From the NCBI GenBank assembly GCA_013141495.1, contig JABFQV010000008.1, positions 124,001 to 188,000 of the forward strand: DNA of 64,000 nucleotides. The letters are read 5' to 3'. Origin of the DNA: Methylotenera sp. GTDB lineage: Bacteria > Pseudomonadota > Gammaproteobacteria > Burkholderiales > Methylophilaceae. Shown here one piece after another: positions 1 to 64,000 of the stretch. Position numbers and translations under genes: made by a program. Under the pieces are notes generated by a model that saw nothing but the letters and a program-made list of their open reading frames with translations, was not told the DNA's origin and searched no databases. Positions within the stretch are counted from its first letter, which is position 1. Each line of letters starts with the position of its first letter.

Positions 1-149
1 TAAGTATTCCCTATCGCGTGGTGATTAACGAAGGTGTTGAGCTAGCTAAGGTGTTTGGCGGTACCGATGGTCATAAATATATCAATGGTGTGTTGGATAA
101 GTTTGCGGCAGATGTACGTGAAGCTGAAGTAACGCGAGCTAGAAGTTAA
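1..149 (+). CDS. nusB: NusB C-terminus (partial, cut by window edge)
   Basis: The first 149 bases are open from base 3 and end at TAA 147-149. The peptide contains [19 protein letters not shown] followed by [13 protein letters not shown], the conserved C-terminal part of NusB. NusB binds boxA RNA with NusE/S10 and supports antitermination of rRNA transcription in the cytoplasm. The start lies outside the window, so only about the last 48 residues are seen. The identification rests on the strongly conserved [13 protein letters not shown] segment. Confidence 0.85.
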
Positions 150-241
150 AACGGTAAGTAGCTAACTTTTGAAACTAGCCTGTAATTTTTTAGTTTGATG
201 AATGTGCTTTATCAACTAGACTTAGTTCCACTTTAAGATCA

Positions 242-1072
242 ATGGATATGGACTTAAGTGATGCCTTAGAACTTGTTCGACTGACAGATGTAGGTTTGTT
301 GCGAGACCATAACGAAGATGCAATCGCCAGCGATGTGACGATGGGGTTTGTCATACTGGCAGACGGCATGGGCGGCTATAAAGCGGGTGAGGTCGCTAGC
401 GAAATAGCGGTGCTAAGCATTACTGCTGATTTAAAAGAGGCGATGATCAATGATCGATCCAATCTCGAAGCGGTAGGATTTAAAAAACAGTCTGAGTCAC
501 AGTTACTCATAAATGCAGTGAAGCAGGCGAATGAGGTGATTTATCACGTGTCACAAACGCAGTCTCAGTGCGCAGGCATGGGTACAACATTGGTTGTGGG
601 GCTCTTTACCAATAACAAGTTACTGGTGGGGCATATTGGCGATTCGCGGATGTACCGTTTACGTGGTCAGGTGTTAACACAAATTACTGAAGACCACTCG
701 TTACTTCAAGAGCAAATTAAATTGGGCTTGATTACCCCGGAGCAGGCAAAATTCTCTGCCAATAGAAATCTCGTGACACGTGCTTTGGGTACTGACCCAG
801 AGGTTGAGTTGGAGTTGAATGAATACGATGTGGCACTTGAGGACGTTTATCTTCTCTGCTCAGATGGCTTGAGTGACATGGTGGATGACGGCGTTATACA
901 AGCTGCACTTAATGAACATTCATTTAGCCTGACAAAGGCAGCTGAGGTGCTGGTGCGGTTAGCCAACGATAACGGCGGCAAAGATAATATTTCTGTCATA
1001 CTGGTTAAAGTAGAAAAAACATTTGAATGTAATTATTCTTGGTATGATAATTTTCTTGGTTGGTTAAAGTAG
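242..1072 (+). CDS. PP2C-type Ser/Thr protein phosphatase (Stp1-like)
   Basis: A 276-residue soluble metal-dependent phosphatase. The PP2C motifs occur in order: RDHNEDA (about 21-27), DGMGG (41-45), GMGTTLVVG, GDSRMYRL, CSDGLSDMV (about 206-214) and GGKDNISV (about 245-252). The aspartates of DGMGG, SDG and KDN are the expected Mn/Mg ligands, and all are present. It has no membrane segment or sensor domain. It overlaps no neighbour, but the FHA gene starts 11 bases after its stop, so the two are probably cotranscribed. Such pairs usually counteract a Hanks-type Ser/Thr kinase. No kinase gene is in this window, so the substrate is unknown. Confidence 0.9.
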   Translation: MDMDLSDALELVRLTDVGLLRDHNEDAIASDVTMGFVILADGMGGYKAGEVASEIAVLSITADLKEAMINDRSNLEAVGFKKQSESQLLINAVKQANEVIYHVSQTQSQCAGMGTTLVVGLFTNNKLLVGHIGDSRMYRLRGQVLTQITEDHSLLQEQIKLGLITPEQAKFSANRNLVTRALGTDPEVELELNEYDVALEDVYLLCSDGLSDMVDDGVIQAALNEHSFSLTKAAEVLVRLANDNGGKDNISVILVKVEKTFECNYSWYDNFLGWLK

Positions 1073-1083
1073 CAGGATGGATG

Positions 1084-1854
1084 ATGGCAACGCTTATTCT
1101 TTCGCTCGAAAACGTATTTATTAGCGAATACCCGCTTAACAAGGCGAGTGTTCACATTGGACGTAAGTCTGCTAACGATATTCATCTTGATAATTTGGCC
1201 GTGAGTGGCGACCATGCCATGATTGTAAAATCGGGCGGTGGTTTTTATATTGAAGACTTAGCCAGTACAAATGGCACATTAGTGAATGATGAGTTTATTA
1301 AAAAGCAGCTGTTAAAAAATGGCGATGTGATTGCGTTTGGTAAGTATCAATTAAAGTATGTTGATGATGCCACATCAGGCGCCGAGACTGAGCAAGCCAG
1401 TCCAGCTTTTGAAAAAACAATGATGATTCACCCGTCGATGATAAAGTCCAGTAAAGCTAAACCTGAAGTTGCTCCCGCTTCAATAGCTCAATCGATGACG
1501 GGTTCAGAAACGCCTCCGGCTGAAAAAACCAATACAAGCAGCCCTGCGTTAACATCAACAGCATCGCCCACCAACAGCTTAAGCAGCCTTGTAGGTAAAA
1601 TACAGGTCTTAAACGGATCTGGCAGTGGGCGCGAATTGGTTTTAAATAAAACGTTAACGACGCTTGGTAAAGTAGGGATTCAAGTGGCTGTGATTACAAA
1701 GCGACCCCATGGCTATTTTATTACGCATGTCGAAGGGCTCACTCTGCCTATTGTCAATGGCACATCCGTTGGTTTGCAAGCGCTAGCATTGAACGACCAT
1801 GATGTGATTGAGTTAGCTGGCGTTAAGATGGAGTTTTATCTTATAAAATCTTAA
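1084..1854 (+). CDS. FHA-domain phosphothreonine-binding protein
   Basis: A 256-residue protein. ATG 1084 is preferred over upstream candidates because AGGA at 1074-1077 lies six bases before it, and the protein then starts MATLILSLEN. Residues about 22-80 form a canonical FHA domain with GR (26-27), S41/H44 and STNGT (61-65), which reads phosphothreonine. A low-complexity Ser/Thr/Pro linker follows at about 95-160. A second FHA-like fold (about 165-256) lacks the GR...STNGT residues and keeps only VNGTSV, so it probably no longer binds phosphopeptide. It has no enzyme domain and is likely an adaptor controlled by the phosphatase encoded just upstream. Confidence 0.82.
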   Translation: MATLILSLENVFISEYPLNKASVHIGRKSANDIHLDNLAVSGDHAMIVKSGGGFYIEDLASTNGTLVNDEFIKKQLLKNGDVIAFGKYQLKYVDDATSGAETEQASPAFEKTMMIHPSMIKSSKAKPEVAPASIAQSMTGSETPPAEKTNTSSPALTSTASPTNSLSSLVGKIQVLNGSGSGRELVLNKTLTTLGKVGIQVAVITKRPHGYFITHVEGLTLPIVNGTSVGLQALALNDHDVIELAGVKMEFYLIKS

Positions 1855-1917
1855 TCAGACTTTAAGCGGGCGTCTGTAGCCTTGCCATATAAAGCGTAAA
1901 TCCAACTTTATTTTAAA

Positions 1918-1929
1918 CTTGTTAACAAG
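1918..1929. promoter_or_regulatory. 12-bp perfect palindrome before the HD-GYP gene
   Basis: CTTGTTAACAAG is a perfect palindrome ending 17 bases before the HD-GYP start codon. It has no T-run, so it is not a terminator. It could be a dimeric regulator site or chance. No matching copy was noticed elsewhere in the window. Confidence 0.2.
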
Positions 1930-1946
1930 GTGCAAGTGTCATCCCA

Positions 1947-3596
1947 ATGATTAATGATTTGCAACACCCCTACCTATTAAAGCGTCTTGAGAGGCTTAAC
2001 GCTATTGGCGTAGCCCTTTCTGCAGAACGGGACAACTCACGTTTGTTGGAAATGATTTTGCTTGGTGCGCAAGAGATTACCAATGCGGATGGTGGTACGC
2101 TTTATACTATTACTGACGATAAGCATCTTAAGTTTGAGATTATGAGCAATAAAACGCTCAATATATCGCTTGGTGGCACGACAGATAAACCCATTCCATT
2201 TTTGCCACTACCTTTATATTTAGAAGATGGTAGACCTAATCTCACAACTGTGGCTGCATATGCCACGCTAAATAACAAAACCGTCAATATTGCCAACGCC
2301 TATGAAGTGGAGGATTTTGACTTTTCTGGCACACGCAGGTTTGATGCAAAGACTGGCTATCGTTCGCAGTCATTTTTGACCATCCCGATGAAAAATCACG
2401 AATCTGAAGTGATTGGTGTATTGCAACTGATCAACGCCATTGACGTTGATACCGGTGAAATTATTCCTTTTTCAGTGGCTAATCAGAGCTTAGTTGAATC
2501 GCTGGCGTCTCAAGCTGCGGTGGCTATGACCAATCATAATTTAATCGAAGGATTAAAGAGTTTATTTGAGGCTTTTATTGAGCTGATTGCAGATGCGATT
2601 GACCAAAAGTCACCTTATACCGGGGGTCATTGTCGGCGCGTACCCGAGCTTACGATGATGCTCACTCAGGCCGCAATTAATACTCAATCAGGGCCACTTA
2701 AAGATTTCAACCTGAATGAAAATGAGTTCTATGAGCTTAAAGTTGCTAGTTGGTTACATGATTGCGGTAAAGTGACCACGCCTGAGGCTGTGATGGATAA
2801 GCCAACCAAGCTATCTTCAATTTTTGATCGTATTCAGTTGATCGATGAGCGTTTTGAACTGCTAAAGCAGCAGGCCGAGTGTGACATGCTCAAACAGCAG
2901 TTGCTATTGCTACGCAACAATACTAACAACATAGACTTGCAAGATAGGTTTGCCGAATTAGACTTAACTTTAAATGCGTTTAAAGTTAAGTGCGATCAAG
3001 ACCGAGTTTTTTTAAGACGCGCTAATATTGGTAGTGAGTTAATGACGCAAGAGGATCAGCAACGGGTGCGCGACATCAGTATGTTGACCATCATAGACGG
3101 TGAGGGTAAGTCAACACCGTTTTTAAGTGAGAATGAGTTATATAACCTTGGTATCGTTCGTGGCACGTTAACTGCAGAAGAGCGTCAGGTGATCAATAAT
3201 CATATTGTAGTCACAATTAACATGCTCGAATCACTGCCTTATCCCAAAAGCCTGCAACGCGTCCCTGAGTACGCGTGCGGGCACCATGAGCGCATGGATG
3301 GCAAAGGTTACCCTAAAGGATTGACGCGTGAGCAGATGTCGATTCCGGCGCGTGTGATGGGTATTGCCGACATTTTTGAAGCACTAACATCAAAAGACAG
3401 GCCCTATAAGAAGGCTAAAACGCTTTCAGAGTCATTAGCCATTTTAGGCAGGATGAAAGTTGATCATCATATAGACCCTGACTTATTCGACATTTTTATA
3501 CGCGAGAAAATTTATTTAAAATATGCTCAGCAATTTTTAGAGCAGGAACAAATCGACGAGGTTGACCATACGCAAATACCCGGTTATCAACCTTAG
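1947..3596 (+). CDS. GAF/HD-GYP cyclic-di-GMP phosphodiesterase
   Basis: A 549-residue cytoplasmic protein. An N-terminal GAF-type sensor (about 20-195) is followed by an HD-GYP domain with DQKSPYTGGHCRRV (about 217-230), LHDCGK (about 270-275) and HHERMDGKGYP (about 446-456). These are the metal-binding and signature residues of active c-di-GMP phosphodiesterases. About 110 residues (about 285-395) with coiled-coil-like Leu/Gln/Asp spacing are inserted between the HD and GYP motifs. The gene follows the PP2C/FHA pair on the same strand with a 92-base gap, so it may have its own promoter. What the GAF domain binds cannot be told from sequence. Confidence 0.88.
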   Translation: MINDLQHPYLLKRLERLNAIGVALSAERDNSRLLEMILLGAQEITNADGGTLYTITDDKHLKFEIMSNKTLNISLGGTTDKPIPFLPLPLYLEDGRPNLTTVAAYATLNNKTVNIANAYEVEDFDFSGTRRFDAKTGYRSQSFLTIPMKNHESEVIGVLQLINAIDVDTGEIIPFSVANQSLVESLASQAAVAMTNHNLIEGLKSLFEAFIELIADAIDQKSPYTGGHCRRVPELTMMLTQAAINTQSGPLKDFNLNENEFYELKVASWLHDCGKVTTPEAVMDKPTKLSSIFDRIQLIDERFELLKQQAECDMLKQQLLLLRNNTNNIDLQDRFAELDLTLNAFKVKCDQDRVFLRRANIGSELMTQEDQQRVRDISMLTIIDGEGKSTPFLSENELYNLGIVRGTLTAEERQVINNHIVVTINMLESLPYPKSLQRVPEYACGHHERMDGKGYPKGLTREQMSIPARVMGIADIFEALTSKDRPYKKAKTLSESLAILGRMKVDHHIDPDLFDIFIREKIYLKYAQQFLEQEQIDEVDHTQIPGYQP

Positions 3597-3634
3597 GCTC
3601 GAGTTTTTGTGGGCAAGCTACTTTTGGTAAAGAT

Positions 3635-4501
3635 TTATAAGCGCATGTCCTGGCAACCATTTTGCTCGCAACTGAGATAGCTACCTTGCTCATACCAGTC
3701 ACCTAAAACCCAGCGTGTTATGTTGTGTCCATCTAGTTGAATTTGATGTTGGTTTGGTCTATGGGTGTGGCCGTGAATCAATAGCTCAGGGTAATGATAG
3801 GCTTGCAATAGTGCTTTCACGGCATCTGAATTCACATCCATGATTTGCGCTGATTTTTGTGATTTTTCTTGTTCGCTATGCGTGCGAATGGCCTCTATTT
3901 GTTGCTTACGTGTTTCTAATGGCTGGCTCAGGAATTCTTTTTGCCAGTTCTTATCTCGAACTTGATGGCGAAAATTTTGATAAGCAATATCATCGGTACA
4001 TAAATCATCACCATGGCTTAACAGCGCTTTTTTTCCATGTAAAACCACTAAAGTTGGGTCGTTAACTAGTGTGATTTTTGCGGCGGTGCAAAAGCGCTGG
4101 CTGATAAGAAAATCACGATTGCCGTGCATTAAAAATAGTTGCACGCCAGTATCGGCAAGCGTTTTAAATGCCAAGATTATTTGCTGATGAAATGCATCCT
4201 CAATATCATCATCGCCAGCCCAATACTCAAATAGATCACCTAAAATATAAAGCGCTTTGGCTTTTATTGCAGTTGTTTGTAGAAAATCTAAAAACGCAAT
4301 TGTGATGTGTGGCCGACTTGCACATAAATGCAAATCCGAGATAAATAAGTAAGTATCTGCGCTAGCTGCTTTTGCCAACAATAGATTAGATAAATCGGTC
4401 AGCGGTAATTTGGCGTGAGAAAGCTTGGTATGAGGTAAATCAGGGTGAGATAAATCAGGCTTTAATGAATCAACTTCTGATTTATCTCGAGATTGCGCCA
4501 T
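3635..4501 (-). CDS. lpxH: UDP-2,3-diacylglucosamine diphosphatase
   Basis: LpxH hydrolyses UDP-2,3-diacylglucosamine to lipid X on the cytoplasmic face of the inner membrane, in lipid A synthesis. The calcineurin-like motifs are present: SDLHL (55-59), GDLFEYWAGDD (about 92-102), GNRDFL (about 126-131) and HGHTHRP near 243. The protein has 288 residues against about 240 for the family. The excess is an N-terminal extension of about 48 residues containing five 5-residue repeats. The ATG at 4501 is 6 bases downstream of the ppiB stop, so the two genes form an operon. A start inside the extension cannot be excluded. Confidence 0.9.
   Translation of the reverse strand: MAQSRDKSEVDSLKPDLSHPDLPHTKLSHAKLPLTDLSNLLLAKAASADTYLFISDLHLCASRPHITIAFLDFLQTTAIKAKALYILGDLFEYWAGDDDIEDAFHQQIILAFKTLADTGVQLFLMHGNRDFLISQRFCTAAKITLVNDPTLVVLHGKKALLSHGDDLCTDDIAYQNFRHQVRDKNWQKEFLSQPLETRKQQIEAIRTHSEQEKSQKSAQIMDVNSDAVKALLQAYHYPELLIHGHTHRPNQHQIQLDGHNITRWVLGDWYEQGSYLSCEQNGCQDMRL
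4385..4459 (-). repeat. Five tandem 15-bp units at the lpxH 5' end
   Basis: Read on the minus strand, five in-frame 15-base units encode PDLSH, PDLPH, TKLSH, AKLPL and TDLSN. The first two DNA units (CCTGATTTATCTCAC and CCTGATTTACCTCAT) differ at two positions. The others have diverged further. The pattern resembles the A(D/N)LXX pentapeptide repeat. Confidence 0.7.
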
Positions 4502-4507
4502 GGCAGA

Positions 4508-4999
4508 TTATGCGCGGGTAGCACGCTCAATAATCACGTTGCTGGCTGGCACATCTTGGTGACCTTTAAGACTGGTTGTAGCCACTTGTTTAATTTTATC
4601 AACCACATCAAATCCATCAGTGACCTTGCCAAAAACACAATAACCCCAGCCGCTACTTGTAGGCGCAGTGTGGTTAAGAAACTCATTGTTAGCAACGTTA
4701 ATGAAAAACTGGCTACTGGCAGAGTGCGGTGCAGAAGTGCGTGCCATCGCAATCGTATAGGTGTTGTTGCTTAAGCCATTGTCTGCTTCATTTTTAATTT
4801 CGGCTTCAGTCTTTTTTTGGTTCATTGCAGTATCAAAGCCACCACCTTGAAGCATAAAGCCGTTGATAACGCGGTGAAAAATAGTGTCATCATAAAAACC
4901 GTTATCTACGTATTGTAAAAAGTTCGCAACGGTAATCGGTGCCTTTTCAGCATCGAGTTCTAAAGTAATTTCGCCAAAGTTTGTGTGCAGTTTAACCAC
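4508..4999 (-). CDS. ppiB: Cytoplasmic peptidyl-prolyl cis-trans isomerase B
   Basis: A 163-residue cyclophilin without a signal peptide. It accelerates proline isomerisation during protein folding. Cyclophilin active-site motifs are visible: [13 protein letters not shown] (about 41-53), [17 protein letters not shown] (about 84-100) and WGYCVFGKV. It lies directly upstream of lpxH and just downstream of a secreted paralogue on the same strand, as a cytoplasmic/periplasmic cyclophilin pair. Confidence 0.93.
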
Positions 5000-5079
5000 A
5001 AGGTTTCCTTATTATAAATAGTTACAAAAAATCAATGTCCAACAGGCTACTAGCTTATTTTAATTAAATACAGTGTTTA

Positions 5080-5646
5080 TCAATGTGCTTCATTTAACTT
5101 AATTTGGTGAATGATAATGCTTGATTTAGGTACGTCGCCATAAGGGCCCACGTATGTGGTTGGCGCTGCGCCAATTTCACGTACAACATCCATCCCTTTA
5201 AGTACACGCCCAAATACGCAGTAACCAATCAACTCAGGTTCTGGACCTCTGAAATTCAAAAACTGATTATTGGCTAAGTTGATAAAAAATTGTGCCGTTG
5301 CTGAGTTTGGGTCTGATGTTCTAGCCATTGCCAGCGTGCCAATTTCATTCTTTAATCCATTGTTAGCCTCGTTAATAATCGGTGGCAGTGTTTCTTTCTC
5401 TGCCATACTGGCGGTAAAGCCGCCGCCCTGAATCATAAAGTTACTAATAACGCGATGAAAAATAGTTTCTTTATAAAAGCCAGAGTTTACATACTGCAAA
5501 AAATTAGCCACGGTTTTGGGGGCTTTTTCTGGGTATAGCTCAACGACGAAGTTACCACGGTTTGTTTCAACAATGACTTGCGGATTAGCAGCTAGTGCCG
5601 AGCTACTGAGTAATGCAAGCATTAAGAAAGCATAAATTTGGCGCAT
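5080..5646 (-). CDS. ppiA: Periplasmic peptidyl-prolyl cis-trans isomerase A
   Basis: A 188-residue cyclophilin with an N-terminal signal peptide (hydrophobic LMLALLSSSALA, cleavage predicted near residue 19). It is therefore a periplasmic foldase. FHRVISNFMIQGG, MARTSDPNSATAQFFIN and IGYCVFGRV match the cyclophilin core and closely resemble the neighbouring ppiB, so a tandem duplication is likely. The 80-base gap to ppiB leaves room for either cotranscription or a separate promoter. Confidence 0.92.
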   Translation of the reverse strand: MRQIYAFLMLALLSSSALAANPQVIVETNRGNFVVELYPEKAPKTVANFLQYVNSGFYKETIFHRVISNFMIQGGGFTASMAEKETLPPIINEANNGLKNEIGTLAMARTSDPNSATAQFFINLANNQFLNFRGPEPELIGYCVFGRVLKGMDVVREIGAAPTTYVGPYGDVPKSSIIIHQIKLNEAH

Positions 5647-5739
5647 ATATGTCCTTAAAAAGTAATGACTCTGATCGAGCTGGTAATAAGTTATGTAGAT
5701 AAGAAAATTAGGTTGGAAAATAATTGGCTATAATCGCAG

Positions 5740-6981
5740 TTAAGCGGCACCTTCGTAAATAATTTTCCAAGTATTATCCTCTTGAATCCAATATTGGCGT
5801 TTTTGCATTTTATTCTTGAGGGTGGTGCTGTTAAAGTCCTGCACAAAATCAACGACCACTAGTTCTTTATGGTCATCCGGATAGCTAAACATGCTGATAT
5901 TTGATAGTGCAATATCAACCTTGGGCTTACTAGCTTGTACACGATACTTGTGCTCTGACCATTGCTGAAGGTTAATGCCGTTGCTAGAAAAGTCTTTAGA
6001 GTAGTGCGCTAGATATTTAGAAGTATCTTGTGATTTCCAGTCTTTTAGCCAATCATCAACCGCCACGGTAAGGGTTTGTTTACGCGCGTCGTTATTTGCA
6101 GGGTCGTTTAGCCATTGTAGATTATTGGCAATAATAACCGGGGTTTTGCCCGCCTGTAAAATAGGGGCAAGTGTTTTAAGGTCTTGGTTAGCAAGCACGA
6201 CACAACCATCGCTTGCACGCGGTGCCCTGCTATATGTGTAGCTTGGTGTTCCGTGCAACCAGATGCCAGAGCCTTTACGATTGTTTTCTCGATCCCATTC
6301 ATTGGGGTAGTTAAGTGGGTAAGCGCCATCACCATAAAGATCCGGCAATGGCTGGTTCAGTTTTGCGCTGGCAAAATATACGCCAATGGGCGTGCGTTTA
6401 TCGCCTTCAGTTTGTTTGATGATGCCATTTTTACCAACGGTGATGTAGTAATCAGCAACGTATTTCAACTGACCTTGCTCGTTTTTGTACAAATACAACC
6501 TTGATTTATCAGTATCAACTACAACTAAATGACTTTGCTGTGCGCTGGGCGCCAACAGTAGATCAGGCTGTTTGGTTGGGTCCTGCTGGGCGAGGTAGTG
6601 CTCGATTCTTACGCGCGCTTCTTCTTTAAGATTTTTTATTTCTTCCGATTGGTTACCATTTGCACTGCCAAATGATTGCAAATATTTACCTTGAGCCATC
6701 AGGAGATCGCCACGCACTAGGTGTGCCAGCTTAAAGTTGGGTGTGCTAGCAATCAGTTGGTCGAGAGTGCTGAGCGCTTGCTGGTTTTTACCTTCAGAAA
6801 TTTCGAGCAAGCTTTTAACCAACAAACTTTCTGTTAGATTTGAAGCAACTTTGACGGCATCACTTAATGTGGTTTTAGGTAGTAAATTGCTAAAGCTAAA
6901 GCGATTGACTGCCGTGGCGTTCCACGGCACCAATGTAATGGCTGCTAATAGCGTATAGGTAAAGGCTTTATTGACTACCAT
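5740..6981 (-). CDS. L,D-transpeptidase (YkuD family) with C-terminal NTF2-like domain
   Basis: An exported enzyme of 413 residues. ATG 6981 is chosen because the only upstream in-frame start is a TTG overlapping the TPR gene. A signal peptide covers about residues 1-24. The YkuD catalytic core has H243 (IWLHGTPS) and nucleophile C260 (ASDGCVVL). The usual S/T-H-G-C is read here as SDGC. The core forms 3-3 or lipoprotein cross-links on peptidoglycan. The last roughly 110 residues resemble an NTF2/SnoaL-like domain, and the TPR protein encoded just upstream ends in a related domain. The two genes are probably cotranscribed and may act on the same periplasmic target. Confidence 0.86.
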   Translation of the reverse strand: MVVNKAFTYTLLAAITLVPWNATAVNRFSFSNLLPKTTLSDAVKVASNLTESLLVKSLLEISEGKNQQALSTLDQLIASTPNFKLAHLVRGDLLMAQGKYLQSFGSANGNQSEEIKNLKEEARVRIEHYLAQQDPTKQPDLLLAPSAQQSHLVVVDTDKSRLYLYKNEQGQLKYVADYYITVGKNGIIKQTEGDKRTPIGVYFASAKLNQPLPDLYGDGAYPLNYPNEWDRENNRKGSGIWLHGTPSYTYSRAPRASDGCVVLANQDLKTLAPILQAGKTPVIIANNLQWLNDPANNDARKQTLTVAVDDWLKDWKSQDTSKYLAHYSKDFSSNGINLQQWSEHKYRVQASKPKVDIALSNISMFSYPDDHKELVVVDFVQDFNSTTLKNKMQKRQYWIQEDNTWKIIYEGAA

Positions 6982-6991
6982 GGTGTAGTGA

Positions 6992-7969
6992 TTAATTGTC
7001 CGCAATTTCCTGATCGATTAACCAGTTGTCGCCTACCTTTTTCATTTGCAGGGTTTTATTGGTACGGATCGGCTTGCCATCAGCGCGGTAAGATTGTTTG
7101 AATTGGACTTTAGCGGCATCCCCAGAGTTGGATGCAATCTTCAGGTTGGAAAGCTCAACACTGATAGAAGATGGTTTGCTAACGCGTTGGCGGCGTTGTT
7201 GTTCCCATGCTTGGCGGCTTTGACCTTTAGCTGGTTTGAAGCTGTCGCTATAACTGGCTAAGTATTGATTAACGTTTTTAGCAGACCATGCTTGAGACCA
7301 GCCATTAACTGCAGCAATAATGGCTTCATCCGCGTTGCCGGCTTGACTAGCATCTGCTTTTTTAGCAACAACTTTCACGTCGGCGGTAGTTGTCACTGAG
7401 TTTTTAGCGGCATCTTTAGACGCGGCAATCGTTGTTTTATTGCCGGTACCGAATAGGTCTTTAATTAAAGAAAGTTTACCTTGTGCACGTGAGTTGCTGG
7501 TATCAAGTTGCAACGCTTTATCATAAGCCTCACTTGCCATACGTGCGTAGATGTCACCTAAGTTTTCATGAGCGGTAGCATAGCTTGGGTGGGTTTTAAT
7601 TGCGGTTTCTAGCGATTTGCGTGCTTTGTCAAATTGGCCTTGATCAGCGTAAAGTACAGCTAAATTATTGTAAGGCTCAGGCAAGTTCGGAAATTTTTCA
7701 GTGACTTCGGTAAATGTTTTAATGGCATCATCACGACGACCTTGCTCCGCTAGAAAAACCCCTTTCATGAATAGTGCTTGTGCATTTTTAGGGTTGGCTG
7801 CAATGTAAGCGTTTACTTTATCAAGGGCGACAGCAGTTTGCCCTTGATCTGCAAGCTGTGAAATATCTTTAAGCTCATCTGCGTGTGCAATAGATAGTGT
7901 GAAACTCGCAGATACAACCAATACAAACCTTGTGATAGTGGGGGTGAGCGCCGCAATAAAATTATTCAT
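6992..7969 (-). CDS. Exported TPR protein with NTF2-like C-terminal domain
   Basis: A 325-residue protein with an N-terminal signal peptide (about 1-30, ending SIAHA). At least four tetratricopeptide repeats follow (about 35-165, for example NAQALFMKGVFLAEQGRRDDAI). Then come an Ala/Lys/Thr-rich linker and an NTF2-like domain (about 212-325, WSQAWSAKNVNQYLASYSD). The same WxxxWxxxxxxxYLxxYS pattern is in the downstream L,D-transpeptidase. The role is probably as a periplasmic scaffold or substrate selector for that enzyme. This is inferred from adjacency and shared domain, not from any known family function. Confidence 0.78.
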   Translation of the reverse strand: MNNFIAALTPTITRFVLVVSASFTLSIAHADELKDISQLADQGQTAVALDKVNAYIAANPKNAQALFMKGVFLAEQGRRDDAIKTFTEVTEKFPNLPEPYNNLAVLYADQGQFDKARKSLETAIKTHPSYATAHENLGDIYARMASEAYDKALQLDTSNSRAQGKLSLIKDLFGTGNKTTIAASKDAAKNSVTTTADVKVVAKKADASQAGNADEAIIAAVNGWSQAWSAKNVNQYLASYSDSFKPAKGQSRQAWEQQRRQRVSKPSSISVELSNLKIASNSGDAAKVQFKQSYRADGKPIRTNKTLQMKKVGDNWLIDQEIADN

Positions 7970-8133
7970 TGTGATATACTTTTTTGGGTGAATAAATAAA
8001 ACGTAATTCTATCAATAGCCTAACTAACCTCCAATAGCTCATTTAGGTTTATGGCAATATATTTTGCTAATTAGCTCGTTTTCAACCAAACTTTACTAAA
8101 ACTAACACCCCAATCAAATTTACATTCCAGATT

Positions 8134-9537
8134 ATGCTCAAAATTTACAATACCCTAGCGCGTGAAAAGCAAACCTTTACTCCGATTGTGGCAGGAAAAG
8201 CCAGCATGTATGTGTGTGGCATGACGGTCTACGACTACTGTCATTTAGGGCATGCACGCGTCATGGTCGTGTTCGACATGGTGAGTCGTTGGCTGCGCGC
8301 ATCAGGGTTAGACGTGACTTATATCCGCAATATCACAGATATTGATGACAAAATCATTAAACGTGCTAATGAAAATAACGAAACAATCGCGCAATTAACG
8401 CAGCGTTTTATTGATGCGATGGATGAAGATTCCGCGAAGCTGGGCGTGTTACGTCCTGATGTTGAGCCGCGTGCGACGTCGTTTGTGGGCGGTATGTTAA
8501 ACATGATTGCAGTACTGATTGAAAAAGGCTTTGCCTATGCAGCGGCGAATGGCGATGTTTACTATTCGGTGAATAGTTTTGAGGGTTACGGAAAATTATC
8601 AGGTAAGTCGCTAGAAGACCTTCGCGCAGGTGAGCGCGTTGAGGTTGATACTTTCAAAAAAGACCCCATGGACTTTGTGTTATGGAAAGCCGCTAAACCT
8701 GATGAGCCCAGCTGGGAATCGCCTTGGGGCAAGGGTCGCCCAGGTTGGCACATTGAATGCTCGGCGATGAGCGCTCATTATTTTGGAGCGCACTTTGATA
8801 TTCATGGCGGAGGCCAGGATTTGCAGTTTCCGCATCATGAAAATGAAATTGCTCAGAGCGAAGCTTTTAATGGCGAAGCTTTACACAGTAAAGCTTCGCA
8901 TAGCCATGATGGCAAATCTTGCCAAATGGTGAACTACTGGATGCACAATGGTTTTGTGCGCGTGGACGATGAAAAAATGTCTAAGTCTTTGGGCAATTTT
9001 TTCACTATTCGTACCGTATTAGAAAAATACGACGCCGAAGTGGTGCGCTTTTTTATTTTACGTGCACATTATCGCAGCCCGCTTAATTATAGTGATCAGC
9101 ATTTAGATGATGCAAAAGTGGCGCTTACTCGCCTTTATACCGCGTTGCGTGGTCATGATGTAGGTGAGCCAATTATTGATTGGCAGCATCCGCAGGCGGC
9201 GCGTTTTAAAGATGCCATGAATGATGACTTCAACACGCCGGAAGCTTTGGCTGTATTGTTTGATTTGGCGAATGAAGTGAATAAAACCAAGTTGGCAGAA
9301 ACTGCGCGACTGCTTAAAAGCTTGAGTAGGGTGTTGGGCTTGCTACAACGTAACTCAGATGATTTTTTGCAAGGCGAAGCTTCCGAGGCGCTTGATGTTG
9401 ACGCTTTAATCCAGGCGCGCCTGACTGCCAAGCAATCTAAAAACTTTGCTGAAGCAGATGTCATTAGAAAGCAATTAGCAGAGGCGGGGATTGTGTTAGA
9501 AGACACTCCCCAAGGCACAACTTGGCGCCGCGCTTAG
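8134..9537 (+). CDS. cysS: Cysteinyl-tRNA synthetase
   Basis: A class I aminoacyl-tRNA synthetase of 467 residues that charges tRNA-Cys. The HIGH-like motif is HLGHAR (about 37-42) within [17 protein letters not shown]. The KMSKS motif is at about 281-285 ([13 protein letters not shown]). Zinc ligands fit C28, the cysteine of HIECSAMS, and the His/Glu of [12 protein letters not shown]. Length is normal. It is divergent from the TPR gene across a 164-base intergenic region where no distinct promoter could be picked out. Confidence 0.96.
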
Positions 9538-9590
9538 CCTGTTTTCTAATCAAATTTAAAAATTAAATGATAAACAAGTAAGGAATTGAT

Positions 9591-10832
9591 ATGCCAGTTA
9601 AACTCATCGCCCCACAAGCATCATCTTTATTGCCGGTTAAAGGTGTGCAATTAGGTTTTGCAGAAGCCTATATTAAAAAACCTAATCGCAAAGATGTGTT
9701 GGTGATGACTTTGGTTGAAGGTAGTCGTGTCGCGGGCGTGTTCACTAAAAACCGTTTTTGCGCGGCCCCGGTGATTTTATGTAAAGAATTTTTGGCGCAA
9801 AGCCATGATAATAAACAGCAGGGCATACGTGCCTTGTTGGTAAACACTGGCTGTGCCAATGCTGGGACGGGGGACGACGGTTTAAATCGTGCGCAGCAAA
9901 GTTGTGAGGCGTTGGCTAATTTACTTAACTTGCAAGCCAATCAAGTGTTGCCGTTTTCTACTGGTGTGATTTTAGAGCCGTTACCTGTTGATAAAGTCAT
10001 TGCCGGTTTGCCAGCAGCCATTGCCAATTTAAAAGAAGATAACTGGCTCAACGCGGCAGAAGCCATTATGACAACCGACATTGTCGCCAAAGGTACCTCA
10101 AGGCAGATTCAGCTGAGTGGCAAAACGGTCACTATTACTGGCATGAGTAAAGGCTCGGGCATGATTCACCCTAATATGGCGACCATGTTGGGCTATATTG
10201 CGACCGATGCTGCTGTTAGCCAGTCTGCATTGACGAATATTATCCAGTATGCAGTGAACAAATCATTTAACTGCATTACGGTTGATGGCGACACCTCGAC
10301 CAATGATAGCTTGATTTTGATGGCAACCAACCTTGCCGGTAATGCAGAGGTGACAGAAAATAGTGCTGATTTTATTACCCTGCGCGATGCATTGACTGAC
10401 GTAGCTATTGAGCTGGCGCAAGCCATTGTGCGAGATGGTGAAGGCGCAACCAAGTTTATGACCGTAAGTGTTGAGCGTGGAAAAAATGAAGAAGAATGTC
10501 GCAAAGTGGCGTACGCCATTGCACACTCACCATTGATTAAAACAGCATTTTTTGCCTCAGATCCTAATCTGGGCCGTATATTGGCAGCCATTGGCTATGC
10601 TGGCATTGATGATTTAGATGTAAATACTTTGCAATTATACTTAGGCGATGTACTGGTAGCAGAAAAAGGCGGTAGGGCCGCCTCATACCTTGAGGAGCAA
10701 GGCGTTGCTATTATGAAAGAGTCAGATATTTTAGTGCGCGTGGTGTTGAATCGCGGTGCGGAAAATATCACGATTTGGACTTGTGATTTCTCTTACGATT
10801 ACGTAAAGATAAATGCAGATTATCGTTCTTGA
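9591..10832 (+). CDS. argJ: Bifunctional ornithine acetyltransferase / N-acetylglutamate synthase
   Basis: ArgJ transfers acetyl from N-acetylornithine to glutamate in the cyclic arginine pathway. The 413-residue precursor cleaves itself before the nucleophilic threonine. The motif [15 protein letters not shown] is present with T198 at the cleavage site. Other conserved parts are TNDSLILMA ([15 protein letters not shown] region) and [17 protein letters not shown] lies a few bases before the ATG as ribosome-binding site. The gene follows cysS by 53 bases and may be cotranscribed with it. Confidence 0.95.
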
Positions 10833-10918
10833 TACATGGTTATCTTTGATTATTTATATTTTCAAGCGGATTATTTCAATTGCATGCGATCAATTTGGTA
10901 CCAAGCTTCGTGGATAGT

Positions 10919-11890
10919 ATGATTACCGAGGCGGCTGTTGGCATCATTCAACGTGACAATGGCTTGGTATTGCTAGGTGAGCGCCCGGTTGGCAAGCCTT
11001 GGGCAGGCTATTGGGAGTTTCCCGGGGGCAAGGTAGAGCCGAATGAAACCCCTGCTCAAGCATTAAAAAGAGAATTGCAGGAAGAGTTAGGTATTACGGT
11101 TACGTCTTATTACCCCTGGCTTACCCGTAGTTATAATTATGAAGCGAAATATGACGCTTCTGGTGCGCTGGAGAGCCCAGCTAAAACCGTCAAACTACAT
11201 TTCTTTATAGTGGTAGCGTGGGAAGGTGAGCCTTCAGGCTTGGAAAGCCAAGCGCTGAGCTGGCAAAATCCTGCAACAATTAGCGTAGGACCTATGTTGC
11301 CGGCTAATGCGCCGATATTAACGGCGCTTACATTGTCGCCAATTTATGCAATTACCAATTTAAGCGAGTTGGGCGAAGACTTTTTCTTTGTGCGCTTGAA
11401 GCTCGCACTTAATAACGGCTTGATGCTGATACAAGTGCGCGAAAAACAGCTCTCTACAGAAGCGTTAATGCTGTTCGCGGCGCGTGTGATTGAGATGGCT
11501 ACACCCTATGAGGCCAAAGTATTTATCAATACGGATTTAAATCTGGCACGAACATTAAATGCCGCTGGCGTGCATTTAAACGCACAACAACTGCAGCAGT
11601 TGCAAACAAAACCAAAAGACTTATTATGCGGAGCATCATGCCATAACCCTCAAGAGCTGGCGCAGGCGGCTAAATTGGGTTTGGATTACGTGATGTTATC
11701 CCCAGTGCAGGCTACGCTTAGCCATGAAGGCGCAGAACCGCTTGGTTGGGATGTTTTTACGGATTTAGTTGCCGGCTATACATTACCGGTGTTCGCCTTG
11801 GGTGGCTTGCAGATAAGTGATTTACACACCGCTAGATTGCATGGCGCGCATGGCATTGCCATGCAACGAGGCGCTTGGATTGGTCAGTAG
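10919..11890 (+). CDS. Nudix hydrolase fused to a ThiE/TenI-like domain
   Basis: 323 residues. ATG 10919 is preferred to a TTG 39 bases upstream. The N-terminal half is a MutT-type Nudix domain with the full box GGKVEPNETPAQALKREL followed by QEELG, expected to hydrolyse oxidised dNTPs such as 8-oxo-dGTP. The C-terminal half (about 140-323) has the thiamine-phosphate-synthase fold (IQVREKQL, AGVHLN, LGLDYVMLSPVQ, FALGGL). Residues that bind substrate in ThiE are altered: INTDLNLA replaces the usual INDRxDLA, and VHLNAQQ replaces VHLGQ. The second domain therefore may not make thiamine phosphate. This fusion is common in betaproteobacteria. Confidence 0.85.
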   Translation: MITEAAVGIIQRDNGLVLLGERPVGKPWAGYWEFPGGKVEPNETPAQALKRELQEELGITVTSYYPWLTRSYNYEAKYDASGALESPAKTVKLHFFIVVAWEGEPSGLESQALSWQNPATISVGPMLPANAPILTALTLSPIYAITNLSELGEDFFFVRLKLALNNGLMLIQVREKQLSTEALMLFAARVIEMATPYEAKVFINTDLNLARTLNAAGVHLNAQQLQQLQTKPKDLLCGASCHNPQELAQAAKLGLDYVMLSPVQATLSHEGAEPLGWDVFTDLVAGYTLPVFALGGLQISDLHTARLHGAHGIAMQRGAWIGQ

Positions 11891-11938
11891 TTCTTGGGTT
11901 GATCAATAGTTTTAGATTTTAGCTTGTTTTTTGTGCTG

Positions 11939-12469
11939 CTAATGGTGATGGTGTTCATGCGTATCGTGCTTGTTGCCAGCTTCCTCATTGGCTACTTTTA
12001 CTACCGCTTTAACTTGCTGCTTAAATTCAATATTATTTTGAAGTTTAAACGTGAGCGTAAAATTCACTTGCTCGCCCTCAGTCAGCGGTTTTTTCAAATC
12101 AAACAGCATTAAATGAAAGCCGCCTGGTGCTAGCTGGTAGGGCTTGCCTGCTACGAGTGCTAACGTCTCAAGCATGCGCATTTTCATCACACCATTTTGC
12201 ATATCCATGCTATGAATCTCAACACTTTTAGTCACGTCACTCTCAACATGTACTAGATTGACATTTTGTTTGCTGGTAAACGTCATGTAAGCGGCACCAA
12301 CTTCCTGTCCCGCATTGGTCGGACGAACCCAGGCGTTTTCTACAGATACACTATTTTTTTCTGCAATCGAATTCTGTGTCGCGGCATCTTTAGCTTGCAC
12401 AAAGGTAGCGCCTATTGCCAATGTTAGTATTAAGGTGCGTAAACAATGTTTAAATAATGTGTGGTTCAT
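11939..12469 (-). CDS. PCu(A)C-type periplasmic copper chaperone
   Basis: 176 residues with a signal peptide (about 1-26, ending FVQA). The copper site of the PCu(A)C family, H(M)x10Mx21HxM, is recognisable in EIHSMDMQNGVMKMRMLE and in GGFHLMLFDL. The C-terminus ends HDTHEHHHH, an extra metal-binding tail. Family members deliver Cu(I) to the CuA or CuB centres of heme-copper oxidases. That fits the aa3 and cbb3 operons 35-50 kb away, although the gene itself sits beside yacG. Confidence 0.87.
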   Translation of the reverse strand: MNHTLFKHCLRTLILTLAIGATFVQAKDAATQNSIAEKNSVSVENAWVRPTNAGQEVGAAYMTFTSKQNVNLVHVESDVTKSVEIHSMDMQNGVMKMRMLETLALVAGKPYQLAPGGFHLMLFDLKKPLTEGEQVNFTLTFKLQNNIEFKQQVKAVVKVANEEAGNKHDTHEHHHH

Positions 12470-12526
12470 GGCAATCCTTTTAAATTCAAATGCTTATGCT
12501 AACGGCCTTAACCGCATGATTAAAGC

Positions 12527-12724
12527 TTATTGCGACGTATAGTCATCGGGTAATTGGTCGACTTTAGCTTCAACTGGGATTGCGTAACCTTCGCTTGCCC
12601 ATAAGCCCAAGTCAATCAGCTTGCAACGATTGCTACAAAAGGGGCGAAACGCATTATCGGGAGAGAATTCTGCTAATTGCTTACAAGTGGGGCATGCGAC
12701 TAATTTTTTTTTAGTATTGACCAT
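12527..12724 (-). CDS. yacG: DNA gyrase inhibitor / zinc-binding protein YacG
   Basis: 65 residues. The four zinc cysteines are C11, C14, C30 and C34 (CPTC and CSNRC), followed by the family segment [16 protein letters not shown]. coli YacG binds GyrB and inhibits gyrase. It lies in the conserved order pilD-coaE-zapD-yacG. Confidence 0.92.
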
Positions 12725-12778
12725 GGTAGTGTTTAAAGCGAGTTTTTTGTAAGTTTCAGTTTTATGTCTGTAATCAAG

Positions 12779-13537
12779 CTATAAATTACATAGCGTTAAC
12801 AAAAACGGTACGTCTTCTTCATGTTTTTGTGGTTTTTGGGTGCAATCCAGCGTGTTGAATCGTATGTTAATTGCGTACTTATTGGCGCTTACTTCAGGGA
12901 AGCAGGTAAGGCTGTCAGCAAGTTCTATTTTCAGCATTTGTGCAGGCTTCGCGCCACCAAGCATTTGCTGGTAAGCACCATTGGTTGCGATTAACTTGCT
13001 GTTGGCGCCACTGCCACGCAATATGCGCAAAATAATGATGATTGCTTGCTGCATGGGGATGAGGGGCCTGATCCAGGCATCTAAATCGCTCTTGCGTCTA
13101 TCCTCGCCAAGGCCAAGCCAGTAATGGTATGAAGGTACATCAAACTCACACACGCCACCAAGAATGCCAGCGCGTTGCTTGATGCTCATCAGCCATTCAT
13201 TAGCTCTTAACGTCTGCCCGAATTTAGAGGTTTCGGCACGTAATTCTTTGACAGCAATTTCAATGTCAGAAAGTGTTGACTCCAATGCGTCAGCCTCAAT
13301 GGCTGGGTTGCCAACGAGTAGTCGCATGGCAGTTTTTTGACGCTCAAGTTCTTGCAATAGATCTGACTTTAAATCGGCGCGATCAACTACATCTAAAATT
13401 TGCAGCAATGTAAGTAGCGCGCAGTGATGATGATATTCGTGACCAGCTTCTGCGTTATACAAAACTTTGGCGAACAGATCCTCAACGCGAAGCAAAGTGC
13501 GTATGCGCTCATTAAAAGGATAATCGTAACTAGGCAT
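12779..13537 (-). CDS. zapD: Cell division protein ZapD
   Basis: 252 residues starting MPSYDYPFNERIRTLLRVED, the typical ZapD (YacF/DUF1342) N-terminus. ZapD cross-links FtsZ filaments at the division ring in the cytoplasm. It is largely helical and has no membrane segment. The C-terminal part (INIRFNTLDC, DVPFLLTLC) fits the family's beta-strand domain. It sits between coaE and yacG as in many beta- and gammaproteobacteria. Confidence 0.92.
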   Translation of the reverse strand: MPSYDYPFNERIRTLLRVEDLFAKVLYNAEAGHEYHHHCALLTLLQILDVVDRADLKSDLLQELERQKTAMRLLVGNPAIEADALESTLSDIEIAVKELRAETSKFGQTLRANEWLMSIKQRAGILGGVCEFDVPSYHYWLGLGEDRRKSDLDAWIRPLIPMQQAIIIILRILRGSGANSKLIATNGAYQQMLGGAKPAQMLKIELADSLTCFPEVSANKYAINIRFNTLDCTQKPQKHEEDVPFLLTLCNL

Positions 13538-13648
13538 GTTTCATAACGTTTTAGCCCAAGCGGCACTTTGCTAAATATAGACTTTAAAATAAAAAAACTT
13601 AATGTACATGACTAAATGCACATTAAAAGTTGAGCTGAATTATCAAAT

Positions 13649-14266
13649 TTATTTGTTAACTATGCAAGTATTAATAAGCTTTTTATGCAACTCATTAATT
13701 TTTGTCGCTAGTTCTTCAACAGAGCCGTTATTTTCAATCACTTCGTCACTAAGTTTTCGTCGCGTTTCCCTAGAGACCTGCGCGGCCATCATGGCTTTAA
13801 CTTCAGGTTCAGATAACCCGCTACGCGCCATTGCACGTTCGATTTGTAAGGCTTCATTGCAATCAATGACCAAGACTTTGTGCGCAATGGCTTGGTAGCG
13901 GTTGTTTTCAAAAAATAAAGGCACGACTAACACTTGATAGCGTGGATGCAACTGGTTTTGATTGGCGGTTAGTTGCTTTACCGCGCTGGCGTAGATTGCG
14001 GGATGAAGCAAGGCTTCGAGCTTAAGCCGCTCTTTGGCGTCGCTAAGTATATGCGCACGTAGTTTGGCGCGGTTGAGTGTGCCATCTGCATTAATAAACT
14101 CCAAGCCAAAAGTACGCCCGACTTCAGCAAGGGTGGGTTCGCCGGTAGCAGTTAACGCATGCGCAATGGCATCGGTATCCACCACAGGCACGCCAAGTTT
14201 TTTAAACTGTTTGGCAGCCTCACTTTTACCTGAGCCGATGCCGCCAGTGAGTGCAATGACGATCAT
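13649..14266 (-). CDS. coaE: Dephospho-CoA kinase
   Basis: 205 residues. CoaE phosphorylates dephospho-CoA in the last step of coenzyme A synthesis. The P-loop GGIGSGKS is at 8-15, followed by PVVDTDAIAH and, later, VPLFFENN, all family signatures. It starts seven bases after the pilD stop, so the two are cotranscribed. The 111-base gap to zapD shows no clear terminator. Confidence 0.94.
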   Translation of the reverse strand: MIVIALTGGIGSGKSEAAKQFKKLGVPVVDTDAIAHALTATGEPTLAEVGRTFGLEFINADGTLNRAKLRAHILSDAKERLKLEALLHPAIYASAVKQLTANQNQLHPRYQVLVVPLFFENNRYQAIAHKVLVIDCNEALQIERAMARSGLSEPEVKAMMAAQVSRETRRKLSDEVIENNGSVEELATKINELHKKLINTCIVNK

Positions 14267-14272
14267 ACTTGA

Positions 14273-15142
14273 TTATGGCAGATAAATTGCAGCAAGCTGT
14301 TGCCCAAAAAACAGCGCGGCAATACCGCCAATAGCTAAGAATGGGCCAAATGGCATTGGCACTTCTTTGCCGCGTTTTGTGAGTAGGATTAAAGCGATGC
14401 CAATGACGGCACCCAAGGTAGAGGACAGTAAAATAACGGCTGGCAACAGTTTCCAGCCAAACCATGCACCAATTGCAGCTAGCAGTTTAAAGTCTCCATA
14501 GCCCATACCCTCTTTGCCACGGATGAGCTTAAATAACCAATAAACGGACCATAAGATTAAATAACCAGCGGCGGCACCGATGACAGCAGATTTTAAATCA
14601 GTAAAGCCGAAATTCAAGTTGAAGAGTAACCCTAGCCAAAGTAGCGGCAAGGTGATGTCATCTGGTAGCAGTTGTGTATCAAAATCAATAAACGTAAGTG
14701 CTATCAGCGCAAAAGTGAAAATAGAAGCAAACAGCGCCGTGCTGCTGTAGCCAAATTTCCAGCTAATTAAGCCGATAAGCGCGCCTGTGAGTGTTTCAAT
14801 CAGCGGGTAACGCAAGCTGATAGGCGTTTTGCAGCCACGGCAGCGACCTCTCAATATTAAATAGCTAATGACAGGGATGTTTTCTAATGCGGTAATTTTG
14901 TGGCCGCATTTGGGGCAAGCGGAGCGGGGTTTGGATAAGGTGTAGCTGGTTTGTGCTGGAATCTCTTTGCCTTGAAGTTCTAGGCAGTTGTTGTGCCATT
15001 CGCGTTCCATCATTTTAGGTAGTCGATAAATGACAACATTTAAAAAACTACCGACCATTAAGCCGAAAATGGTAGAAATGGTGATGAAAATGGTGCTGTT
15101 TTGTTGCAGTATGTTCGATATTTCTATCAATCCGTTAGGCAT
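14273..15142 (-). CDS. pilD: Type IV prepilin peptidase / N-methyltransferase
   Basis: 289 residues of polytopic inner-membrane protein. PilD removes the leader of type IV prepilins and pseudopilins and methylates the new N-terminus. The cytoplasmic zinc loop has C76/C79 and C101/C104 (CPKC, CRGC). The aspartyl protease residues are in DFDTQLLPD and GYGDFKLL. About eight transmembrane helices are visible. pilB and pilC, often just upstream, are not in this window. Divergent from the small gene at 15388. Confidence 0.94.
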   Translation of the reverse strand: MPNGLIEISNILQQNSTIFITISTIFGLMVGSFLNVVIYRLPKMMEREWHNNCLELQGKEIPAQTSYTLSKPRSACPKCGHKITALENIPVISYLILRGRCRGCKTPISLRYPLIETLTGALIGLISWKFGYSSTALFASIFTFALIALTFIDFDTQLLPDDITLPLLWLGLLFNLNFGFTDLKSAVIGAAAGYLILWSVYWLFKLIRGKEGMGYGDFKLLAAIGAWFGWKLLPAVILLSSTLGAVIGIALILLTKRGKEVPMPFGPFLAIGGIAALFFGQQLAAIYLP

Positions 15143-15291
15143 AACAATCCTTAATTTTTATTTTTAATTAACTATTTATTTATAAAGTGCCGTTAAACAA
15201 CTGTAAACGTAAGGCATCGTGTAATCGTTTAGCTACTGAGATCATACGGTAACTGAAATTAATAGTGACTTCAGCCAAGATTTAGTGAAAT

Positions 15292-15313
15292 TTTCAAGTC
15301 ATGCTACTTGAAA
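15292..15313. promoter_or_regulatory. 8-bp inverted repeat upstream of the 15388 gene
   Basis: TTTCAAGT-N6-ACTTGAAA is a perfect inverted repeat about 75 bases before the start of the small unknown gene. A TATAAT at 15355-15360 could be its -10, but no good -35 is visible. Possibly an operator. Otherwise the 245-base pilD/15388 gap holds nothing recognisable. Confidence 0.2.
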
Positions 15314-15387
15314 TTCATTCAACTCGTCACAAACATAAGCATTGTAATCAATATTATAATAAGTGTACTTAGCAATAGGAAAATAAC

Positions 15388-15759
15388 ATGACAGAAACTA
15401 CTAATCAACGTAACGCAATTGAGCTAGCGCAGGCCGAGGTACATCATCCAGAGTGGGATGAGCCTATTATTTGCCGTGTTGAAGTTGATTTGCCAAGTTG
15501 GTTGTCTCAATTGGCAGGTGGGCAAGATTGGGAGGTTTATTCTGAAGCGGAAGAAGAGAATTGCGTTAGTTTTGCCATGCGTCAAAATAAAGCTAAAACA
15601 CCTAAGCTGGCAGAAGTGACTTTGTATCACAATGGCTATGCTGTGGTTGATGTTGAAGGGCAATCGCTGTTTGACGGCTCGCTTACCGCTGGTAGTAGCA
15701 GTTGCGCACATTTGACTTATTATCATGCAGATAGCGGTGAGAAAATCACCTTAAATTAA
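15388..15759 (+). CDS. Unknown small soluble protein
   Basis: 123 residues, not recognised. It has no signal peptide or membrane segment. It is acidic, with WDEPIICRVEVDLPSWLSQL near the N-terminus and two cysteines (near 35 and 103). A TATAAT at 15355-15360 and a downstream hairpin suggest it is transcribed alone. Codon use looks like that of its neighbours. It is flanked by pilD and ispB, both on the opposite strand, so context gives no function. Confidence 0.7.
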   Translation: MTETTNQRNAIELAQAEVHHPEWDEPIICRVEVDLPSWLSQLAGGQDWEVYSEAEEENCVSFAMRQNKAKTPKLAEVTLYHNGYAVVDVEGQSLFDGSLTAGSSSCAHLTYYHADSGEKITLN

Positions 15760-15794
15760 CCATAGAATCTAATTTTATGGCTTAGATTCTATGG
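15760..15794. terminator. 12-bp perfect hairpin after the 15388 gene
   Basis: CCATAGAATCTA and TAGATTCTATGG form a perfect 12-bp stem with an 11-base loop. It begins immediately after the stop codon and lies before the convergent ispB. There is no strong T-run, so this is either a weak terminator or an mRNA 3'-end stabiliser. Confidence 0.5.
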
Positions 15795-15860
15795 CTTAGA
15801 GCAATATGCACCTAATTTCCATACCTAAAGTTCAAGATTTAAATACAAGTCGCGGTTGAA

Positions 15861-16829
15861 TTAAAAATTCCGTTTCACAGCAAAATCAGCTAACGCAATC
15901 AATGCCCGTTTAAATTGTGATTCAGGAAAGTGCGCAATAGCAACACAGCAAATAGCGGCTTCGGCTTCGGCAAGCTTTTTAACGTGCTCGAGCGCACCGG
16001 AGTTTTTTACAGCTTCTATCACCTGTGGTAAGTGTTCCAGCCCACCTTGCTCAATGGCATTTCGAATCATTTGACTATGTGCGCTGTCGCTGTTGCGCAT
16101 GGCGTATAGTAGCGGCAGTGTAGGCTTGCCTTCGGCTAAGTCGTCCCCTAAATTTTTGCCAATGGCATCGCTGTCGCCACTTAAATCAAGAATATCATCA
16201 ATCAATTGGAACGCTGTGCCCAAGTGCATGCCGTAGGCTGTTAGTGCTGCTTCATCATGCACGCTGGCTTGGCTGATAATTGCACCTAAGCGGGTTGCTG
16301 CTTCAAATAATTTAGCCGTTTTGTAGTGGATCACCTGCAAATAGGCGTCATCAGTAATATCCGCATTGTGCACATTCAGTAATTGCAATACTTCACCTTC
16401 TGCAATGACGTTAGTGGCGCTACTTAACACTTCCATTACGCGCATGTTCTGCACTGAAACCATCATTTGAAATGCGCGGGAATACACAAAATCACCGACC
16501 AATACGCTGGCTGCGTTGCCAAACAGCGCGTTAGCCGTGCTTTGCCCGCGTCGTTTTGATGACTCATCTACAACATCGTCGTGCAATAGGGTGGCAGTAT
16601 GGATAAACTCAACTACGGCGGCTAGTTGGTGGTGTTGCGCTTGAATCTCGCCAAATAGTCCGGCAGATAATAATACCAACATGGGACGCAAACGCTTACC
16701 CCCGCTGTTGACGATATAATCTGCAACCTGGTTAACGAGGGCGACCTCAGAGTGTAGCGATTGGCGGATGACGTCATCTACTTTACGCATGTCGTCAGTG
16801 ATGCCAGATTGAATAATACTTAGTGTCAC
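15861..16829 (-). CDS. ispB: Octaprenyl diphosphate synthase
   Basis: 322-residue trans-polyprenyl diphosphate synthase that builds the ubiquinone side chain from FPP and IPP. The first aspartate-rich motif is in LLHDDVVDESSKRRG (about 81-95) and the second is LIDDILDLSGD. GGKRLRPML supplies IPP-binding residues. Divergent from rplU, the usual arrangement in proteobacteria. Confidence 0.94.
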   Translation of the reverse strand: MTLSIIQSGITDDMRKVDDVIRQSLHSEVALVNQVADYIVNSGGKRLRPMLVLLSAGLFGEIQAQHHQLAAVVEFIHTATLLHDDVVDESSKRRGQSTANALFGNAASVLVGDFVYSRAFQMMVSVQNMRVMEVLSSATNVIAEGEVLQLLNVHNADITDDAYLQVIHYKTAKLFEAATRLGAIISQASVHDEAALTAYGMHLGTAFQLIDDILDLSGDSDAIGKNLGDDLAEGKPTLPLLYAMRNSDSAHSQMIRNAIEQGGLEHLPQVIEAVKNSGALEHVKKLAEAEAAICCVAIAHFPESQFKRALIALADFAVKRNF

Positions 16830-16976
16830 GTTGTACGAGCCTGAAAATTGAGCAATTATTTTAGCACAGCCTATTTAGCTTCCTAAATTTGCTTGTGTAA
16901 TTTGGTGCGAAAATGTGAGAGAATTAGCGCCCCAGAGCAATTACCATAATTTTTTGATTAAGCTTGAGATTATGAT

Positions 16977-17004
16977 TTGCTTTGCAGGATATTTTGCGTA
17001 TAAT
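16977..17004 (+). promoter_or_regulatory. Predicted sigma-70 promoter of rplU-rpmA
   Basis: TTGCTT (16977-16982), a 16-base spacer and TATAAT (16999-17004) lie 38 bases before the rplU start codon. This is a good match to the housekeeping consensus in the expected place. Confidence 0.7.
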
Positions 17005-17041
17005 GCGCGATTCTTTTGAAGTATGAGTTAAAGGCATAATC

Positions 17042-17356
17042 ATGTATGCAGTAATCAAAACTGGTGGTAAACAATATCGCGTAATTCAAGGCGAAAGATT
17101 GAAAGTTGAAAAATTGGAAGTTGAAGTCGGCGGTACTGTTACGCTGGATCAAATTTTGATGGTTTCAGATGGCGACAATACAACGATAGGTTCACCTATC
17201 ATTAAGGGCGCAACTGTTAAAGCAACTGTGCTTTCGCATGGTCGTGGTGACAAGGTCATGATTTTCAAGTTCCGTCGTCGTAAACATTACCGTAAAACAC
17301 AAGGCCATCGCCAAAGTTTTACTGAAATTAAAATTGAAGCAATCGCTGCTAAATAA
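17042..17356 (+). CDS. rplU: 50S ribosomal protein L21
   Basis: 104 residues starting [14 protein letters not shown], the L21 signature, with [16 protein letters not shown] near the C-terminus, which binds 23S rRNA. First gene of the rplU-rpmA operon, 50 bases before rpmA. Confidence 0.97.
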
Positions 17357-17406
17357 GCAGTGTAAGCAACTGTAATTAAGTAGTTTTAGAGCTAAGGGAT
17401 TAAATC

Positions 17407-17667
17407 ATGGCACACAAAAAAGCAGGCGGTAGTTCACGTAACGGTCGCGATTCGCACTCACAACGTTTAGGTGTTAAAGCCTTTGGTGAAACCGTAGTAA
17501 CAGCAGGTAGCATTATCGTGCGTCAGCGCGGTACAAAAATGCATGCTGGTGAAAATGTAGGTATGGGTAAAGATCACACTTTGTATGCTAAAGCTGATGG
17601 TAAAGTAGCTTTTGCAATTAAAGGTGCATTAAAGCGCCATACTGTTAGTATTATTGTTACAGCTTAA
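17407..17667 (+). CDS. rpmA: 50S ribosomal protein L27
   Basis: 86 residues. [20 protein letters not shown] is the L27 N-terminus, which reaches the peptidyl-transferase centre. There is no N-terminal prepeptide of the Firmicutes type. A terminator follows directly. Confidence 0.97.
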
Positions 17668-17685
17668 GTTAATTTAACAATAATC

Positions 17686-18821
<1,136 letters not shown>

Positions 18822-18822
18822 T

Positions 18823-19956
18823 ATGAAATCGCCTGAATTTAAATCTTTGGTGCTGGATGCAAAAGTCATTGTGGTTAAAGTGGGCTCTAGTTTGGTCACC
18901 AATGATGGCAACGGTTTAGATCAAACGGCAATTGCCGCGTGGGCGGCGCAAGTTGCAATGCTGGCGCAGCAGGGCAGGCAAATAGTCTTGGTTTCAAGCG
19001 GGGCTGTGGCTGAAGGTATGCAGCGTTTAGGCTGGAAAAAACGCCCAACCGCCGTGAATGAATTGCAGGCCGCCGCAGCTGTTGGGCAAATGGGATTGGT
19101 TCAAATGTACGAAAGCTGCTTTAGTCAGCATCACTTGCATACAGCACAAGTGTTGCTGACGCATGATGATTTGGCCGATAGAAAGCGCTATCTCAATGCA
19201 CGTAGCACGTTGCGCACTTTGTTGGATATGAAGGTGATTCCGATCATCAATGAAAACGACACTGTGGTTACCGACGAAATTCGTTTTGGTGATAATGATA
19301 CCTTGGCTTCACTGGTGGCAAATTTGATTGAAGCTGATGCGTTGGTTATTTTAACTGATCAGCAAGGCTTGTATTCTGCCGATCCACGCAAAGACCCTGC
19401 TGCGACTTTTATTCAACACGCGACAGCAGGTGACTTGGCTTTAGAGCAAATGGCTGGTGGCGCAGGCAGTAGCGTTGGTACTGGCGGCATGCTTACCAAG
19501 ATACTAGCCGCAAAGCGTGCCGCACGCAGTGGCGCACATACGGTGATTGCATCGGGGCGTGAAGTTGACGTATTAGTCCGTTTAAGTGCTGGTGAGGCGA
19601 TTGGTACGCATCTACAAGCGACACAAATGAAAACAGCCGCTCGTAAACAGTGGCTTGCAGATCATTTACGCATGACAGGTAAATTAGTGCTAGATGCTGG
19701 TGCTGTCAAAGTGTTGAAATCTGAAGGTAAAAGCTTACTGCCGATAGGCGTAACTGCAGTAGAGGGTTATTTTGAGCGTGGTGATGTGGTCGCTTGTGTC
19801 GATGCGCAAGGTGCGGAAATAGCGCGTGGCTTGGTGAATTATTCGGCGAGTGAGGCGACAAGAATTATGCGCAAACCTAGCCACGAGATTGAGGCCATAT
19901 TAGGTTACATGGATGAGGCGGAATTAATCCACCGTGATAGTTTAGTTTTATTGTAA
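18823..19956 (+). CDS. proB: Glutamate 5-kinase
   Basis: 377 residues. ATG 18823 directly follows the obgE stop, and this start gives the normal family length. ProB phosphorylates glutamate in the first step of proline synthesis. The amino-acid-kinase domain shows KVGSSLVTN (about 18-26), [15 protein letters not shown] and [10 protein letters not shown]-terminal PUA domain (about 280-370) is present. ProB is normally feedback-inhibited by proline through the kinase domain. Confidence 0.95.
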
Positions 19957-19980
19957 AACAATTGCTGTAAAGGGAAAAAT

Positions 19981-20481
19981 ATGGCAAACACCAAACCATT
20001 AGTAGCGATCATCATGGGTTCAGATAGCGATTGGCCTGTCATGAAAAATGCAGCACAAATGTTGGCCGACTTTGGTGTGGCTTATGAAGCTAAAGTCGTT
20101 TCAGCACACCGTACTCCTGACTTAATGTTTCAATTTGCCGAGACTGCGGCAGTAAATGGCATTCAAGTCATTATTGCAGGTGCGGGCGGTGCCGCACATT
20201 TGCCAGGTATGGTGGCGGCTAAAACGACCCTGCCAGTATTAGGTGTGCCAGTGCCTTCTAAGCACTTGCAAGGGCAGGACTCATTGCTATCAATCGTGCA
20301 AATGCCAAAAGGTATTCCAGTGGCTACTTTTGCGATTGGTGATGCTGGTGCTGCAAATGCAGGCTTATTTGCGGTGGCTATACTTGCTAATCATGATGTG
20401 GATTTAGCAAATAAACTTGCTGATTTTCGTAAAAAACAAGCAGAAAAAGTACACAACATGGTGTTGAGTGATCAACCTTGA
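19981..20481 (+). CDS. purE: N5-carboxyaminoimidazole ribonucleotide mutase
   Basis: 166 residues. Class I PurE converts N5-CAIR to CAIR in purine synthesis. Signatures [11 protein letters not shown] (about 11-21), SAHRTPD (about 41-47) and [11 protein letters not shown] (about 67-77) are intact. The class I form agrees with purK, which follows after 64 bases. The ribosome-binding site is AAAGGG upstream of the ATG. Confidence 0.96.
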
Positions 20482-20545
20482 AGTTGGTAGATATGATTAG
20501 TTGATCATCGTTAGTAAAAAACTTAAATTTAATAACAGTTAATAT

Positions 20546-21724
20546 ATGAACCAAAACTTAGAACAACCCTCGGTAATTTTGCCACCAGCAATGCTGGGTA
20601 TGCTAGGCGGCGGCCAGTTGGGCCGTTTTTTTGTGATTGCCGCCCATGAAATGGGCTATAAAGTCACCGTATTAGACCCAGATGAAAATAGCCCTGCAGG
20701 TAAAATTGCTGATCTACATATTTGTGCAAAATATGACGATGCTGCCGCACTAAAGCAAATGGCGGAGGGCTGTGAAGCCGTCACTACTGAATTTGAAAAT
20801 GTACCAGCAGCAACATTAGAAACTTTGGCTAAAGGCACAACGGTACGCCCGTCGGCGCAAAGTGTTGCCATTGCACAGCATCGCGTAAGTGAAAAAAACT
20901 TTTTAAAACAAGCCGGCTTGCCTGTAGCACCCTATGCGGTGATTAACACTGAAGCCGATTTGCCTTTAGGTGATAGTGATATTTACCCGGCAATTCTTAA
21001 AGTCGCCAGATTTGGTTATGACGGTAAAGGTCAGGCGCGCGTGGCTAATTTAACTGAGGCCAAACAAGCATTTGCTGAATTTTCTCAGGAAGAATGCGTG
21101 CTGGAAAAAATGCTGAAACTCGATTATGAAGTTTCAGTGGTGTTGGCACGGGGTGTGAATGGTCATGTAGTTGCATTCCCAACAACAGAAAATAGTCATC
21201 TTAACGGTATCTTGGATGTTTCTATTGTGCCGGCTCGAGGTAGTGATGCTGTGAGCCATCAAGCGCAAAAGCTCGCTATTAGTGTGGCGGAGAAGTTGGA
21301 ATATACCGGTGTATTAGGTGTGGAGTTTTTTGTCTGCAATGGCGAGTTGCTGGTGAATGAAATTGCGCCGCGCCCGCATAATTCTGGACATTATACGATA
21401 GACGCTTGCATCACCAATCAATTTGAACAGCAAGTGCGCGTTATGACAGGCTTGCCGTTGGGTAGTAGTCGTCAGCATAGCCCTGCCGTAATGGTGAATC
21501 TGTTGGGCGATATTTGGCCCGATAACGGCGCGTTGCAGGCTGAACCAGCGTGGCAGCTTGCATTGAGTAATCCGCAACTTAAATTGCATTTGTACGGCAA
21601 ACAAGCGGCGCGAGCAGGCAGGAAAATGGGGCATTACACTATCGTTAACATCAGTCGCGATGAGGCAATCAAGCAGGCAATGCAGGTGCGGTCGGACTTG
21701 AATATAGGCAACATTAAAACCTAA
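20546..21724 (+). CDS. purK: N5-carboxyaminoimidazole ribonucleotide synthase
   Basis: 392-residue ATP-grasp enzyme that carboxylates AIR with bicarbonate and ATP, making the PurE substrate. The N-terminal GMLGGGQLGRFF, the ATP-grasp part KVARFGYDGKGQ and the catalytic NEIAPRPHNSGHYTIDAC are present. Length is normal. A bidirectional terminator separates it from the convergent rpsT. Confidence 0.96.
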   Translation: MNQNLEQPSVILPPAMLGMLGGGQLGRFFVIAAHEMGYKVTVLDPDENSPAGKIADLHICAKYDDAAALKQMAEGCEAVTTEFENVPAATLETLAKGTTVRPSAQSVAIAQHRVSEKNFLKQAGLPVAPYAVINTEADLPLGDSDIYPAILKVARFGYDGKGQARVANLTEAKQAFAEFSQEECVLEKMLKLDYEVSVVLARGVNGHVVAFPTTENSHLNGILDVSIVPARGSDAVSHQAQKLAISVAEKLEYTGVLGVEFFVCNGELLVNEIAPRPHNSGHYTIDACITNQFEQQVRVMTGLPLGSSRQHSPAVMVNLLGDIWPDNGALQAEPAWQLALSNPQLKLHLYGKQAARAGRKMGHYTIVNISRDEAIKQAMQVRSDLNIGNIKT

Positions 21725-21783
21725 TAGAAAATCTGGTTTTAAGAAGACAGTCTGCATGTGTGGAATTTGAATAACAGCAGCAA

Positions 21784-21814
21784 TAAAAAAGCCGAATATA
21801 AATTCGGCTTTTTT
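21784..21814. terminator. Bidirectional terminator between purK and rpsT
   Basis: GCCGAAT-N4-ATTCGGC is flanked by an A-run on the left and a T-run on the right. It can therefore terminate purK on the plus strand and rpsT on the minus strand. Confidence 0.88.
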
Positions 21815-21849
21815 ATTGCTATGTAAGCAAAACGCTATCTAAACAACAA

Positions 21850-22113
21850 TTAAGCCATTGCCTTAATCGCTGCGTTTAAACGGCTTTTATGACGTGATGC
21901 TTTGTTTTTGTGAATGATTTGTTTGTCCGCAATGCGGTCAATGATGCTTACGTTTTCACTGTAAGCAGCAGTAGCTGCTGCTTTGTCGCCAGCTTCTACA
22001 GCTTTAATAATTTTTTTAATTGCTGTACGCAAAGTAGAGCGCAAACTTGCATTGTGAGCACGTTGCTTAACTGCTTGACGAGCACGTTTTCTTGCCTGTG
22101 CGGTATTTGCCAT
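21850..22113 (-). CDS. rpsT: 30S ribosomal protein S20
   Basis: 87 residues, basic and Ala/Lys-rich, starting [18 protein letters not shown] and ending [19 protein letters not shown]. These are S20 signatures that bind 16S rRNA. It stands alone between two convergent or divergent neighbours, as is typical for rpsT next to murJ. Confidence 0.96.
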
Positions 22114-22164
22114 CTGTTTTTTCCTAAAAGTTGCCTAAAAGCTATTCAAAATACTAAGCCCGCT

Positions 22165-22193
22165 ATACTAACTATTTTATAAAACTATTGCAA
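22165..22193 (-). promoter_or_regulatory. Predicted rpsT promoter
   Basis: On the minus strand, TTGCAA (22188-22193), a 17-base spacer and TAGTAT (22165-22170) lie about 50 bases upstream of the rpsT start. A moderate sigma-70 match at a sensible distance. Confidence 0.45.
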
Positions 22194-22313
22194 GTTAAAA
22201 TAACGCAAATATCATCAGCAATTGCTACGTGATGACACGTGGCATGTTAAAATCACGCAAAATATTTTTAACACTCTGCTTTCCTTCATTCACACACATT
22301 ATAACGATAAAGC

Positions 22314-23858
22314 ATGAATTTACTCAAAGCGCTGGCTAAAGTCGGCAGTATGACTTTTGTGTCGCGTATTTTAGGCTTTGTACGCGACACATTGATCGCG
22401 CGCGTGTTCGGTGCCGGCATGTTGAGCGATGCGTTTATTGTAGCGTTTAAAATCCCAAACTTGTTGCGTCGAGTTTCAGCCGAGGGTGCATTTAGTCAGG
22501 CGTTTGTACCTATTTTGGGTGAGTATAAGAGTCAGCGTAGTTTTGATGATACGCATGCCCTGATCAACCGCGTCGCTTCCTGGATGGGTATCATTTTAGT
22601 CGTAGTCACTTTGTTGGGCATGTTGGCCGCACCTTGGATTGTGACTTTAATTGCCCCGGGCTTTAGGACTGATGCTGTGAAAATGCAGCTGACGGTTGAA
22701 TTGCTCCGTATTACGTTCCCCTATATTTTCTTTATCTCGCTGGTTTCGATGGCGGGCGGGGTGCTCAACACCTATAACAAGTTTGGCATTCCTGCGTTTA
22801 CCCCGGTGTGGCTCAATGTCTCGATGATCGCTTCTGTATTATTTTTTGCAGATTATTTTGATGAGCCGATTAAAGTGTTGGCGTGGGCAGTGTTTGTCGG
22901 CGGTTTTTTACAGCTCGCTTTTCAGGTACCATTCTTAAGGCAAATTGGCTTACTGCCCAAGTTTGACTTTAAGCGTGATGATGAAGGCGTATGGCGTATA
23001 TTAAAATTGATGGGACCCGCTGTACTCGGTGTGTCGGTAGCGCAGATATCATTGATTCTTAACACAATATTCGCTTCATTTTTAATAACAGGTAGTGTGA
23101 GCTGGCTGTATTATGCTGATCGTTTGATGGAGTTTCCTACCGGGGTGCTAGGCGTGGCGTTAGGGACTATTTTGCTACCAAGTTTATCCAAGGCTTATGC
23201 AGGTAAAGACGATGGTGAGTACTCACAACTGTTGGATTGGGGATTACGCCTAACGTTTATTTTGGCGGCACCTGCGGCGGTGGCGTTAGCTGTGCTGGCA
23301 ACGCCTTTGGTGACGGCGTTGTTTTATTATGGAAAGTTCACGCCTTTGGACGTTGCCATGACGCAGCAAGCCTTGATTGCTTATAGTATCGGTTTGCTCG
23401 GGTTGATTCTGGTTAAAATTTTAGCCCCTGGTTTTTACGCACGGCAAAACATTAAAACCCCCGTTAAAATCGCAATATTCACGCTAGTGATGACACAGGT
23501 GATGAACGTGCTGTTTGTGTTTGTTTTAGATTTACGTCATGTAGGCTTGGCATTGGCAATTGGCTTAGGTGCGTGTCTTAATGCCGGGCTACTTTACTAT
23601 CATTTGCGACAAGCTGGTATTTTTAAGCCGCAATCAGGGTGGATGCTATTTTTACTTAAACTATTGGTAGCGCTTGTTGTGATGGGCGGCGTGCTCTTCT
23701 TGGCGATGGGCGATGCAAAAGCTTGGCTGGAATTTACTTTAATCAAACGTTTAATGTATATGAGCGGCTTGGTGGCGTTAGGTGCTGTCAGTTATTTTTC
23801 TACGTTGATGCTGTTGGGTTTTAGACCGCGCGATTATATACGTCGGGTGAATCGTTAA
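22314..23858 (+). CDS. murJ: Lipid II flippase MurJ
   Basis: 514-residue polytopic inner-membrane protein (about 14 helices) of the MOP superfamily. It flips lipid II to the periplasmic face for peptidoglycan synthesis. The N-terminus [20 protein letters not shown] and [15 protein letters not shown] are the family signatures. It is directly followed by ribF with no gap, so they are cotranscribed. Confidence 0.95.
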
Positions 23859-24767
23859 ATGCAGGTGTTCAGGCATATTCAAGATGGCTTGCAGCCGCCA
23901 TGCGCATTAGCGATAGGTAATTTTGATGGTATGCATTTAGGGCATCAAGCCTTGATCAATCAATTGATACAAACTGCAGAGGCACTTAATTTAACTGCAG
24001 CTGTGATGACATTTGAACCGCATCCACGTGAGTTTTTTACGCCAGAGTGTGCGCCGGCCAGGTTATGTTCCTTGCGTGAGAAACTGGAGTATTTTGCAAA
24101 AGCCGGTGTTGAGCGCGTGTATGTGTGCCGCTTTAATCGGCGTTTTGCTAAAGTGACGGCGGGAGAATTTATGCAGACTATTTTGCGTGAGTCTTTGCAT
24201 GCCGAAGCGATTTTAGTCGGTGAGGATTTTCGCTTTGGGGCGATGCGTGCGGGTTCTGTTGTTGATTTTATGGAAAAGAAGTTTAATTTAATTAGTTTGC
24301 CGCAGGTGAGCTTGGCTAATGCGCGCGTATCTAGTACGCGTGTACGTTTAGCCTTGGCTACTGGAGATTTGCAAGAGGCAACATTGCTACTGGGCAGACC
24401 ATATAGCGTAAGCGGCAAGGTGGTACACGGTGCAAAGCGCGGACGGCAACTTGGTTTTCCTACCGCTAATGTACATATGCGTCACGAGCGACCTGCACTC
24501 ACTGGTGTATATGCAGTAAAATTAGACGGTTTGAATGCGGTGGCAAATTTAGGGGTACGCCCAACAATTGCGGGTGTGCCTAAGCTGTCATTAGAAGTAC
24601 ATGTGCTGGATTTTAATGAAGACTTGTATGGCAAGCATGTGCATGTGGAATTTTTGCACAAAATACGTGATGAAATGAAGTTTGAAAGTTTAGAGGCGTT
24701 GAAAGCGCAAATTGCGGCTGATGTAGTCGTTGCGCGGGATTTTTTTAATACCGTCATCCCCGCCTAG
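23859..24767 (+). CDS. ribF: Bifunctional riboflavin kinase / FAD synthetase
   Basis: 302 residues. The N-terminal FMN adenylyltransferase domain has GNFDGMHLGHQAL (about 22-34) and TFEPHPREFF. The C-terminal flavokinase domain has GAKRGRQLGFPTAN, which holds the conserved GxxLGFPTAN. It makes FMN and then FAD from riboflavin. Its ATG follows the murJ stop immediately. The murJ-ribF-ileS-lspA order is conserved in proteobacteria. Confidence 0.95.
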   Translation: MQVFRHIQDGLQPPCALAIGNFDGMHLGHQALINQLIQTAEALNLTAAVMTFEPHPREFFTPECAPARLCSLREKLEYFAKAGVERVYVCRFNRRFAKVTAGEFMQTILRESLHAEAILVGEDFRFGAMRAGSVVDFMEKKFNLISLPQVSLANARVSSTRVRLALATGDLQEATLLLGRPYSVSGKVVHGAKRGRQLGFPTANVHMRHERPALTGVYAVKLDGLNAVANLGVRPTIAGVPKLSLEVHVLDFNEDLYGKHVHVEFLHKIRDEMKFESLEALKAQIAADVVVARDFFNTVIPA

Positions 24768-24802
24768 GTGGAAAAGACGAAGATAAATAGTGAGATTTTT
24801 GA

Positions 24803-27634
24803 ATGACCGAAGCAAATAAAGATTCAAAATACAAATTAAACCTGCCTGAAACTACGTTTCCTATGCGGGGCGACCTAGCTAAGCGTGAGCCTGCATGGTT
24901 AAAACAATGGACAGATGCGCAGCTTTACCAGCGTATTCGCGCCTCACGAAAAGGTGCTAAGAAATTTATACTGCATGATGGGCCTCCGTATGCCAATGGC
25001 GATATTCACATCGGCCATGCGGTGAATAAAATTTTAAAAGATATTATTGTTAAGTCAAAAACCATGTCTGGTTTTGATGCGCCTTATGTACCTGGCTGGG
25101 ATTGCCACGGTTTGCCAATTGAGTTAGTCGTAGAAAAAAATCACGGTAAAAATATAGATCCCGCTAAGTTTCGTGAACTTTGCCGCGAATATGCCAAAGA
25201 ACAAGTTGAGCGCCAGAAAAAAGACTTCATTCGTTTAGGGGTGTTGGGCGATTGGGATCACCCATATTTGACGATGGATTTTAAAACCGAAGCCGACATC
25301 ATGCGTGCTTTGGGCGATATTTATAAAAACGGTTATTTGTATCAGGGCAGCAAGCCGGTGCATTGGTGTGTCGATTGTGGATCAGCATTGGCTGAGGCCG
25401 AGGTGGAGTATGAAGATGTGAACTCGCCCGCGATTGATGTGGGTTTTAAGGTGGTTGATAACGCGGTTTTAAGCAAAGCGTTTGGCTTGCCTGAAACAAT
25501 TCAAGGTGATGCCTATGCCGTGATTTGGACAACAACACCATGGACCTTGCCAGCCAATCAGGCGGTGAGCGTGCATCCAGAATTTGATTATGATTTGATT
25601 CAGACCAGCAAAGGCTTGCTGGTACTTGTTCATGAGTTGGCTGCAAGTACGCTGGCACGCTATGGTGAAGAACATTATCAAGTCATCGCTTCATGTAAAG
25701 GCTTAGCATTAAAAGATTTGCAACTTAAACATCCATTCGATAACCGTCACGTGCCAATCATCTGTGGTGATCATGTCACAACAGATGCCGGTACTGGCTT
25801 GGTGCATACGGCCGCAGCGCATGGTAACGACGACTGGCTAGTCATGCGCGCTAACTTTCCTAATGAAAAACCAAGAATTCTAATGGGTGGTGACGGTAAG
25901 TTCTTTAATAGTGAATTGGTAGAGTTTGAAGCGATTCGCGGTTTAGACAGAAAAGATGCCAATAAGGTGATTTTAGCTGCCATGACAGAAAGTGGTGCTT
26001 TGCTCGCAAGTGCGCGCTTGAATCATAGCTTCCCACATTGTTGGCGCCATAAAACGCCATTGATGCAGTTGGCTACCCATCAGTGGTTCATTGGTATGGA
26101 AAATAAGGGGCTAGGGGCTAGGAATCAGGGGCTAAAGCTTCGTGATGCCGCGAATAAATCGGTCGATAGCACTGATTTTTTTCCAGCTTGGGGTCGTGCG
26201 CGTTTAGAAGCGATGATTAAAAATCGTCCTGACTGGTGTGTGTCACGCCAACGTAACTGGGGCGTGCCCATGCCTTTCTTCGTGCATAAAGAAACAGGTG
26301 AGCCGCATCCGCAAACGATGGCATTGTTAGAGCGCGCAGCTTTATTGGTAGAAGCGCAAGGCGTTGAAGCCTGGTTTAGTTTAGATGGTGATGCTTATTT
26401 AGCGCAATATGCACCAGAAAATGCGGATGATTACAAAAAGGTGACCTACACGCTAGATGTTTGGTTTGATTCTGGCGCAACGCATGCGGCCGTGCTCAAG
26501 CGTCGCCCTGAATTACAGTTTCCAGCAGATTTGTATTTGGAAGGTTCTGATCAGCATCGTGGCTGGTTTCAATCAAGCTTATTAACAGGCTGTGCGATTG
26601 ATGGACGTGCGCCTTACGAGGCCTTGCTCACACATGGTTTTGTGGTGGATGGCTCAGGTCACAAAATGAGTAAGTCTAAAGGTAATGTCGTTGCGCCGCA
26701 AAAGGTGATGGATACCTACGGTGCGGATATTTTACGCCTTTGGACAGCATCAACCGATTACTCAGGTGAACTGACGATCTCAGATGAAATTTTAAAACGC
26801 GTTGCTGAAAGTTATCGACGTATTCGCAACACATGCAAGTTTTTATTAGCGAATATCGCAGATTTTGATGCAAATGAAGATTTGCTGCCAGTGAACGAAT
26901 GGCTAGAAATTGACCGGTATGCGTTGTACTTGACTGAAAAACTGCAAACAGAAGTCTTGGCAGATTACGACCGTTATGAATTTCATTTGTCCGTGCAGAA
27001 ATTTGTGAGCTTTTGTTCAGAAGATTTAGGTGGGTTTTATCTGGATGTTCTTAAAGACCGGCTTTATACCGCAGGCGAAACCTCGCATGCACGCCGTGCA
27101 GCGCAAAGTGCGTTGCACCATATTACGCACACCATGATGCGCTTAATGGCGCCAATTTTGAGCTTTACCGCGAATGAGATATGGCAAACACTGGCGCTTG
27201 ATGCAGATAAAACGGTGTTTGAGGATGTTTGGTATGCGTTGCCCAAGCATGGCCTGACTGGTGCAGATATTCAATCATGGCAGACAGTTTTAGAAGTACG
27301 TGCGCTGGCGAATAAAGCCATCGAAGAAAAACGTGCAACAGGTTTGATTGGGTCATCATTGCAATCCGAGCTGGATATTTATGCCGAAGGTGCTGTATTT
27401 GAGGCGTTAAATGGTTTAGGTAATGATTTACGTTTTGTACTCATTACATCGCGCGCCACGTTGCATCAACGTGCGGGTAGCCTAGACATACAAGTAGCGC
27501 CAAGTGCCCACGTTAAATGTGACCGTTGCTGGCATTATCGTGCCGATGTGGGCGCCGATGCTGAGCATGCACATATTTGCGGACGTTGCGTCAGTAACTT
27601 GTTTGGCAAAGGCGAGGCGCGCTCACATGCGTAA
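24803..27634 (+). CDS. ileS: Isoleucyl-tRNA synthetase
   Basis: 943 residues, class I synthetase with an editing domain. HIGH motif: DIHIGHAV (about 68-75). KMSKS motif: [10 protein letters not shown] (about 620). The C-terminal zinc site has CDRC and CGRC (near 909-931). An in-frame insertion at about residues 434-445, just before the conserved [12 protein letters not shown], comes from a GGGGCTA-rich DNA repeat and seems tolerated. The reading frame is intact. lspA overlaps its last eight bases. Confidence 0.96.
26106..26135 (+). repeat. GGGGCTA-type repeat inserted in frame in ileS
   Basis: Three GGGGCTA units lie within 30 bases: GGGGCTA-GGGGCTA-GGAATCA-GGGGCTA. The spacer GGAATCA has the same length of seven and looks like a decayed unit. 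The encoded segment [11 protein letters not shown] is an indel relative to the IleS sequences I recall. Confidence 0.65.
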
Positions 27635-28085
27635 ATGGTTTTTTATTAGTGCCGTGATCGTCGCCTTTGATTTATATACCAAACACTTGGTGCAAAATGC
27701 TTTTGTGTATGGCGAGCACTTAACTGTGACGCGTTTTTTTGATTTAGTGCGTTATCACAATGAAGGTGCGGCTTTTAGCTTTCTAGCCAATGCTGGCGGT
27801 TGGCAAAAGTGGCTTTTTACGGCGATTACAAGTGTCGCGGTGATTGTGATTACTTACCTGCTTAAAAAACATCATCAAGAACAGCTGTTTAGTCTAGCTT
27901 TGGCGTTAGTGTTGGGTGGTGCCATCGGCAATTTGTATGACAGGGTAACCTTGGGTTATGTGGTTGATTTTCTTTTTTTCCATATTAATGATTTATATTG
28001 GCCTGCGTTCAACGTGGCCGACAGTGCAATTTGTGTTGGCGTGGGTTTGTTGTTGTTGGATAGTTTTAAAAAACCAAACAAATAG
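27627..28085 (+). CDS. lspA: Lipoprotein signal peptidase
   Basis: 152 residues. ATG 27627 overlaps the ileS stop by eight bases and gives the normal length and start ([20 protein letters not shown]). Four membrane helices are visible. Conserved motifs include [25 protein letters not shown] and FNVADSAI, which hold the two catalytic aspartates. LspA cleaves prolipoproteins before the lipid-modified cysteine in the inner membrane. Confidence 0.95.
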
Positions 28086-28186
28086 CAAAAGTCGGCAGTC
28101 ATCCATGCCAAGCTAGAAGAAACACATAGAAGGCAACGTTGCTTGAGCTCGGCGTGGTAACGTGGCTGTAACAGTGAAGCCAAATC

Positions 28187-28205
28187 GTGCTACGAGTAGC
28201 ACTTT
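28187..28205 (+). terminator. Possible weak terminator after lspA
   Basis: GTGCTA-CGAG-TAGCAC forms a 6-bp stem followed by only three T residues. It lies in the 140-base gap before the convergent regA, where nothing else is recognised. Confidence 0.35.
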
Positions 28206-28227
28206 AGAGATGATTCAATAAACCTAG

Positions 28228-28791
28228 CTAGTTAATGCTAGGATTTAGGCTGGGTTTTTTTCCTAGTTTTCTTTGTAAGGTACGTCTGTGCATGTTCAGG
28301 CTGCGTGCGGTGGCTGAGATGTTGCCGTCATTCTCTGACAATATACGTTGAATATGCTCCCATTCTAAGCGGTCAATAGAGAGTGGACTGTGAGATAGCT
28401 CTACTTCAGCATTACCAGATAGTTTTTCAAAAGCAGCAACAATTTCATCCGCATCTACAGGTTTAGCTAGGTAATGCGTTGCCCCAAGTTTAATGGCTTC
28501 AACCGCTGTAGTAATGCTGGCATAACCCGTGAGCACCACAATGCTGGTACCGGCATTCAGGCTTGCAAGCTGTCGAACGAGTACCAAGCCAGAGTTACCA
28601 GACATTTTAAGGTCAACTACGGCAAATTCCGGCGCATCTATCTTAGCAAGCTCAAATGCGGTTTCTGCACTACTCGCAGTGGAAACTAAAAAGCCGCGCT
28701 TGCTCATTGCAGGTGCAAGCACACTTAAAAACTCAGCATCATCATCTACTAATAGTAATGTTGGTTTTTCATCTGAAATAATTGTACTCAT
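28228..28791 (-). CDS. regA: RegA/PrrA/ActR-type redox response regulator
   Basis: 187 residues. The receiver domain has the acidic pocket VDDDAEF (15-21), phosphoacceptor D60 (FAVVDLKMSG), T/S in VLTGYAS and K in YLAKPVD. A short linker leads to a Fis-type helix-turn-helix (about 146-180), with GNISATARSLNMHRRTLQRK, the hallmark of the RegA/PrrA/ActR/RoxR family. In alphaproteobacteria this regulator controls oxidases, photosynthesis and nitrogen and carbon fixation in response to redox state. regB ends four bases upstream, so the two are cotranscribed. Matching DNA boxes lie at four operons in this window. Confidence 0.9.
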   Translation of the reverse strand: MSTIISDEKPTLLLVDDDAEFLSVLAPAMSKRGFLVSTASSAETAFELAKIDAPEFAVVDLKMSGNSGLVLVRQLASLNAGTSIVVLTGYASITTAVEAIKLGATHYLAKPVDADEIVAAFEKLSGNAEVELSHSPLSIDRLEWEHIQRILSENDGNISATARSLNMHRRTLQRKLGKKPSLNPSIN

Positions 28792-28795
28792 GCAC

Positions 28796-30109
28796 TCATA
28801 CCTTTAATTTTTTTAATGGTAACGTTACGGTGGCTAGTACGCCCCCATCTATGTGGTTGCTGAGGCTAAGCTCACCTTCATAGCGAGCGAGCGTGGTGTG
28901 TGTTAAATATACGCCTAGCCCCATGCCTTTTTCAATTTTTGAAGTGAAAAATGGCTTGCCTAAATGCTTTGCAATATCCTCTGTGATCCCCGAACCAAAA
29001 TCACGGATATTGATTGTTAGCACAGTTTCATCCCACGCGGCATCAAACATTATCCGTTCTGGAGAGGCGTCTGCTGCATTGTCCAGCAGATTTTGAATCG
29101 CCTGCGTGAGGGTTTTATCGGTAAAGATTAACGGATTGTAAGTGTTTTCACTCATTGTCATAACCAGTTCAGTGACTGGTCGCGTATCGCGCCAACGCTG
29201 AATAGCTTCTTGTAGATACTCACGTAACACCATGCCATGCCCAGCATCAGCACGACCTTTGCCAGCATCCCGTGTGATGGAGGATAAAATCTCTTTGCAA
29301 CGTAAAATCTGCCTAACCATGATGTCTAATTGTTGTAACTGTTCAGGTTGGTCGGCTAAATCGTGTGCAAGTTCTTTGCTGACTACTGCCATGGTGGCAA
29401 GTGGCGTACCTAGCTCGTGTGCGGCGCTGGTAGCAAGCGTACCTAATGCCAGCATGCGTTCACTGTTAAGTGATTTTTCACGGATTGTGGCTAACATGCG
29501 ATCGTAATCACGCAAACTTTGCCCAATACGCGTAATAAAAAACGCAATGATGCCTGCGCTCACGATAAAGCCAAACCACATGCCGACCAAGTGAATGTCG
29601 AGTGTTTTTCCTGCTAGATCATGCATGTGCAAATGTGATAGCGGCACATAATAAAACACTAAAGCAGAATAACAAGCCACAGCAATAGCTGTGAGTAGCC
29701 ATGCATACTCACGCTTTAATGCAACGGCTGCTACGGTGAGGGGTAATAAGTACATCCAAACCAAAGGGTTGCTATAACCACCAGTAAAGTAAAACAGAAT
29801 TGTAAGCGCGGTTAAGTCACCCAAAAGCTGCAATAGCAACTCTATGTCATTGACATTGCTACTTTTTTTTAAACGTAGCATGGTTATTAAATTAAGTAGC
29901 AGCATGCCACCTACGGCAAAACTAATAGGCAATTTAGGTAATGGGATATGTAGGTAAAACAGCGCCAAAGTGGCGGCAAGCATGAACGTGATCATTACGC
30001 TACGCAGTAGAAACAGACGTTTTAAGTTTCTGCGTGATGGATTTTCAAGCGCAAAGTGGCTTAGAGGGTTAACTGATAGTGGATGCGCGTACGTTGCCAT
30101 AATCGACAT
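28796..30109 (-). CDS. regB: RegB/PrrB/ActS-type redox sensor histidine kinase
   Basis: 437 residues. Six membrane helices (about 30-195) include GGYSNPLVW (110-118), matching the RegB quinone-sensing motif GGxxNPF with L for F. The H-box is HELGTPLATM with H231. The RC-K-EIL segment places C271 where RegB has its redox-active cysteine (C265 in Rhodobacter, as I recall). N box NLLDNAADAS and GSGI/GMGLGVYL ATP-lid motifs are intact. It probably senses the quinone pool or oxygen and phosphorylates RegA. A RegA-like box 28 bases before its start suggests autoregulation. Confidence 0.9.
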   Translation of the reverse strand: MSIMATYAHPLSVNPLSHFALENPSRRNLKRLFLLRSVMITFMLAATLALFYLHIPLPKLPISFAVGGMLLLNLITMLRLKKSSNVNDIELLLQLLGDLTALTILFYFTGGYSNPLVWMYLLPLTVAAVALKREYAWLLTAIAVACYSALVFYYVPLSHLHMHDLAGKTLDIHLVGMWFGFIVSAGIIAFFITRIGQSLRDYDRMLATIREKSLNSERMLALGTLATSAAHELGTPLATMAVVSKELAHDLADQPEQLQQLDIMVRQILRCKEILSSITRDAGKGRADAGHGMVLREYLQEAIQRWRDTRPVTELVMTMSENTYNPLIFTDKTLTQAIQNLLDNAADASPERIMFDAAWDETVLTINIRDFGSGITEDIAKHLGKPFFTSKIEKGMGLGVYLTHTTLARYEGELSLSNHIDGGVLATVTLPLKKLKV

Positions 30110-30136
30110 TATATAGAGGATTGCTAAACTTAGAAT

Positions 30137-30151
30137 GTGACATATCGTCGC
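30137..30151. promoter_or_regulatory. RegA/RegR-like box 1 (regB / CydA-like intergenic region)
   Basis: GTGACATATCGTCGC fits GNGRC-(A/G)TTNN-GNCGC, the RegR box I recall from Bradyrhizobium, with one mismatch in the centre. It lies 28 bases before regB and about 200 before the CydA-like gene. Confidence 0.6.
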
Positions 30152-30210
30152 GCGACATTCAGCCTTACGTCAGCAGAGCGCAGCGGCGTTTTTTTAAGTC
30201 AAACCAAGTT

Positions 30211-30225
30211 GCGGCAAGCTGTCAC
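30211..30225. promoter_or_regulatory. RegA/RegR-like box 2
   Basis: GCGGCAAGCTGTCAC has the same GNGNC-A-N4-GNCRC form. It overlaps a second symmetric structure: GTCACGCG (30221-30228) and CGCGTGAC (30238-30245), an 8-bp perfect inverted repeat. Confidence 0.5.
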
Positions 30226-30240
30226 GCGTCAATTTACCGC

Positions 30241-30255
30241 GTGACATCATGTCAC
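30241..30255. promoter_or_regulatory. RegA/RegR-like box 3
   Basis: GTGACATCATGTCAC has perfectly symmetric half sites (GTGACA and TGTCAC with three bases between). It is about 100 bases upstream of the CydA-like start. With boxes 1 and 2 it makes three sites within 120 bases. Confidence 0.6.
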
Positions 30256-30328
30256 TTCCGCGTTAAAAAATATCGTTTTATTATTCGCCCGGAAGTAAAT
30301 CTAATACTACTTTTTAAGGGGAGTAAAA

Positions 30329-30361
30329 ATGAGACAAAATAAAGGAGATGGCGATGTTTGA
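30329..30361 (+). CDS. Possible 10-residue leader peptide overlapping the CydA-like start
   Basis: ATG at 30329 follows GGGGAG by five bases and encodes MRQNKGDGDV, ending at TGA 30359-30361. That stop overlaps the start region of the next gene. It could couple translation or be accidental. Its ribosome-binding site is at least as good as that of the main gene. Confidence 0.25.
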   Translation: MRQNKGDGDV

Positions 30362-31748
30362 CTATCCTATTTTTGAAATGCCGTTTATTGGGCATCGGTT
30401 GCTATTTGCATTTGATGCGATTTTGCATGTGTTTATCTCGCATGGTGCTGCAGTAGGCGGCAGTATTATTTTGGCACTCACTCAGTGGCTGGCCATTAAA
30501 AATAATGACCACAAACTTGATGCGCTTTCTTACAAAATTTTATTTACGTTTTTTATTTTAGCCACAGCCGTAGGTGCTTTAACGGGTATCGGTATTTGGA
30601 TACACATCAATATCATTAACCCAGCCGCGATTGGTGCGCTACTTCGCGTGTTTTTCTGGAAGTGGTTTATTGAGTGGATTGTCTTTAATGCAGAAATGAT
30701 TCTCTTGCTATGGTTATTCCTGATTTGGAAAAAACACCCGCTCGGCACACCTGGCAAACAAAAAGTTTATAAATTGGTGGTTTCTTATGCGGTAGCTTCA
30801 TGGCTCACCATGGCGATTATCACCGCGATTTTGGGCTTTATGATGACGCCTGGTAACTGGTTAAAATCCTACTTTCCAGCCGAGCCAGATTACGTGGCCG
30901 CTTTATTTAATCCGTCTTGGATTCCATCTTTGGGCTTTCGCACGTTTTGGTCAATTGCCTGGGCGGCTGCTATGGCGATGTTGCTCACTTGGTTTTTTAC
31001 CAAAAAAGATTTGGAATTACGTCAAAAAGCCATGCGTTTATATGGCACGGTGTTGTTGGTATGTATTCCGTTTTTTGTGTTATTTGGTGCTTGGTACTAC
31101 GCGCAATTTCCACAGGCCGCCAAAGACTTATTCTGGATGGGGGCAATTACACGCCGCCTAGCAGCACATCCTGAATATGCCACATACTTAATCTCAGGCT
31201 TGGCAGGCATGGTGTTAATTGGTGCGGTGTCAATCTATACCAAACCAAAACATGCGCCTGTGTTTTTGGCAGTCATTATGTTGATAGGCTCAATGGGCTT
31301 AATTGGTGAATTTGAGCGCGTGCGTGAGTTTGTGCGTAAGCCTTACATTATTTACGACTATATGTACGCCAATGGCGTGCGCGTGGCAGATGTGCCTTAC
31401 CTCAACAAAACAGGCTATCTCAAACACGCAGCTTTTGTACCGCCAGAGTTCCGAGAAGTGACCGAGCAAAATAAATTGGTTGCAGGTAAATATCTATATC
31501 AAATGCAATGCCGTTATTGCCACACCACTAATGGTATTAACTCAATGAAAATGCGCACCATAGGTATGAGCGAGGAGGCAATTTATATACGTATTGGCTC
31601 ACTAAACTCACCCGCCACGCCGTTTATGCCGCCATTTACAGGCACAGATGCAGAGCGCAAAGCGCTGGCAGCGTTTTTAGCTTCGTTAGCGACGCACGAC
31701 CAACCTGCGCTTGCTTATCAAAAACAATTAGATGAGGTGACAAAATGA
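30354..31748 (+). CDS. CydA-like membrane subunit with C-terminal cytochrome c domain (subunit A)
   Basis: 464 residues from ATG 30354, chosen because AAGGAG (30342-30347) is six bases upstream. ATG 30348 is possible but too close. About nine membrane helices carry conserved histidines (IGHRLL, LHVFISHGAAVGG) and GFMMTPGNW, which recalls the CydA motif NSWMQTPxG. The C-terminus is a periplasmic monoheme cytochrome c with CRYCH (about 386-390). The partner gene overlaps by four bases and has the same architecture. It resembles the cytochrome-c-fused branches of the cytochrome bd superfamily, so oxygen reduction with a c-type donor is likely but unproven. No separate CydB or CydX gene was seen. 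Confidence 0.7.
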   Translation: MFDYPIFEMPFIGHRLLFAFDAILHVFISHGAAVGGSIILALTQWLAIKNNDHKLDALSYKILFTFFILATAVGALTGIGIWIHINIINPAAIGALLRVFFWKWFIEWIVFNAEMILLLWLFLIWKKHPLGTPGKQKVYKLVVSYAVASWLTMAIITAILGFMMTPGNWLKSYFPAEPDYVAALFNPSWIPSLGFRTFWSIAWAAAMAMLLTWFFTKKDLELRQKAMRLYGTVLLVCIPFFVLFGAWYYAQFPQAAKDLFWMGAITRRLAAHPEYATYLISGLAGMVLIGAVSIYTKPKHAPVFLAVIMLIGSMGLIGEFERVREFVRKPYIIYDYMYANGVRVADVPYLNKTGYLKHAAFVPPEFREVTEQNKLVAGKYLYQMQCRYCHTTNGINSMKMRTIGMSEEAIYIRIGSLNSPATPFMPPFTGTDAERKALAAFLASLATHDQPALAYQKQLDEVTK

Positions 31749-33094
31749 GCGATTTTAGAATCATTCCTGGCGACATTCCGTTGCCATTGCCCACTATGGG
31801 CTTGGAATTTATGGAGCCATTTTTCCACGGTCTTTTGATTGTGGCGTGGGTGGTGCATATTTTATTTATTAACGTGTTATTAGGCGCATCACTGGCCTCG
31901 GTGTATTTCAACAGCAAAGGCCATAAAGAGAAAAACCCCATTTTTGACCGTGTGGCTTACCTGCTCACCACGCCCGTGACCATTTCAGAAAACATGGGCG
32001 CGTTGTGGGGTGTAGCACCATTATTGCTGGTGAGTATTTTACTGACGCCGCTGTTTTACTCGTCATCGATTATGATTTCTCCGCACTGGCTGCATATCAT
32101 CTACGGTAACGTGGTGGCGTTTTTGCTTTCGTATTTGTACAAATACACTTGGCATACATTAGAGCATCGCAAAACCTTACACATTTTTATTGGTACGGTC
32201 GGCGTAGCTTTGTTCTACACCTTGCCATTAGCCTTTATGGCAAACGTACAACTTGCCATGACGCCTAGTACTTGGACCTACACCACACACTTTTGGGATG
32301 CATTGTTACGTGCAGATACGTTCTTTCGTTTAGTACATTTTTACTTAGCCACGTTTGCAGTCACAGGTGTGTTTATGCTGGTGTATGGCATGTATAAACG
32401 CAAAAGTGACGACGCAGAAGACCACGAAGCAGGGGTGGTGCTTACACGCACAGGTAAAACATGGTTCATTATCCCAACAGTGCTCAACTTCTTTGTTGGC
32501 CCACTGGTGCTGTTTAGCTTTCCTGATTACGGAATAGAGGCATTTTTTGAAAATGGCTATTTCTGGGGGATTATTCTTACCGTTGCACTCGCACTGTTTG
32601 CACTATATCAACTATTGAAAGACTTTTTCAATGATGACCTACCTGCAAAACGCGTGTGGACGGTGGTTGCAGTAATGATTGTGGCTATTATTTCAATGGC
32701 AAGCTTACGCCATGGTATGCGTATGGGCCTAGTTAAACCAGTGTTAGATGCCTCACATGCAAAAACTGAGCTGTTTCAAAAAGAGTCAATGATTGCCTTT
32801 GAAGAAGCTAAAAATGCGCCAGTAGCGCCTGTAATCACGCAAGCAGACGTACAACCAGGGCAAGTCCTAGCTGAAAAACATGGCTGCCTAGCTTGCCATA
32901 ATGTGGACATCAAAGTAGTCGGCCCATCCTATAAAGAAGTGGCGACTAAAGGCTATACCGCCGACCAAATAGTGGAACTGGTGAAAAATCCAAAACCAGA
33001 AAATTGGCCAGGTTACATGCCCATGCCACCGATGCCACAAGTACCTGATGAAGACATCAAGCAGATTGCTGAATGGATAAATAGCTTGAAATAA
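31745..33094 (+). CDS. CydA-like membrane subunit with C-terminal cytochrome c domain (subunit B)
   Basis: 449 residues with about nine membrane helices, starting in an ATGA overlap with subunit A. HGLLIVAWVVHILFINVLLG lines up with the first helix of subunit A (HRLLFAFDAILHVFISHGAA), and FMANVQLAMTPSTW with its GFMMTPGNW. The two are therefore paralogous halves of one complex. A C-terminal cytochrome c domain has C381LACH385 and a possible axial Met in PMPPMPQ. Two c hemes plus internal b-type ligands suggest a c-type electron donor. Regulation by RegA is likely from the three upstream boxes. Confidence 0.7.
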   Translation: MSDFRIIPGDIPLPLPTMGLEFMEPFFHGLLIVAWVVHILFINVLLGASLASVYFNSKGHKEKNPIFDRVAYLLTTPVTISENMGALWGVAPLLLVSILLTPLFYSSSIMISPHWLHIIYGNVVAFLLSYLYKYTWHTLEHRKTLHIFIGTVGVALFYTLPLAFMANVQLAMTPSTWTYTTHFWDALLRADTFFRLVHFYLATFAVTGVFMLVYGMYKRKSDDAEDHEAGVVLTRTGKTWFIIPTVLNFFVGPLVLFSFPDYGIEAFFENGYFWGIILTVALALFALYQLLKDFFNDDLPAKRVWTVVAVMIVAIISMASLRHGMRMGLVKPVLDASHAKTELFQKESMIAFEEAKNAPVAPVITQADVQPGQVLAEKHGCLACHNVDIKVVGPSYKEVATKGYTADQIVELVKNPKPENWPGYMPMPPMPQVPDEDIKQIAEWINSLK

Positions 33095-33124
33095 CGTCTT
33101 TTTTATAAAAACTTACCTCCCCTT

Positions 33125-33154
33125 GCCCCAATGTTTTTTGTTGGGGCTTTTTTT
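33125..33154 (+). terminator. Rho-independent terminator after the CydA-like pair
   Basis: GCCCCAA-N9-TTGGGGC followed by seven T residues. It separates the oxidase pair from the Csp1-like gene. Confidence 0.85.
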
Positions 33155-33273
33155 GCTACAAACACCTAAACTTGGCGACATGGCTCGGTAATTACATTAT
33201 ATTTTTTATAGCTCAAACCAGCTAGCAGGCATACAATATGGCCATTATTACTAATCAACAAGGGAGTGTTCTG

Positions 33274-33714
33274 ATGAACAGAAGAGAGTTGTTATTGAGC
33301 GGTGTTGCGCTTGCCAGCGCAGCAATTGTTGGCAAAGTGCAAGCGGCAGACGGACACGAACATCATCACCAACACGGTGGTGCCGTGAATACTGACTTAA
33401 CTGCAGCTACATCGGATTGCATACAAAAAGGACAAGTTTGCCTGAGCCACTGCCTGACTTTGCTAGGGCAGGGCGACAAAGAGATGGCCGCCTGCGCACA
33501 AAGCGTAAATCAAATGCTGGCGGTATGTAGCGCATTGCAACAACTGGCCAGCCAAGAGTCACATTATTTAAAAAGTCAGGCCAAAATTGCCATGGATATT
33601 TGCAAAGAGTGTGAAGATGAATGTAAAAAACATGCGGATAAACATGATGCCTGTAAAGCGTGTATGGATAGTTGCGCTGCTTGTTATAAAGAATGTAAGA
33701 AAATAGCAGCTTAA
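33274..33714 (+). CDS. Csp1-like copper storage protein, Tat-exported
   Basis: 146 residues. ATG 33274 has AGGGAG seven bases upstream. The N-terminus MNRRELLLSGVALASAAIVG has the twin arginines and hydrophobic stretch of a Tat signal, cleaved near AQA/ADG, followed by His-rich HEHHHQHGG. The mature part is helical with 13 cysteines, many as CxxxC or CxxC (CKECEDEC, CKACMDSCAACYKEC). Csp1 of Methylosinus trichosporium is a Tat-exported four-helix bundle that stores up to 13 Cu(I) on 13 cysteines, and the count is the same here. It has its own gap and terminators on both sides. A role in buffering copper for oxidases is inferred. Confidence 0.87.
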   Translation: MNRRELLLSGVALASAAIVGKVQAADGHEHHHQHGGAVNTDLTAATSDCIQKGQVCLSHCLTLLGQGDKEMAACAQSVNQMLAVCSALQQLASQESHYLKSQAKIAMDICKECEDECKKHADKHDACKACMDSCAACYKECKKIAA

Positions 33715-33745
33715 ATTACACATTCATAACAATATGAGTGAGAGT

Positions 33746-33771
33746 AAAAAAGGACCAGCTGGTCCTTTTTT
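33746..33771. terminator. Perfectly palindromic terminator after the Csp1 gene
   Basis: GGACCAGCTGGTCC is flanked by six A on the left and six T on the right, giving a fully symmetric structure able to stop transcription from either side. Confidence 0.88.
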
Positions 33772-33811
33772 GTTATTGATTCGTTAATAAGTGATTTAAA
33801 ATCAAACAGAT

Positions 33812-33826
33812 GCGACAATATGTCAC
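33812..33826. promoter_or_regulatory. RegA/RegR-like box 4 (TonB/CobN operon)
   Basis: GCGACAATATGTCAC lies 60 bases upstream of the first receptor start codon and downstream of the Csp1 terminator. It shares GNGAC-A-N4-GTCRC with the boxes at 30.1-30.3 kb. Confidence 0.6.
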
Positions 33827-33885
33827 ATTCCTTTCCTTTATCTTTAAGTCTAAAATGGCCCAAAATTAAAAAAGGGGTATTAGGG

Positions 33886-36090
33886 ATGGTTAAGAAAATA
33901 GCTTTGTTTTTAGTGTTGGTTGGCAATAGCGGTATGTTGATGGCAGAGGTAGGGGAAGAAAGCTCAAATGCACAGGCACAACAAACTTCATATACAGAAA
34001 GAAAAACTGTAGAAACTAATTTATCTGAATCAGAAGTGTCTGAATCAGATGGCTTGAGTCTTAAGGGGATATCAATTTTGGGTAACGCTGATTTAATCGA
34101 GGAAGCTCGAGAAAAATCCGTGCTAGGTGGGGTAAGTTTAGATAAACCAATGGCAGGTTCGGTACTATACCGTGAAGAATTAGAGCTGATTAAATCAGTC
34201 AACTCATTAACTGACTTACTTACTAGAGTGCCTGGCGTTTCAAAAACCCGCAATATGCGTATTGCCGATGGCGGTAAAAACTATACCGATAACCGCGTAA
34301 ATGGTATGCGTGTAAGCCGTACCGGTGTTGTTGGTTTTGTTGATGAAACCAATACAGCCGATATTGATCGCATTGAATTTATCAATGGTCCAGGATCTGT
34401 ATTACAAAGTAGTTACGCCATTGGCGGTACGATTAACGTTATTACAAAAACGCCCCCTGAAACGCCGGAGTTAAGAGTGTCGCAAGAGTTCGGCGGACAT
34501 GATCTTTATCGCACAGAAGTGGTGGGTGGCGCCAAGCTCAGTAATGGTTTTGGTTTTACAGGAAATGTCAGCATAAAACGCGATAAAGGCTGGCGCGACC
34601 GCTCTAGTGATGACAAAGATGCCTTTAGTTTTAGCTTGGCCGGCCAACCTACAGAACGTAGCAATTTAATGTTTAGGCTAGAGTACATTGATGATGACGC
34701 GCTTTATCCAGGTACGTTGACAGAAGCGCAATGGAAAAAAGATTGGCGTCAGGCGCAACCTGGCGTTTACGGACGTGGACAAACAACCTATTTAACACCT
34801 TCATTACATTTTAAGCAGGTATTGGGAGAAAGTGGAGAGATCACGCTAGGCTTGTCGCAACGTAAGCAATCTGATACCACCTTTGGCAATACCAGCACAT
34901 TTATCGCTTTTGCAAATTCCATTAGTGTGTCTGAAGAAACAGATACCAGCTTTCAAGCGATTTATAGACAAGATTTTGATTTAGCTAAATCTAGGCTTTA
35001 TGTCGGTTTTGAGATGATTCGTGGTGAAACGGATAGCAAGCAATATAACAATGTTTACAGCATTGCACTTGCGCTGTTAGGAAATTTTAAAAAAGGGGCA
35101 TTAAGTACATCAGGCTATAACACCACAACAGATACGCATGAGTCACCTTTTGTTAATTATGAATTTTCACCTTTAGATAAATTGAGGATTCATGCAGGTT
35201 TGCGCGCAGATCACATCCGTTTTTCTGTGGATGATAAAACCGCCGCCAATAAAGATGGCAAGGCTTCCTTTAGCAAAGTTGTACCAAAAATTGGCGCAAC
35301 GTTTGAGCTAGACCCCAATAATTTGATTTGGACAAGTTATGCCGAAGGCTTTTTAGCGCCAGCAGTCAATACCTTATTGGGCAGTGGCGATATTGGCTGT
35401 AAAACAGCCGGATGTGCCGGCGGAAAAAGAGGCTATGTGCCGGCTGCCAATTTAAATCCAGAAGCTATGAAAACTTACGAGCTAGGGTTTCGTGGTTATT
35501 TGAACAATGCTAAGTTACGTTACGATGTTACCTTGTACAAAACAAATATTATTGACATGGTGCTGCAGCGTGACTGTACTGCGGCAGAAAAACTAGGCCC
35601 TAATGGGTGTTACCGCATGAATGTAAATGGTGAGGTTTCTGCAAAAGGGATTGAAACTGGCTTGTCATACGCCGCGACTTCATGGCTAGATGTGGGGGTT
35701 TCACATACACTCGCTTATACCTCTTATGAAAAATATAAGTCTGGCACTGTTAATTACACGGGTAATTCATACAACTCTACGCCTAAGCATCATTTGAATG
35801 CACGTTTGTTATTTAAACCAGCCCCAGGCTGGCGCTCTGAACTAGAGATGGATGTAGAAAGTAAATACTATCTTGATAGTGCTAATACAGAAACTTACGA
35901 CAGACCTAATCTGTACAATCTACGCACCAGTTACACGGCACCTGCAGAGCAATGGTCAGCTTGGCTGCATGTGCTTAATCTTACAGACGTGAAGTATGGA
36001 CATCGATTGTCGCTTTCAGGAACGACTCGTCAATATACCAGTGGTTACATGCCGTTGACTTTGCGCGCTGGCGTTGCTTATAACTTCTAG
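33886..36090 (+). CDS. TonB-dependent outer-membrane receptor 1
   Basis: 734 residues from ATG 33886 (GGGG eight bases upstream). An upstream in-frame ATG at 33820 would place the RegA-like box inside the gene. Signal peptide about 1-21. The plug domain (about 75-190) has SLTDLLTRVPGVSKTR, DIDRIEFINGPGSVL and GGTINVITKTP. A 22-strand barrel follows, ending in aromatic F (AYNF). There is no N-terminal STN signalling domain. A CKTAGC loop near 504-509 and the RDC...NGC pair may form external disulfides. The ligand is unknown. The context with a CobN/HmuS-like protein suggests a metallo-tetrapyrrole. Confidence 0.88.
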   Translation: MVKKIALFLVLVGNSGMLMAEVGEESSNAQAQQTSYTERKTVETNLSESEVSESDGLSLKGISILGNADLIEEAREKSVLGGVSLDKPMAGSVLYREELELIKSVNSLTDLLTRVPGVSKTRNMRIADGGKNYTDNRVNGMRVSRTGVVGFVDETNTADIDRIEFINGPGSVLQSSYAIGGTINVITKTPPETPELRVSQEFGGHDLYRTEVVGGAKLSNGFGFTGNVSIKRDKGWRDRSSDDKDAFSFSLAGQPTERSNLMFRLEYIDDDALYPGTLTEAQWKKDWRQAQPGVYGRGQTTYLTPSLHFKQVLGESGEITLGLSQRKQSDTTFGNTSTFIAFANSISVSEETDTSFQAIYRQDFDLAKSRLYVGFEMIRGETDSKQYNNVYSIALALLGNFKKGALSTSGYNTTTDTHESPFVNYEFSPLDKLRIHAGLRADHIRFSVDDKTAANKDGKASFSKVVPKIGATFELDPNNLIWTSYAEGFLAPAVNTLLGSGDIGCKTAGCAGGKRGYVPAANLNPEAMKTYELGFRGYLNNAKLRYDVTLYKTNIIDMVLQRDCTAAEKLGPNGCYRMNVNGEVSAKGIETGLSYAATSWLDVGVSHTLAYTSYEKYKSGTVNYTGNSYNSTPKHHLNARLLFKPAPGWRSELEMDVESKYYLDSANTETYDRPNLYNLRTSYTAPAEQWSAWLHVLNLTDVKYGHRLSLSGTTRQYTSGYMPLTLRAGVAYNF

Positions 36091-36187
36091 ACGGTTTTTT
36101 AAAATAGTGTTGCTTGCTTAGCCTGTTAAATGATACGGCTTAGCAGGCAGACTGCACTAAGAATGATAGCGTTTAGGATGGTTTAAA

Positions 36188-38338
36188 ATGGCGTGTTTGA
36201 AAAACTGGTTAGCATGTTTGACATTAGGTATGTTGGCTTTTTCAGCACGCGCTACTGATCACGAAAAATTACTACCTGCGCAAATTGTATTGCCTGATAT
36301 TTCCGTGAATGCAAAAAAAGATGCATTGTCAGATCAACGTATTTCAAATACGCAAAAGCAAGTGTTTGATCGCAAAGAGATTGAGAACTTAGGGGTTATG
36401 ACGATTGGTGAAGTATTAACTAAGTTACCTGGTATTGATGCTGGTTTAGCTAACGGCGATGGATCTCCCACACCAAGAGCGCGAGGGATGTCGCGGGATT
36501 CGGTTGATATTCGAGTGGATGGGGAGCGCCCAGCGGGAGGGTCACGTATTGTTTCAGGCGTGATCGGCCGCTTGCCTGTGGGCGATCTTGAGCGAGTCGA
36601 GATTCTACGAGGGTCTTCTGCTGAGTATGGTGGTTCAGCATCGGTCACGATAAATTTGGTCATGAAAAAAGCCCTGCCAAAAAAATCAACCGCAGTGAAA
36701 GCTGCACTTGGCCTTAATGACACCACGCCCACGGGGCAATTTACCTTAACGCAAACGGGCGGTGAAGGCGGTTTTTCTTGGTCATTACCTGTGACGCTGA
36801 ACCTGCATCGCGCACCAAGCGAACGTAAAATCAACCGTGAAACTACGGTGGCTGGTATCAGGACTTTATGGGAGCAAGAGCGTGATGATGGCTTTCAGAC
36901 TTTTCGGGAGTTTGTGATTACACCTCGGATGACTTGGAAAAGCGGTCGCGATAGTTTAACAATTTCACCATTATTATTTGATGGCTTACGCAGGCGTGAG
37001 AACGATACAAATTTATTTGCGTTTACCAACCCAGTTGATGGCACAGGTTTTATAAATGATGGCGAACGATCTAGCTATGAAAGAAATCATCGTCAACTAA
37101 TGCGGCTTAGGGCAGAGGCTGAAAAGTATTTTAACGATGCGAAACTTTCAGGACGTGTTGCGTTGAATCATGGTGAAAACTCAGCAAATTTAGTGCGCAA
37201 TTCATACGATGTGAGTCATGTGCTCACCAAGACTTTAGAACGCTCGAAGAATATTGAAAATGAGGTTAACACCGCCCTGCGATGGGATCAGCCTATTGAC
37301 TTACATTTTTTATCGGCTGGTGCCGAGTATGTGCGCTTATCTCGACACGATAATCAGGATTTTGGCGGCAGTTTTGTTGCCAATAACCAGCATGAGGCTT
37401 CGCAAAGTGAGGGTGTTTTATGGTTGCAGGATGCATGGAGTCCAGAAGACGCCTTGACTCTGACCACAGGTCTGCGTGCTGAAAGTATGCGTATGAGTGC
37501 CGATGGTGTTTCGCAACAGCGCACAGGCTGGCTACCTTCGATTGCTGTGCGCTGGGAGCCTCTAGATAGCTGGGTGGTTCGGTCATCACTTGGTGCGGGG
37601 TTGAAAATGCCAAGGCTCGATGAAATTAGCAATGCAACCTCCCGCAGCATCGCAGTAAATACACCTGTTGAAGCCGACCGTCGTGGCAACCCTGATTTAA
37701 AGCCTGAGCGCAGTGTGAATTTTGAGGTGGTGCTTGAACGATATTTAGCAAAAGACGCTGGTTCGATAGGGGCTAATCTCTACGTGCGATCAACTCAAGA
37801 CTTTACCGAGCGCCGTATTTTACAAGAAGGCGTGCGTTGGATTGATAGACCCTACAATGTGGGTGATGCCCTGCATTGGGGGGTGGAGTTTGACGGCAAA
37901 GTGAAAATGGATGATTTTGGGTGGAAAGGTGCAACGGTTAAAGCACATTTGACGCTGCCACGTGCACAAGTTAACGATAACTTTCTTGATATACGTCGGA
38001 TGGCAAAAGATACACCACGGTATGTATTGTCTATGGGTTTAGATCAAAGCCTGCCAAAACTACGGTCTAGTTACGGTGTTTCTGTCCAACTGTCAGGAAG
38101 AAGCGAAACCGCAGTGCCGACAGAACAATACGGTTTTACTGAGTCACGGTTATTGCTAGATGCTTATTGGTTATACAAATTATCGCCACAGTTTAATTTA
38201 CGCATATCAGGAAAAAATTTACTTGCATCCGATAACAACCGCAATAGTCAGTATATTTCAGGTGCCGATGCTTGGCTGTCGAATACCAATGATACGGGCT
38301 ATCGCAATTTGCTGGTGACTTTAGAGGGGCGTTGGTAA
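36188..38338 (+). CDS. TonB-dependent outer-membrane receptor 2
   Basis: 716 residues with signal peptide about 1-22 (AFSARA). IVLPDISVNA near residue 40 is a candidate TonB box. The plug shows TIGEVLTKLPGID, DLERVEILRGSSAEYGG and SVTINLVMKK. The barrel ends in LLVTLEGRW. It differs clearly from receptor 1, so it is not a recent duplicate and may take a different ligand or form of the same ligand. The CobN-like gene begins immediately after its stop codon, tying its role to that protein. Confidence 0.88.
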   Translation: MACLKNWLACLTLGMLAFSARATDHEKLLPAQIVLPDISVNAKKDALSDQRISNTQKQVFDRKEIENLGVMTIGEVLTKLPGIDAGLANGDGSPTPRARGMSRDSVDIRVDGERPAGGSRIVSGVIGRLPVGDLERVEILRGSSAEYGGSASVTINLVMKKALPKKSTAVKAALGLNDTTPTGQFTLTQTGGEGGFSWSLPVTLNLHRAPSERKINRETTVAGIRTLWEQERDDGFQTFREFVITPRMTWKSGRDSLTISPLLFDGLRRRENDTNLFAFTNPVDGTGFINDGERSSYERNHRQLMRLRAEAEKYFNDAKLSGRVALNHGENSANLVRNSYDVSHVLTKTLERSKNIENEVNTALRWDQPIDLHFLSAGAEYVRLSRHDNQDFGGSFVANNQHEASQSEGVLWLQDAWSPEDALTLTTGLRAESMRMSADGVSQQRTGWLPSIAVRWEPLDSWVVRSSLGAGLKMPRLDEISNATSRSIAVNTPVEADRRGNPDLKPERSVNFEVVLERYLAKDAGSIGANLYVRSTQDFTERRILQEGVRWIDRPYNVGDALHWGVEFDGKVKMDDFGWKGATVKAHLTLPRAQVNDNFLDIRRMAKDTPRYVLSMGLDQSLPKLRSSYGVSVQLSGRSETAVPTEQYGFTESRLLLDAYWLYKLSPQFNLRISGKNLLASDNNRNSQYISGADAWLSNTNDTGYRNLLVTLEGRW

Positions 38339-41300
38339 ATGAAGAATATCAATCAGATTAAATTTTCTTTAACGTGCCTCATACGATGGGTTGTTTGTGT
38401 GGTGATATTATTCTCGGCCAGCGTCGCTATGGCAGCGGATAAGGTGGCTTTGCTATCTACCAGCTTTGTACTTGAGCGCAAGTTCCAGCTGTTAGAACAG
38501 GCTGCCATAAAGCAAGGTATGGTGCTAGCCTGGGTGCAGGTAGATAAGGCAAGTGATGGTGACATTGCCAATGCGCTGAAGGGAGTAGGTTTAGTGATTA
38601 TTGATGCTCCCAGAAGTGATGACCAAGCGGTGATAGAGCGCTTCGCAGGAAAGTTGTTGCGTAATCTAACGCTACCTACAACTAGCATCAACACCATGAG
38701 CCAGCCAAGAACCAAAGCGGTTAATCAAGATGCCGCGACATCGCAACGCCTGTTTGAATACTACATAGCTGGCACGCAGGCTAATCATGAAAGGTTGTTT
38801 CAGTATATTAAGGTGTTATTACATGGGGGTGATTTAACGCAAGTACCGCCACCGATTGCATTGCCCAATGGCGGCATTTATCACCCTGCTTACAAGCAAG
38901 TAGTGTTTGATAACTTGCCAGATTATTTAACGTGGTGGGAAAAGCACGCAGGTAAGAGCACTCAACAGCGCCCAATCATTGGCATGGAAACCTCGTCTAG
39001 TTACTTATCTGACGGGCAAGCCAGAATGTTGGATGAAACCATTGCCGCCTTAGAAAAAGCAGGGGCTGTGCCTATTGTGTTTTATCGCTCTACTCGCTTA
39101 GCTAGAGCGCAAGCGGCACAGGCTAATCAAGAAAGTCAAGCACGCACAACTGAACAAGTGGTCACGCAGACTGGCCGTCCAGCAACTGCCACAACCACTG
39201 CGACAGTAACAGGTCGACCCGTCAGAAATCAGCCAACAGAAGATAACCCGCTCGGCTTTCCTAACCCAAAAGAAACGCAAAAAGTGGAAGTTAATGAGCC
39301 GTTAATCACGCAAAATGGCAAAGTGATTTTAAATGTGTTGCTGGTGAATACCTTTTTAGGGGGCAACCCAGATAGGCGTAAAGCCTGGCATCAGGCCATG
39401 GGCATTCCCGTCATCAATATACTTTCTTACCGTAGTGGAACACGCGCGGATTACATGAAGGACAACGCAGGCGTGAGCAGTTTTATGCTGCCTTTTACGC
39501 TGACCACCTCAGAATATATTGGGATGCAAGACCCCGTTTTATTGATGGTGAAAGAAGACGGTGAGCTAGTGACGATTCCTGAGCAAATGGACATGTTAGT
39601 TGGTAAGGCGATTAACCTAGCCAAGTTGCAAACTTTGCCGAATGAACAAAAAAAAGTGGCGCTGTTGTTTTGGAATCACCCACCAGGTGAGAAAAATCAA
39701 GGGGCCTCTAATATGAATGTGCCACGTTCAATTGAACATTTGGTGAATCAATTACGCGCTGAAGGGTACGTATTTGATACGGTGGACGAGCAACGCATGA
39801 TTGCCACAGTTGGGAAAATGTTAAGGCCAGCTTACCGTAAAGGCGGTTTGGTTGAGTTGATGCAAACGCCCCATTGGGATTTTTTACCCTTGGCAGAATA
39901 CAAGCGCTGGTATGCCACTTTGCCTGAATCGGTGAGGCGTGATGTTGAAAAAAGCTGGGGCGCGCCAGAAAGTAGTGCATCTATTGCCACAAAGAATGGT
40001 GTCAAAGGTTTCGTGATTCCACGCATGAAGTTGGGTAATTTAGTGGTGATGCCGCAACCCTCACGTGGCGAAATGGCCTCGGACGAAAAAGAGAAAAAAC
40101 TATTTCACGATACCAAAATGCCTTTGGGGCATAGCTACATGGCAGGTTATTTGTGGATACGCGAGCAGCTCAAAGCCGATGCGATTATTCACTTTGGTAC
40201 ACATGGCAGCCAAGAATGGTCGCCAGGTAAAGAGCGCGGCTTATGGGCGTTTGATTATCCAAACATTTTAGTGGGCAATGTGCCGATTATTTACCCCTAC
40301 ATTGTCGATAATATAGGCGAAGCTATTCACGTAAAGCGGCGTGGGCGAGGTGTGATTGTAAGCTACCAAACGCCAGCTTTTGCACCTGCGGGCTTGTCTG
40401 ATGATTTTGTTCAAATAAATGATTTGATTCGTGAGTATCAATCGCTAGATCAAGGCTTAGTCAAAGATAACAACCGCAAGTTGATTGCTGAGCAAGCGGT
40501 AAAGATGAACATTCATAAAGATTTAAATATTCAGGCGGCTGATTTAGAACGTGATTTTGATAAACACCTGCGTGATATTGAAGATTATTTAGAAGAATTA
40601 GGTTCAGCCCAGCAGCCATTAGGCTTGCACACGATGGGCAAAGATGCCGAGCAAGCGCATTTGGTAAGCAATGTGATGCAAATGCTCGGTCAACCCTTAT
40701 ACGATGCGCTGGGCATTAAAAATGCAAAAGCGTTGTTTCGCGATGATTATCGCAATTTAGCGCAAACAGCACCATATCAATTTGTATTAAAAAATGTATT
40801 TTCAGACAAACCTCTCAGTGAGATTGAAGACGCAAAATTACGCACGCTCGCAGAAAAAGGGCGTAAGTTTTTGGTTGATTTACATGCCAATTGGGAAACC
40901 GAAGCGGTTAGTTTAGGCTTATCTGCACGCTGGATAGACCCCTCTTACGGCGGAGACCCCATTCGTAACCCAGATGCGCTACATACAGGGCGCAATATGT
41001 ACGGGTTTGACCCCTCACGTGTGCCGACAAAAGCCGCTTATGAAGCGGGTAAGCAAGCGATGGAGCAACTGATTGTTTCGCATCAAGCAACGCATGGAAA
41101 ATTTCCAGAGAAACTGGCCTTTACCATGTGGAGTACTGAAACTATGCGCCATTTAGGGATGCTTGAAGCCGAGATTATGTTTGCCATGGGCGTGCGCCCG
41201 CAGTGGGATGAAGGTGGGCGCGTAATCGGCATGGAGGTGATTCCACAAAAAGAGTTGGGTCGTCCGCGCATCGACACGGTGATTTCACTTACTGGGCTTT

Positions 41301-42538
41301 ATCGTGACCAGTTTCCCAATGTGATGGAGCGCTTTAACGAGGCGATTGTGATGGTGGCCGCCATGGATGAGGAGGACAAATTTAATTTTGTGCGCGCCAA
41401 TACCACACGCATTAAGGCGCAGTTAATAAAGCAAGGTATTGCGCCAGAGCAGGCTGAAGAATTTGCATTAACCCGTGTTTTTGGTAACGAAAGCGGTGAT
41501 TACAGCACGCGGCTCACTAATGCATCGCTAGCTTCAGACCAATGGAGGGAGGGGGATGGTCAGTTAGAAAAACTTTATCTCGCGCGTATGTCTTGGGCTT
41601 ACGGGCCAAATACGGCTAATTGGAGTAAGAAGTTAGCCGACCCTTCAGGGCAAGAAATCAACGCGTATGCGGAACATTTAAAAGGCACCAGTGCCGCTGT
41701 GTTTTCGCGCTCATCCAACTTGAAAGGTTTATTGGATACCGATCATCCCTTTGAGTTTTTAGGGGGTATTTCTATGGCAGTACGCTATTTAGACGGTAAA
41801 AGCCCGCAACTTTATATTTCTAACATGCGCGACCCCAAACAAGCCAAGTTAGAAACCGCCGAAAAATTCATGGCTAAAGAGTTGCGCGCGGTATATCAGC
41901 ATCCGCACTGGATGGCTGAAATGCAAAAAGAAGGTTATTCAGGCACTTTGCAAATGCTCAATACCATCAATAATTTTTGGGGTTGGCAGGTGATGGATAG
42001 AAATATCGTACGCGATGATCAATGGCAAGAGTTTCACGAAACGTATGTGAAAGATCGCTACAAACTCGGTACACGGGAATGGTTTGAAAAATCCAACCCA
42101 ACCGCATTGGCGCAAATTGCTGAGCGTATGCTAGAGGCCATTCGTAAAGATTACTGGAAAGCCGATGAACAGACCAAACGTGAATTAGTGCAGGTTTACC
42201 AAGAGATTGCACAAAAACACGATGTGCATACGAATAATGAAACGTTTAAAGCGTATGTGAAAGAATTGTCAAAAGGCTATGGTGTTAATGTGCCATCTTC
42301 TACTAACGCGGCAAAACCAAAAGCCAGTGCAAAGGCAGCAACACAACAGCCTCAACTTCAAGAAAAAGCCAAACAGTTGCAACCCAAAGTGCCAGATGTT
42401 GTTCGTGGACAGGAAATGCGCGAAGTGGAACGCAAAAAACAATTAGACCAACTTATCTGGATATATGTTTGGATGATTATTGGGGTAGTATTGGCGGGTA
42501 TTGGCTATCAGGCATGGCGTACAAGGCGCGCTAATTAG
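38339..42538 (+). CDS. CobN/HmuS-like chelatase family protein, exported and membrane-anchored
   Basis: 1399 residues. The CobN/BchH/HmuS fold is shown by HFGTHGSQEWSPGKERG (about 618-634), PQWDEGGRVIGMEVIPQKEL followed by GRPRIDTVISLTG, FEFLGGISMAVRYLDGK and NPTALAQIAERMLEAIRK. It has an N-terminal signal (VVCVVILFSASVAMA, about 18-32) and a C-terminal helix (IYVWMIIGVVLAGIGY) ending RTRRAN, so the large domain should face the periplasm. Cytosolic CobN works with CobS/CobT ATPases, and neither gene is here. The arrangement recalls HmuS of Bacteroidetes, a CobN relative reported to remove iron from heme. A Thr/Gln-rich insertion lies at about 260-320. Substrate could be heme, a corrinoid or another metal chelate. 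Confidence 0.82.
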   Translation: MKNINQIKFSLTCLIRWVVCVVILFSASVAMAADKVALLSTSFVLERKFQLLEQAAIKQGMVLAWVQVDKASDGDIANALKGVGLVIIDAPRSDDQAVIERFAGKLLRNLTLPTTSINTMSQPRTKAVNQDAATSQRLFEYYIAGTQANHERLFQYIKVLLHGGDLTQVPPPIALPNGGIYHPAYKQVVFDNLPDYLTWWEKHAGKSTQQRPIIGMETSSSYLSDGQARMLDETIAALEKAGAVPIVFYRSTRLARAQAAQANQESQARTTEQVVTQTGRPATATTTATVTGRPVRNQPTEDNPLGFPNPKETQKVEVNEPLITQNGKVILNVLLVNTFLGGNPDRRKAWHQAMGIPVINILSYRSGTRADYMKDNAGVSSFMLPFTLTTSEYIGMQDPVLLMVKEDGELVTIPEQMDMLVGKAINLAKLQTLPNEQKKVALLFWNHPPGEKNQGASNMNVPRSIEHLVNQLRAEGYVFDTVDEQRMIATVGKMLRPAYRKGGLVELMQTPHWDFLPLAEYKRWYATLPESVRRDVEKSWGAPESSASIATKNGVKGFVIPRMKLGNLVVMPQPSRGEMASDEKEKKLFHDTKMPLGHSYMAGYLWIREQLKADAIIHFGTHGSQEWSPGKERGLWAFDYPNILVGNVPIIYPYIVDNIGEAIHVKRRGRGVIVSYQTPAFAPAGLSDDFVQINDLIREYQSLDQGLVKDNNRKLIAEQAVKMNIHKDLNIQAADLERDFDKHLRDIEDYLEELGSAQQPLGLHTMGKDAEQAHLVSNVMQMLGQPLYDALGIKNAKALFRDDYRNLAQTAPYQFVLKNVFSDKPLSEIEDAKLRTLAEKGRKFLVDLHANWETEAVSLGLSARWIDPSYGGDPIRNPDALHTGRNMYGFDPSRVPTKAAYEAGKQAMEQLIVSHQATHGKFPEKLAFTMWSTETMRHLGMLEAEIMFAMGVRPQWDEGGRVIGMEVIPQKELGRPRIDTVISLTGLYRDQFPNVMERFNEAIVMVAAMDEEDKFNFVRANTTRIKAQLIKQGIAPEQAEEFALTRVFGNESGDYSTRLTNASLASDQWREGDGQLEKLYLARMSWAYGPNTANWSKKLADPSGQEINAYAEHLKGTSAAVFSRSSNLKGLLDTDHPFEFLGGISMAVRYLDGKSPQLYISNMRDPKQAKLETAEKFMAKELRAVYQHPHWMAEMQKEGYSGTLQMLNTINNFWGWQVMDRNIVRDDQWQEFHETYVKDRYKLGTREWFEKSNPTALAQIAERMLEAIRKDYWKADEQTKRELVQVYQEIAQKHDVHTNNETFKAYVKELSKGYGVNVPSSTNAAKPKASAKAATQQPQLQEKAKQLQPKVPDVVRGQEMREVERKKQLDQLIWIYVWMIIGVVLAGIGYQAWRTRRAN

Positions 42539-42574
42539 GAATTTGGCAATATATTTAATGTAAAGGGGTAACGC

Positions 42575-43096
42575 GTGAACGCACTTGAAAGTTTGTTATA
42601 TGAAGTATCCAAATGGTTCTTAACACCAGTACTGGTAGTGCTTACACTCATGTTTATTTATGCACTGTTCGCATTTGGCATGTTGATGTTTGATGTAATT
42701 TTACGTTTGGTCAAAGGTCGCGGTATTTCACCCTTGCTGCAATTCGCGAAAAAAAATCCACACGCCAACCAAGAGACATTAGAGCTACATTTACTCAAGT
42801 TAATTGAGCCGCTACGCATTACCAGCCGCATTGCGCCGATGTTGGGGTTGGTGGCAACCATGATTCCCATGGGGCCAGCGTTGATAGCAGTTTCATCTGG
42901 CGATTCACAAGGCATTGCACAAAATCTGATTGTGGCGTTTTCAGCCGTTATCGTGGCTTTACTCGCTGCTGCTATCACCTACCTGGTGTTGTCGATTCGC
43001 CGCCGCTGGCTATTGCACGATTTAAATGAAATTCTCAGTAGTAAAATAGCCATTACAGTAGCACCTGATCACCGCGCAGGGGTGGTGCATGGCTGA
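42575..43096 (+). CDS. MotA/TolQ/ExbB-family proton channel subunit of the chelatase module
   Basis: 173 residues from GTG 42575 with AAAGGGG seven bases upstream. Three membrane helices are visible (about 15-40, 88-110, 118-142). TSRIAPMLGLVATMIPMGPA is the ExbB/TolQ core. It is shorter than the true ExbB encoded later in the operon and overlaps the DUF2149 gene by eight bases. The same pair occurs beside CobN-like genes in methanogens and in hmu loci of Bacteroidetes, as I recall. It therefore probably energises or anchors the CobN-like protein rather than TonB. Confidence 0.8.
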   Translation: MNALESLLYEVSKWFLTPVLVVLTLMFIYALFAFGMLMFDVILRLVKGRGISPLLQFAKKNPHANQETLELHLLKLIEPLRITSRIAPMLGLVATMIPMGPALIAVSSGDSQGIAQNLIVAFSAVIVALLAAAITYLVLSIRRRWLLHDLNEILSSKIAITVAPDHRAGVVHG

Positions 43097-43427
43097 CCGT
43101 AAACCACTTAATATTTTAGATGACGACGATGGCGATGATCCGATTCTTTCGGTCGTGAATATTATTGATGTATTTTTAGTCATTATCGCTGTGTTGCTGA
43201 TTGCAGTGATGGAGAATCCACTCAATCCATTTGCTATGCAGGATGCAGTAGTGATTAAAAATCCTGGTAAAGAAAATATGGAAATGCTGGTGAAGCAAGG
43301 CAAGGAGCTTAAACAATATAAATCTTCAGGAAAAATTGGGGAGGGTCAGGGGGCAAAAGCTGGAACGGCTTATCGCCTAAAAGATGGCTCTATGATATAC
43401 GTGCCAGAAGGAGATTCTGTAGATTGA
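43089..43427 (+). CDS. DUF2149 protein (ExbD-like partner)
   Basis: 112 residues. One N-terminal membrane helix (VVNIIDVFLVIIAVLLIAVM, about 22-41) carries an aspartate, D27, in the position of the ExbD channel Asp. A periplasmic part follows with NPGKENMEMLVKQG and GTAYRLKDGSMIYVPEG, the signature I recognise for DUF2149. It overlaps both neighbours, which implies tight co-translation with the ExbB-like protein. No enzymatic role is known. Confidence 0.82.
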   Translation: MADRKPLNILDDDDGDDPILSVVNIIDVFLVIIAVLLIAVMENPLNPFAMQDAVVIKNPGKENMEMLVKQGKELKQYKSSGKIGEGQGAKAGTAYRLKDGSMIYVPEGDSVD

Positions 43428-44107
43428 AGGCCACGCTAACTCAACAGCCTATTGATAAATTTATAGCCTTGCTCCTTGTTTTGGTGCTGCACGGCGCATT
43501 GTTCTACGCAGCCATGAGCTATAAGCTCATTCCGCCGCCACAAGAGGCGGTGACTTTGTTTGTTCATTTAATAAACCCAGTACCTCCTAAAAAAGAAGAG
43601 CCCCCACCACCAAAACCACCCAAACCGCTGCCACCGAAACAGGTAACACTGGTGAAAGAGAGGCCAATTCTGCGGCCAGAACCAGTTCCAGTGTTAGTGG
43701 CGGAAACACCGGTCACGCAGGTGACAGACTACGTGGCGCCTGCACCTCCGCCAGTGCCTGTGGTTGAAGCCCCACCTGCGCCAGAACCTGAACCTGTGGC
43801 TCCAGCCAAACCGACTGGACCCATTACACTAACTTCAGATTTATCTTTGACTTGTCCGCAACGCACGTTACCAAACTACCCGGCGGCATCACGTCGTGCG
43901 GGAGAGCATGGGCGGGTAGTGTTGCGAGTAGAGTTAGATGAGGCTGGGCAAATTACTGGAGTAAAAGTAAAAGAGAGCTCGGGTCATAAAAGGTTAGATG
44001 AGGCTGGGCTAGCGGCAGTTAAAACATGGCAGTGTGATGCTGCCATGCGTGACGGCAAAGCGGTACGTGCGGTTGCGATGCAACCATTTGATTTTATTTT
44101 AAATTGA
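43424..44107 (+). CDS. tonB: TonB energy transducer
   Basis: 227 residues from a TTG start that overlaps the DUF2149 stop (TTGA). The first ATG comes after the membrane helix and is unsuitable. Residues about 10-30 form the inner-membrane anchor (LLLVLVLHGALFYAAMSY) with the functional His-18-like residue in VLHGA. A Pro/Glu/Lys-rich spacer (about 45-135) crosses the periplasm. The TonB C-terminal domain follows (about 145-227, YPAASRRAGEHGRVVLRVEL and WQC). It should energise the two receptors in the same operon. Confidence 0.92.
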   Translation: MKATLTQQPIDKFIALLLVLVLHGALFYAAMSYKLIPPPQEAVTLFVHLINPVPPKKEEPPPPKPPKPLPPKQVTLVKERPILRPEPVPVLVAETPVTQVTDYVAPAPPPVPVVEAPPAPEPEPVAPAKPTGPITLTSDLSLTCPQRTLPNYPAASRRAGEHGRVVLRVELDEAGQITGVKVKESSGHKRLDEAGLAAVKTWQCDAAMRDGKAVRAVAMQPFDFILN

Positions 44108-44130
44108 TGTAACTTTAGAGGTGGTTTGAA

Positions 44131-44844
44131 ATGTCACATGATTTAGGTGTTGCGCATTTTGTTGCGCAGATTGATACGGTAGGAAAAGTGGTATTGGTGT
44201 TTTTGCTCATTCTTTCAATAGCCACTTGGTATTTGGTGTTTACCAAAGGGTTGGCTAATTGGTTAGAGGCAAGGCGTGCCAAGGTGTTTCTGGATAAACT
44301 TTGGCAACAACCTTCTATTGATGACTTAAATACAGGCTTGAAGAAAAATAAGCCGGATAATGCTTTTGCAATACTCGCGGCAGAAGGCTTGGCGGCAACC
44401 CGTCATGCCAGTGGTTATGACGTGCAAAAGCTGGTGGCCGTTGGCGGTATATCCGAGTTTATGACACGAGCTATTCGCAATGGTATTGATCAGGAGTCTG
44501 CACGCTGTGAGAATGGCTTAACGGTACTGGCATCAGCGGGTTCTGCATCGCCCTATATTGGTTTATTTGGCACGGTATGGGCAATTTATCATGCTTTGGT
44601 GAATATTGGGATTTCAGGCCAAGGCACGCTAGATAAGGTGGCAGGTCCAGTAGGTGAGGCGTTGATCATGACTGCAATCGGTTTGGCTGTGGCGATTCCT
44701 GCAGTGTTTGCATACAACGCTTTTAATCGTCGTAACCGTATGTGGCTGGCTAAACTTGATGCCTTTGCGCATGATTTATTTGTACTACTTACGGTGGGCA
44801 ATGCTCCTGATGAATCCAATAAAACGTCTGGAAGTGCATCGTGA
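44131..44844 (+). CDS. exbB: TonB-system proton channel ExbB
   Basis: 237 residues with three membrane helices and the family core ASAGSASPYIGLFGTVWAIYH plus GPVGEALIMTAIGLAVAIPA. It forms the proton-driven motor with ExbD and TonB in the inner membrane. The C-terminal stop overlaps the exbD start. Its length and sequence are those of ordinary ExbB, unlike the smaller channel encoded upstream. Confidence 0.94.
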   Translation: MSHDLGVAHFVAQIDTVGKVVLVFLLILSIATWYLVFTKGLANWLEARRAKVFLDKLWQQPSIDDLNTGLKKNKPDNAFAILAAEGLAATRHASGYDVQKLVAVGGISEFMTRAIRNGIDQESARCENGLTVLASAGSASPYIGLFGTVWAIYHALVNIGISGQGTLDKVAGPVGEALIMTAIGLAVAIPAVFAYNAFNRRNRMWLAKLDAFAHDLFVLLTVGNAPDESNKTSGSAS

Positions 44845-45257
44845 GTTTCGGCAGCTTTAACTCACAGCAACATCAAGCAAAGGCCGAAATCAACGTGGTG
44901 CCATTGGTAGATGTGATGCTGGTATTGCTGGTGATATTTATCATTACCGCGCCATTACTCACACATTCAGTCAAAATCGACTTACCTAAAGCTTCCAGTA
45001 ACCCCAATATTACCAAGCCAGAACATATTGAATTTGCTATACGTGAAGACGGCAGTTTGTATTGGAATGGTGTGTTGACGCCAAAAGAAACGTTAGTGGC
45101 GCGCTTTGCATTAGAAGCAAAAAAAGATCCGCAACCTGAACTGCATATTCGTGCTGATAGATTAGTGCATTATGAAAAAGTGGCGCAGGTGATGTCAGAT
45201 GCGGCAAAAACAGGGTTAGTACGTATCGGGTTTGTGACTGAGCCTGCGAGTAACTAG
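44841..45257 (+). CDS. exbD: TonB-system ExbD
   Basis: 138 residues from a GTG start in a GTGA overlap with exbB. A single membrane helix (about 20-42) contains the essential aspartate in NVVPLVDVMLVLLVIFIITA. A periplasmic domain follows with HIRADRLVHYEKVAQVMSDA. It completes the TonB-ExbB-ExbD motor of this operon. Confidence 0.94.
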   Translation: MSFGSFNSQQHQAKAEINVVPLVDVMLVLLVIFIITAPLLTHSVKIDLPKASSNPNITKPEHIEFAIREDGSLYWNGVLTPKETLVARFALEAKKDPQPELHIRADRLVHYEKVAQVMSDAAKTGLVRIGFVTEPASN

Positions 45258-45335
45258 ACTGTTAGTGAGCGGGGCTACTTGAGTTTGGCAAAGATTTAAC
45301 AATCCGCTATATTCACCATTGGTACTGTAACTATT

Positions 45336-46016
45336 ATGACAATGATATTCCACTCATTTAAATATAGCGCTTTGCTAAGTGCGTTATTATTTACAAGTAA
45401 TACCATGGCAGCCGAGTCAATTGACTCGCAGCCTACTTCATTGTGCCAGATCGCGAAAGTTCAAGATGGAAATGTTACTGTCGCACTATTGTGGCAGCAG
45501 TTATTTGATGACGGTGCGCATGATTTAGCTATGGCTTTGCCGCGTGTGGGCTCACCTTTAGACGTCAAGCGAGTGACTTTTGGCGGTTTGACAACGTCCA
45601 ACTGCCACTATCCGTCGTTAGCTTTAGCACGTGGTGGAGATTGGGGTTGGCATTTGGCTTGGGTCGTAGCGGGGAGCGCTACTCTAAGTTATGCACGTAT
45701 GGATGGCGAGGCTTGGGTATCTTCACCCACCAAAAAGCTTAGCAAAAATGCTCAGTTAGCAGGACAGCCTGTGATTCTTAGTTGGGAGCACCAAGTATGG
45801 ATTGTTTGGCAAGTGTCTGATGGGCAAGATGCGAGCTTGTTTGCAGTGTTCTCTGCTGATGAAGGACGTTCTTGGCAGGAGGCTAAGTTAGTTGCAAAGA
45901 TTCCTGTCAACAGAGCGCAAAGTAAACTGAGTAAGTTACAGTTAGTCGTTAAAGAACAAAAGCCATATTTAAGTTGGGGTGATGCAACGGAATTGGTGCC
46001 ATTATTTACTTGGTAA
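45336..46016 (+). CDS. Unknown exported protein with a BNR-like repeat
   Basis: 226 residues with a signal peptide (about 1-25, NTMAAES). FSADEGRSWQEAKLV matches one BNR/Asp-box repeat (SxDxGxxW), and LAWVVAGSATLSY and VWIVWQVSDG look like other blades of a small beta-propeller. Two cysteines (near 37 and 88) could form a disulfide. It follows exbD by 78 bases on the same strand and is probably the last gene of the operon. It may bind or present the ligand in the periplasm, which is a guess. No known family was recognised. Confidence 0.65.
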   Translation: MTMIFHSFKYSALLSALLFTSNTMAAESIDSQPTSLCQIAKVQDGNVTVALLWQQLFDDGAHDLAMALPRVGSPLDVKRVTFGGLTTSNCHYPSLALARGGDWGWHLAWVVAGSATLSYARMDGEAWVSSPTKKLSKNAQLAGQPVILSWEHQVWIVWQVSDGQDASLFAVFSADEGRSWQEAKLVAKIPVNRAQSKLSKLQLVVKEQKPYLSWGDATELVPLFTW

Positions 46017-46025
46017 AAACACTTA

Positions 46026-46685
46026 CTAATTGCACCACACTTTAGTGTTATGCGTTAGATCCATCCAAATTGCCCATGCGCTGGCGCCACTGAGTAGTAA
46101 GCCTGCTAAGCGCATGCCATAGGGTTCTACTGCTTTTGTTTTGAGTTTAAGCCACAGCCAAGGCGCTAAAAATAAAGAGGCGCTGGAACCCACTGCAAAA
46201 GCCGCCATACTGACTGCACCATCAAGTGGGTTGCCATTGAATGATGCAATAATCAACGCGGAATATAACAAACCGCATGGCATTAGCGCCCATAACATGC
46301 CGATATAAAAATGACCGCCTTGCTTTACGCTGAGTTTTTTTACATGGCCCCAAATGTTGCGCCCAGCGCGGTCAACCCAAATCGGTTGGCGGGCTAAAAC
46401 CAGTAGCAAAACACCCCAAAAAAAGATTAACACATGAAAAAAGGTCCAAAGCGGGTGTAGCACGGCACTGTAACTTGAAACCCAAGCAATGCTTTGTATG
46501 GCAAAAGTAGCAATTGCGCCCAGCGTGGCATAGCCACACAGACGCCCTAGGTGATAAAGATAGATGCCGTAAGGCTGCTGGGGTGACTGTGTTAATGCGG
46601 TGCAAGCCGCACCGCACATAGCTACGCAGTGAGGGCCGCCAGCTAAGCCCATGATGAGGGCGCTGTAGGTGAGCGCAGATTGCAT
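46026..46685 (-). CDS. SafE/DsbD-like membrane protein of the cbb3 cluster
   Basis: 219 residues, six or seven membrane helices. The N-terminal GLAGGPHCVAMCGAAC is the signature of the TauE/SafE-annotated (DsbD-like, UreH-like) proteins that accompany ccoGH in many proteobacteria. The Cys/His/Met residues could handle copper for cbb3 assembly. It starts three bases after the preceding small gene's stop. It is convergent with the TonB operon, with only nine bases between stops. Confidence 0.78.
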   Translation of the reverse strand: MQSALTYSALIMGLAGGPHCVAMCGAACTALTQSPQQPYGIYLYHLGRLCGYATLGAIATFAIQSIAWVSSYSAVLHPLWTFFHVLIFFWGVLLLVLARQPIWVDRAGRNIWGHVKKLSVKQGGHFYIGMLWALMPCGLLYSALIIASFNGNPLDGAVSMAAFAVGSSASLFLAPWLWLKLKTKAVEPYGMRLAGLLLSGASAWAIWMDLTHNTKVWCN

Positions 46686-46688
46686 GGT

Positions 46689-46949
46689 TTATTGTTTATT
46701 CACACCCGTGGCTGCGTGGTTGCGTGCGCGTCCGGCAGGTTCCAGCGAATTTTTTTGATCCACTGTTAATGACTTGGTGACATTGCCTGAATTTTCTTCA
46801 TGGGCTAGCACTGGGTCCTGACCATTCACGGCGATATATACCGTGGTTAAGCTGGCAACGACGACTATTGCCGGACCTGTAAAAACCAGCCAGGCATAGC
46901 CTGATTTCCACCATTTAGGTTTTTGATTAGAGGGTTGATTGTTTGCCAT
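46689..46949 (-). CDS. FixH/CcoH-like small membrane protein
   Basis: 86 residues with one membrane helix (about 19-41). KPKWWKSGYAWLVFTGPAIVVV resembles the membrane anchor of FixH/CcoH, and the position between ccoG and the SafE-like gene is where ccoH is expected. The periplasmic part is much shorter than in typical FixH, so it may be a reduced version. CcoH supports cbb3 oxidase assembly. Confidence 0.65.
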   Translation of the reverse strand: MANNQPSNQKPKWWKSGYAWLVFTGPAIVVVASLTTVYIAVNGQDPVLAHEENSGNVTKSLTVDQKNSLEPAGRARNHAATGVNKQ

Positions 46950-46959
46950 AACTTAACCT

Positions 46960-48396
46960 TTAGCGTGACATATAAAAAATTGATTTTTCAGAAATCTCGG
47001 CATGCGTGCTGGCGGCTTCAATTTCAAACTCAATCGGATGTGAACCACTCTTGATCGAGCCGTCTTCAATTTGCAAGCTCACTGCAACCATGCGCGACTC
47101 AGCAGGGTTCACGGTAAATTCCTTATCCGATGCTATGGATAAGCCTTTGATGCCTTCTATCGAAATACGATAGGTTTCCTGTTTCTCTGAGGCATTGGTA
47201 ATTTGCAGCCGATATACGTTTTCAACTTTACCACCAGCGACTAAGCGTGACATTACGCCTCGATCACGAATAACATCAACCTTGAATGCTACCTGAGTAG
47301 CCAGCGAGTAAACAAGACCAGCACTCATGAATAACAATAAGCCACTATAAATAAGCACACGCGGGCGCAAGATCTTCCGAATCACTTGATGTTGCGTCCA
47401 GTGCTGGGTGAGAGCGTTTTGAGTTGAAAAACGGATTAAACCACGTGGGTATTCCATTTTATCCATGATGCTGTTGCAGGCATCCACACATAACCCGCAG
47501 CTAATACATTCGTACTGCAAGCCGTTACGAATATCAATGCCTGTTGGGCAAACTTGTACACAAAAGCTACAATCAATGCAGTCACCTAAACCTGATTGTT
47601 TGGCATCGACTTTACGAGAGCGACCACTACGCGGTTCCCCGCGTTCTTCATCATAAGTAACTATGAGGGTGTCGTTGTCAAACATAGCACTTTGAAAGCG
47701 CGCATACGGGCACATGTGTTTGCAGATTTGCTCACGCAAAAAGCCTGCATTGCCATAGGTGGCAAATCCGTAAAAGCAGATCCAGAAAGTTTCCCATGGG
47801 CTTAAGTTAAATAGTGAAATGTTGTGAATGAGGTCACGTATCGGGGTGAAGTAACCTAAGAAAGTAAAGCCGGTCCACATTGAAAAGCTAATCCACGCTA
47901 AATGTTTAAGCCATTTTTTGTAGAACTTTTTTAACCCAAACTTCATGTTATCTAAACGCATACGCGCGGCGCGGTCGCCCTCAACCTTGCGTTCAATCCA
48001 TAAAAATATTTCGGTATAAACTGATTGTGGGCAGGCGAAGCCACACCAGAGCCTGCCAGCAACTGCAGTGAACAAGAAAAGCGCTAACGCTGCGATAATT
48101 AAAATGATAACTAGGTAAATTAAATCTTGTGGATAAAGCACCAAGCCAAAAATATAGAAGCGATGCGTGCTGATGTCGAGTAATACAGCTTGGCGCTCGC
48201 CCCACTGAAGCCATGGCACACCATAGAACACAATTTGTGTAATCCAAATCATGGCCCAGCGCCAGTTTTTGTAAAAGCCAGAGATGTTGCGAGGGTATAT
48301 TTTTTGATGCGCTTCGTAGAGTGATACCGATTTTACGGTTGTAGTGTCACTGGCGATAGGAATGACTTTTTTCGACTTTTGTTTCTGATTAGGCAC
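46960..48396 (-). CDS. ccoG: cbb3 oxidase accessory ferredoxin-like protein CcoG
   Basis: 478 residues if GTG 48396 is used. A TTG at 48438 would add 14 residues but has no ribosome-binding site and abuts a hairpin. Membrane helices lie at about 35-60, 85-110 and further on. Two 4Fe-4S motifs are seen: CIDCSFCVQVCP and CISCGLCVDAC. GFACPQSVYTE and a C-terminal Ig-like periplasmic domain match CcoG (FixG/RdxA). CcoG reduces Cu(II) for cbb3 oxidase assembly. Confidence 0.93.
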   Translation of the reverse strand: MPNQKQKSKKVIPIASDTTTVKSVSLYEAHQKIYPRNISGFYKNWRWAMIWITQIVFYGVPWLQWGERQAVLLDISTHRFYIFGLVLYPQDLIYLVIILIIAALALFLFTAVAGRLWCGFACPQSVYTEIFLWIERKVEGDRAARMRLDNMKFGLKKFYKKWLKHLAWISFSMWTGFTFLGYFTPIRDLIHNISLFNLSPWETFWICFYGFATYGNAGFLREQICKHMCPYARFQSAMFDNDTLIVTYDEERGEPRSGRSRKVDAKQSGLGDCIDCSFCVQVCPTGIDIRNGLQYECISCGLCVDACNSIMDKMEYPRGLIRFSTQNALTQHWTQHQVIRKILRPRVLIYSGLLLFMSAGLVYSLATQVAFKVDVIRDRGVMSRLVAGGKVENVYRLQITNASEKQETYRISIEGIKGLSIASDKEFTVNPAESRMVAVSLQIEDGSIKSGSHPIEFEIEAASTHAEISEKSIFYMSR

Positions 48397-48439
48397 TTGT
48401 TTTAAGACCTTGCATAAAGGTGACGCATAAATAGACAAT

Positions 48440-48472
48440 GCCCGATATTTTTACATGTGCAAAATATCGGGC
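48440..48472. terminator. 12-bp perfect hairpin between ccoP and ccoG
   Basis: GCCCGATATTTT and AAAATATCGGGC pair perfectly around a 9-base loop. On the minus strand no T-run follows, so it may attenuate or protect the ccoNOQP mRNA end rather than stop transcription fully. Confidence 0.5.
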
Positions 48473-48543
48473 TTTACGTAATGATGAGATTATGCAATCT
48501 GCATTAAAGTTTCACACCAGCAATCAATTAAATAATGCTCTAT

Positions 48544-49455
48544 TTATTGTGCTGTAGTTGAATTTGAAAAGCGCCAAACATAAGCTGCTAATACATGAAT
48601 CTGCTCAGGTGTTAAGCGTGAACCTTGCGCTGGCATCTGATTGCTTTTACCGTTGTTAATACGGTCGATAATAGCGGCTTCGCCTGCGCCATGTAGCCAA
48701 ATATCATCAGTAAGATTCGGTGCGCCTATGGCTTGGTTGCCCTTACCATCAGCACCATGGCAAGCTGCACATGCTGTGAATTTATCTTTACCCAAAGTCG
48801 CACGATTAACATCATGTTCGCTATTCGACAAACTTAACACATATTGAGCGACATTTTTAACATCATCCGGGCCGCCTACCGCCGCAGCCATTGGCGGCAT
48901 CATACCGTGGCGACCGTTGGTAATGGTTTCCACAATGGTTTCTGGTGCGCCACCATACAGCCAGTCGTTATCCGTTAAGTTAGGAAAGCCACGACTGCCA
49001 TGCGCATCTGAACCATGACATTGCGAGCAATTGTTCATAAATAAACGTTCACCAATTGCCATTGCCTTGGCGTCCTGGGCAACATCTTCAGCTTTCATAG
49101 CCGTAAAAGCAGCATAGATTGGTGCGATGCGATCGTTAGACTCTTTGACTTCTTGCTCATACTGAGTCACTTGAGTCCAGCCGAAAGCGCCTTTATAAGT
49201 ACCTAAGCCTGGGTAGAGGAATAGGTAAGATGCGCCAAATATACAGGTGATAATAAACATCCACATCCACCATCTAGGCATCGGGTTGTTCATTTCCACA
49301 ATATCCTCATCATACACGTGGCCTGTTGATTGGCCTGTATGGCGAGGATCGTGTGATTTGCTGGTAACAAACAATACGACCAAACAGAAAATAATACCGC
49401 CAATGACAATGGCTGAAATGAAAATCGGCCAAAAACTGCTTGTAAAATCACTCAT
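48544..49455 (-). CDS. ccoP: cbb3-type cytochrome c oxidase subunit III (diheme)
   Basis: 303 residues. Two N-terminal membrane helices (about 8-30 and 60-80) precede a periplasmic part with two heme c motifs: CSQCH and CAACH. NNPMPRWWMWMFIITCIFG is the conserved second-helix signature. CcoP passes electrons from soluble cytochrome c to CcoO and CcoN. It starts in an ATGA overlap with ccoQ. FNSTTAQ ends the protein. Confidence 0.95.
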   Translation of the reverse strand: MSDFTSSFWPIFISAIVIGGIIFCLVVLFVTSKSHDPRHTGQSTGHVYDEDIVEMNNPMPRWWMWMFIITCIFGASYLFLYPGLGTYKGAFGWTQVTQYEQEVKESNDRIAPIYAAFTAMKAEDVAQDAKAMAIGERLFMNNCSQCHGSDAHGSRGFPNLTDNDWLYGGAPETIVETITNGRHGMMPPMAAAVGGPDDVKNVAQYVLSLSNSEHDVNRATLGKDKFTACAACHGADGKGNQAIGAPNLTDDIWLHGAGEAAIIDRINNGKSNQMPAQGSRLTPEQIHVLAAYVWRFSNSTTAQ

Positions 49456-49595
49456 TCTTCATCTCCCTCAAGCGGCAATCTTGCCGCCTCATCAAAATCT
49501 TTTTTATGCCGCCCAGACCATGCCCACACCCAAATGCCGACAAAGGTCACCAAAGCGGCAACGGTTGCTATGCTACGTAAATCAGTAATATCCAT
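49452..49595 (-). CDS. ccoQ: cbb3-type cytochrome oxidase subunit CcoQ
   Basis: 47 residues (ATG 49595, TGA 49452-49454), starting MDITDLRSIATVAALVTF. One membrane helix is followed by GRHKKDFDEAARLPLEGDEE, the typical CcoQ tail. It stabilises the cbb3 complex. The stop overlaps the ccoP start (ATGA), and the ccoO stop lies nine bases upstream of its start. Confidence 0.92.
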   Translation of the reverse strand: MDITDLRSIATVAALVTFVGIWVWAWSGRHKKDFDEAARLPLEGDEE

Positions 49596-49604
49596 ATTGT
49601 GCGC

Positions 49605-50231
49605 TTACTGTTTAAGCGCTGTACCCAGCACTTGTAAATAAGCAATCACGGCTTCCATTTCAGTTTTGCCATAAACATCATTGGCCGCATTTTTGATTTC
49701 TTCATCTGTATATGGCACACCTGCGATTTTTAATGCACGTAGGTGAGCTGGCATTTTTTCTGCGTTTACCAGATTTTTTTCTAACCACGGATAACCAGGC
49801 ATCACAGATTCTGGCACTAAATCACGTGGGTTAATTAAGTGAATACGGTGCCATTCGTCGCTGTAACGTTCGCCAACACGTGCCAAATCAGGTCCGGTAC
49901 GCTTGCTGCCCCATTGAAATGGATGATCAAACACTGATTCGCCAGCCACTGAGTAATGCCCATAACGCAGGGTTTCAGCTTTAAACGGGCGGATCATTTG
50001 TGAATGGCAGTTGTAGCAACCTTCACGCAGGTAAATATCGCGCCCCGCTTGCTGCAATGCTGTGTAAGGTTTTAAGCCTTCAATCGGTTGTGTTGTTGAT
50101 TTTTGAAAAAACAACGGCACGATTTCAACCAAACCACCGAACGAAACCACTACTAAAATCAACACGATCATCAAGAAACTGTTGGTTTCAATCTTCTCGT
50201 GCGTAAATCCTTTTTTCTCATTATTTGCCAT
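49605..50231 (-). CDS. ccoO: cbb3-type cytochrome c oxidase subunit II (monoheme)
   Basis: 208 residues with one N-terminal membrane helix (about 17-38) and a single heme c motif [12 protein letters not shown] (about 73-84). VMPGYPWL supplies the likely axial Met. CcoO relays electrons within the cbb3 complex. It lies 12 bases downstream of ccoN. Confidence 0.96.
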
Positions 50232-50243
50232 TTTTATGATCCT

Positions 50244-51677
50244 TTAAGCATGTGCCACAGCAGCTGGAATTTTAGCGGGTGTTGCTTGACCCATTTGTAC
50301 GGTTTTAATGACGTTCCACAGCATGATAATCATGCCGCTTACGTACATTAAGCCACCTATCATACGGATGACGTAGAAGGGATGCATCGCTTTAACAGAT
50401 TCAACAAAGGTGTAGGTGAGGGTGCCATCTTCATTAATAGCGCGCCACATTAAACCAGCAGTTACACCAGAAATCCACATGGCAGTGATATATAACACGA
50501 CGCCAATTGTCGCTAACCAGAAGTGCAACTCAATGGCTTTTGTGCTGTACATTTGTTTTAAGCCCCACAGGCGAGGTGTTAAGAAATACAACGAGCCCAT
50601 AGAGATGAAACCTACCCAGCCTAGCGCACCTGAGTGCACGTGACCCACAGTCCAGTCTGTGTAGTGTGAAAGTGCGTTGACGGTTTTAATTGCCATCATT
50701 GGACCTTCAAACGTACTCATACCGTAGAATGAAAGTGAAACAATCATGAAACGTAAAATTGGGTCGTCGCGCAGTTTGTGCCATGCGCCAGACATGGTCA
50801 TCATACCGTTGATCATACCGCCCCAGCTTGGCGCTAGCAGGATGAGTGATAACACCATTCCGACTGATTGCGTCCAGTCAGGCAGTGCGGTGTAGTGTAG
50901 GTGATGTGAGCCTGCCCACATGTAAGTAAAAATCAAGCCCCAGAAATGCACGATTGATAAGCGATATGAATACACTGGGCGCTGCGCTTGTTTTGGCACA
51001 AAGTAGTACATCATGCCTAAAAATGCTGCAGTTAAAAAGAAGCCTACTGCATTGTGACCGTACCACCATTGGATCATGGCATCTTGTACACCAGAATATG
51101 CTGAATATGACCTAAACCACTCAGAGGGAATTGCCGCGCTGTTTACAATGTGCAGTAGCGCTACCACGATAATAAACGCGCCATAAAACCAGTTGGCAAC
51201 GTAAATGTGTTTGATTTTTCTGTTAGCGACGGTGCCAAAAAACACAAACGCGTACATTACCCAAACGACTAGTAGCAATAAGTCAATTGGCCACTCAAGT
51301 TCAGCGTACTCTTTACCCTGAGTGTAACCCAATGGCAAACTGATTGCAGCGGCTAGAATGACAGCTTGATAGCCCCAGAATGTGTAGCGCGCTAACAGCG
51401 GAAACGCCAGTCTCACTTGGCTAGTACGTTGTACGACGTAGTAAGATGTGGCAAACAAAGCACTACCACCAAAAGCAAAAATCACGGCATTGGTATGCAA
51501 CGGGCGTAAACGACCAAAGCTAAACCATGCTAGATCAAAATTAAGTGCTGGAAAAGCAAGCTGTGCGGCAATTAGTACGCCGACCAGCATGCCGACCACG
51601 CCCCAAACTACTGCCATCACGGTAAACTTTCTGATGACGTAGTCGTCGTAAAACGTTTCTACATTATTGTTGCTCAT
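50244..51677 (-). CDS. ccoN: cbb3-type cytochrome c oxidase catalytic subunit I
   Basis: 477 residues, 12 membrane helices. [25 protein letters not shown] and [12 protein letters not shown] contain the histidine ligands of heme b, CuB and heme b3, and the tyrosine of the cbb3-type active site is in WYGHNAV. It reduces oxygen with high affinity. It is the first gene of ccoNOQP-ccoG-fixH-like-safE. A RegA-like box sits about 120 bases upstream of its start. Confidence 0.96.
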
Positions 51678-51796
51678 TACTTCGATCCTTAAATAAAACT
51701 AAAGAAAATTGATCATTAGAGTTAAGATTTTTCCCTTATGGACAAAATCTTAACTTGCATGTTTTTCATTGAATATGACCTTTGCATCGAGTAGAT

Positions 51797-51811
51797 GCGT
51801 CAATATATCGC
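51797..51811. promoter_or_regulatory. RegA/RegR-like box 5 (ccoN operon)
   Basis: GCGTCAATATATCGC keeps GNGNC-A-N4 and has one mismatch in the second half (ATCGC for GNCGC). It is extended to a symmetric ATGCG...CGCAT and lies about 120 bases upstream of ccoN. Confidence 0.45.
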
Positions 51812-51835
51812 ATATTATACAATGTAATATATTGC

Positions 51836-51861
51836 ATTAGCTCAATATATATCGAGCTAAT
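51836..51861. repeat. 8-bp inverted repeat upstream of ccoN
   Basis: ATTAGCTC-N10-GAGCTAAT is a perfect inverted repeat with an AT-only spacer apart from one C. No T-run follows. It could end the ctaB-upstream transcript or be a regulator site. Confidence 0.3.
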
Positions 51862-52038
51862 GTAACTTTTACCTATTGATTTGGATAGCGTAGGTGGGGA
51901 AGGTGGTTAGACTCAAAATATGATTGAGCCATTGATTTGAATATCACTTTTGCTTATTTTAGCTATTGATTGAGTTATTGTTGCTTATTGGTGCGGCAAA
52001 AATTTAATATCGCACCTTAAGCAGGCAATTATCCCCAA

Positions 52039-52938
52039 TTAAATCAACCAATAATGGTCAACTAGCAAAGCCGCAAATAACAGCGTTAAATAGATAATTG
52101 AGTATCTGAAGGTACGCTTTGCCAGATCATCGGAGTATTTTTTATAAAGCGCAATGACATAGGCCAGAAAAATAGCATCTAGTATGATCACGGATACTAG
52201 ATAAATCATACCGCTCATGCCAAGCCCGTAAGGCATGAGTGAAACCACGATGAGGATGATGGTGTAGAGCAATATGTGTAGCAACGTAAACGCTTCACCG
52301 TGGGTGACGGGCAGCATGGGCATGCCAACTTTAGCGTACTCTTCCCTGCGATACAGTGCCAGCGCCCAGAAGTGGGGCGGCGTCCAGGCAAAAATGATTA
52401 GAAACATGATGAGCGATTCTGGTGAAACGGTATTAGTCACGGCAGCCCAACCCAAAATAGGCGGCATTGCGCCCGAGGCGCCTCCAATAACGATATTCAT
52501 TGGTGTTGCTGGTTTAAGAAACACGGTGTAAATCACGGCATAACCGACAAAAGTAGCGAGCGTGAGCCACATGGTCAACGGGTTGACGTAGATGTATAAA
52601 ATAGCCAGCCCGGTTAAACCTAGCAATGTGGCGAATACCATGGTTTCTATGGATGAAACTTGCCCCGTAGGCAACGGGCGTGCGCGGGTGCGCGCCATCA
52701 CAGCATCAATTTTATGCTCAATCAGGCAGTTAAACGCTGCTGCCGCACCGGACGCAAATGCAATGCCAATGGTAGTGGCTAGTAACAGCGGCCAAGGCAC
52801 CATGTTGGGTGTGGCTAAAAACATGCCGATGAGTGCGGTAAACACGATTAAGGACGTTACCCGCGGTTTACACAGCGGAAAGAAAATCTTGAATTGGTGC
52901 ATCAAGTTTTTAATCTGGTTGGTTACGATGATGCGCAT
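52039..52938 (-). CDS. ctaB: Protoheme IX farnesyltransferase (heme O synthase)
   Basis: 299 residues from ATG 52938 (AGG five bases upstream, and no overlap with ctaA). An upstream start at 52971 lacks a ribosome-binding site. A polytopic UbiA-family prenyltransferase: [37 protein letters not shown] (with the Asp-rich NxxxDxxxD-type site) and a second site near [16 protein letters not shown]. It makes heme O for conversion to heme A by CtaA. Confidence 0.94.
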
Positions 52939-52945
52939 AGGTGCC

Positions 52946-53959
52946 TCATTGGTGTATTTTTGCGTAGTCATATTTTGTGCTCGTTACTTTTGAGTTAAGT
53001 ATTACGGTGATGATTACCAGCAAAGCTGCGCCTAGATTATGTAATACTGCTAGCGCTAACGGTAGTTGCAGCACCAAGTTTGCAATGCCTATGCACACTT
53101 GTATCAATAAAGTGGCAAGGAGCAGTAATGCTATGTTTCTAAAGTGATGGATGTTGATTATTTTTAATGCCAAGGCCGCTAAATAAATAAACGTAATAAG
53201 TGCGCCGATGCGGTGTGTCCACTGAATAGCCACTAAAGCGGGCAGTGTTAAATTGCCGCCATTGGCACTTTGCCCAAGCTCGCGCACCAAATGAAACGCA
53301 TCTTTGAAGTCCATCTCAGGTAGCCAGACACCATGACATGTTGGAAAATCAGTGCAGGCAAGTGCTGCGTAATTAGTGCTGGTCCAGCCACCTAAAAAAA
53401 CTTGGCCAAGCAAAATCAGCAAAGCGCCGCGGATAGCCCATGTTAGTGCGGGTGAAACTGTATTGTTGACAATAGTTGTTGCCCAATGGCGATGGGCAAT
53501 CCAGGTGAGCAATGCTAACGTTGTCATGCCGCCAATGAGGTGCGCGCTGACAATGGCAGGCTTTAGTAATAGGGTGACTGTCCACATGCCTAGCATGGCC
53601 TGAAAGCCAACGATAACAAGCAAGGCTACTGGTAGCAGTGGGTGTACTTTAATGCTTGATTTAAGCCGCCAGCCAGATAAAAATATTGCGAGGATGACCA
53701 AGCCCAAAGTGCCGGCTAAATAGCGATGCGCCATTTCTTTCCAGGCTTTACCGGATTCAATGGGGCTACCTGGAAATACAGTTTGTGCTTTTTGAATCGC
53801 CACTTCACTTTGAGGGACGCTAAGTGATCCATAGCAGCCCGGCCAATCAGGACAGCCAAGCCCGGCATCGGATAAGCGAACATAAGCGCCAAGTACGATG
53901 ACGCATAGCGCGAGCACCGTTGCAAATAAAGACAAGCGTTTAAAAAAAACGTGCTGCAT
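52946..53959 (-). CDS. ctaA: Heme A synthase (COX15/CtaA)
   Basis: 337 residues from ATG 53959, which avoids overlap with the upstream gene. Eight membrane helices carry the heme-ligating histidines in [24 protein letters not shown] and [21 protein letters not shown] and [11 protein letters not shown] hold the conserved cysteine pairs. CtaA oxidises heme O to heme A for the aa3 oxidase encoded upstream in this operon. Confidence 0.94.
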
Positions 53960-53961
53960 GA

Positions 53962-54576
53962 TTAGCCGGCCCATGAATACTTCATGAGGCGCGTAATATC
54001 TTTACGAATGAGCGCGGGGTCAGTCGTTGGCTTGTAACTCATCATTAAGTGCCCCAGCGGATCAACTAAATAAATTCTGTTAGCACTGATAGCCTGCTCG
54101 TTTTTGATGTTGAATTGATTGCCAAGTGTGCTGATTTCAACCGTAGGCTGATTCAATATCAGCATATCTGGATAGGTTTGTTTCAACTCAGCAACATTGC
54201 TGGATGTAGTGATGAGCACGCGTTGCATACGCGGTATTTCTTTGTACAAAGAAACGTGCAATTGACGCATGGTGTGCAGTTTGTTTTTGCAGGCATCCTC
54301 ACAAGCTGCGGTCACATAAACCATGCTCCATTTTTCTTTCCATAGATTTGCTGGAGCAACAGTGCCTTCGCTCAGTATGACTGGGTTATCTATGGTGAGG
54401 CGTTTTGCCGGGGTGACCAGTTCACCAATGCTTTCGCCTTTAGGTTTCCAATCCAGCTTATACATAGCGATAACAGCCACGATAGGCGTTACAAAAAATA
54501 TCAGCATACTAAGGAAGACTAACCGCCCTCTGCGTTGTCGATCAAGATATTCGGAATTTTCTGTTTCGTTTTGCAT
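53962..54576 (-). CDS. SCO-like membrane-anchored oxidase assembly protein
   Basis: 204 residues from ATG 54576. One N-terminal membrane helix (about 18-40) is followed by a thioredoxin-like periplasmic domain. CEDACKNK gives the CxxxC motif of SCO copper chaperones. The usual downstream His is not obvious, and SANRIYLVDPLGHLMMSY holds the nearest candidate. It occupies the position of the conserved small oxidase-assembly gene between surf1 and ctaA. A classical sco gene after ctaB is missing, so this protein may carry that role. Confidence 0.75.
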   Translation of the reverse strand: MQNETENSEYLDRQRRGRLVFLSMLIFFVTPIVAVIAMYKLDWKPKGESIGELVTPAKRLTIDNPVILSEGTVAPANLWKEKWSMVYVTAACEDACKNKLHTMRQLHVSLYKEIPRMQRVLITTSSNVAELKQTYPDMLILNQPTVEISTLGNQFNIKNEQAISANRIYLVDPLGHLMMSYKPTTDPALIRKDITRLMKYSWAG

Positions 54577-54596
54577 GTTTTTAAATTGCCTATGTT

Positions 54597-55343
54597 TTAT
54601 TGATTGCCTGATACTTTTTTGATGCTGGTGAATAAATAAATCATGATGCTGGCGAAGGCAAAGCCAAACCATTGATAAGCATAGCCTATATTAGTGGCAA
54701 TTCTGCTTGCCGGCATTTGCCAGTTACGCACAAAGCCGCCAGCATTACTTTTTGCATCAAGTTTAATCACCACCGGTAACACTGTGATAGGTACACTTTT
54801 TTGATAGCGTTCTATATCCATATGCTGCCACACTTTATTCCAAACTGTTTTTTCTGCATCGCTTTCCAAAGTAAAAATCTTTTTACTAGGGATGGAAACT
54901 TGACCAATCACTTCGACCGGCTCATTTGGCGTAACAATGTCGGGTATGTTGTCATGCACGGCGCCACCTTCTACCCAGCCTCGGTTGATGAGGATATAGT
55001 CGTTTCTACCTGCTAACTTTAATGGCGTGAGTACATAAAACCCCGCTTTGTTATTTTCCACCTGATTGTCGAGCAGTATTTGATATTGCGTGTTGTAGGT
55101 ACCCGTTAGTTTTATTTTTTTATATTGCCAAGCATTAAAGCTATCTACCTGACTTGGTAAATCGAGTGCATCAGCATTTATGGCAACTTCATAATTAGAT
55201 TGAATTTCTTGTTTTAACGCAGCCTTGTTGTATTGCCAAAATCCAAGTTTAATAAATAAAGGCACACAAATAATCACTATGAGGGTTCCTAGCCATGAAG
55301 GCCTAAATGCGTAGCTGGATAAGTCAAATTGCTTTTGTATCAT
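54597..55343 (-). CDS. SURF1-family cytochrome oxidase assembly protein
   Basis: 248 residues from ATG 55343. Two membrane helices, near residues 16-36 and at the C-terminus (IGYAYQWFGFAFASIMIYLF), enclose a periplasmic domain. FWQYNKAALK, VLTPLKLAG and ILINRGWVEGG are SURF1 signatures. SURF1 assists heme A insertion into subunit I. It precedes the SCO-like gene by 20 bases. Confidence 0.9.
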   Translation of the reverse strand: MIQKQFDLSSYAFRPSWLGTLIVIICVPLFIKLGFWQYNKAALKQEIQSNYEVAINADALDLPSQVDSFNAWQYKKIKLTGTYNTQYQILLDNQVENNKAGFYVLTPLKLAGRNDYILINRGWVEGGAVHDNIPDIVTPNEPVEVIGQVSIPSKKIFTLESDAEKTVWNKVWQHMDIERYQKSVPITVLPVVIKLDAKSNAGGFVRNWQMPASRIATNIGYAYQWFGFAFASIMIYLFTSIKKVSGNQ

Positions 55344-55385
55344 ATGCAACGCATAATGCCGTATCTATAAAGATAGGGCCTCGAC

Positions 55386-55589
55386 ATGTTAATTAAAATT
55401 GCTATTGTAATCGTGCTGTTTGCCATTGTAGGTAGCTTGTTTTCTGCATTATATTTTTTAGCGAAAGATAAAGACGGCGGTGAGCGCACAGTTAAGGCGT
55501 TGACTATCCGTATTGGCCTTTCAATTACATTGTTTTTATTGCTCTTACTCGGTTACTACTTTGGTTTAATTGGTCAGCCAAAGGTCTGA
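55386..55589 (+). CDS. DUF2909 twin-helix membrane protein
   Basis: 67 residues, two membrane helices (about 2-25 and 44-62) joined by AKDKDGGERTVKALTIRIG, the DUF2909 signature. It is found in betaproteobacterial cox clusters between ctaE and surf1, in the opposite orientation to its neighbours as here. Function unknown; probably linked to oxidase assembly. Confidence 0.85.
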   Translation: MLIKIAIVIVLFAIVGSLFSALYFLAKDKDGGERTVKALTIRIGLSITLFLLLLLGYYFGLIGQPKV

Positions 55590-55657
55590 AGGCTATTCAA
55601 AGACCATAAACTGCATTGCTATTATTCATCATGATGGCATAACCACAGGGTTCAAAC

Positions 55658-55693
55658 AAAAAAGGGGCGGTGCACGAGCATCGCCCCTTTTTT
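55658..55693. terminator. Bidirectional terminator between DUF2909 gene and ctaE
   Basis: GGGGCG and CGCCCC arms are flanked by six A and six T. It serves the DUF2909 gene on the plus strand and ctaE on the minus strand. Confidence 0.88.
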
Positions 55694-55703
55694 ATAAATA
55701 CCA

Positions 55704-56609
55704 TTACAACCAGTAAACGAAGATAAACAGACCCAACCACACCACATCCACAAAGTGCCAGTACCAAGCGACACCTTCAAAACCAAAATGGCTCTTGGCC
55801 GAGAAATGACCTTTCATTGAACGTAGCAAAATGACAATCAACATGATTGTGCCCAAGGTAACGTGAAAACCGTGAAAGCCAGTTAACATAAAGAAAGTTG
55901 CACCGTAAGCACCACTTCCTAGTGTTAAGCCCATTTCTGTATAGGCTTCGTGGTACTCAAATCCTTGTAAAATCAAGAATGCAGTACCTAACGCGACAGT
56001 AAGAAATAGCCCTACAATCAACTGCTTGCGATTGTCTTTGAGTAAACCCCAGTGCGCCCAAGTGATGGTGGCGCCTGATGACAGCAATAATGCCGTGTTG
56101 ATGGCTGGCAAGCCCCATGCACCCATCGGGTTAAGTGTGCTAGGGGAGTATTCTCTGCCGAGTACCACGCCACCAGGGCCGGCGGAGGGCCAAGTGCCTA
56201 AGAAGTCTTTATACGGTGTGAATAGCGGGTCAAATGCAGCTAAATCTGGCACAGAAATCATACGCATATAAAACAGTGCGCCAAAGAACGCGGCAAAAAA
56301 TGCGAGCTCAGAACAGATAAATACAATCATGCCGATGCGGAAGGATTGATCCTCCCATTTTTTATACTGCCCCGTCACGCTCTCGGTCACAACCGCACCC
56401 AGCCACTTAAAGGTCATGAGCAGAATAAGGGCCGCTCCAATGTACATCATCCATTTACCAGGTGCTTGCAGATAAGCTAAGTCTTTGTTGGTGTCGGTAG
56501 CCACGCTAAAAATAAAACCGGAGGCAAGGCTTAATAGACCTGCTGAAATGACCGCAGGGTATAAGCTCCCGTGAGGAACATAATAATGATTACTTGAATG
56601 TGTTTCCAT
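55704..56609 (-). CDS. ctaE: aa3-type cytochrome c oxidase subunit III
   Basis: 301 residues, seven membrane helices. FEYHEAYTEMGLTLGSGAYG, FFMLTGFHGFHVTLGTIML and WHFVDVVWLGLFIFVYW are CoxC signatures. Subunit III stabilises the oxidase core. A 115-base gap to ctaG shows nothing recognisable. A terminator follows its stop. Confidence 0.95.
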   Translation of the reverse strand: METHSSNHYYVPHGSLYPAVISAGLLSLASGFIFSVATDTNKDLAYLQAPGKWMMYIGAALILLMTFKWLGAVVTESVTGQYKKWEDQSFRIGMIVFICSELAFFAAFFGALFYMRMISVPDLAAFDPLFTPYKDFLGTWPSAGPGGVVLGREYSPSTLNPMGAWGLPAINTALLLSSGATITWAHWGLLKDNRKQLIVGLFLTVALGTAFLILQGFEYHEAYTEMGLTLGSGAYGATFFMLTGFHGFHVTLGTIMLIVILLRSMKGHFSAKSHFGFEGVAWYWHFVDVVWLGLFIFVYWL

Positions 56610-56723
56610 GCATAGCTCCTATTGCATTATATTTAACTAATCTACTTCAACGCATCTGCGGTTGAGTGACGCCGGCTTACCACACTTCACTTTCATTACT
56701 TCTAAAAACTAACTTAAACTTTT

Positions 56724-57290
56724 TTATTGTTTGTCTGCACTAAAAAACGCATATGACAAGGTCATCTCACTGACATCACTGGGTAAATCTGGACTCACAA
56801 AAAACCTGAGTGGCATGAGTTTAGTCTCTCCAGGTTGTAGCTCTTGACGTACAAAACAGAAGCATTCTATTTTTTTAAAGTAGATTGAGGCAACCCCTGG
56901 TGAAACACTTGGAACTGCTTGTCCTGCTACTACTTGGCTCGTAATATTTTTAGCTTCAAATAACACCGTTTGTATTTGCCCGGGGTGCAATCTAATACTG
57001 CTTTGTTTCGGATGAAAATTCCATCCTAGACCGGGCATTACATTAGACGTGAATTGCACTGTCACCCATCTCGACTCATCCACTTTTGTGTTTGAAATTT
57101 CAGATGCGGTCGTTTTTGTTTTGCCATTAAGTCCAGTTAAAGTGCAAAGTACGTTGTATAAAGGCACCAGTGCAATCGAAAAGGCAATTGAGCCCGCAAC
57201 AATCCAGAGCAACTTGAAGCCTAGCTTTTTATTGGCTAATTTTCTTTGTTGGTCTGGGCTAGTGTCGTTATCATTAGCTTTTATTTCCAT
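56724..57290 (-). CDS. ctaG: Cytochrome oxidase assembly protein CtaG (Cox11)
   Basis: 188 residues from ATG 57290. One membrane helix (about 29-50) is followed by a periplasmic domain with KIECFCFVRQELQPGE, the CFCF copper site, and PLRFFVSPDL. CtaG inserts CuB into subunit I. It overlaps the end of the small assembly gene by ten bases. Confidence 0.94.
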   Translation of the reverse strand: MEIKANDNDTSPDQQRKLANKKLGFKLLWIVAGSIAFSIALVPLYNVLCTLTGLNGKTKTTASEISNTKVDESRWVTVQFTSNVMPGLGWNFHPKQSSIRLHPGQIQTVLFEAKNITSQVVAGQAVPSVSPGVASIYFKKIECFCFVRQELQPGETKLMPLRFFVSPDLPSDVSEMTLSYAFFSADKQ

Positions 57291-57382
57291 AGTGTAAACA
57301 TGGAAGCTACATACCATGCCAGAGCAATCACACCTAAAATTAAAGCGACGATTTTATTTCTTTTTGAGCCTGGTTTTTGCAT
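57281..57382 (-). CDS. Cytochrome oxidase small assembly protein
   Basis: 33 residues, ATG 57382 to TAA 57281-57283: a basic N-terminus MQKPGSKRNK and one membrane helix (KIVALILGVIALAWYVASM). Proteins of this size and form sit between ctaD and ctaG in many betaproteobacteria. The overlap with ctaG suggests translational coupling. Confidence 0.75.
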   Translation of the reverse strand: MQKPGSKRNKIVALILGVIALAWYVASMFTLWK

Positions 57383-57406
57383 GCAGGTTTTTTCCGTATT
57401 GTGTCA

Positions 57407-57432
57407 AAGGCTCATTCAAATGAACAAGCCTT
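57407..57432 (-). terminator. Hairpin between ctaD and the small assembly gene
   Basis: AAGGCT and AGCCTT arms with an inner TTCA/TGAA pairing form an interrupted stem 28 bases after the ctaD stop. Without a T-run it is more likely an attenuator or RNA-processing element that lets subunit I be made in excess. Confidence 0.35.
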
Positions 57433-57460
57433 CATTTCAAACTTAATTTAACTTTTCGAG

Positions 57461-59053
57461 CTACTTGATAACCGGTTGTTCTGCAAAGCTATGATAGGGA
57501 GGCGGTGAGGATAATGTCCACTCTAAGCCTTCAGCACCTTCCCATACCTGATCCGTTGCTTTTTTACCACCACGGATACAAGTAATAATGATGTAAACAA
57601 ATAGCAACTGCGATAAGCCCAAAACAAACGCTGAGATCGATGAAATCATATTGAACTCAGCAAACTGTAATGCGTAGTCAGGAATGCGACGCGGCATGCC
57701 AGCAAGGCCTAAGAAAAATTGTGGAATAAAGGTCATGTTAAATGAAATTGCAGTCAGCCAGAAGTGTGTTTTACCTAGCTTTTCGTTATACATGTGCCCA
57801 GTCATTTTTGGTAACCAGTAGTAAACGCCCGCCATAATACCCATGATACCGCCGGCAAATAATGTGTAATGGAAGTGTGCCACGACAAAATAGCTGTTGT
57901 GATATTGGGCATCTGCCGCAACATCAGCTAATACTAGGCCAGTTAATCCGCCAATGCCAAACAGAATAATCCAGCCTACGGTAAACAGCATAGGTGTTTC
58001 AAAACTCATTGAGCCTTTCCACATGGTTTTAATCCAGCAGAAGAATAAAACTGCAAGTGGTAGAGAAATTGCCATAGTGCTATACATGAAGTAGAGCAGT
58101 GCAGGTACAGGCAAGCCTGCAGTAAAGAAGTGATGCGCCCAAACCACTACCGCCAAGGCTCCGATTGCCCAGAATGAATAAACTTGCGCTTTGTAGCCAT
58201 AAACGGGTTTACGTGAAAATGTTTGTAAAATTTGTGGGATAAAGCCCCAAACTGGCAACAATAAAATATAGACTTCAGGGTGACCAAAGAACCAAAACAG
58301 ATGCTGGAACATGATTGGGTCGCCGCCACCGGCTGCATCAAAGAAGTGTGTGCCAAAATGACGGTCTGTGAGCAACATAGTAACAGCGCCGGCCAGCACC
58401 GGTATGGTAGCAATCAATAAGAATGCCGTAATCAGCCAACCCCAGGCAAATAGTGGCATCTTCATTAAAGTCATACCAGGTGCGCGCATGTTAAACAGGG
58501 TAACGATAATGTTGATAGAACCTAGTACAGAGGAGATGCCGAGTAAATGTACTGCAAAAATTGCAAAGTCAACGCCAATACCACCTTGCACAGAGAGTGG
58601 TGGATAGAAAGTCCAGCCAGTTGCAAGTGCGCCATCACCTATGCCAAATAGCGCCAATGTAAACGGTAACGTTAATAATATAGCTGAAGGCGGTAATAAC
58701 CAAAACCCCCAGTTGTTCAAGCGTGGTAGCGCCATATCTGGTGCGCCGATTTGCAATGGAATCATCCAGTTGGCAAAGCCGGTTGCAGCAGGCATCAGCG
58801 CCGCAAAAATCATAATTAAAGCGTGTACGCCGATGAGCTGGTTGAAAAAGTCAGGATTCATCAGTTGCAATCCTGGTTTAAACAATTCGGCACGAATGCC
58901 TAAGATCATACAGCCGCCAACCAAAAACATAATGAGTGAGAAAGTCAGGTACATCGTACCAATATCTTTATGATTTGTGGTTGTTAACCAACGCATAATG
59001 CCTGTTGGGTGGTCAGCATGTTCGTCATGGTGTGCTACCGTTGTTGTACTCAT
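57461..59053 (-). CDS. ctaD: aa3-type cytochrome c oxidase subunit I
   Basis: 530 residues, 12 membrane helices. WFFGHPEVYILLLPVWGF has the CuB His and the cross-linked Tyr. VWAHHFFTAGLP has the two other CuB His. HFHYTLFAGGIMG holds the heme a and a3 ligands. GVHALIMIFAALMPA contains the first heme a His. This is the proton-pumping low-affinity oxidase that receives electrons from CuA of CtaC, encoded just upstream. Confidence 0.97.
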   Translation of the reverse strand: MSTTTVAHHDEHADHPTGIMRWLTTTNHKDIGTMYLTFSLIMFLVGGCMILGIRAELFKPGLQLMNPDFFNQLIGVHALIMIFAALMPAATGFANWMIPLQIGAPDMALPRLNNWGFWLLPPSAILLTLPFTLALFGIGDGALATGWTFYPPLSVQGGIGVDFAIFAVHLLGISSVLGSINIIVTLFNMRAPGMTLMKMPLFAWGWLITAFLLIATIPVLAGAVTMLLTDRHFGTHFFDAAGGGDPIMFQHLFWFFGHPEVYILLLPVWGFIPQILQTFSRKPVYGYKAQVYSFWAIGALAVVVWAHHFFTAGLPVPALLYFMYSTMAISLPLAVLFFCWIKTMWKGSMSFETPMLFTVGWIILFGIGGLTGLVLADVAADAQYHNSYFVVAHFHYTLFAGGIMGIMAGVYYWLPKMTGHMYNEKLGKTHFWLTAISFNMTFIPQFFLGLAGMPRRIPDYALQFAEFNMISSISAFVLGLSQLLFVYIIITCIRGGKKATDQVWEGAEGLEWTLSSPPPYHSFAEQPVIK

Positions 59054-59078
59054 TGTTATCTCCTGTGCCTAAACTTGA

Positions 59079-60251
59079 CTATTGACGTGCGGCTTTTACT
59101 TGTGAGGGTTGTACAAAATCGCCCATGCTATTGCCTAGTGCATTCCGCTCATAACTGATAACAGCGGCGATTTCAGTGTCATTTAACACGGATTTCCAAG
59201 CTGGCATTATATTTTTGCCGTTAAGTACGCGATCCAAATGGCTGTCTGGTAAATATTTGCCATCTGCACCGAAAATTGGTGCAGTGGTAATTTTACCGCC
59301 AGTCAAGGCTGGGAATGCTGGAGGTAAACCGGCACCAGTTACTTGGTGACATACTGCACAGTTTTTCTCATAAACTTCTTTACCTTTAGCGACCAGGTCT
59401 TCTTTAGTCCATTCTTGGTCGGCGCCAGCATCAGCTTGAGCAGCTTCGTCTTTTTTGGCAAGCACCCATGTTTTGTATTCTTCTTTAGAAACGGCATGAA
59501 CAACCACAGGCATGTAGCCATGACCTTTGCCACAAAGCTCTTTACATTGCCCGCGATACACGCCAGGTTTGGTTACCTGCACCCATGTTTCACGGATAAA
59601 GCCAGGTACTGCCACGCGTGAAGAACCAAACTGCGGCACCCACCAGTTATGCAATACATCGGTGGCTGTCATGAGCACGCGTACTTTGGTATCTACTGGT
59701 AATACCAGTGGGTTATCTACTTCTAGTAGGTAGTTTTTACCTTTTTCCTCTTCGTTATGCATTTGTTTGGTATTCGTTGTCAGATTACTGACAAATTTAA
59801 TGCCTTCTGCATCACCGCTCATGTATTCGTACTGCCAGCGCCATTGCGAACCAGTGACTTTAATCACCATTTCAGAGCCGTTACGAGTGTCTTCCATCAT
59901 AATGACGCTGTGGTAGGCAGGAATCCCCATAATCACGAAGTCAATCAGCAACAGGATGGCAAACGGGATTAAGGTCCAGAATATTTCTATGGCAGTTGAG
60001 GGCGCTTTATCAGTAACAGGTTTGAAGCCCTTACTTTTTCGATGGGCAAAAATAGAATAAATCATGATCGCAAGCACGACGACGAAAATCGCCATCGTAA
60101 TCAGCATAAATTTATTATGGACATGTAGCGTGTCTAGGGCCATCGGCGTTACTGGTTCAGGAAAGTTCCAGCTGTAATCAGCATATGCAACCATGCTTAC
60201 CATTGCTAAAAGCAAGACAGCACCAATTTTTTTAAGTCCTTGCATTAACAT
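59079..60251 (-). CDS. ctaC: aa3-type cytochrome c oxidase subunit II with fused cytochrome c
   Basis: 390 residues. A signal/anchor and two membrane helices (about 8-24, 47-68, 91-112) precede the CuA domain with CKELCGKGHGYMPV, the CxxxC and HxxxM copper ligands. A C-terminal cytochrome c domain has CAVCH (about 300) and an axial Met in KNIMPAW. This is a caa3-type subunit II that can take electrons through its own heme c. It is the second gene of the operon led by the DUF2244 gene. Confidence 0.96.
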   Translation of the reverse strand: MLMQGLKKIGAVLLLAMVSMVAYADYSWNFPEPVTPMALDTLHVHNKFMLITMAIFVVVLAIMIYSIFAHRKSKGFKPVTDKAPSTAIEIFWTLIPFAILLLIDFVIMGIPAYHSVIMMEDTRNGSEMVIKVTGSQWRWQYEYMSGDAEGIKFVSNLTTNTKQMHNEEEKGKNYLLEVDNPLVLPVDTKVRVLMTATDVLHNWWVPQFGSSRVAVPGFIRETWVQVTKPGVYRGQCKELCGKGHGYMPVVVHAVSKEEYKTWVLAKKDEAAQADAGADQEWTKEDLVAKGKEVYEKNCAVCHQVTGAGLPPAFPALTGGKITTAPIFGADGKYLPDSHLDRVLNGKNIMPAWKSVLNDTEIAAVISYERNALGNSMGDFVQPSQVKAARQ

Positions 60252-60299
60252 ACACGCTCCAAATTAATAATTTAAAACCAAGTTAATAATTAGACCAAA

Positions 60300-60764
60300 T
60301 TATTCAAACTTGGCTAACTGTACCTTGAGTTGTTTTGCGAGTTCAATGCGTTGCATATCATCCATAAAACGTTTGCCAAATTCCACTTGCTTGCCATGTG
60401 AGCCTATAAACAGGCCGACTGATCCATCTTGCGATTTACGTAACGTTACCCTGACCCAGTAGCGTTGAAAGGTGACTCTATCTATACTTTTATTAACATG
60501 TTTTTCAATAACAACACTGTCACCTTCTAATGAAATACTTTCGTAGTCATTGTAATGAACGTGTACTTGGTAAAACGCAACTGCAAACGCCAATGCCTCA
60601 AGCCCAGCAAAAGGTAATACAAACCAAGCACCCATCTCCGACATACCAATAGCAATAACTGCCAAAATCAAAACTATGCCGGTAAAAAGCCACATAAAGC
60701 CTTTAACCGGCAGTGAGTTGCTTGGCTTAGCAATCATTTTGTAACCTAAAGTATAGAGTGCCAT
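60300..60764 (-). CDS. DUF2244 membrane protein, first gene of the aa3 operon
   Basis: 154 residues. Two membrane helices (about 20-62) are followed by a soluble domain, with YQVHVHYNDYESI, VEKHVNKSIDRVTFQR and KQVEFGKRF typical of DUF2244. In many proteobacteria this gene adjoins coxB. Its function is unknown. MIAKPSNS, nine codons downstream, is an alternative start. Confidence 0.82.
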   Translation of the reverse strand: MALYTLGYKMIAKPSNSLPVKGFMWLFTGIVLILAVIAIGMSEMGAWFVLPFAGLEALAFAVAFYQVHVHYNDYESISLEGDSVVIEKHVNKSIDRVTFQRYWVRVTLRKSQDGSVGLFIGSHGKQVEFGKRFMDDMQRIELAKQLKVQLAKFE

Positions 60765-60813
60765 ATATCACTCGCAATTTAATACGGTTGACCTGCCTAT
60801 TACTTTTTTTGGT

Positions 60814-60828
60814 GCGACACTTTGACGC
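60814..60828. promoter_or_regulatory. RegA/RegR-like box 6 (aa3 operon)
   Basis: GCGACACTTTGACGC fits GCGNC-N5-GNCGC with no mismatch. It is the best of the six copies and lies 50 bases upstream of the DUF2244 start codon. Confidence 0.65.
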
Positions 60829-60836
60829 AGGTCAAA
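60821..60836. promoter_or_regulatory. CRP/FNR-family-like palindrome TTTGAC-N4-GTCAAA
   Basis: TTTGACGCAGGTCAAA is a perfect palindrome with the TTGAC-N4-GTCAA form used by FNR, ANR or FixK relatives. It shares eight bases with RegA-like box 6, so two regulators would compete. TTGACCTGC at 60788-60796 mirrors GCAGGTCAA at 60827-60835. Confidence 0.5.
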
Positions 60837-61076
60837 AAGTAACACAAAGTAATGGCTGATTCAAGCGTAAAGTTACATTGTTGTAACAATTTTGAAATTG
60901 ATGGTTACATTTAGTCATGCTAAATGGTGATTTTTGATATTGAATGTTGAATCTATTAACAGAAGCTTACAACTAGATGTGTTGGCTTAATGTTGCAAAA
61001 CTGCTAATAAACGTAGTTGGCCAAAACTGAAGTTAGACATAAAACGTATTGTGCATCGCCATTTAAAATCGCCCAC

Positions 61077-61985
61077 TCATGGCGATTGTTTACAGTGGGC
61101 AATCAGACTCGGAAGCGCGATCTCTACTGCGCGTTCACCTTCTTCAATTGCCTCCTTGGCGCGATGAAAATCAAGCAAGCCGAGGTGTGCCAGACGTGGC
61201 GTTATAATCACATCGGGTGGCTCGCCCGCCATGCGGCTACGGCTAATGCGCACCTGCATAATGTTGATGCTGGAAGTTACCACGTCTAGCATGGAGGGGG
61301 GCTTGGGTTCGTCGTTCCATTGTGCTGGAATCAGTGCGTTAATACGCGCTTGCAGTTTGTTTTTCCATTCGCTGACTTCGGCGCTTGGTACTTCAAGCGC
61401 ATATTCTTCACGCAAGTTGCGGCCTATAATGTCAGAACTAAGATCGACCGCAATCACGATATCGGCGCCCATTGCGCGTGCTAGCGATACCGGTACTGGA
61501 TTTACCAGGCCTCCGTCCACCAGTAGCCGACCTTCATGTAGCACCGGCGCAAATAACGCGGGAAGCGCGATGGAGGCACGTATTGCATCGACAGTTGAAC
61601 CCTCGCGTAACCAGACCTCCGCCCCGGTATGCAACGCAGTGGCCACCGCTGCAAAAGGCATGGCTAAGTCCTTGATTGGACGATCGATGAAATTAGAGCG
61701 AAAGAACTCGATTAACCGATCACCCTTGATCAACCCGCCACTCATACTTACATCCAGAAACGAGAACACGTTGGTAATGCCCAGTTCGAGTAGCCATTGC
61801 TCAAAATGTTCTAGCTCGCCCGCAGCGTAGGCCGCGCCCACCAGTGCGCCAATAGATGTGCCGCACACTAGGTGTGGCCGAATGCCGGCTTGTTCCAAAG
61901 CCCGAATAACGCCTACATGCGCCCAACCGCGAGCCGCACCACCGCCTAACGCTAGCCCCACTCTCGGCTCTCGAGGTGTATTCAT
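61077..61985 (-). CDS. Patatin-like phospholipase (RssA-type)
   Basis: 302 residues. GGGAARGWAHVG (about 14-25) forms the oxyanion hole. GTSIG (about 43-47) holds the nucleophile serine. VDGGLVNPVP (about 156-165) holds the catalytic aspartate. These residues make an active patatin acyl hydrolase likely. There is no signal peptide. GC content is visibly higher than in the flanking oxidase genes (one 60-base line at 61861 has 35 G/C), which could mark a transferred gene. It separates the aa3 operon from the ccoS-ccoI genes and has no obvious link to them. Confidence 0.88.
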   Translation of the reverse strand: MNTPREPRVGLALGGGAARGWAHVGVIRALEQAGIRPHLVCGTSIGALVGAAYAAGELEHFEQWLLELGITNVFSFLDVSMSGGLIKGDRLIEFFRSNFIDRPIKDLAMPFAAVATALHTGAEVWLREGSTVDAIRASIALPALFAPVLHEGRLLVDGGLVNPVPVSLARAMGADIVIAVDLSSDIIGRNLREEYALEVPSAEVSEWKNKLQARINALIPAQWNDEPKPPSMLDVVTSSINIMQVRISRSRMAGEPPDVIITPRLAHLGLLDFHRAKEAIEEGERAVEIALPSLIAHCKQSP

Positions 61986-62193
61986 ATATTGCCTCTTTGT
62001 ATAACGTTTCTGAACTTATACTGATACATCACGGTATAGCCTTTCATCCCTGACAGTTGTAAGTGGACACTTACGTCCGTGTGCAATTGAATAGCACGTA
62101 CGGTAGTATGCACAGATGCAGATAGTTTATCTAAACGTTTATTTTAGCTTAATATTTTTTAAGTTGAAGTGTTAAAAAACGGGGTCATATAAA

Positions 62194-62799
62194 ATGCAAA
62201 GTGCTGATAAAAATTGCTCATCTTCGGATACATATCCACATGGAATGCAAATAAAAAGATCAGATGAAGCGCGCGTATTTTTTGCCCTGTGGCCAGAGGC
62301 ATCTGTGCGGCAGGCTCTACATAGGTTAGCCATGGAGTATCAGTCACCTTGTGAAGCGCGTGTCATGAGTGCGGATACCCTGCATATGACCTTGCTATTT
62401 CTGGGTGAGGTAGCGCGTAACTGCCTGCCGCAATTGATGCAAACCGCGGACAAGGTATCGATACCTGCTTTTGGATTTATATTAGAGAGCATTTCATTTT
62501 GGCAACATAACCGGATTGCTTATGCCGCACCTCTGGAAAAAATACCAGCACTGGATCAACTGGTCGCCATGCTAGAACAGGCGCTGATAGCTACGGGTTT
62601 TCAATTTGATCACCATGAGTTTAAGCCACATGTCACATTGTTACGCAACGTCAGGCATGCTTCTGAGTCACAATCCATTACGCCCATCATGTGGTGGGTG
62701 GACTCATATGTGTTGGTGGAATCGGTTACGACTGAGCTAGGGGTAAGCTATCAGATACTCCGGACGTGGCCGTTATCTCCTATAACTGCTCAATATTGA
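62194..62799 (+). CDS. thpR: RNA 2',3'-cyclic phosphodiesterase (LigT/ThpR family)
   Basis: 201 residues of the 2H phosphoesterase superfamily. The two HxT motifs are HMTLLFLGEV (near 64) and HVTLLRNV (near 147). RVFFALWPEASVRQ is the typical N-terminus, so a start at ATG 62242 (185 residues) is also plausible. The family hydrolyses 2',3'-cyclic phosphate ends of RNA. It is divergent from the patatin-like gene across 208 bases that hold GTAAGT-N4-ACTTAC (62058-62073) and nothing else recognised. Confidence 0.87.
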   Translation: MQSADKNCSSSDTYPHGMQIKRSDEARVFFALWPEASVRQALHRLAMEYQSPCEARVMSADTLHMTLLFLGEVARNCLPQLMQTADKVSIPAFGFILESISFWQHNRIAYAAPLEKIPALDQLVAMLEQALIATGFQFDHHEFKPHVTLLRNVRHASESQSITPIMWWVDSYVLVESVTTELGVSYQILRTWPLSPITAQY

Positions 62800-62939
62800 T
62801 AAGTGCATGGCTGTTGAAATGTACGCTGGATTAGCCAGCGTTAAGTCATTTGGTAGTCACGCCGTCAATAACATTAAATTTGACTGCGCGGCTTGTTCCA
62901 TCAAATGGATTGGGCGCTTAATGCGTGTGCGGAGCCAAT

Positions 62940-63077
62940 TTAATCGTCTTCTAAAATGCGCTTACCTTCGTCTTCAATGTCTTCAAATTGGCCACGATAA
63001 ACTGCCCACCAAAGACCAGCGAGTACGATAAGTGCCATCACGACGGAGAGCGGAATGAGTATAAATAGTATGTCCAT
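62940..63077 (-). CDS. ccoS: cbb3 oxidase maturation protein CcoS
   Basis: 45 residues (ATG 63077, TAA 62940-62942) starting MDILFILIPLSVVMALIVL. One membrane helix is followed by WWAVYRGQFEDIEDEG, the CcoS signature. CcoS is needed for heme and copper insertion into CcoN. It lies 16 bases after the ccoI stop. It is separated from the main cco operon by the whole aa3 operon. Confidence 0.92.
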   Translation of the reverse strand: MDILFILIPLSVVMALIVLAGLWWAVYRGQFEDIEDEGKRILEDD

Positions 63078-63093
63078 GGTTAAGTCCTCTGAT

Positions 63094-64000
63094 TTAGACC
63101 GTTGGGGGTAGATCTTTAGTTATTGCGTTGGGTGCAGTAGTCATACTGGTTGAAAATTTGGTTAAACGCAAGGCGTTTGCGACTACAATCAGTGAACTCA
63201 CCGCCATGCCTAGCCCCGCTAACCAAGCGGATAAAACGCCAGTAAACGCCAGTGGAATACTGATAAGGTTGTAAGCAATCGCCCATGCGATATTTTGTTT
63301 AATAATTTGCATGGTGTGTTGCGCATGGCGAATCAGGTATGGGATTTGGCTAATATCACCATTAAGAAAAACATAATCCGCATGAGCCTGTGTTAATGGT
63401 ACACCTTTCCCCATAGCAATTGAAACATGCGCACTGGCTAAAATTGGACCATCATTAAGGCCATCGCCCACCATCAGCACTTTTTTGTGTTGTGCTTTGA
63501 GTGTTTGCAAACGTAACAGTTTGTCATGTGGGCTACAGGCTGATTGATAGTGTGAAATGCCAATTTCTTTTGCGGTGTTTTCAACAGCATCAGATTTGTC
63601 CCCTGATAACAGTTCAATATCGAGGTTGGCTTGTTTTAGCAGTTGTATGGTGAGTGCGGCTTGCGGTTTAATGGCTTCTTGTAGTGAAAATGTGGCTAAC
63701 CAACCATTGGCATCGGCTAAAAACACTTGCTGATTATGCTGATTTATTTCAATAGCGCCACAAAATTGTGCCGCGCCTAATTTTAATTCTCCAGCGACCA
63801 GTTTTGAGTCGTTGAGTAGGGCATTGGCGGTTAAGTTTTTAATAGAGGCGCTAATACCAGCCCCGACCACTTCTTGAATGTTGTCCAGCTCAATAGCCAG
63901 TTGCGGATTGTTTTTACTGGCGTTGAATAATGCACGGGAAATAGGGTGCAAAGAGTGCTTGGCAATGGCACCGGCCAAAGCTAGCACGAGTGATTCTGAT
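63094..64000 (-). CDS. ccoI: Copper-transporting P-type ATPase CcoI, C-terminal part (cut by window edge)
   Basis: The frame runs past the window end, so the N-terminus is missing; about 302 residues are seen. P1B-ATPase features are present: HPISRA (the HP motif of the nucleotide domain), LLSGDKSDAVENT, MVGDGLNDGPILA and two C-terminal helices. The phosphorylated DKTGT lies beyond the edge. Its position next to ccoS identifies CcoI, which supplies copper for cbb3 assembly, rather than a general CopA. Confidence 0.88.
   Translation of the reverse strand, partial: SESLVLALAGAIAKHSLHPISRALFNASKNNPQLAIELDNIQEVVGAGISASIKNLTANALLNDSKLVAGELKLGAAQFCGAIEINQHNQQVFLADANGWLATFSLQEAIKPQAALTIQLLKQANLDIELLSGDKSDAVENTAKEIGISHYQSACSPHDKLLRLQTLKAQHKKVLMVGDGLNDGPILASAHVSIAMGKGVPLTQAHADYVFLNGDISQIPYLIRHAQHTMQIIKQNIAWAIAYNLISIPLAFTGVLSAWLAGLGMAVSSLIVVANALRLTKFSTSMTTAPNAITKDLPPTV

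Follow-up and report, generated by a model that had tools for sequence, protein, structure and literature searches.

The hmuYRSTUV operon of Bacteroidota is already known to encode a receptor, a CobN-like protein anchored at its ends (HmuS), an ExbB-like protein (HmuU) and a DUF2149 protein (HmuV). An EMBO J paper depicts HmuU and HmuV as the power source of the receptor. Published descriptions, in the parts available, also report membrane-anchored periplasmic CobN relatives and, in P. aeruginosa, the Zur-regulated genes PA1922-PA1925, coding for a TonB receptor, a CobN-like protein, a proton channel protein annotated as ExbD and a DUF2149 protein. In the CruR-CrtA copper operons of Bordetella, which serve copper supply to respiratory oxidases, a TonB receptor follows a CruR leader, in some cases along with ExbBD-TonB and PCuAC. 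This leader is shared with relatives of the operon described here; the Bordetella operons differ in a PepSY_TM gene, and the term “CobN” is absent from the main texts of two CruR/CrtA papers.

We analysed a window of 64,000 nucleotides from Methylotenera sp., for which a first-pass annotation had proposed a nine-gene operon on the plus strand at 33886..46016. All nine open reading frames were found there (Table 1). Receptor 1 and receptor 2 are 97 bases apart by their coordinates, receptor 2 and the CobN-like gene 0, and the CobN-like and ExbB-like genes 36. The ExbB-like and DUF2149 genes overlap by 8 bases, DUF2149 and TonB by 4, and ExbB and ExbD by 4, with gaps of 23 bases from TonB to ExbB and 78 from ExbD to the ninth gene. 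In comparison to the Hmu operon, HmuY and HmuT are missing, while one more receptor and a TonB-ExbB-ExbD set are added. The architecture is not new in kind, as its core is shared with the Hmu operon and, in the available part of its description, with PA1922-PA1925.

Table 1. Coordinates of the operon and of neighbouring features in the window.
Feature	Position	Strand	Basis or remark
RegA/PrrA-like regulator and RegB/PrrB-like kinase genes	28228..30109	-	Best NCBIfam models, both below cut-offs
Csp1-like copper storage protein	33238..33714	+	Adjoins the operon; separate unit
Palindrome GCGACAATATGTCAC	33812..33826	.	About 60 bases before receptor 1; putative RegA/PrrA-like site
TonB-dependent receptor 1	33886..36090	+	Open frame begins at 33820; Pfam PF00593/PF07715
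TonB-dependent receptor 2	36188..38338	+	Pfam PF00593/PF07715
CobN-family, HmuS-like chelatase, 1399 aa	38339..42538	+	Hydrophobic segments N- and C-terminal
HFGTHG motif, residues 618-623	40190..40207	+	His622 = HmuS His538
DHPFEFLGG motif, residues 1135-1143	41741..41767	+	His1136 = HmuS His1209; Glu1139 = HmuS Glu1212
C-terminal hydrophobic segment of chelatase, residues 1372-1390	42452..42508	+	Hydropathy
ExbB-like (HmuU-like) protein	42575..43096	+	Pfam; hhalign to ExbB
DUF2149 (HmuV-like) protein	43089..43427	+	Pfam DUF2149; Asp27 in predicted transmembrane helix
TonB	43424..44107	+	Pfam TonB_C
ExbB/TolQ	44131..44844	+	Pfam ExbB
ExbD/TolR	44841..45257	+	Pfam ExbD
Small exported BNR-like protein, ninth gene	45336..46016	+	PSII_BNR below cut-off
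DsbD_2 protein and cbb3 oxidase genes (weak FixH-like, CcoG/FixG, CcoP, CcoO, CcoN)	46026..51677	-	Context

In terms of Pfam families, the CobN-like protein was assigned to CobN-Mg_chel (E 1.8e-292) and the DUF2149 protein to its own family (E 9e-30), while the ExbB-like protein has a weak match, yet above cut-off, to MotA_ExbB (E 2e-5). For the ninth protein no Pfam family passes E 0.001; its top match is PSII_BNR (E 0.0078), and it has no match among 74 other sequences searched. Receptor 1 gave weak matches only against the PDB, with PqqU/YncD at the top; against the copper receptor CrtA (9rvq) it reached E 6.6e-7, with no single stretch passing alone. An OprC- or CrtA-type identity was not recognisable from sequence for the window receptors or for that of locus L057, the sole CruR-led receptor checked, which did not match CrtA at E 0.001. 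The whole window gave no hits in Rfam and tRNA scans, and the promoter scan found 16 sites, compared to 24.8 in shuffles.

Kinship of the CobN-like protein with HmuS had been claimed, as well as a signal peptide and a C-terminal anchor; the kinship stands, and both ends are hydrophobic. The best solved relative by sequence is HmuS (9d26, 448 bits), with ChlH at 358 and CobN at 352. Foldseek also ranks HmuS first by E-value for the predicted structure (pLDDT 88.6), although CobN is slightly ahead by TM-score. Hydropathy marks two segments, at residues 13-31 and 1372-1390, which fit a body predicted to be periplasmic.

A phylogeny against CobN and BchH, suggested as a check in the first-pass annotation, separates 64 rows, with the window row among them, from 5 BchH and 8 CobN rows (SH-aLRT 99), these 13 being comparators picked out of many matches and labelled by tree position (L173, L174 and L175 also by record annotation). 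The window protein is inside a 14-row clade with support of 100. Five partial or short rows (L048, L052, L057, L129, L092) were omitted from the tree, and 7 of 89 CobN-profile hits, all below 900 aa (pieces of L027, L028, L050, L058 and L128), from the alignment; L050, L052, L057 and L058 were placed in the clade by identity instead of by tree. A close copy is absent from twelve other genomes of the Methylophilaceae. In N. europaea, three separate ORFs make up the copy.

The ExbB-like and DUF2149 genes had been proposed to belong with the chelatase, and the three do form a conserved module. In 62 of the 64 rows DUF2149 lies no more than 5 kb from CobN, against 0/13 for CobN/BchH. As DUF2149 served to find L025-L042 and was the reason for including some plasmid loci, we also counted solely the rows found by the CobN query, where it is present at 37 of 39 module-clade loci. 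The ExbB-like gene was found with its own profile in 63/64 rows, an upper bound because this profile also matches ordinary ExbB. With both genes adjacent and a tree position outside CobN and BchH, the window module is BtuS/HmuS-like.

The ExbB-like protein is a clear relative of ExbB (hhalign probability 97.6). The DUF2149 N-terminal helix carries a near-invariant Asp (67/68, with 1 Glu), and matches the ExbD profile over one helix (19 columns, probability 40). The outer part shows no likeness to ExbD in the profile search, and the fold search had no match at E 0.001, with a low-confidence model (pTM 0.28). Since its helix bears this Asp as ExbD does, a dedicated proton motor would be plausible, and the weak ExbD match is compatible with proton drive of the chelatase, not proof of it. 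On another reading, the pair energises the TonB receptors, as drawn for HmuU and HmuV, and the chelatase requires no proton power. The ExbB kinship would suit this reading as well, but the window operon already has a complete TonB-ExbB-ExbD set, and among 67 DUF2149 loci a TonB gene occurs in 14 and an ExbD gene in 11. Moreover, a TonB-dependent receptor is within 8 kb of CobN in 56/64 rows, compared to the 62/64 for DUF2149 within 5 kb, and control searches matched both the CobN and DUF2149 families in Methanosarcina acetivorans, which has no outer membrane. We regard receptor powering as possible but doubtful.

As for the metal, copper is the most likely one for the window operon, judging from the neighbourhood of its relatives. 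Upstream DNA is visible at 15 window-clade loci (L047, L048, L054, L055 and L128 being outside this count), and at 7 of these DUF2946 is upstream of the receptor. All nine DUF2946 copies, three of them confirmed with Pfam and the remainder by our own profile, have CxxC and seven have RAPP, the motifs of copper-sensing CruR. From the DUF2946 stop to the first ATG there are 125-197 bases in 6 of the 7 loci (162 in Bordetella), and at the seventh, L057, PCuAC is between DUF2946 and the receptor. In the window itself, the adjoining Csp1 gene and the cbb3 oxidase genes downstream also favour copper. Against copper, no CruR leader (DUF2946 with CxxC and RAPP) precedes the window operon, and the sole DUF2946 gene of its genome precedes a different receptor. 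Among the loci searched, only the window has Csp1 beside the operon. A terminator-like palindrome, seen at about 33745-33771, divides the two. Locus L058 has ECF-sigma/FecR genes upstream, which are usually tied to iron.

A different palindrome, listed in Table 1, lies within 300 bases upstream of the receptor at 5 of the 15 loci, with the distance of boxes from gene starts estimated from open frames. The same was seen in 68 of 20000 random pieces, taken from other loci and not matched for intergenic DNA. In total, 12/15 loci carry CruR or this palindrome. The window genome has four exact sites, one of them preceding a ccoN, and at one mismatch there is a modest excess, with 11 + 15 matches on the two strands against 5 + 6 for the reversed control. 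An initial reading as a copper-regulator site was dropped. A candidate RegA/PrrA/RoxR site fits better, because RegA/RegB-like genes are beside the palindrome and one of its sites precedes a ccoN, but the consensus sequences published for these regulators, in the available parts of two papers, agree with it only in part. Locus L031 has a RegA-like gene, named by eye, and in L047, outside the 15, the palindrome is at a contig end.

The heme or corrin substrate of the first-pass annotation is not favoured by these results, with the heme ligand His254 missing and close relatives pointing to copper. Removal of iron from imported heme, as in Bacteroidota, would agree with HmuS as closest solved relative, and the equivalents of both proposed axial histidines (His538 and His1209) and of Glu1212 are kept in 14/14 window-clade members of the alignment. 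However, the His254 position is Leu340 in the window protein and Leu in 14/14 members; Phe502 and Trp1202 are also substituted, and the ligand Met79 is Val, in an alignment stretch scoring just 6.6 bits. The absence of HmuY and HmuT from the operon, both present at L166, L167 and L176, and the copper-sensing leaders of 7/15 relatives likewise make heme de-chelation unlikely. At these three loci the HmuT position is a hypothetical protein, and HmuT of Bacteroides finegoldii has no Pfam family at E 1. Lacking His254, the window protein falls outside HmuS proper, despite the three residues kept. As for the methionine-rich insertion of HmuS, methionine density is not discriminating, with at most 9 per 100 residues in the window protein and 9, 25 and 8 in three Bacteroidota copies.

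Uptake of zinc under zinc limitation would have its parallel in the Zur-regulated P. aeruginosa core, in the available part of its description. Zur-like boxes were found at 5/6 loci of the sister clade (one exact, two with one mismatch, and two with two mismatches, near background), and metal use in these systems may therefore change easily. We consider zinc quite improbable for the window, as no Zur-like box at 0-1 mismatch was found from 30000 to 46500 and, in its clade, CruR or the palindrome stands at 12/15 loci instead; the Zur, Fur and CopR-type patterns searched are those we presume to be typical. A metal-inserting enzyme of corrin synthesis, such as a cobaltochelatase, is very improbable. 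NCBIfam NF004644, “cobaltochelatase subunit CobN”, does match the protein (1721 bits, cut-off 1248), and genes read by eye as cobalamin genes surround the 12 rows of a branch that has a GRHS motif. CobN and BchH/ChlH share the fold and an HxGxHG-type motif with the window protein, but are cytoplasmic with ATPase partners. The window genome (2.49 Mb, 99.99% complete) has one CobN-family gene, only two TP_methylase genes, in a test of one family, and no CobT match, in line with the lack of cobT noted before. The N-terminal hydrophobic segment also speaks against cobaltochelatase, as does the His1209 position, which is Asp in 7/8 CobN rows; in BchH it is His in 3/5, but with Asp instead of Glu at 1212. 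A plain cobaltochelatase was rejected on CobT, the TP_methylase count and tree position.

The favoured reading, to which we give about an even chance, is that of an HmuRSUV-like copper-collecting system, with a chelatase and a second proton channel. The two receptors, with their own TonB-ExbB-ExbD, would deliver a metal chelate to the periplasm, where the CobN-family protein, tethered by both ends in the inner membrane, would take it into its cavity. There, His622 and His1136 would be opposite one another, like their counterparts in HmuS, and the metal would be taken off the chelate, as opposed to inserted. The ExbB-like/DUF2149 pair may act as a second ExbBD-type channel serving the chelatase, perhaps by proton movement or conformational change, substituting for the missing ATPase. 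Copper could then be released for cbb3-type and other copper enzymes.

How copper or zinc is freed from imported chelates in the bacterial periplasm, and what energy source HmuS-type proteins use, are both poorly known. An HmuS-like operon with a link to copper, carried by free-living proteobacteria and having its TonB motor apart from the ExbB-like/DUF2149 pair tied to the chelatase, makes both questions open to genetic test, and a gene set labelled cobaltochelatase today gains a working meaning. More tentatively, and with the odds against it, CobN, ExbB-like and DUF2149 proteins may be a general proton-driven machine for periplasmic metal stripping, with the chelatase replacing TonB as partner of an ExbBD-type motor. 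Branches would be retuned to different metals by their operons and by the two residues facing the conserved histidine (His-Glu, Asp-Gln or Asp-Asp). This joint claim would assign iron to hmu, copper to the window clade (CruR), zinc to the Zur-box clade and PA1922-25, cobalt to the cobalamin-linked branch and nickel to Runella. The Runella copy sits in a hydrogenase-maturation cluster.

The closest kin of the window chelatase is HmuS, the heme de-chelatase of Bacteroidota. Among solved structures its best relative is HmuS 9d26 (448 bits), followed by ChlH 4zhj (358) and CobN 7c6o (352). An AlphaFold2 model of residues 106-1300, built with 32 sequences (pLDDT 88.6, pTM 0.88), returned fold matches to 9d26 (E 1.9e-73), 7c6o (E 1.1e-70) and ChlH (E 1.5e-62), but the TM-score order differs, with CobN slightly ahead (0.80 vs 0.77 for HmuS). 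We placed the protein among CobN, BchH and HmuS in a quick LG+G4 tree of 77 rows, many of which the program flagged for letter make-up. In this tree 64 rows, nearly all carriers of the CobN/ExbB-like/DUF2149 module, separate from 5 BchH and 8 CobN rows (SH-aLRT 99), so that the window protein stands apart from both. Three Bacteroidota HmuS lie at the base of the 64-row group, in a fork without clear branching order, and the window protein belongs to a 14-row clade with support 100.

The 1399-aa window protein has hydrophobic segments at residues 13-31 and 1372-1390, and in this resembles HmuS, described as having membrane regions at both ends. Four of five CobN/BchH proteins checked in the same way have no such segment at their ends and one has a single weak one. 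Positive residues follow the C-terminal segment, and the chelatase body is for this reason expected to be periplasmic.

In the cavity, window His622 corresponds to HmuS His538, and His1136/Glu1139 to His1209/Glu1212, which His538 faces across the cavity according to the cryo-EM paper. These three residues, as well as His506 and Ser1014, are kept in all 14 clade members. The position of HmuS His254, a heme ligand, is Leu in 14/14; that of Phe502 is Lys or Glu, that of Trp1202 is Arg, Lys or His, and that of Gln299 is Phe or Met, the latter also seen in one of three HmuS rows. Met79 is replaced by Val in the window protein, on a weakly aligned stretch. The 1209/1212 pair in the 64 module rows is His-Glu (24), Asp-Gln (25), Asp-Asp (13), Asp-Glu (1) or Asp-Gly (1), and His-Glu is therefore seen only in the HmuS rows, in the window clade and its sister clade, and at one further locus (L030). 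Outside the module, Asp-Gln is found in 6/8 CobN rows and His-Asp in 3/5 BchH rows. Identity as HmuS proper was rejected on the heme ligand.

Copper is favoured over heme as the metal source. We surveyed 15 window-clade loci whose available sequence extends 250 bases or more upstream of the receptor (L-numbers denote fetched loci). A DUF2946 gene lies upstream in seven (L043, L044, L045, L049, L052, L053, L057), the palindrome GTGACA-N3-TGTCAC with at most two mismatches in five (window, L031, L050, L056, L127), and neither in three (L046, L051, L058). In Bordetella, an operon with a TonB receptor is under the control of CruR, a DUF2946-family nascent-chain copper sensor (PMC9426467), and the receptor, CrtA, imports copper for respiratory oxidases (PMC12914433); the main texts of both papers lack the term "CobN". 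PCuAC is encoded between DUF2946 and receptor in L057, and nearby in L031 together with a RegA-like gene (named by eye). The window has Csp1 upstream of the operon (E 2.8e-19), a PCuAC match, and cbb3 oxidase genes downstream. Against copper, the operon has no CruR, the only DUF2946 gene of the genome precedes another receptor, and the L058 receptor follows ECF-sigma/FecR genes. Heme, raised by the first-pass annotation through HmuS, is not favoured, with the His254 ligand gone and copper preferred. In open-licence text (listings and passages) we found neither a CobN-family protein joined to copper acquisition nor a proposal of a proton-driven chelatase.

The form GYGACA-N3-TGTCAC has four exact sites in the genome, of which one precedes receptor 1, one the cytochrome genes at 30348 and one a second ccoN, and the fourth falls within a gene. 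At one mismatch there are 11 and 15 sites vs 5 and 6 for the reversed control, an approximately twofold excess. The palindrome may be a RegA/PrrA site, judging by its form and by the presence of RegB/RegA-like genes at 28228-30109. The sole Pfam matches of the two membrane proteins beside these genes are C-terminal cytochrome c domains.

Coordinates of features in the window and in related loci
Feature	Locus	Position	Remark
Nine-gene operon	window	33886-46016	plus strand
Palindrome before receptor 1	window	33812-33826	
PCuAC match	window	11942-12493	custom profile
RegB/RegA-like two-component genes, divergent from two membrane proteins	window	28228-33094	
Palindromes between these	window	30137, 30211, 30241	2 mismatches, 2 mismatches, exact
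Second TonB receptor, DUF2946-led	L196	3-1947	same genome, outside window
Two neighbouring CobN-family genes	L152	4146-12271	no DUF2149
Runella slithyformis module	L171	1098-9132	
DUF4198-like (under cut-off) and DsbD_2 genes between receptor and chelatase (Methylococcaceae)	L054	996-5990	
Same	L046	4734-9869	
Nitrosomonas europaea CobN-like gene	L050	9926-14024	three ORFs

The operon architecture of the first-pass annotation was confirmed, the genes being real, on the same strand and tightly packed. The 2.49 Mb genome holds one CobN-family, one DUF2149 and two TP_methylase genes, and no CobT match. A search of twelve other genomes from the same family gave no copy at E 1e-200; the system is therefore accessory.

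DUF2149 is matched in 21/369 genomes of the class, and in 20 of them the DUF2149 locus also matches CobN and ExbB-like; the 21st match is below the family cut-off, at an ordinary ExbB-ExbD pair. On plasmids, 10 of 11 DUF2149 records have a CobN-family match within ~4 kb by coordinates (8 of the 10 were fetched), and the 12.6 kb fetched for Paracoccus alcaliphilus contain none. DUF2149 lies within 5 kb of the CobN-family gene in 62/64 module-clade rows vs 0/8 CobN and 0/5 BchH, and in 37/39 when the count is restricted to rows found with a CobN query, the others being L043, which ends at a contig edge, and L152. One L152 gene groups with CobN and the other stands alone on a long branch next to the module clade. 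TonB and ExbD genes occur in 14/67 and 11/67 DUF2149 loci, the window included.

The ExbB-like/DUF2149 pair may drive the chelatase with protons. The ExbB-like protein aligns with ExbB (probability 97.6, 87 columns). DUF2149 has one helix (18-41) followed by short strands in a low-confidence model. The helix carries Asn in 68/68 and Asp in 67/68 sequences. hhalign pairs this Asp with the transmembrane Asp of ExbD (19 columns, probability 40, P 3e-4); none of 100 ExbD alignments with shuffled columns reached the score of 26.7 (best 25.4), and TonB, ExbB and ExbB-like alignments scored 10.6, 13.5 and 15.5. A PDB profile search gave TolR only at E 1.5, below unrelated proteins, and the P. gingivalis HmuS paper describes HmuV, the DUF2149 counterpart, as without homology to any known family.

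Zur-like boxes occur in 5/6 sister-clade loci (mismatches 0, 1, 1, 2, 2); the background in 1.76 Mb is 0 exact, 4 at one mismatch and 45 at two, so the two 2-mismatch boxes count for little. PA1922-PA1925, the same gene set, is reported as Zur-regulated (PMC4542158, PMC9431628). The Runella copy, between hypF and hypC in a hydrogenase-maturation cluster, is a possible nickel branch; its locus also encodes a protein weakly matching DsbD_2 and NicO, both under cut-off. In Trichlorobacter the copy is on a plasmid between cobalamin clusters, and a classical CobN role was already doubted by its authors (PMC3403914). A 12-row branch (L033-L042, L163, L164) mostly has GRHS in place of GTHG and keeps ExbB-like and DUF2149; its neighbours look by eye like cobalamin synthesis genes.

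Receptor and chelatase are separated in Methylomonas (L054) by genes for a BadF/BcrA-type ATPase, a 4Fe-4S protein and a DsbD_2 protein, an insert that would suit reductive metal release; HmuS is described as NADH-dependent. The products of the genes inserted in L054 and L046 may form a path for electrons into the periplasm. The Nitrosomonas europaea gene, split as it is, is probably broken, and the L047 and L127 copies are intact.
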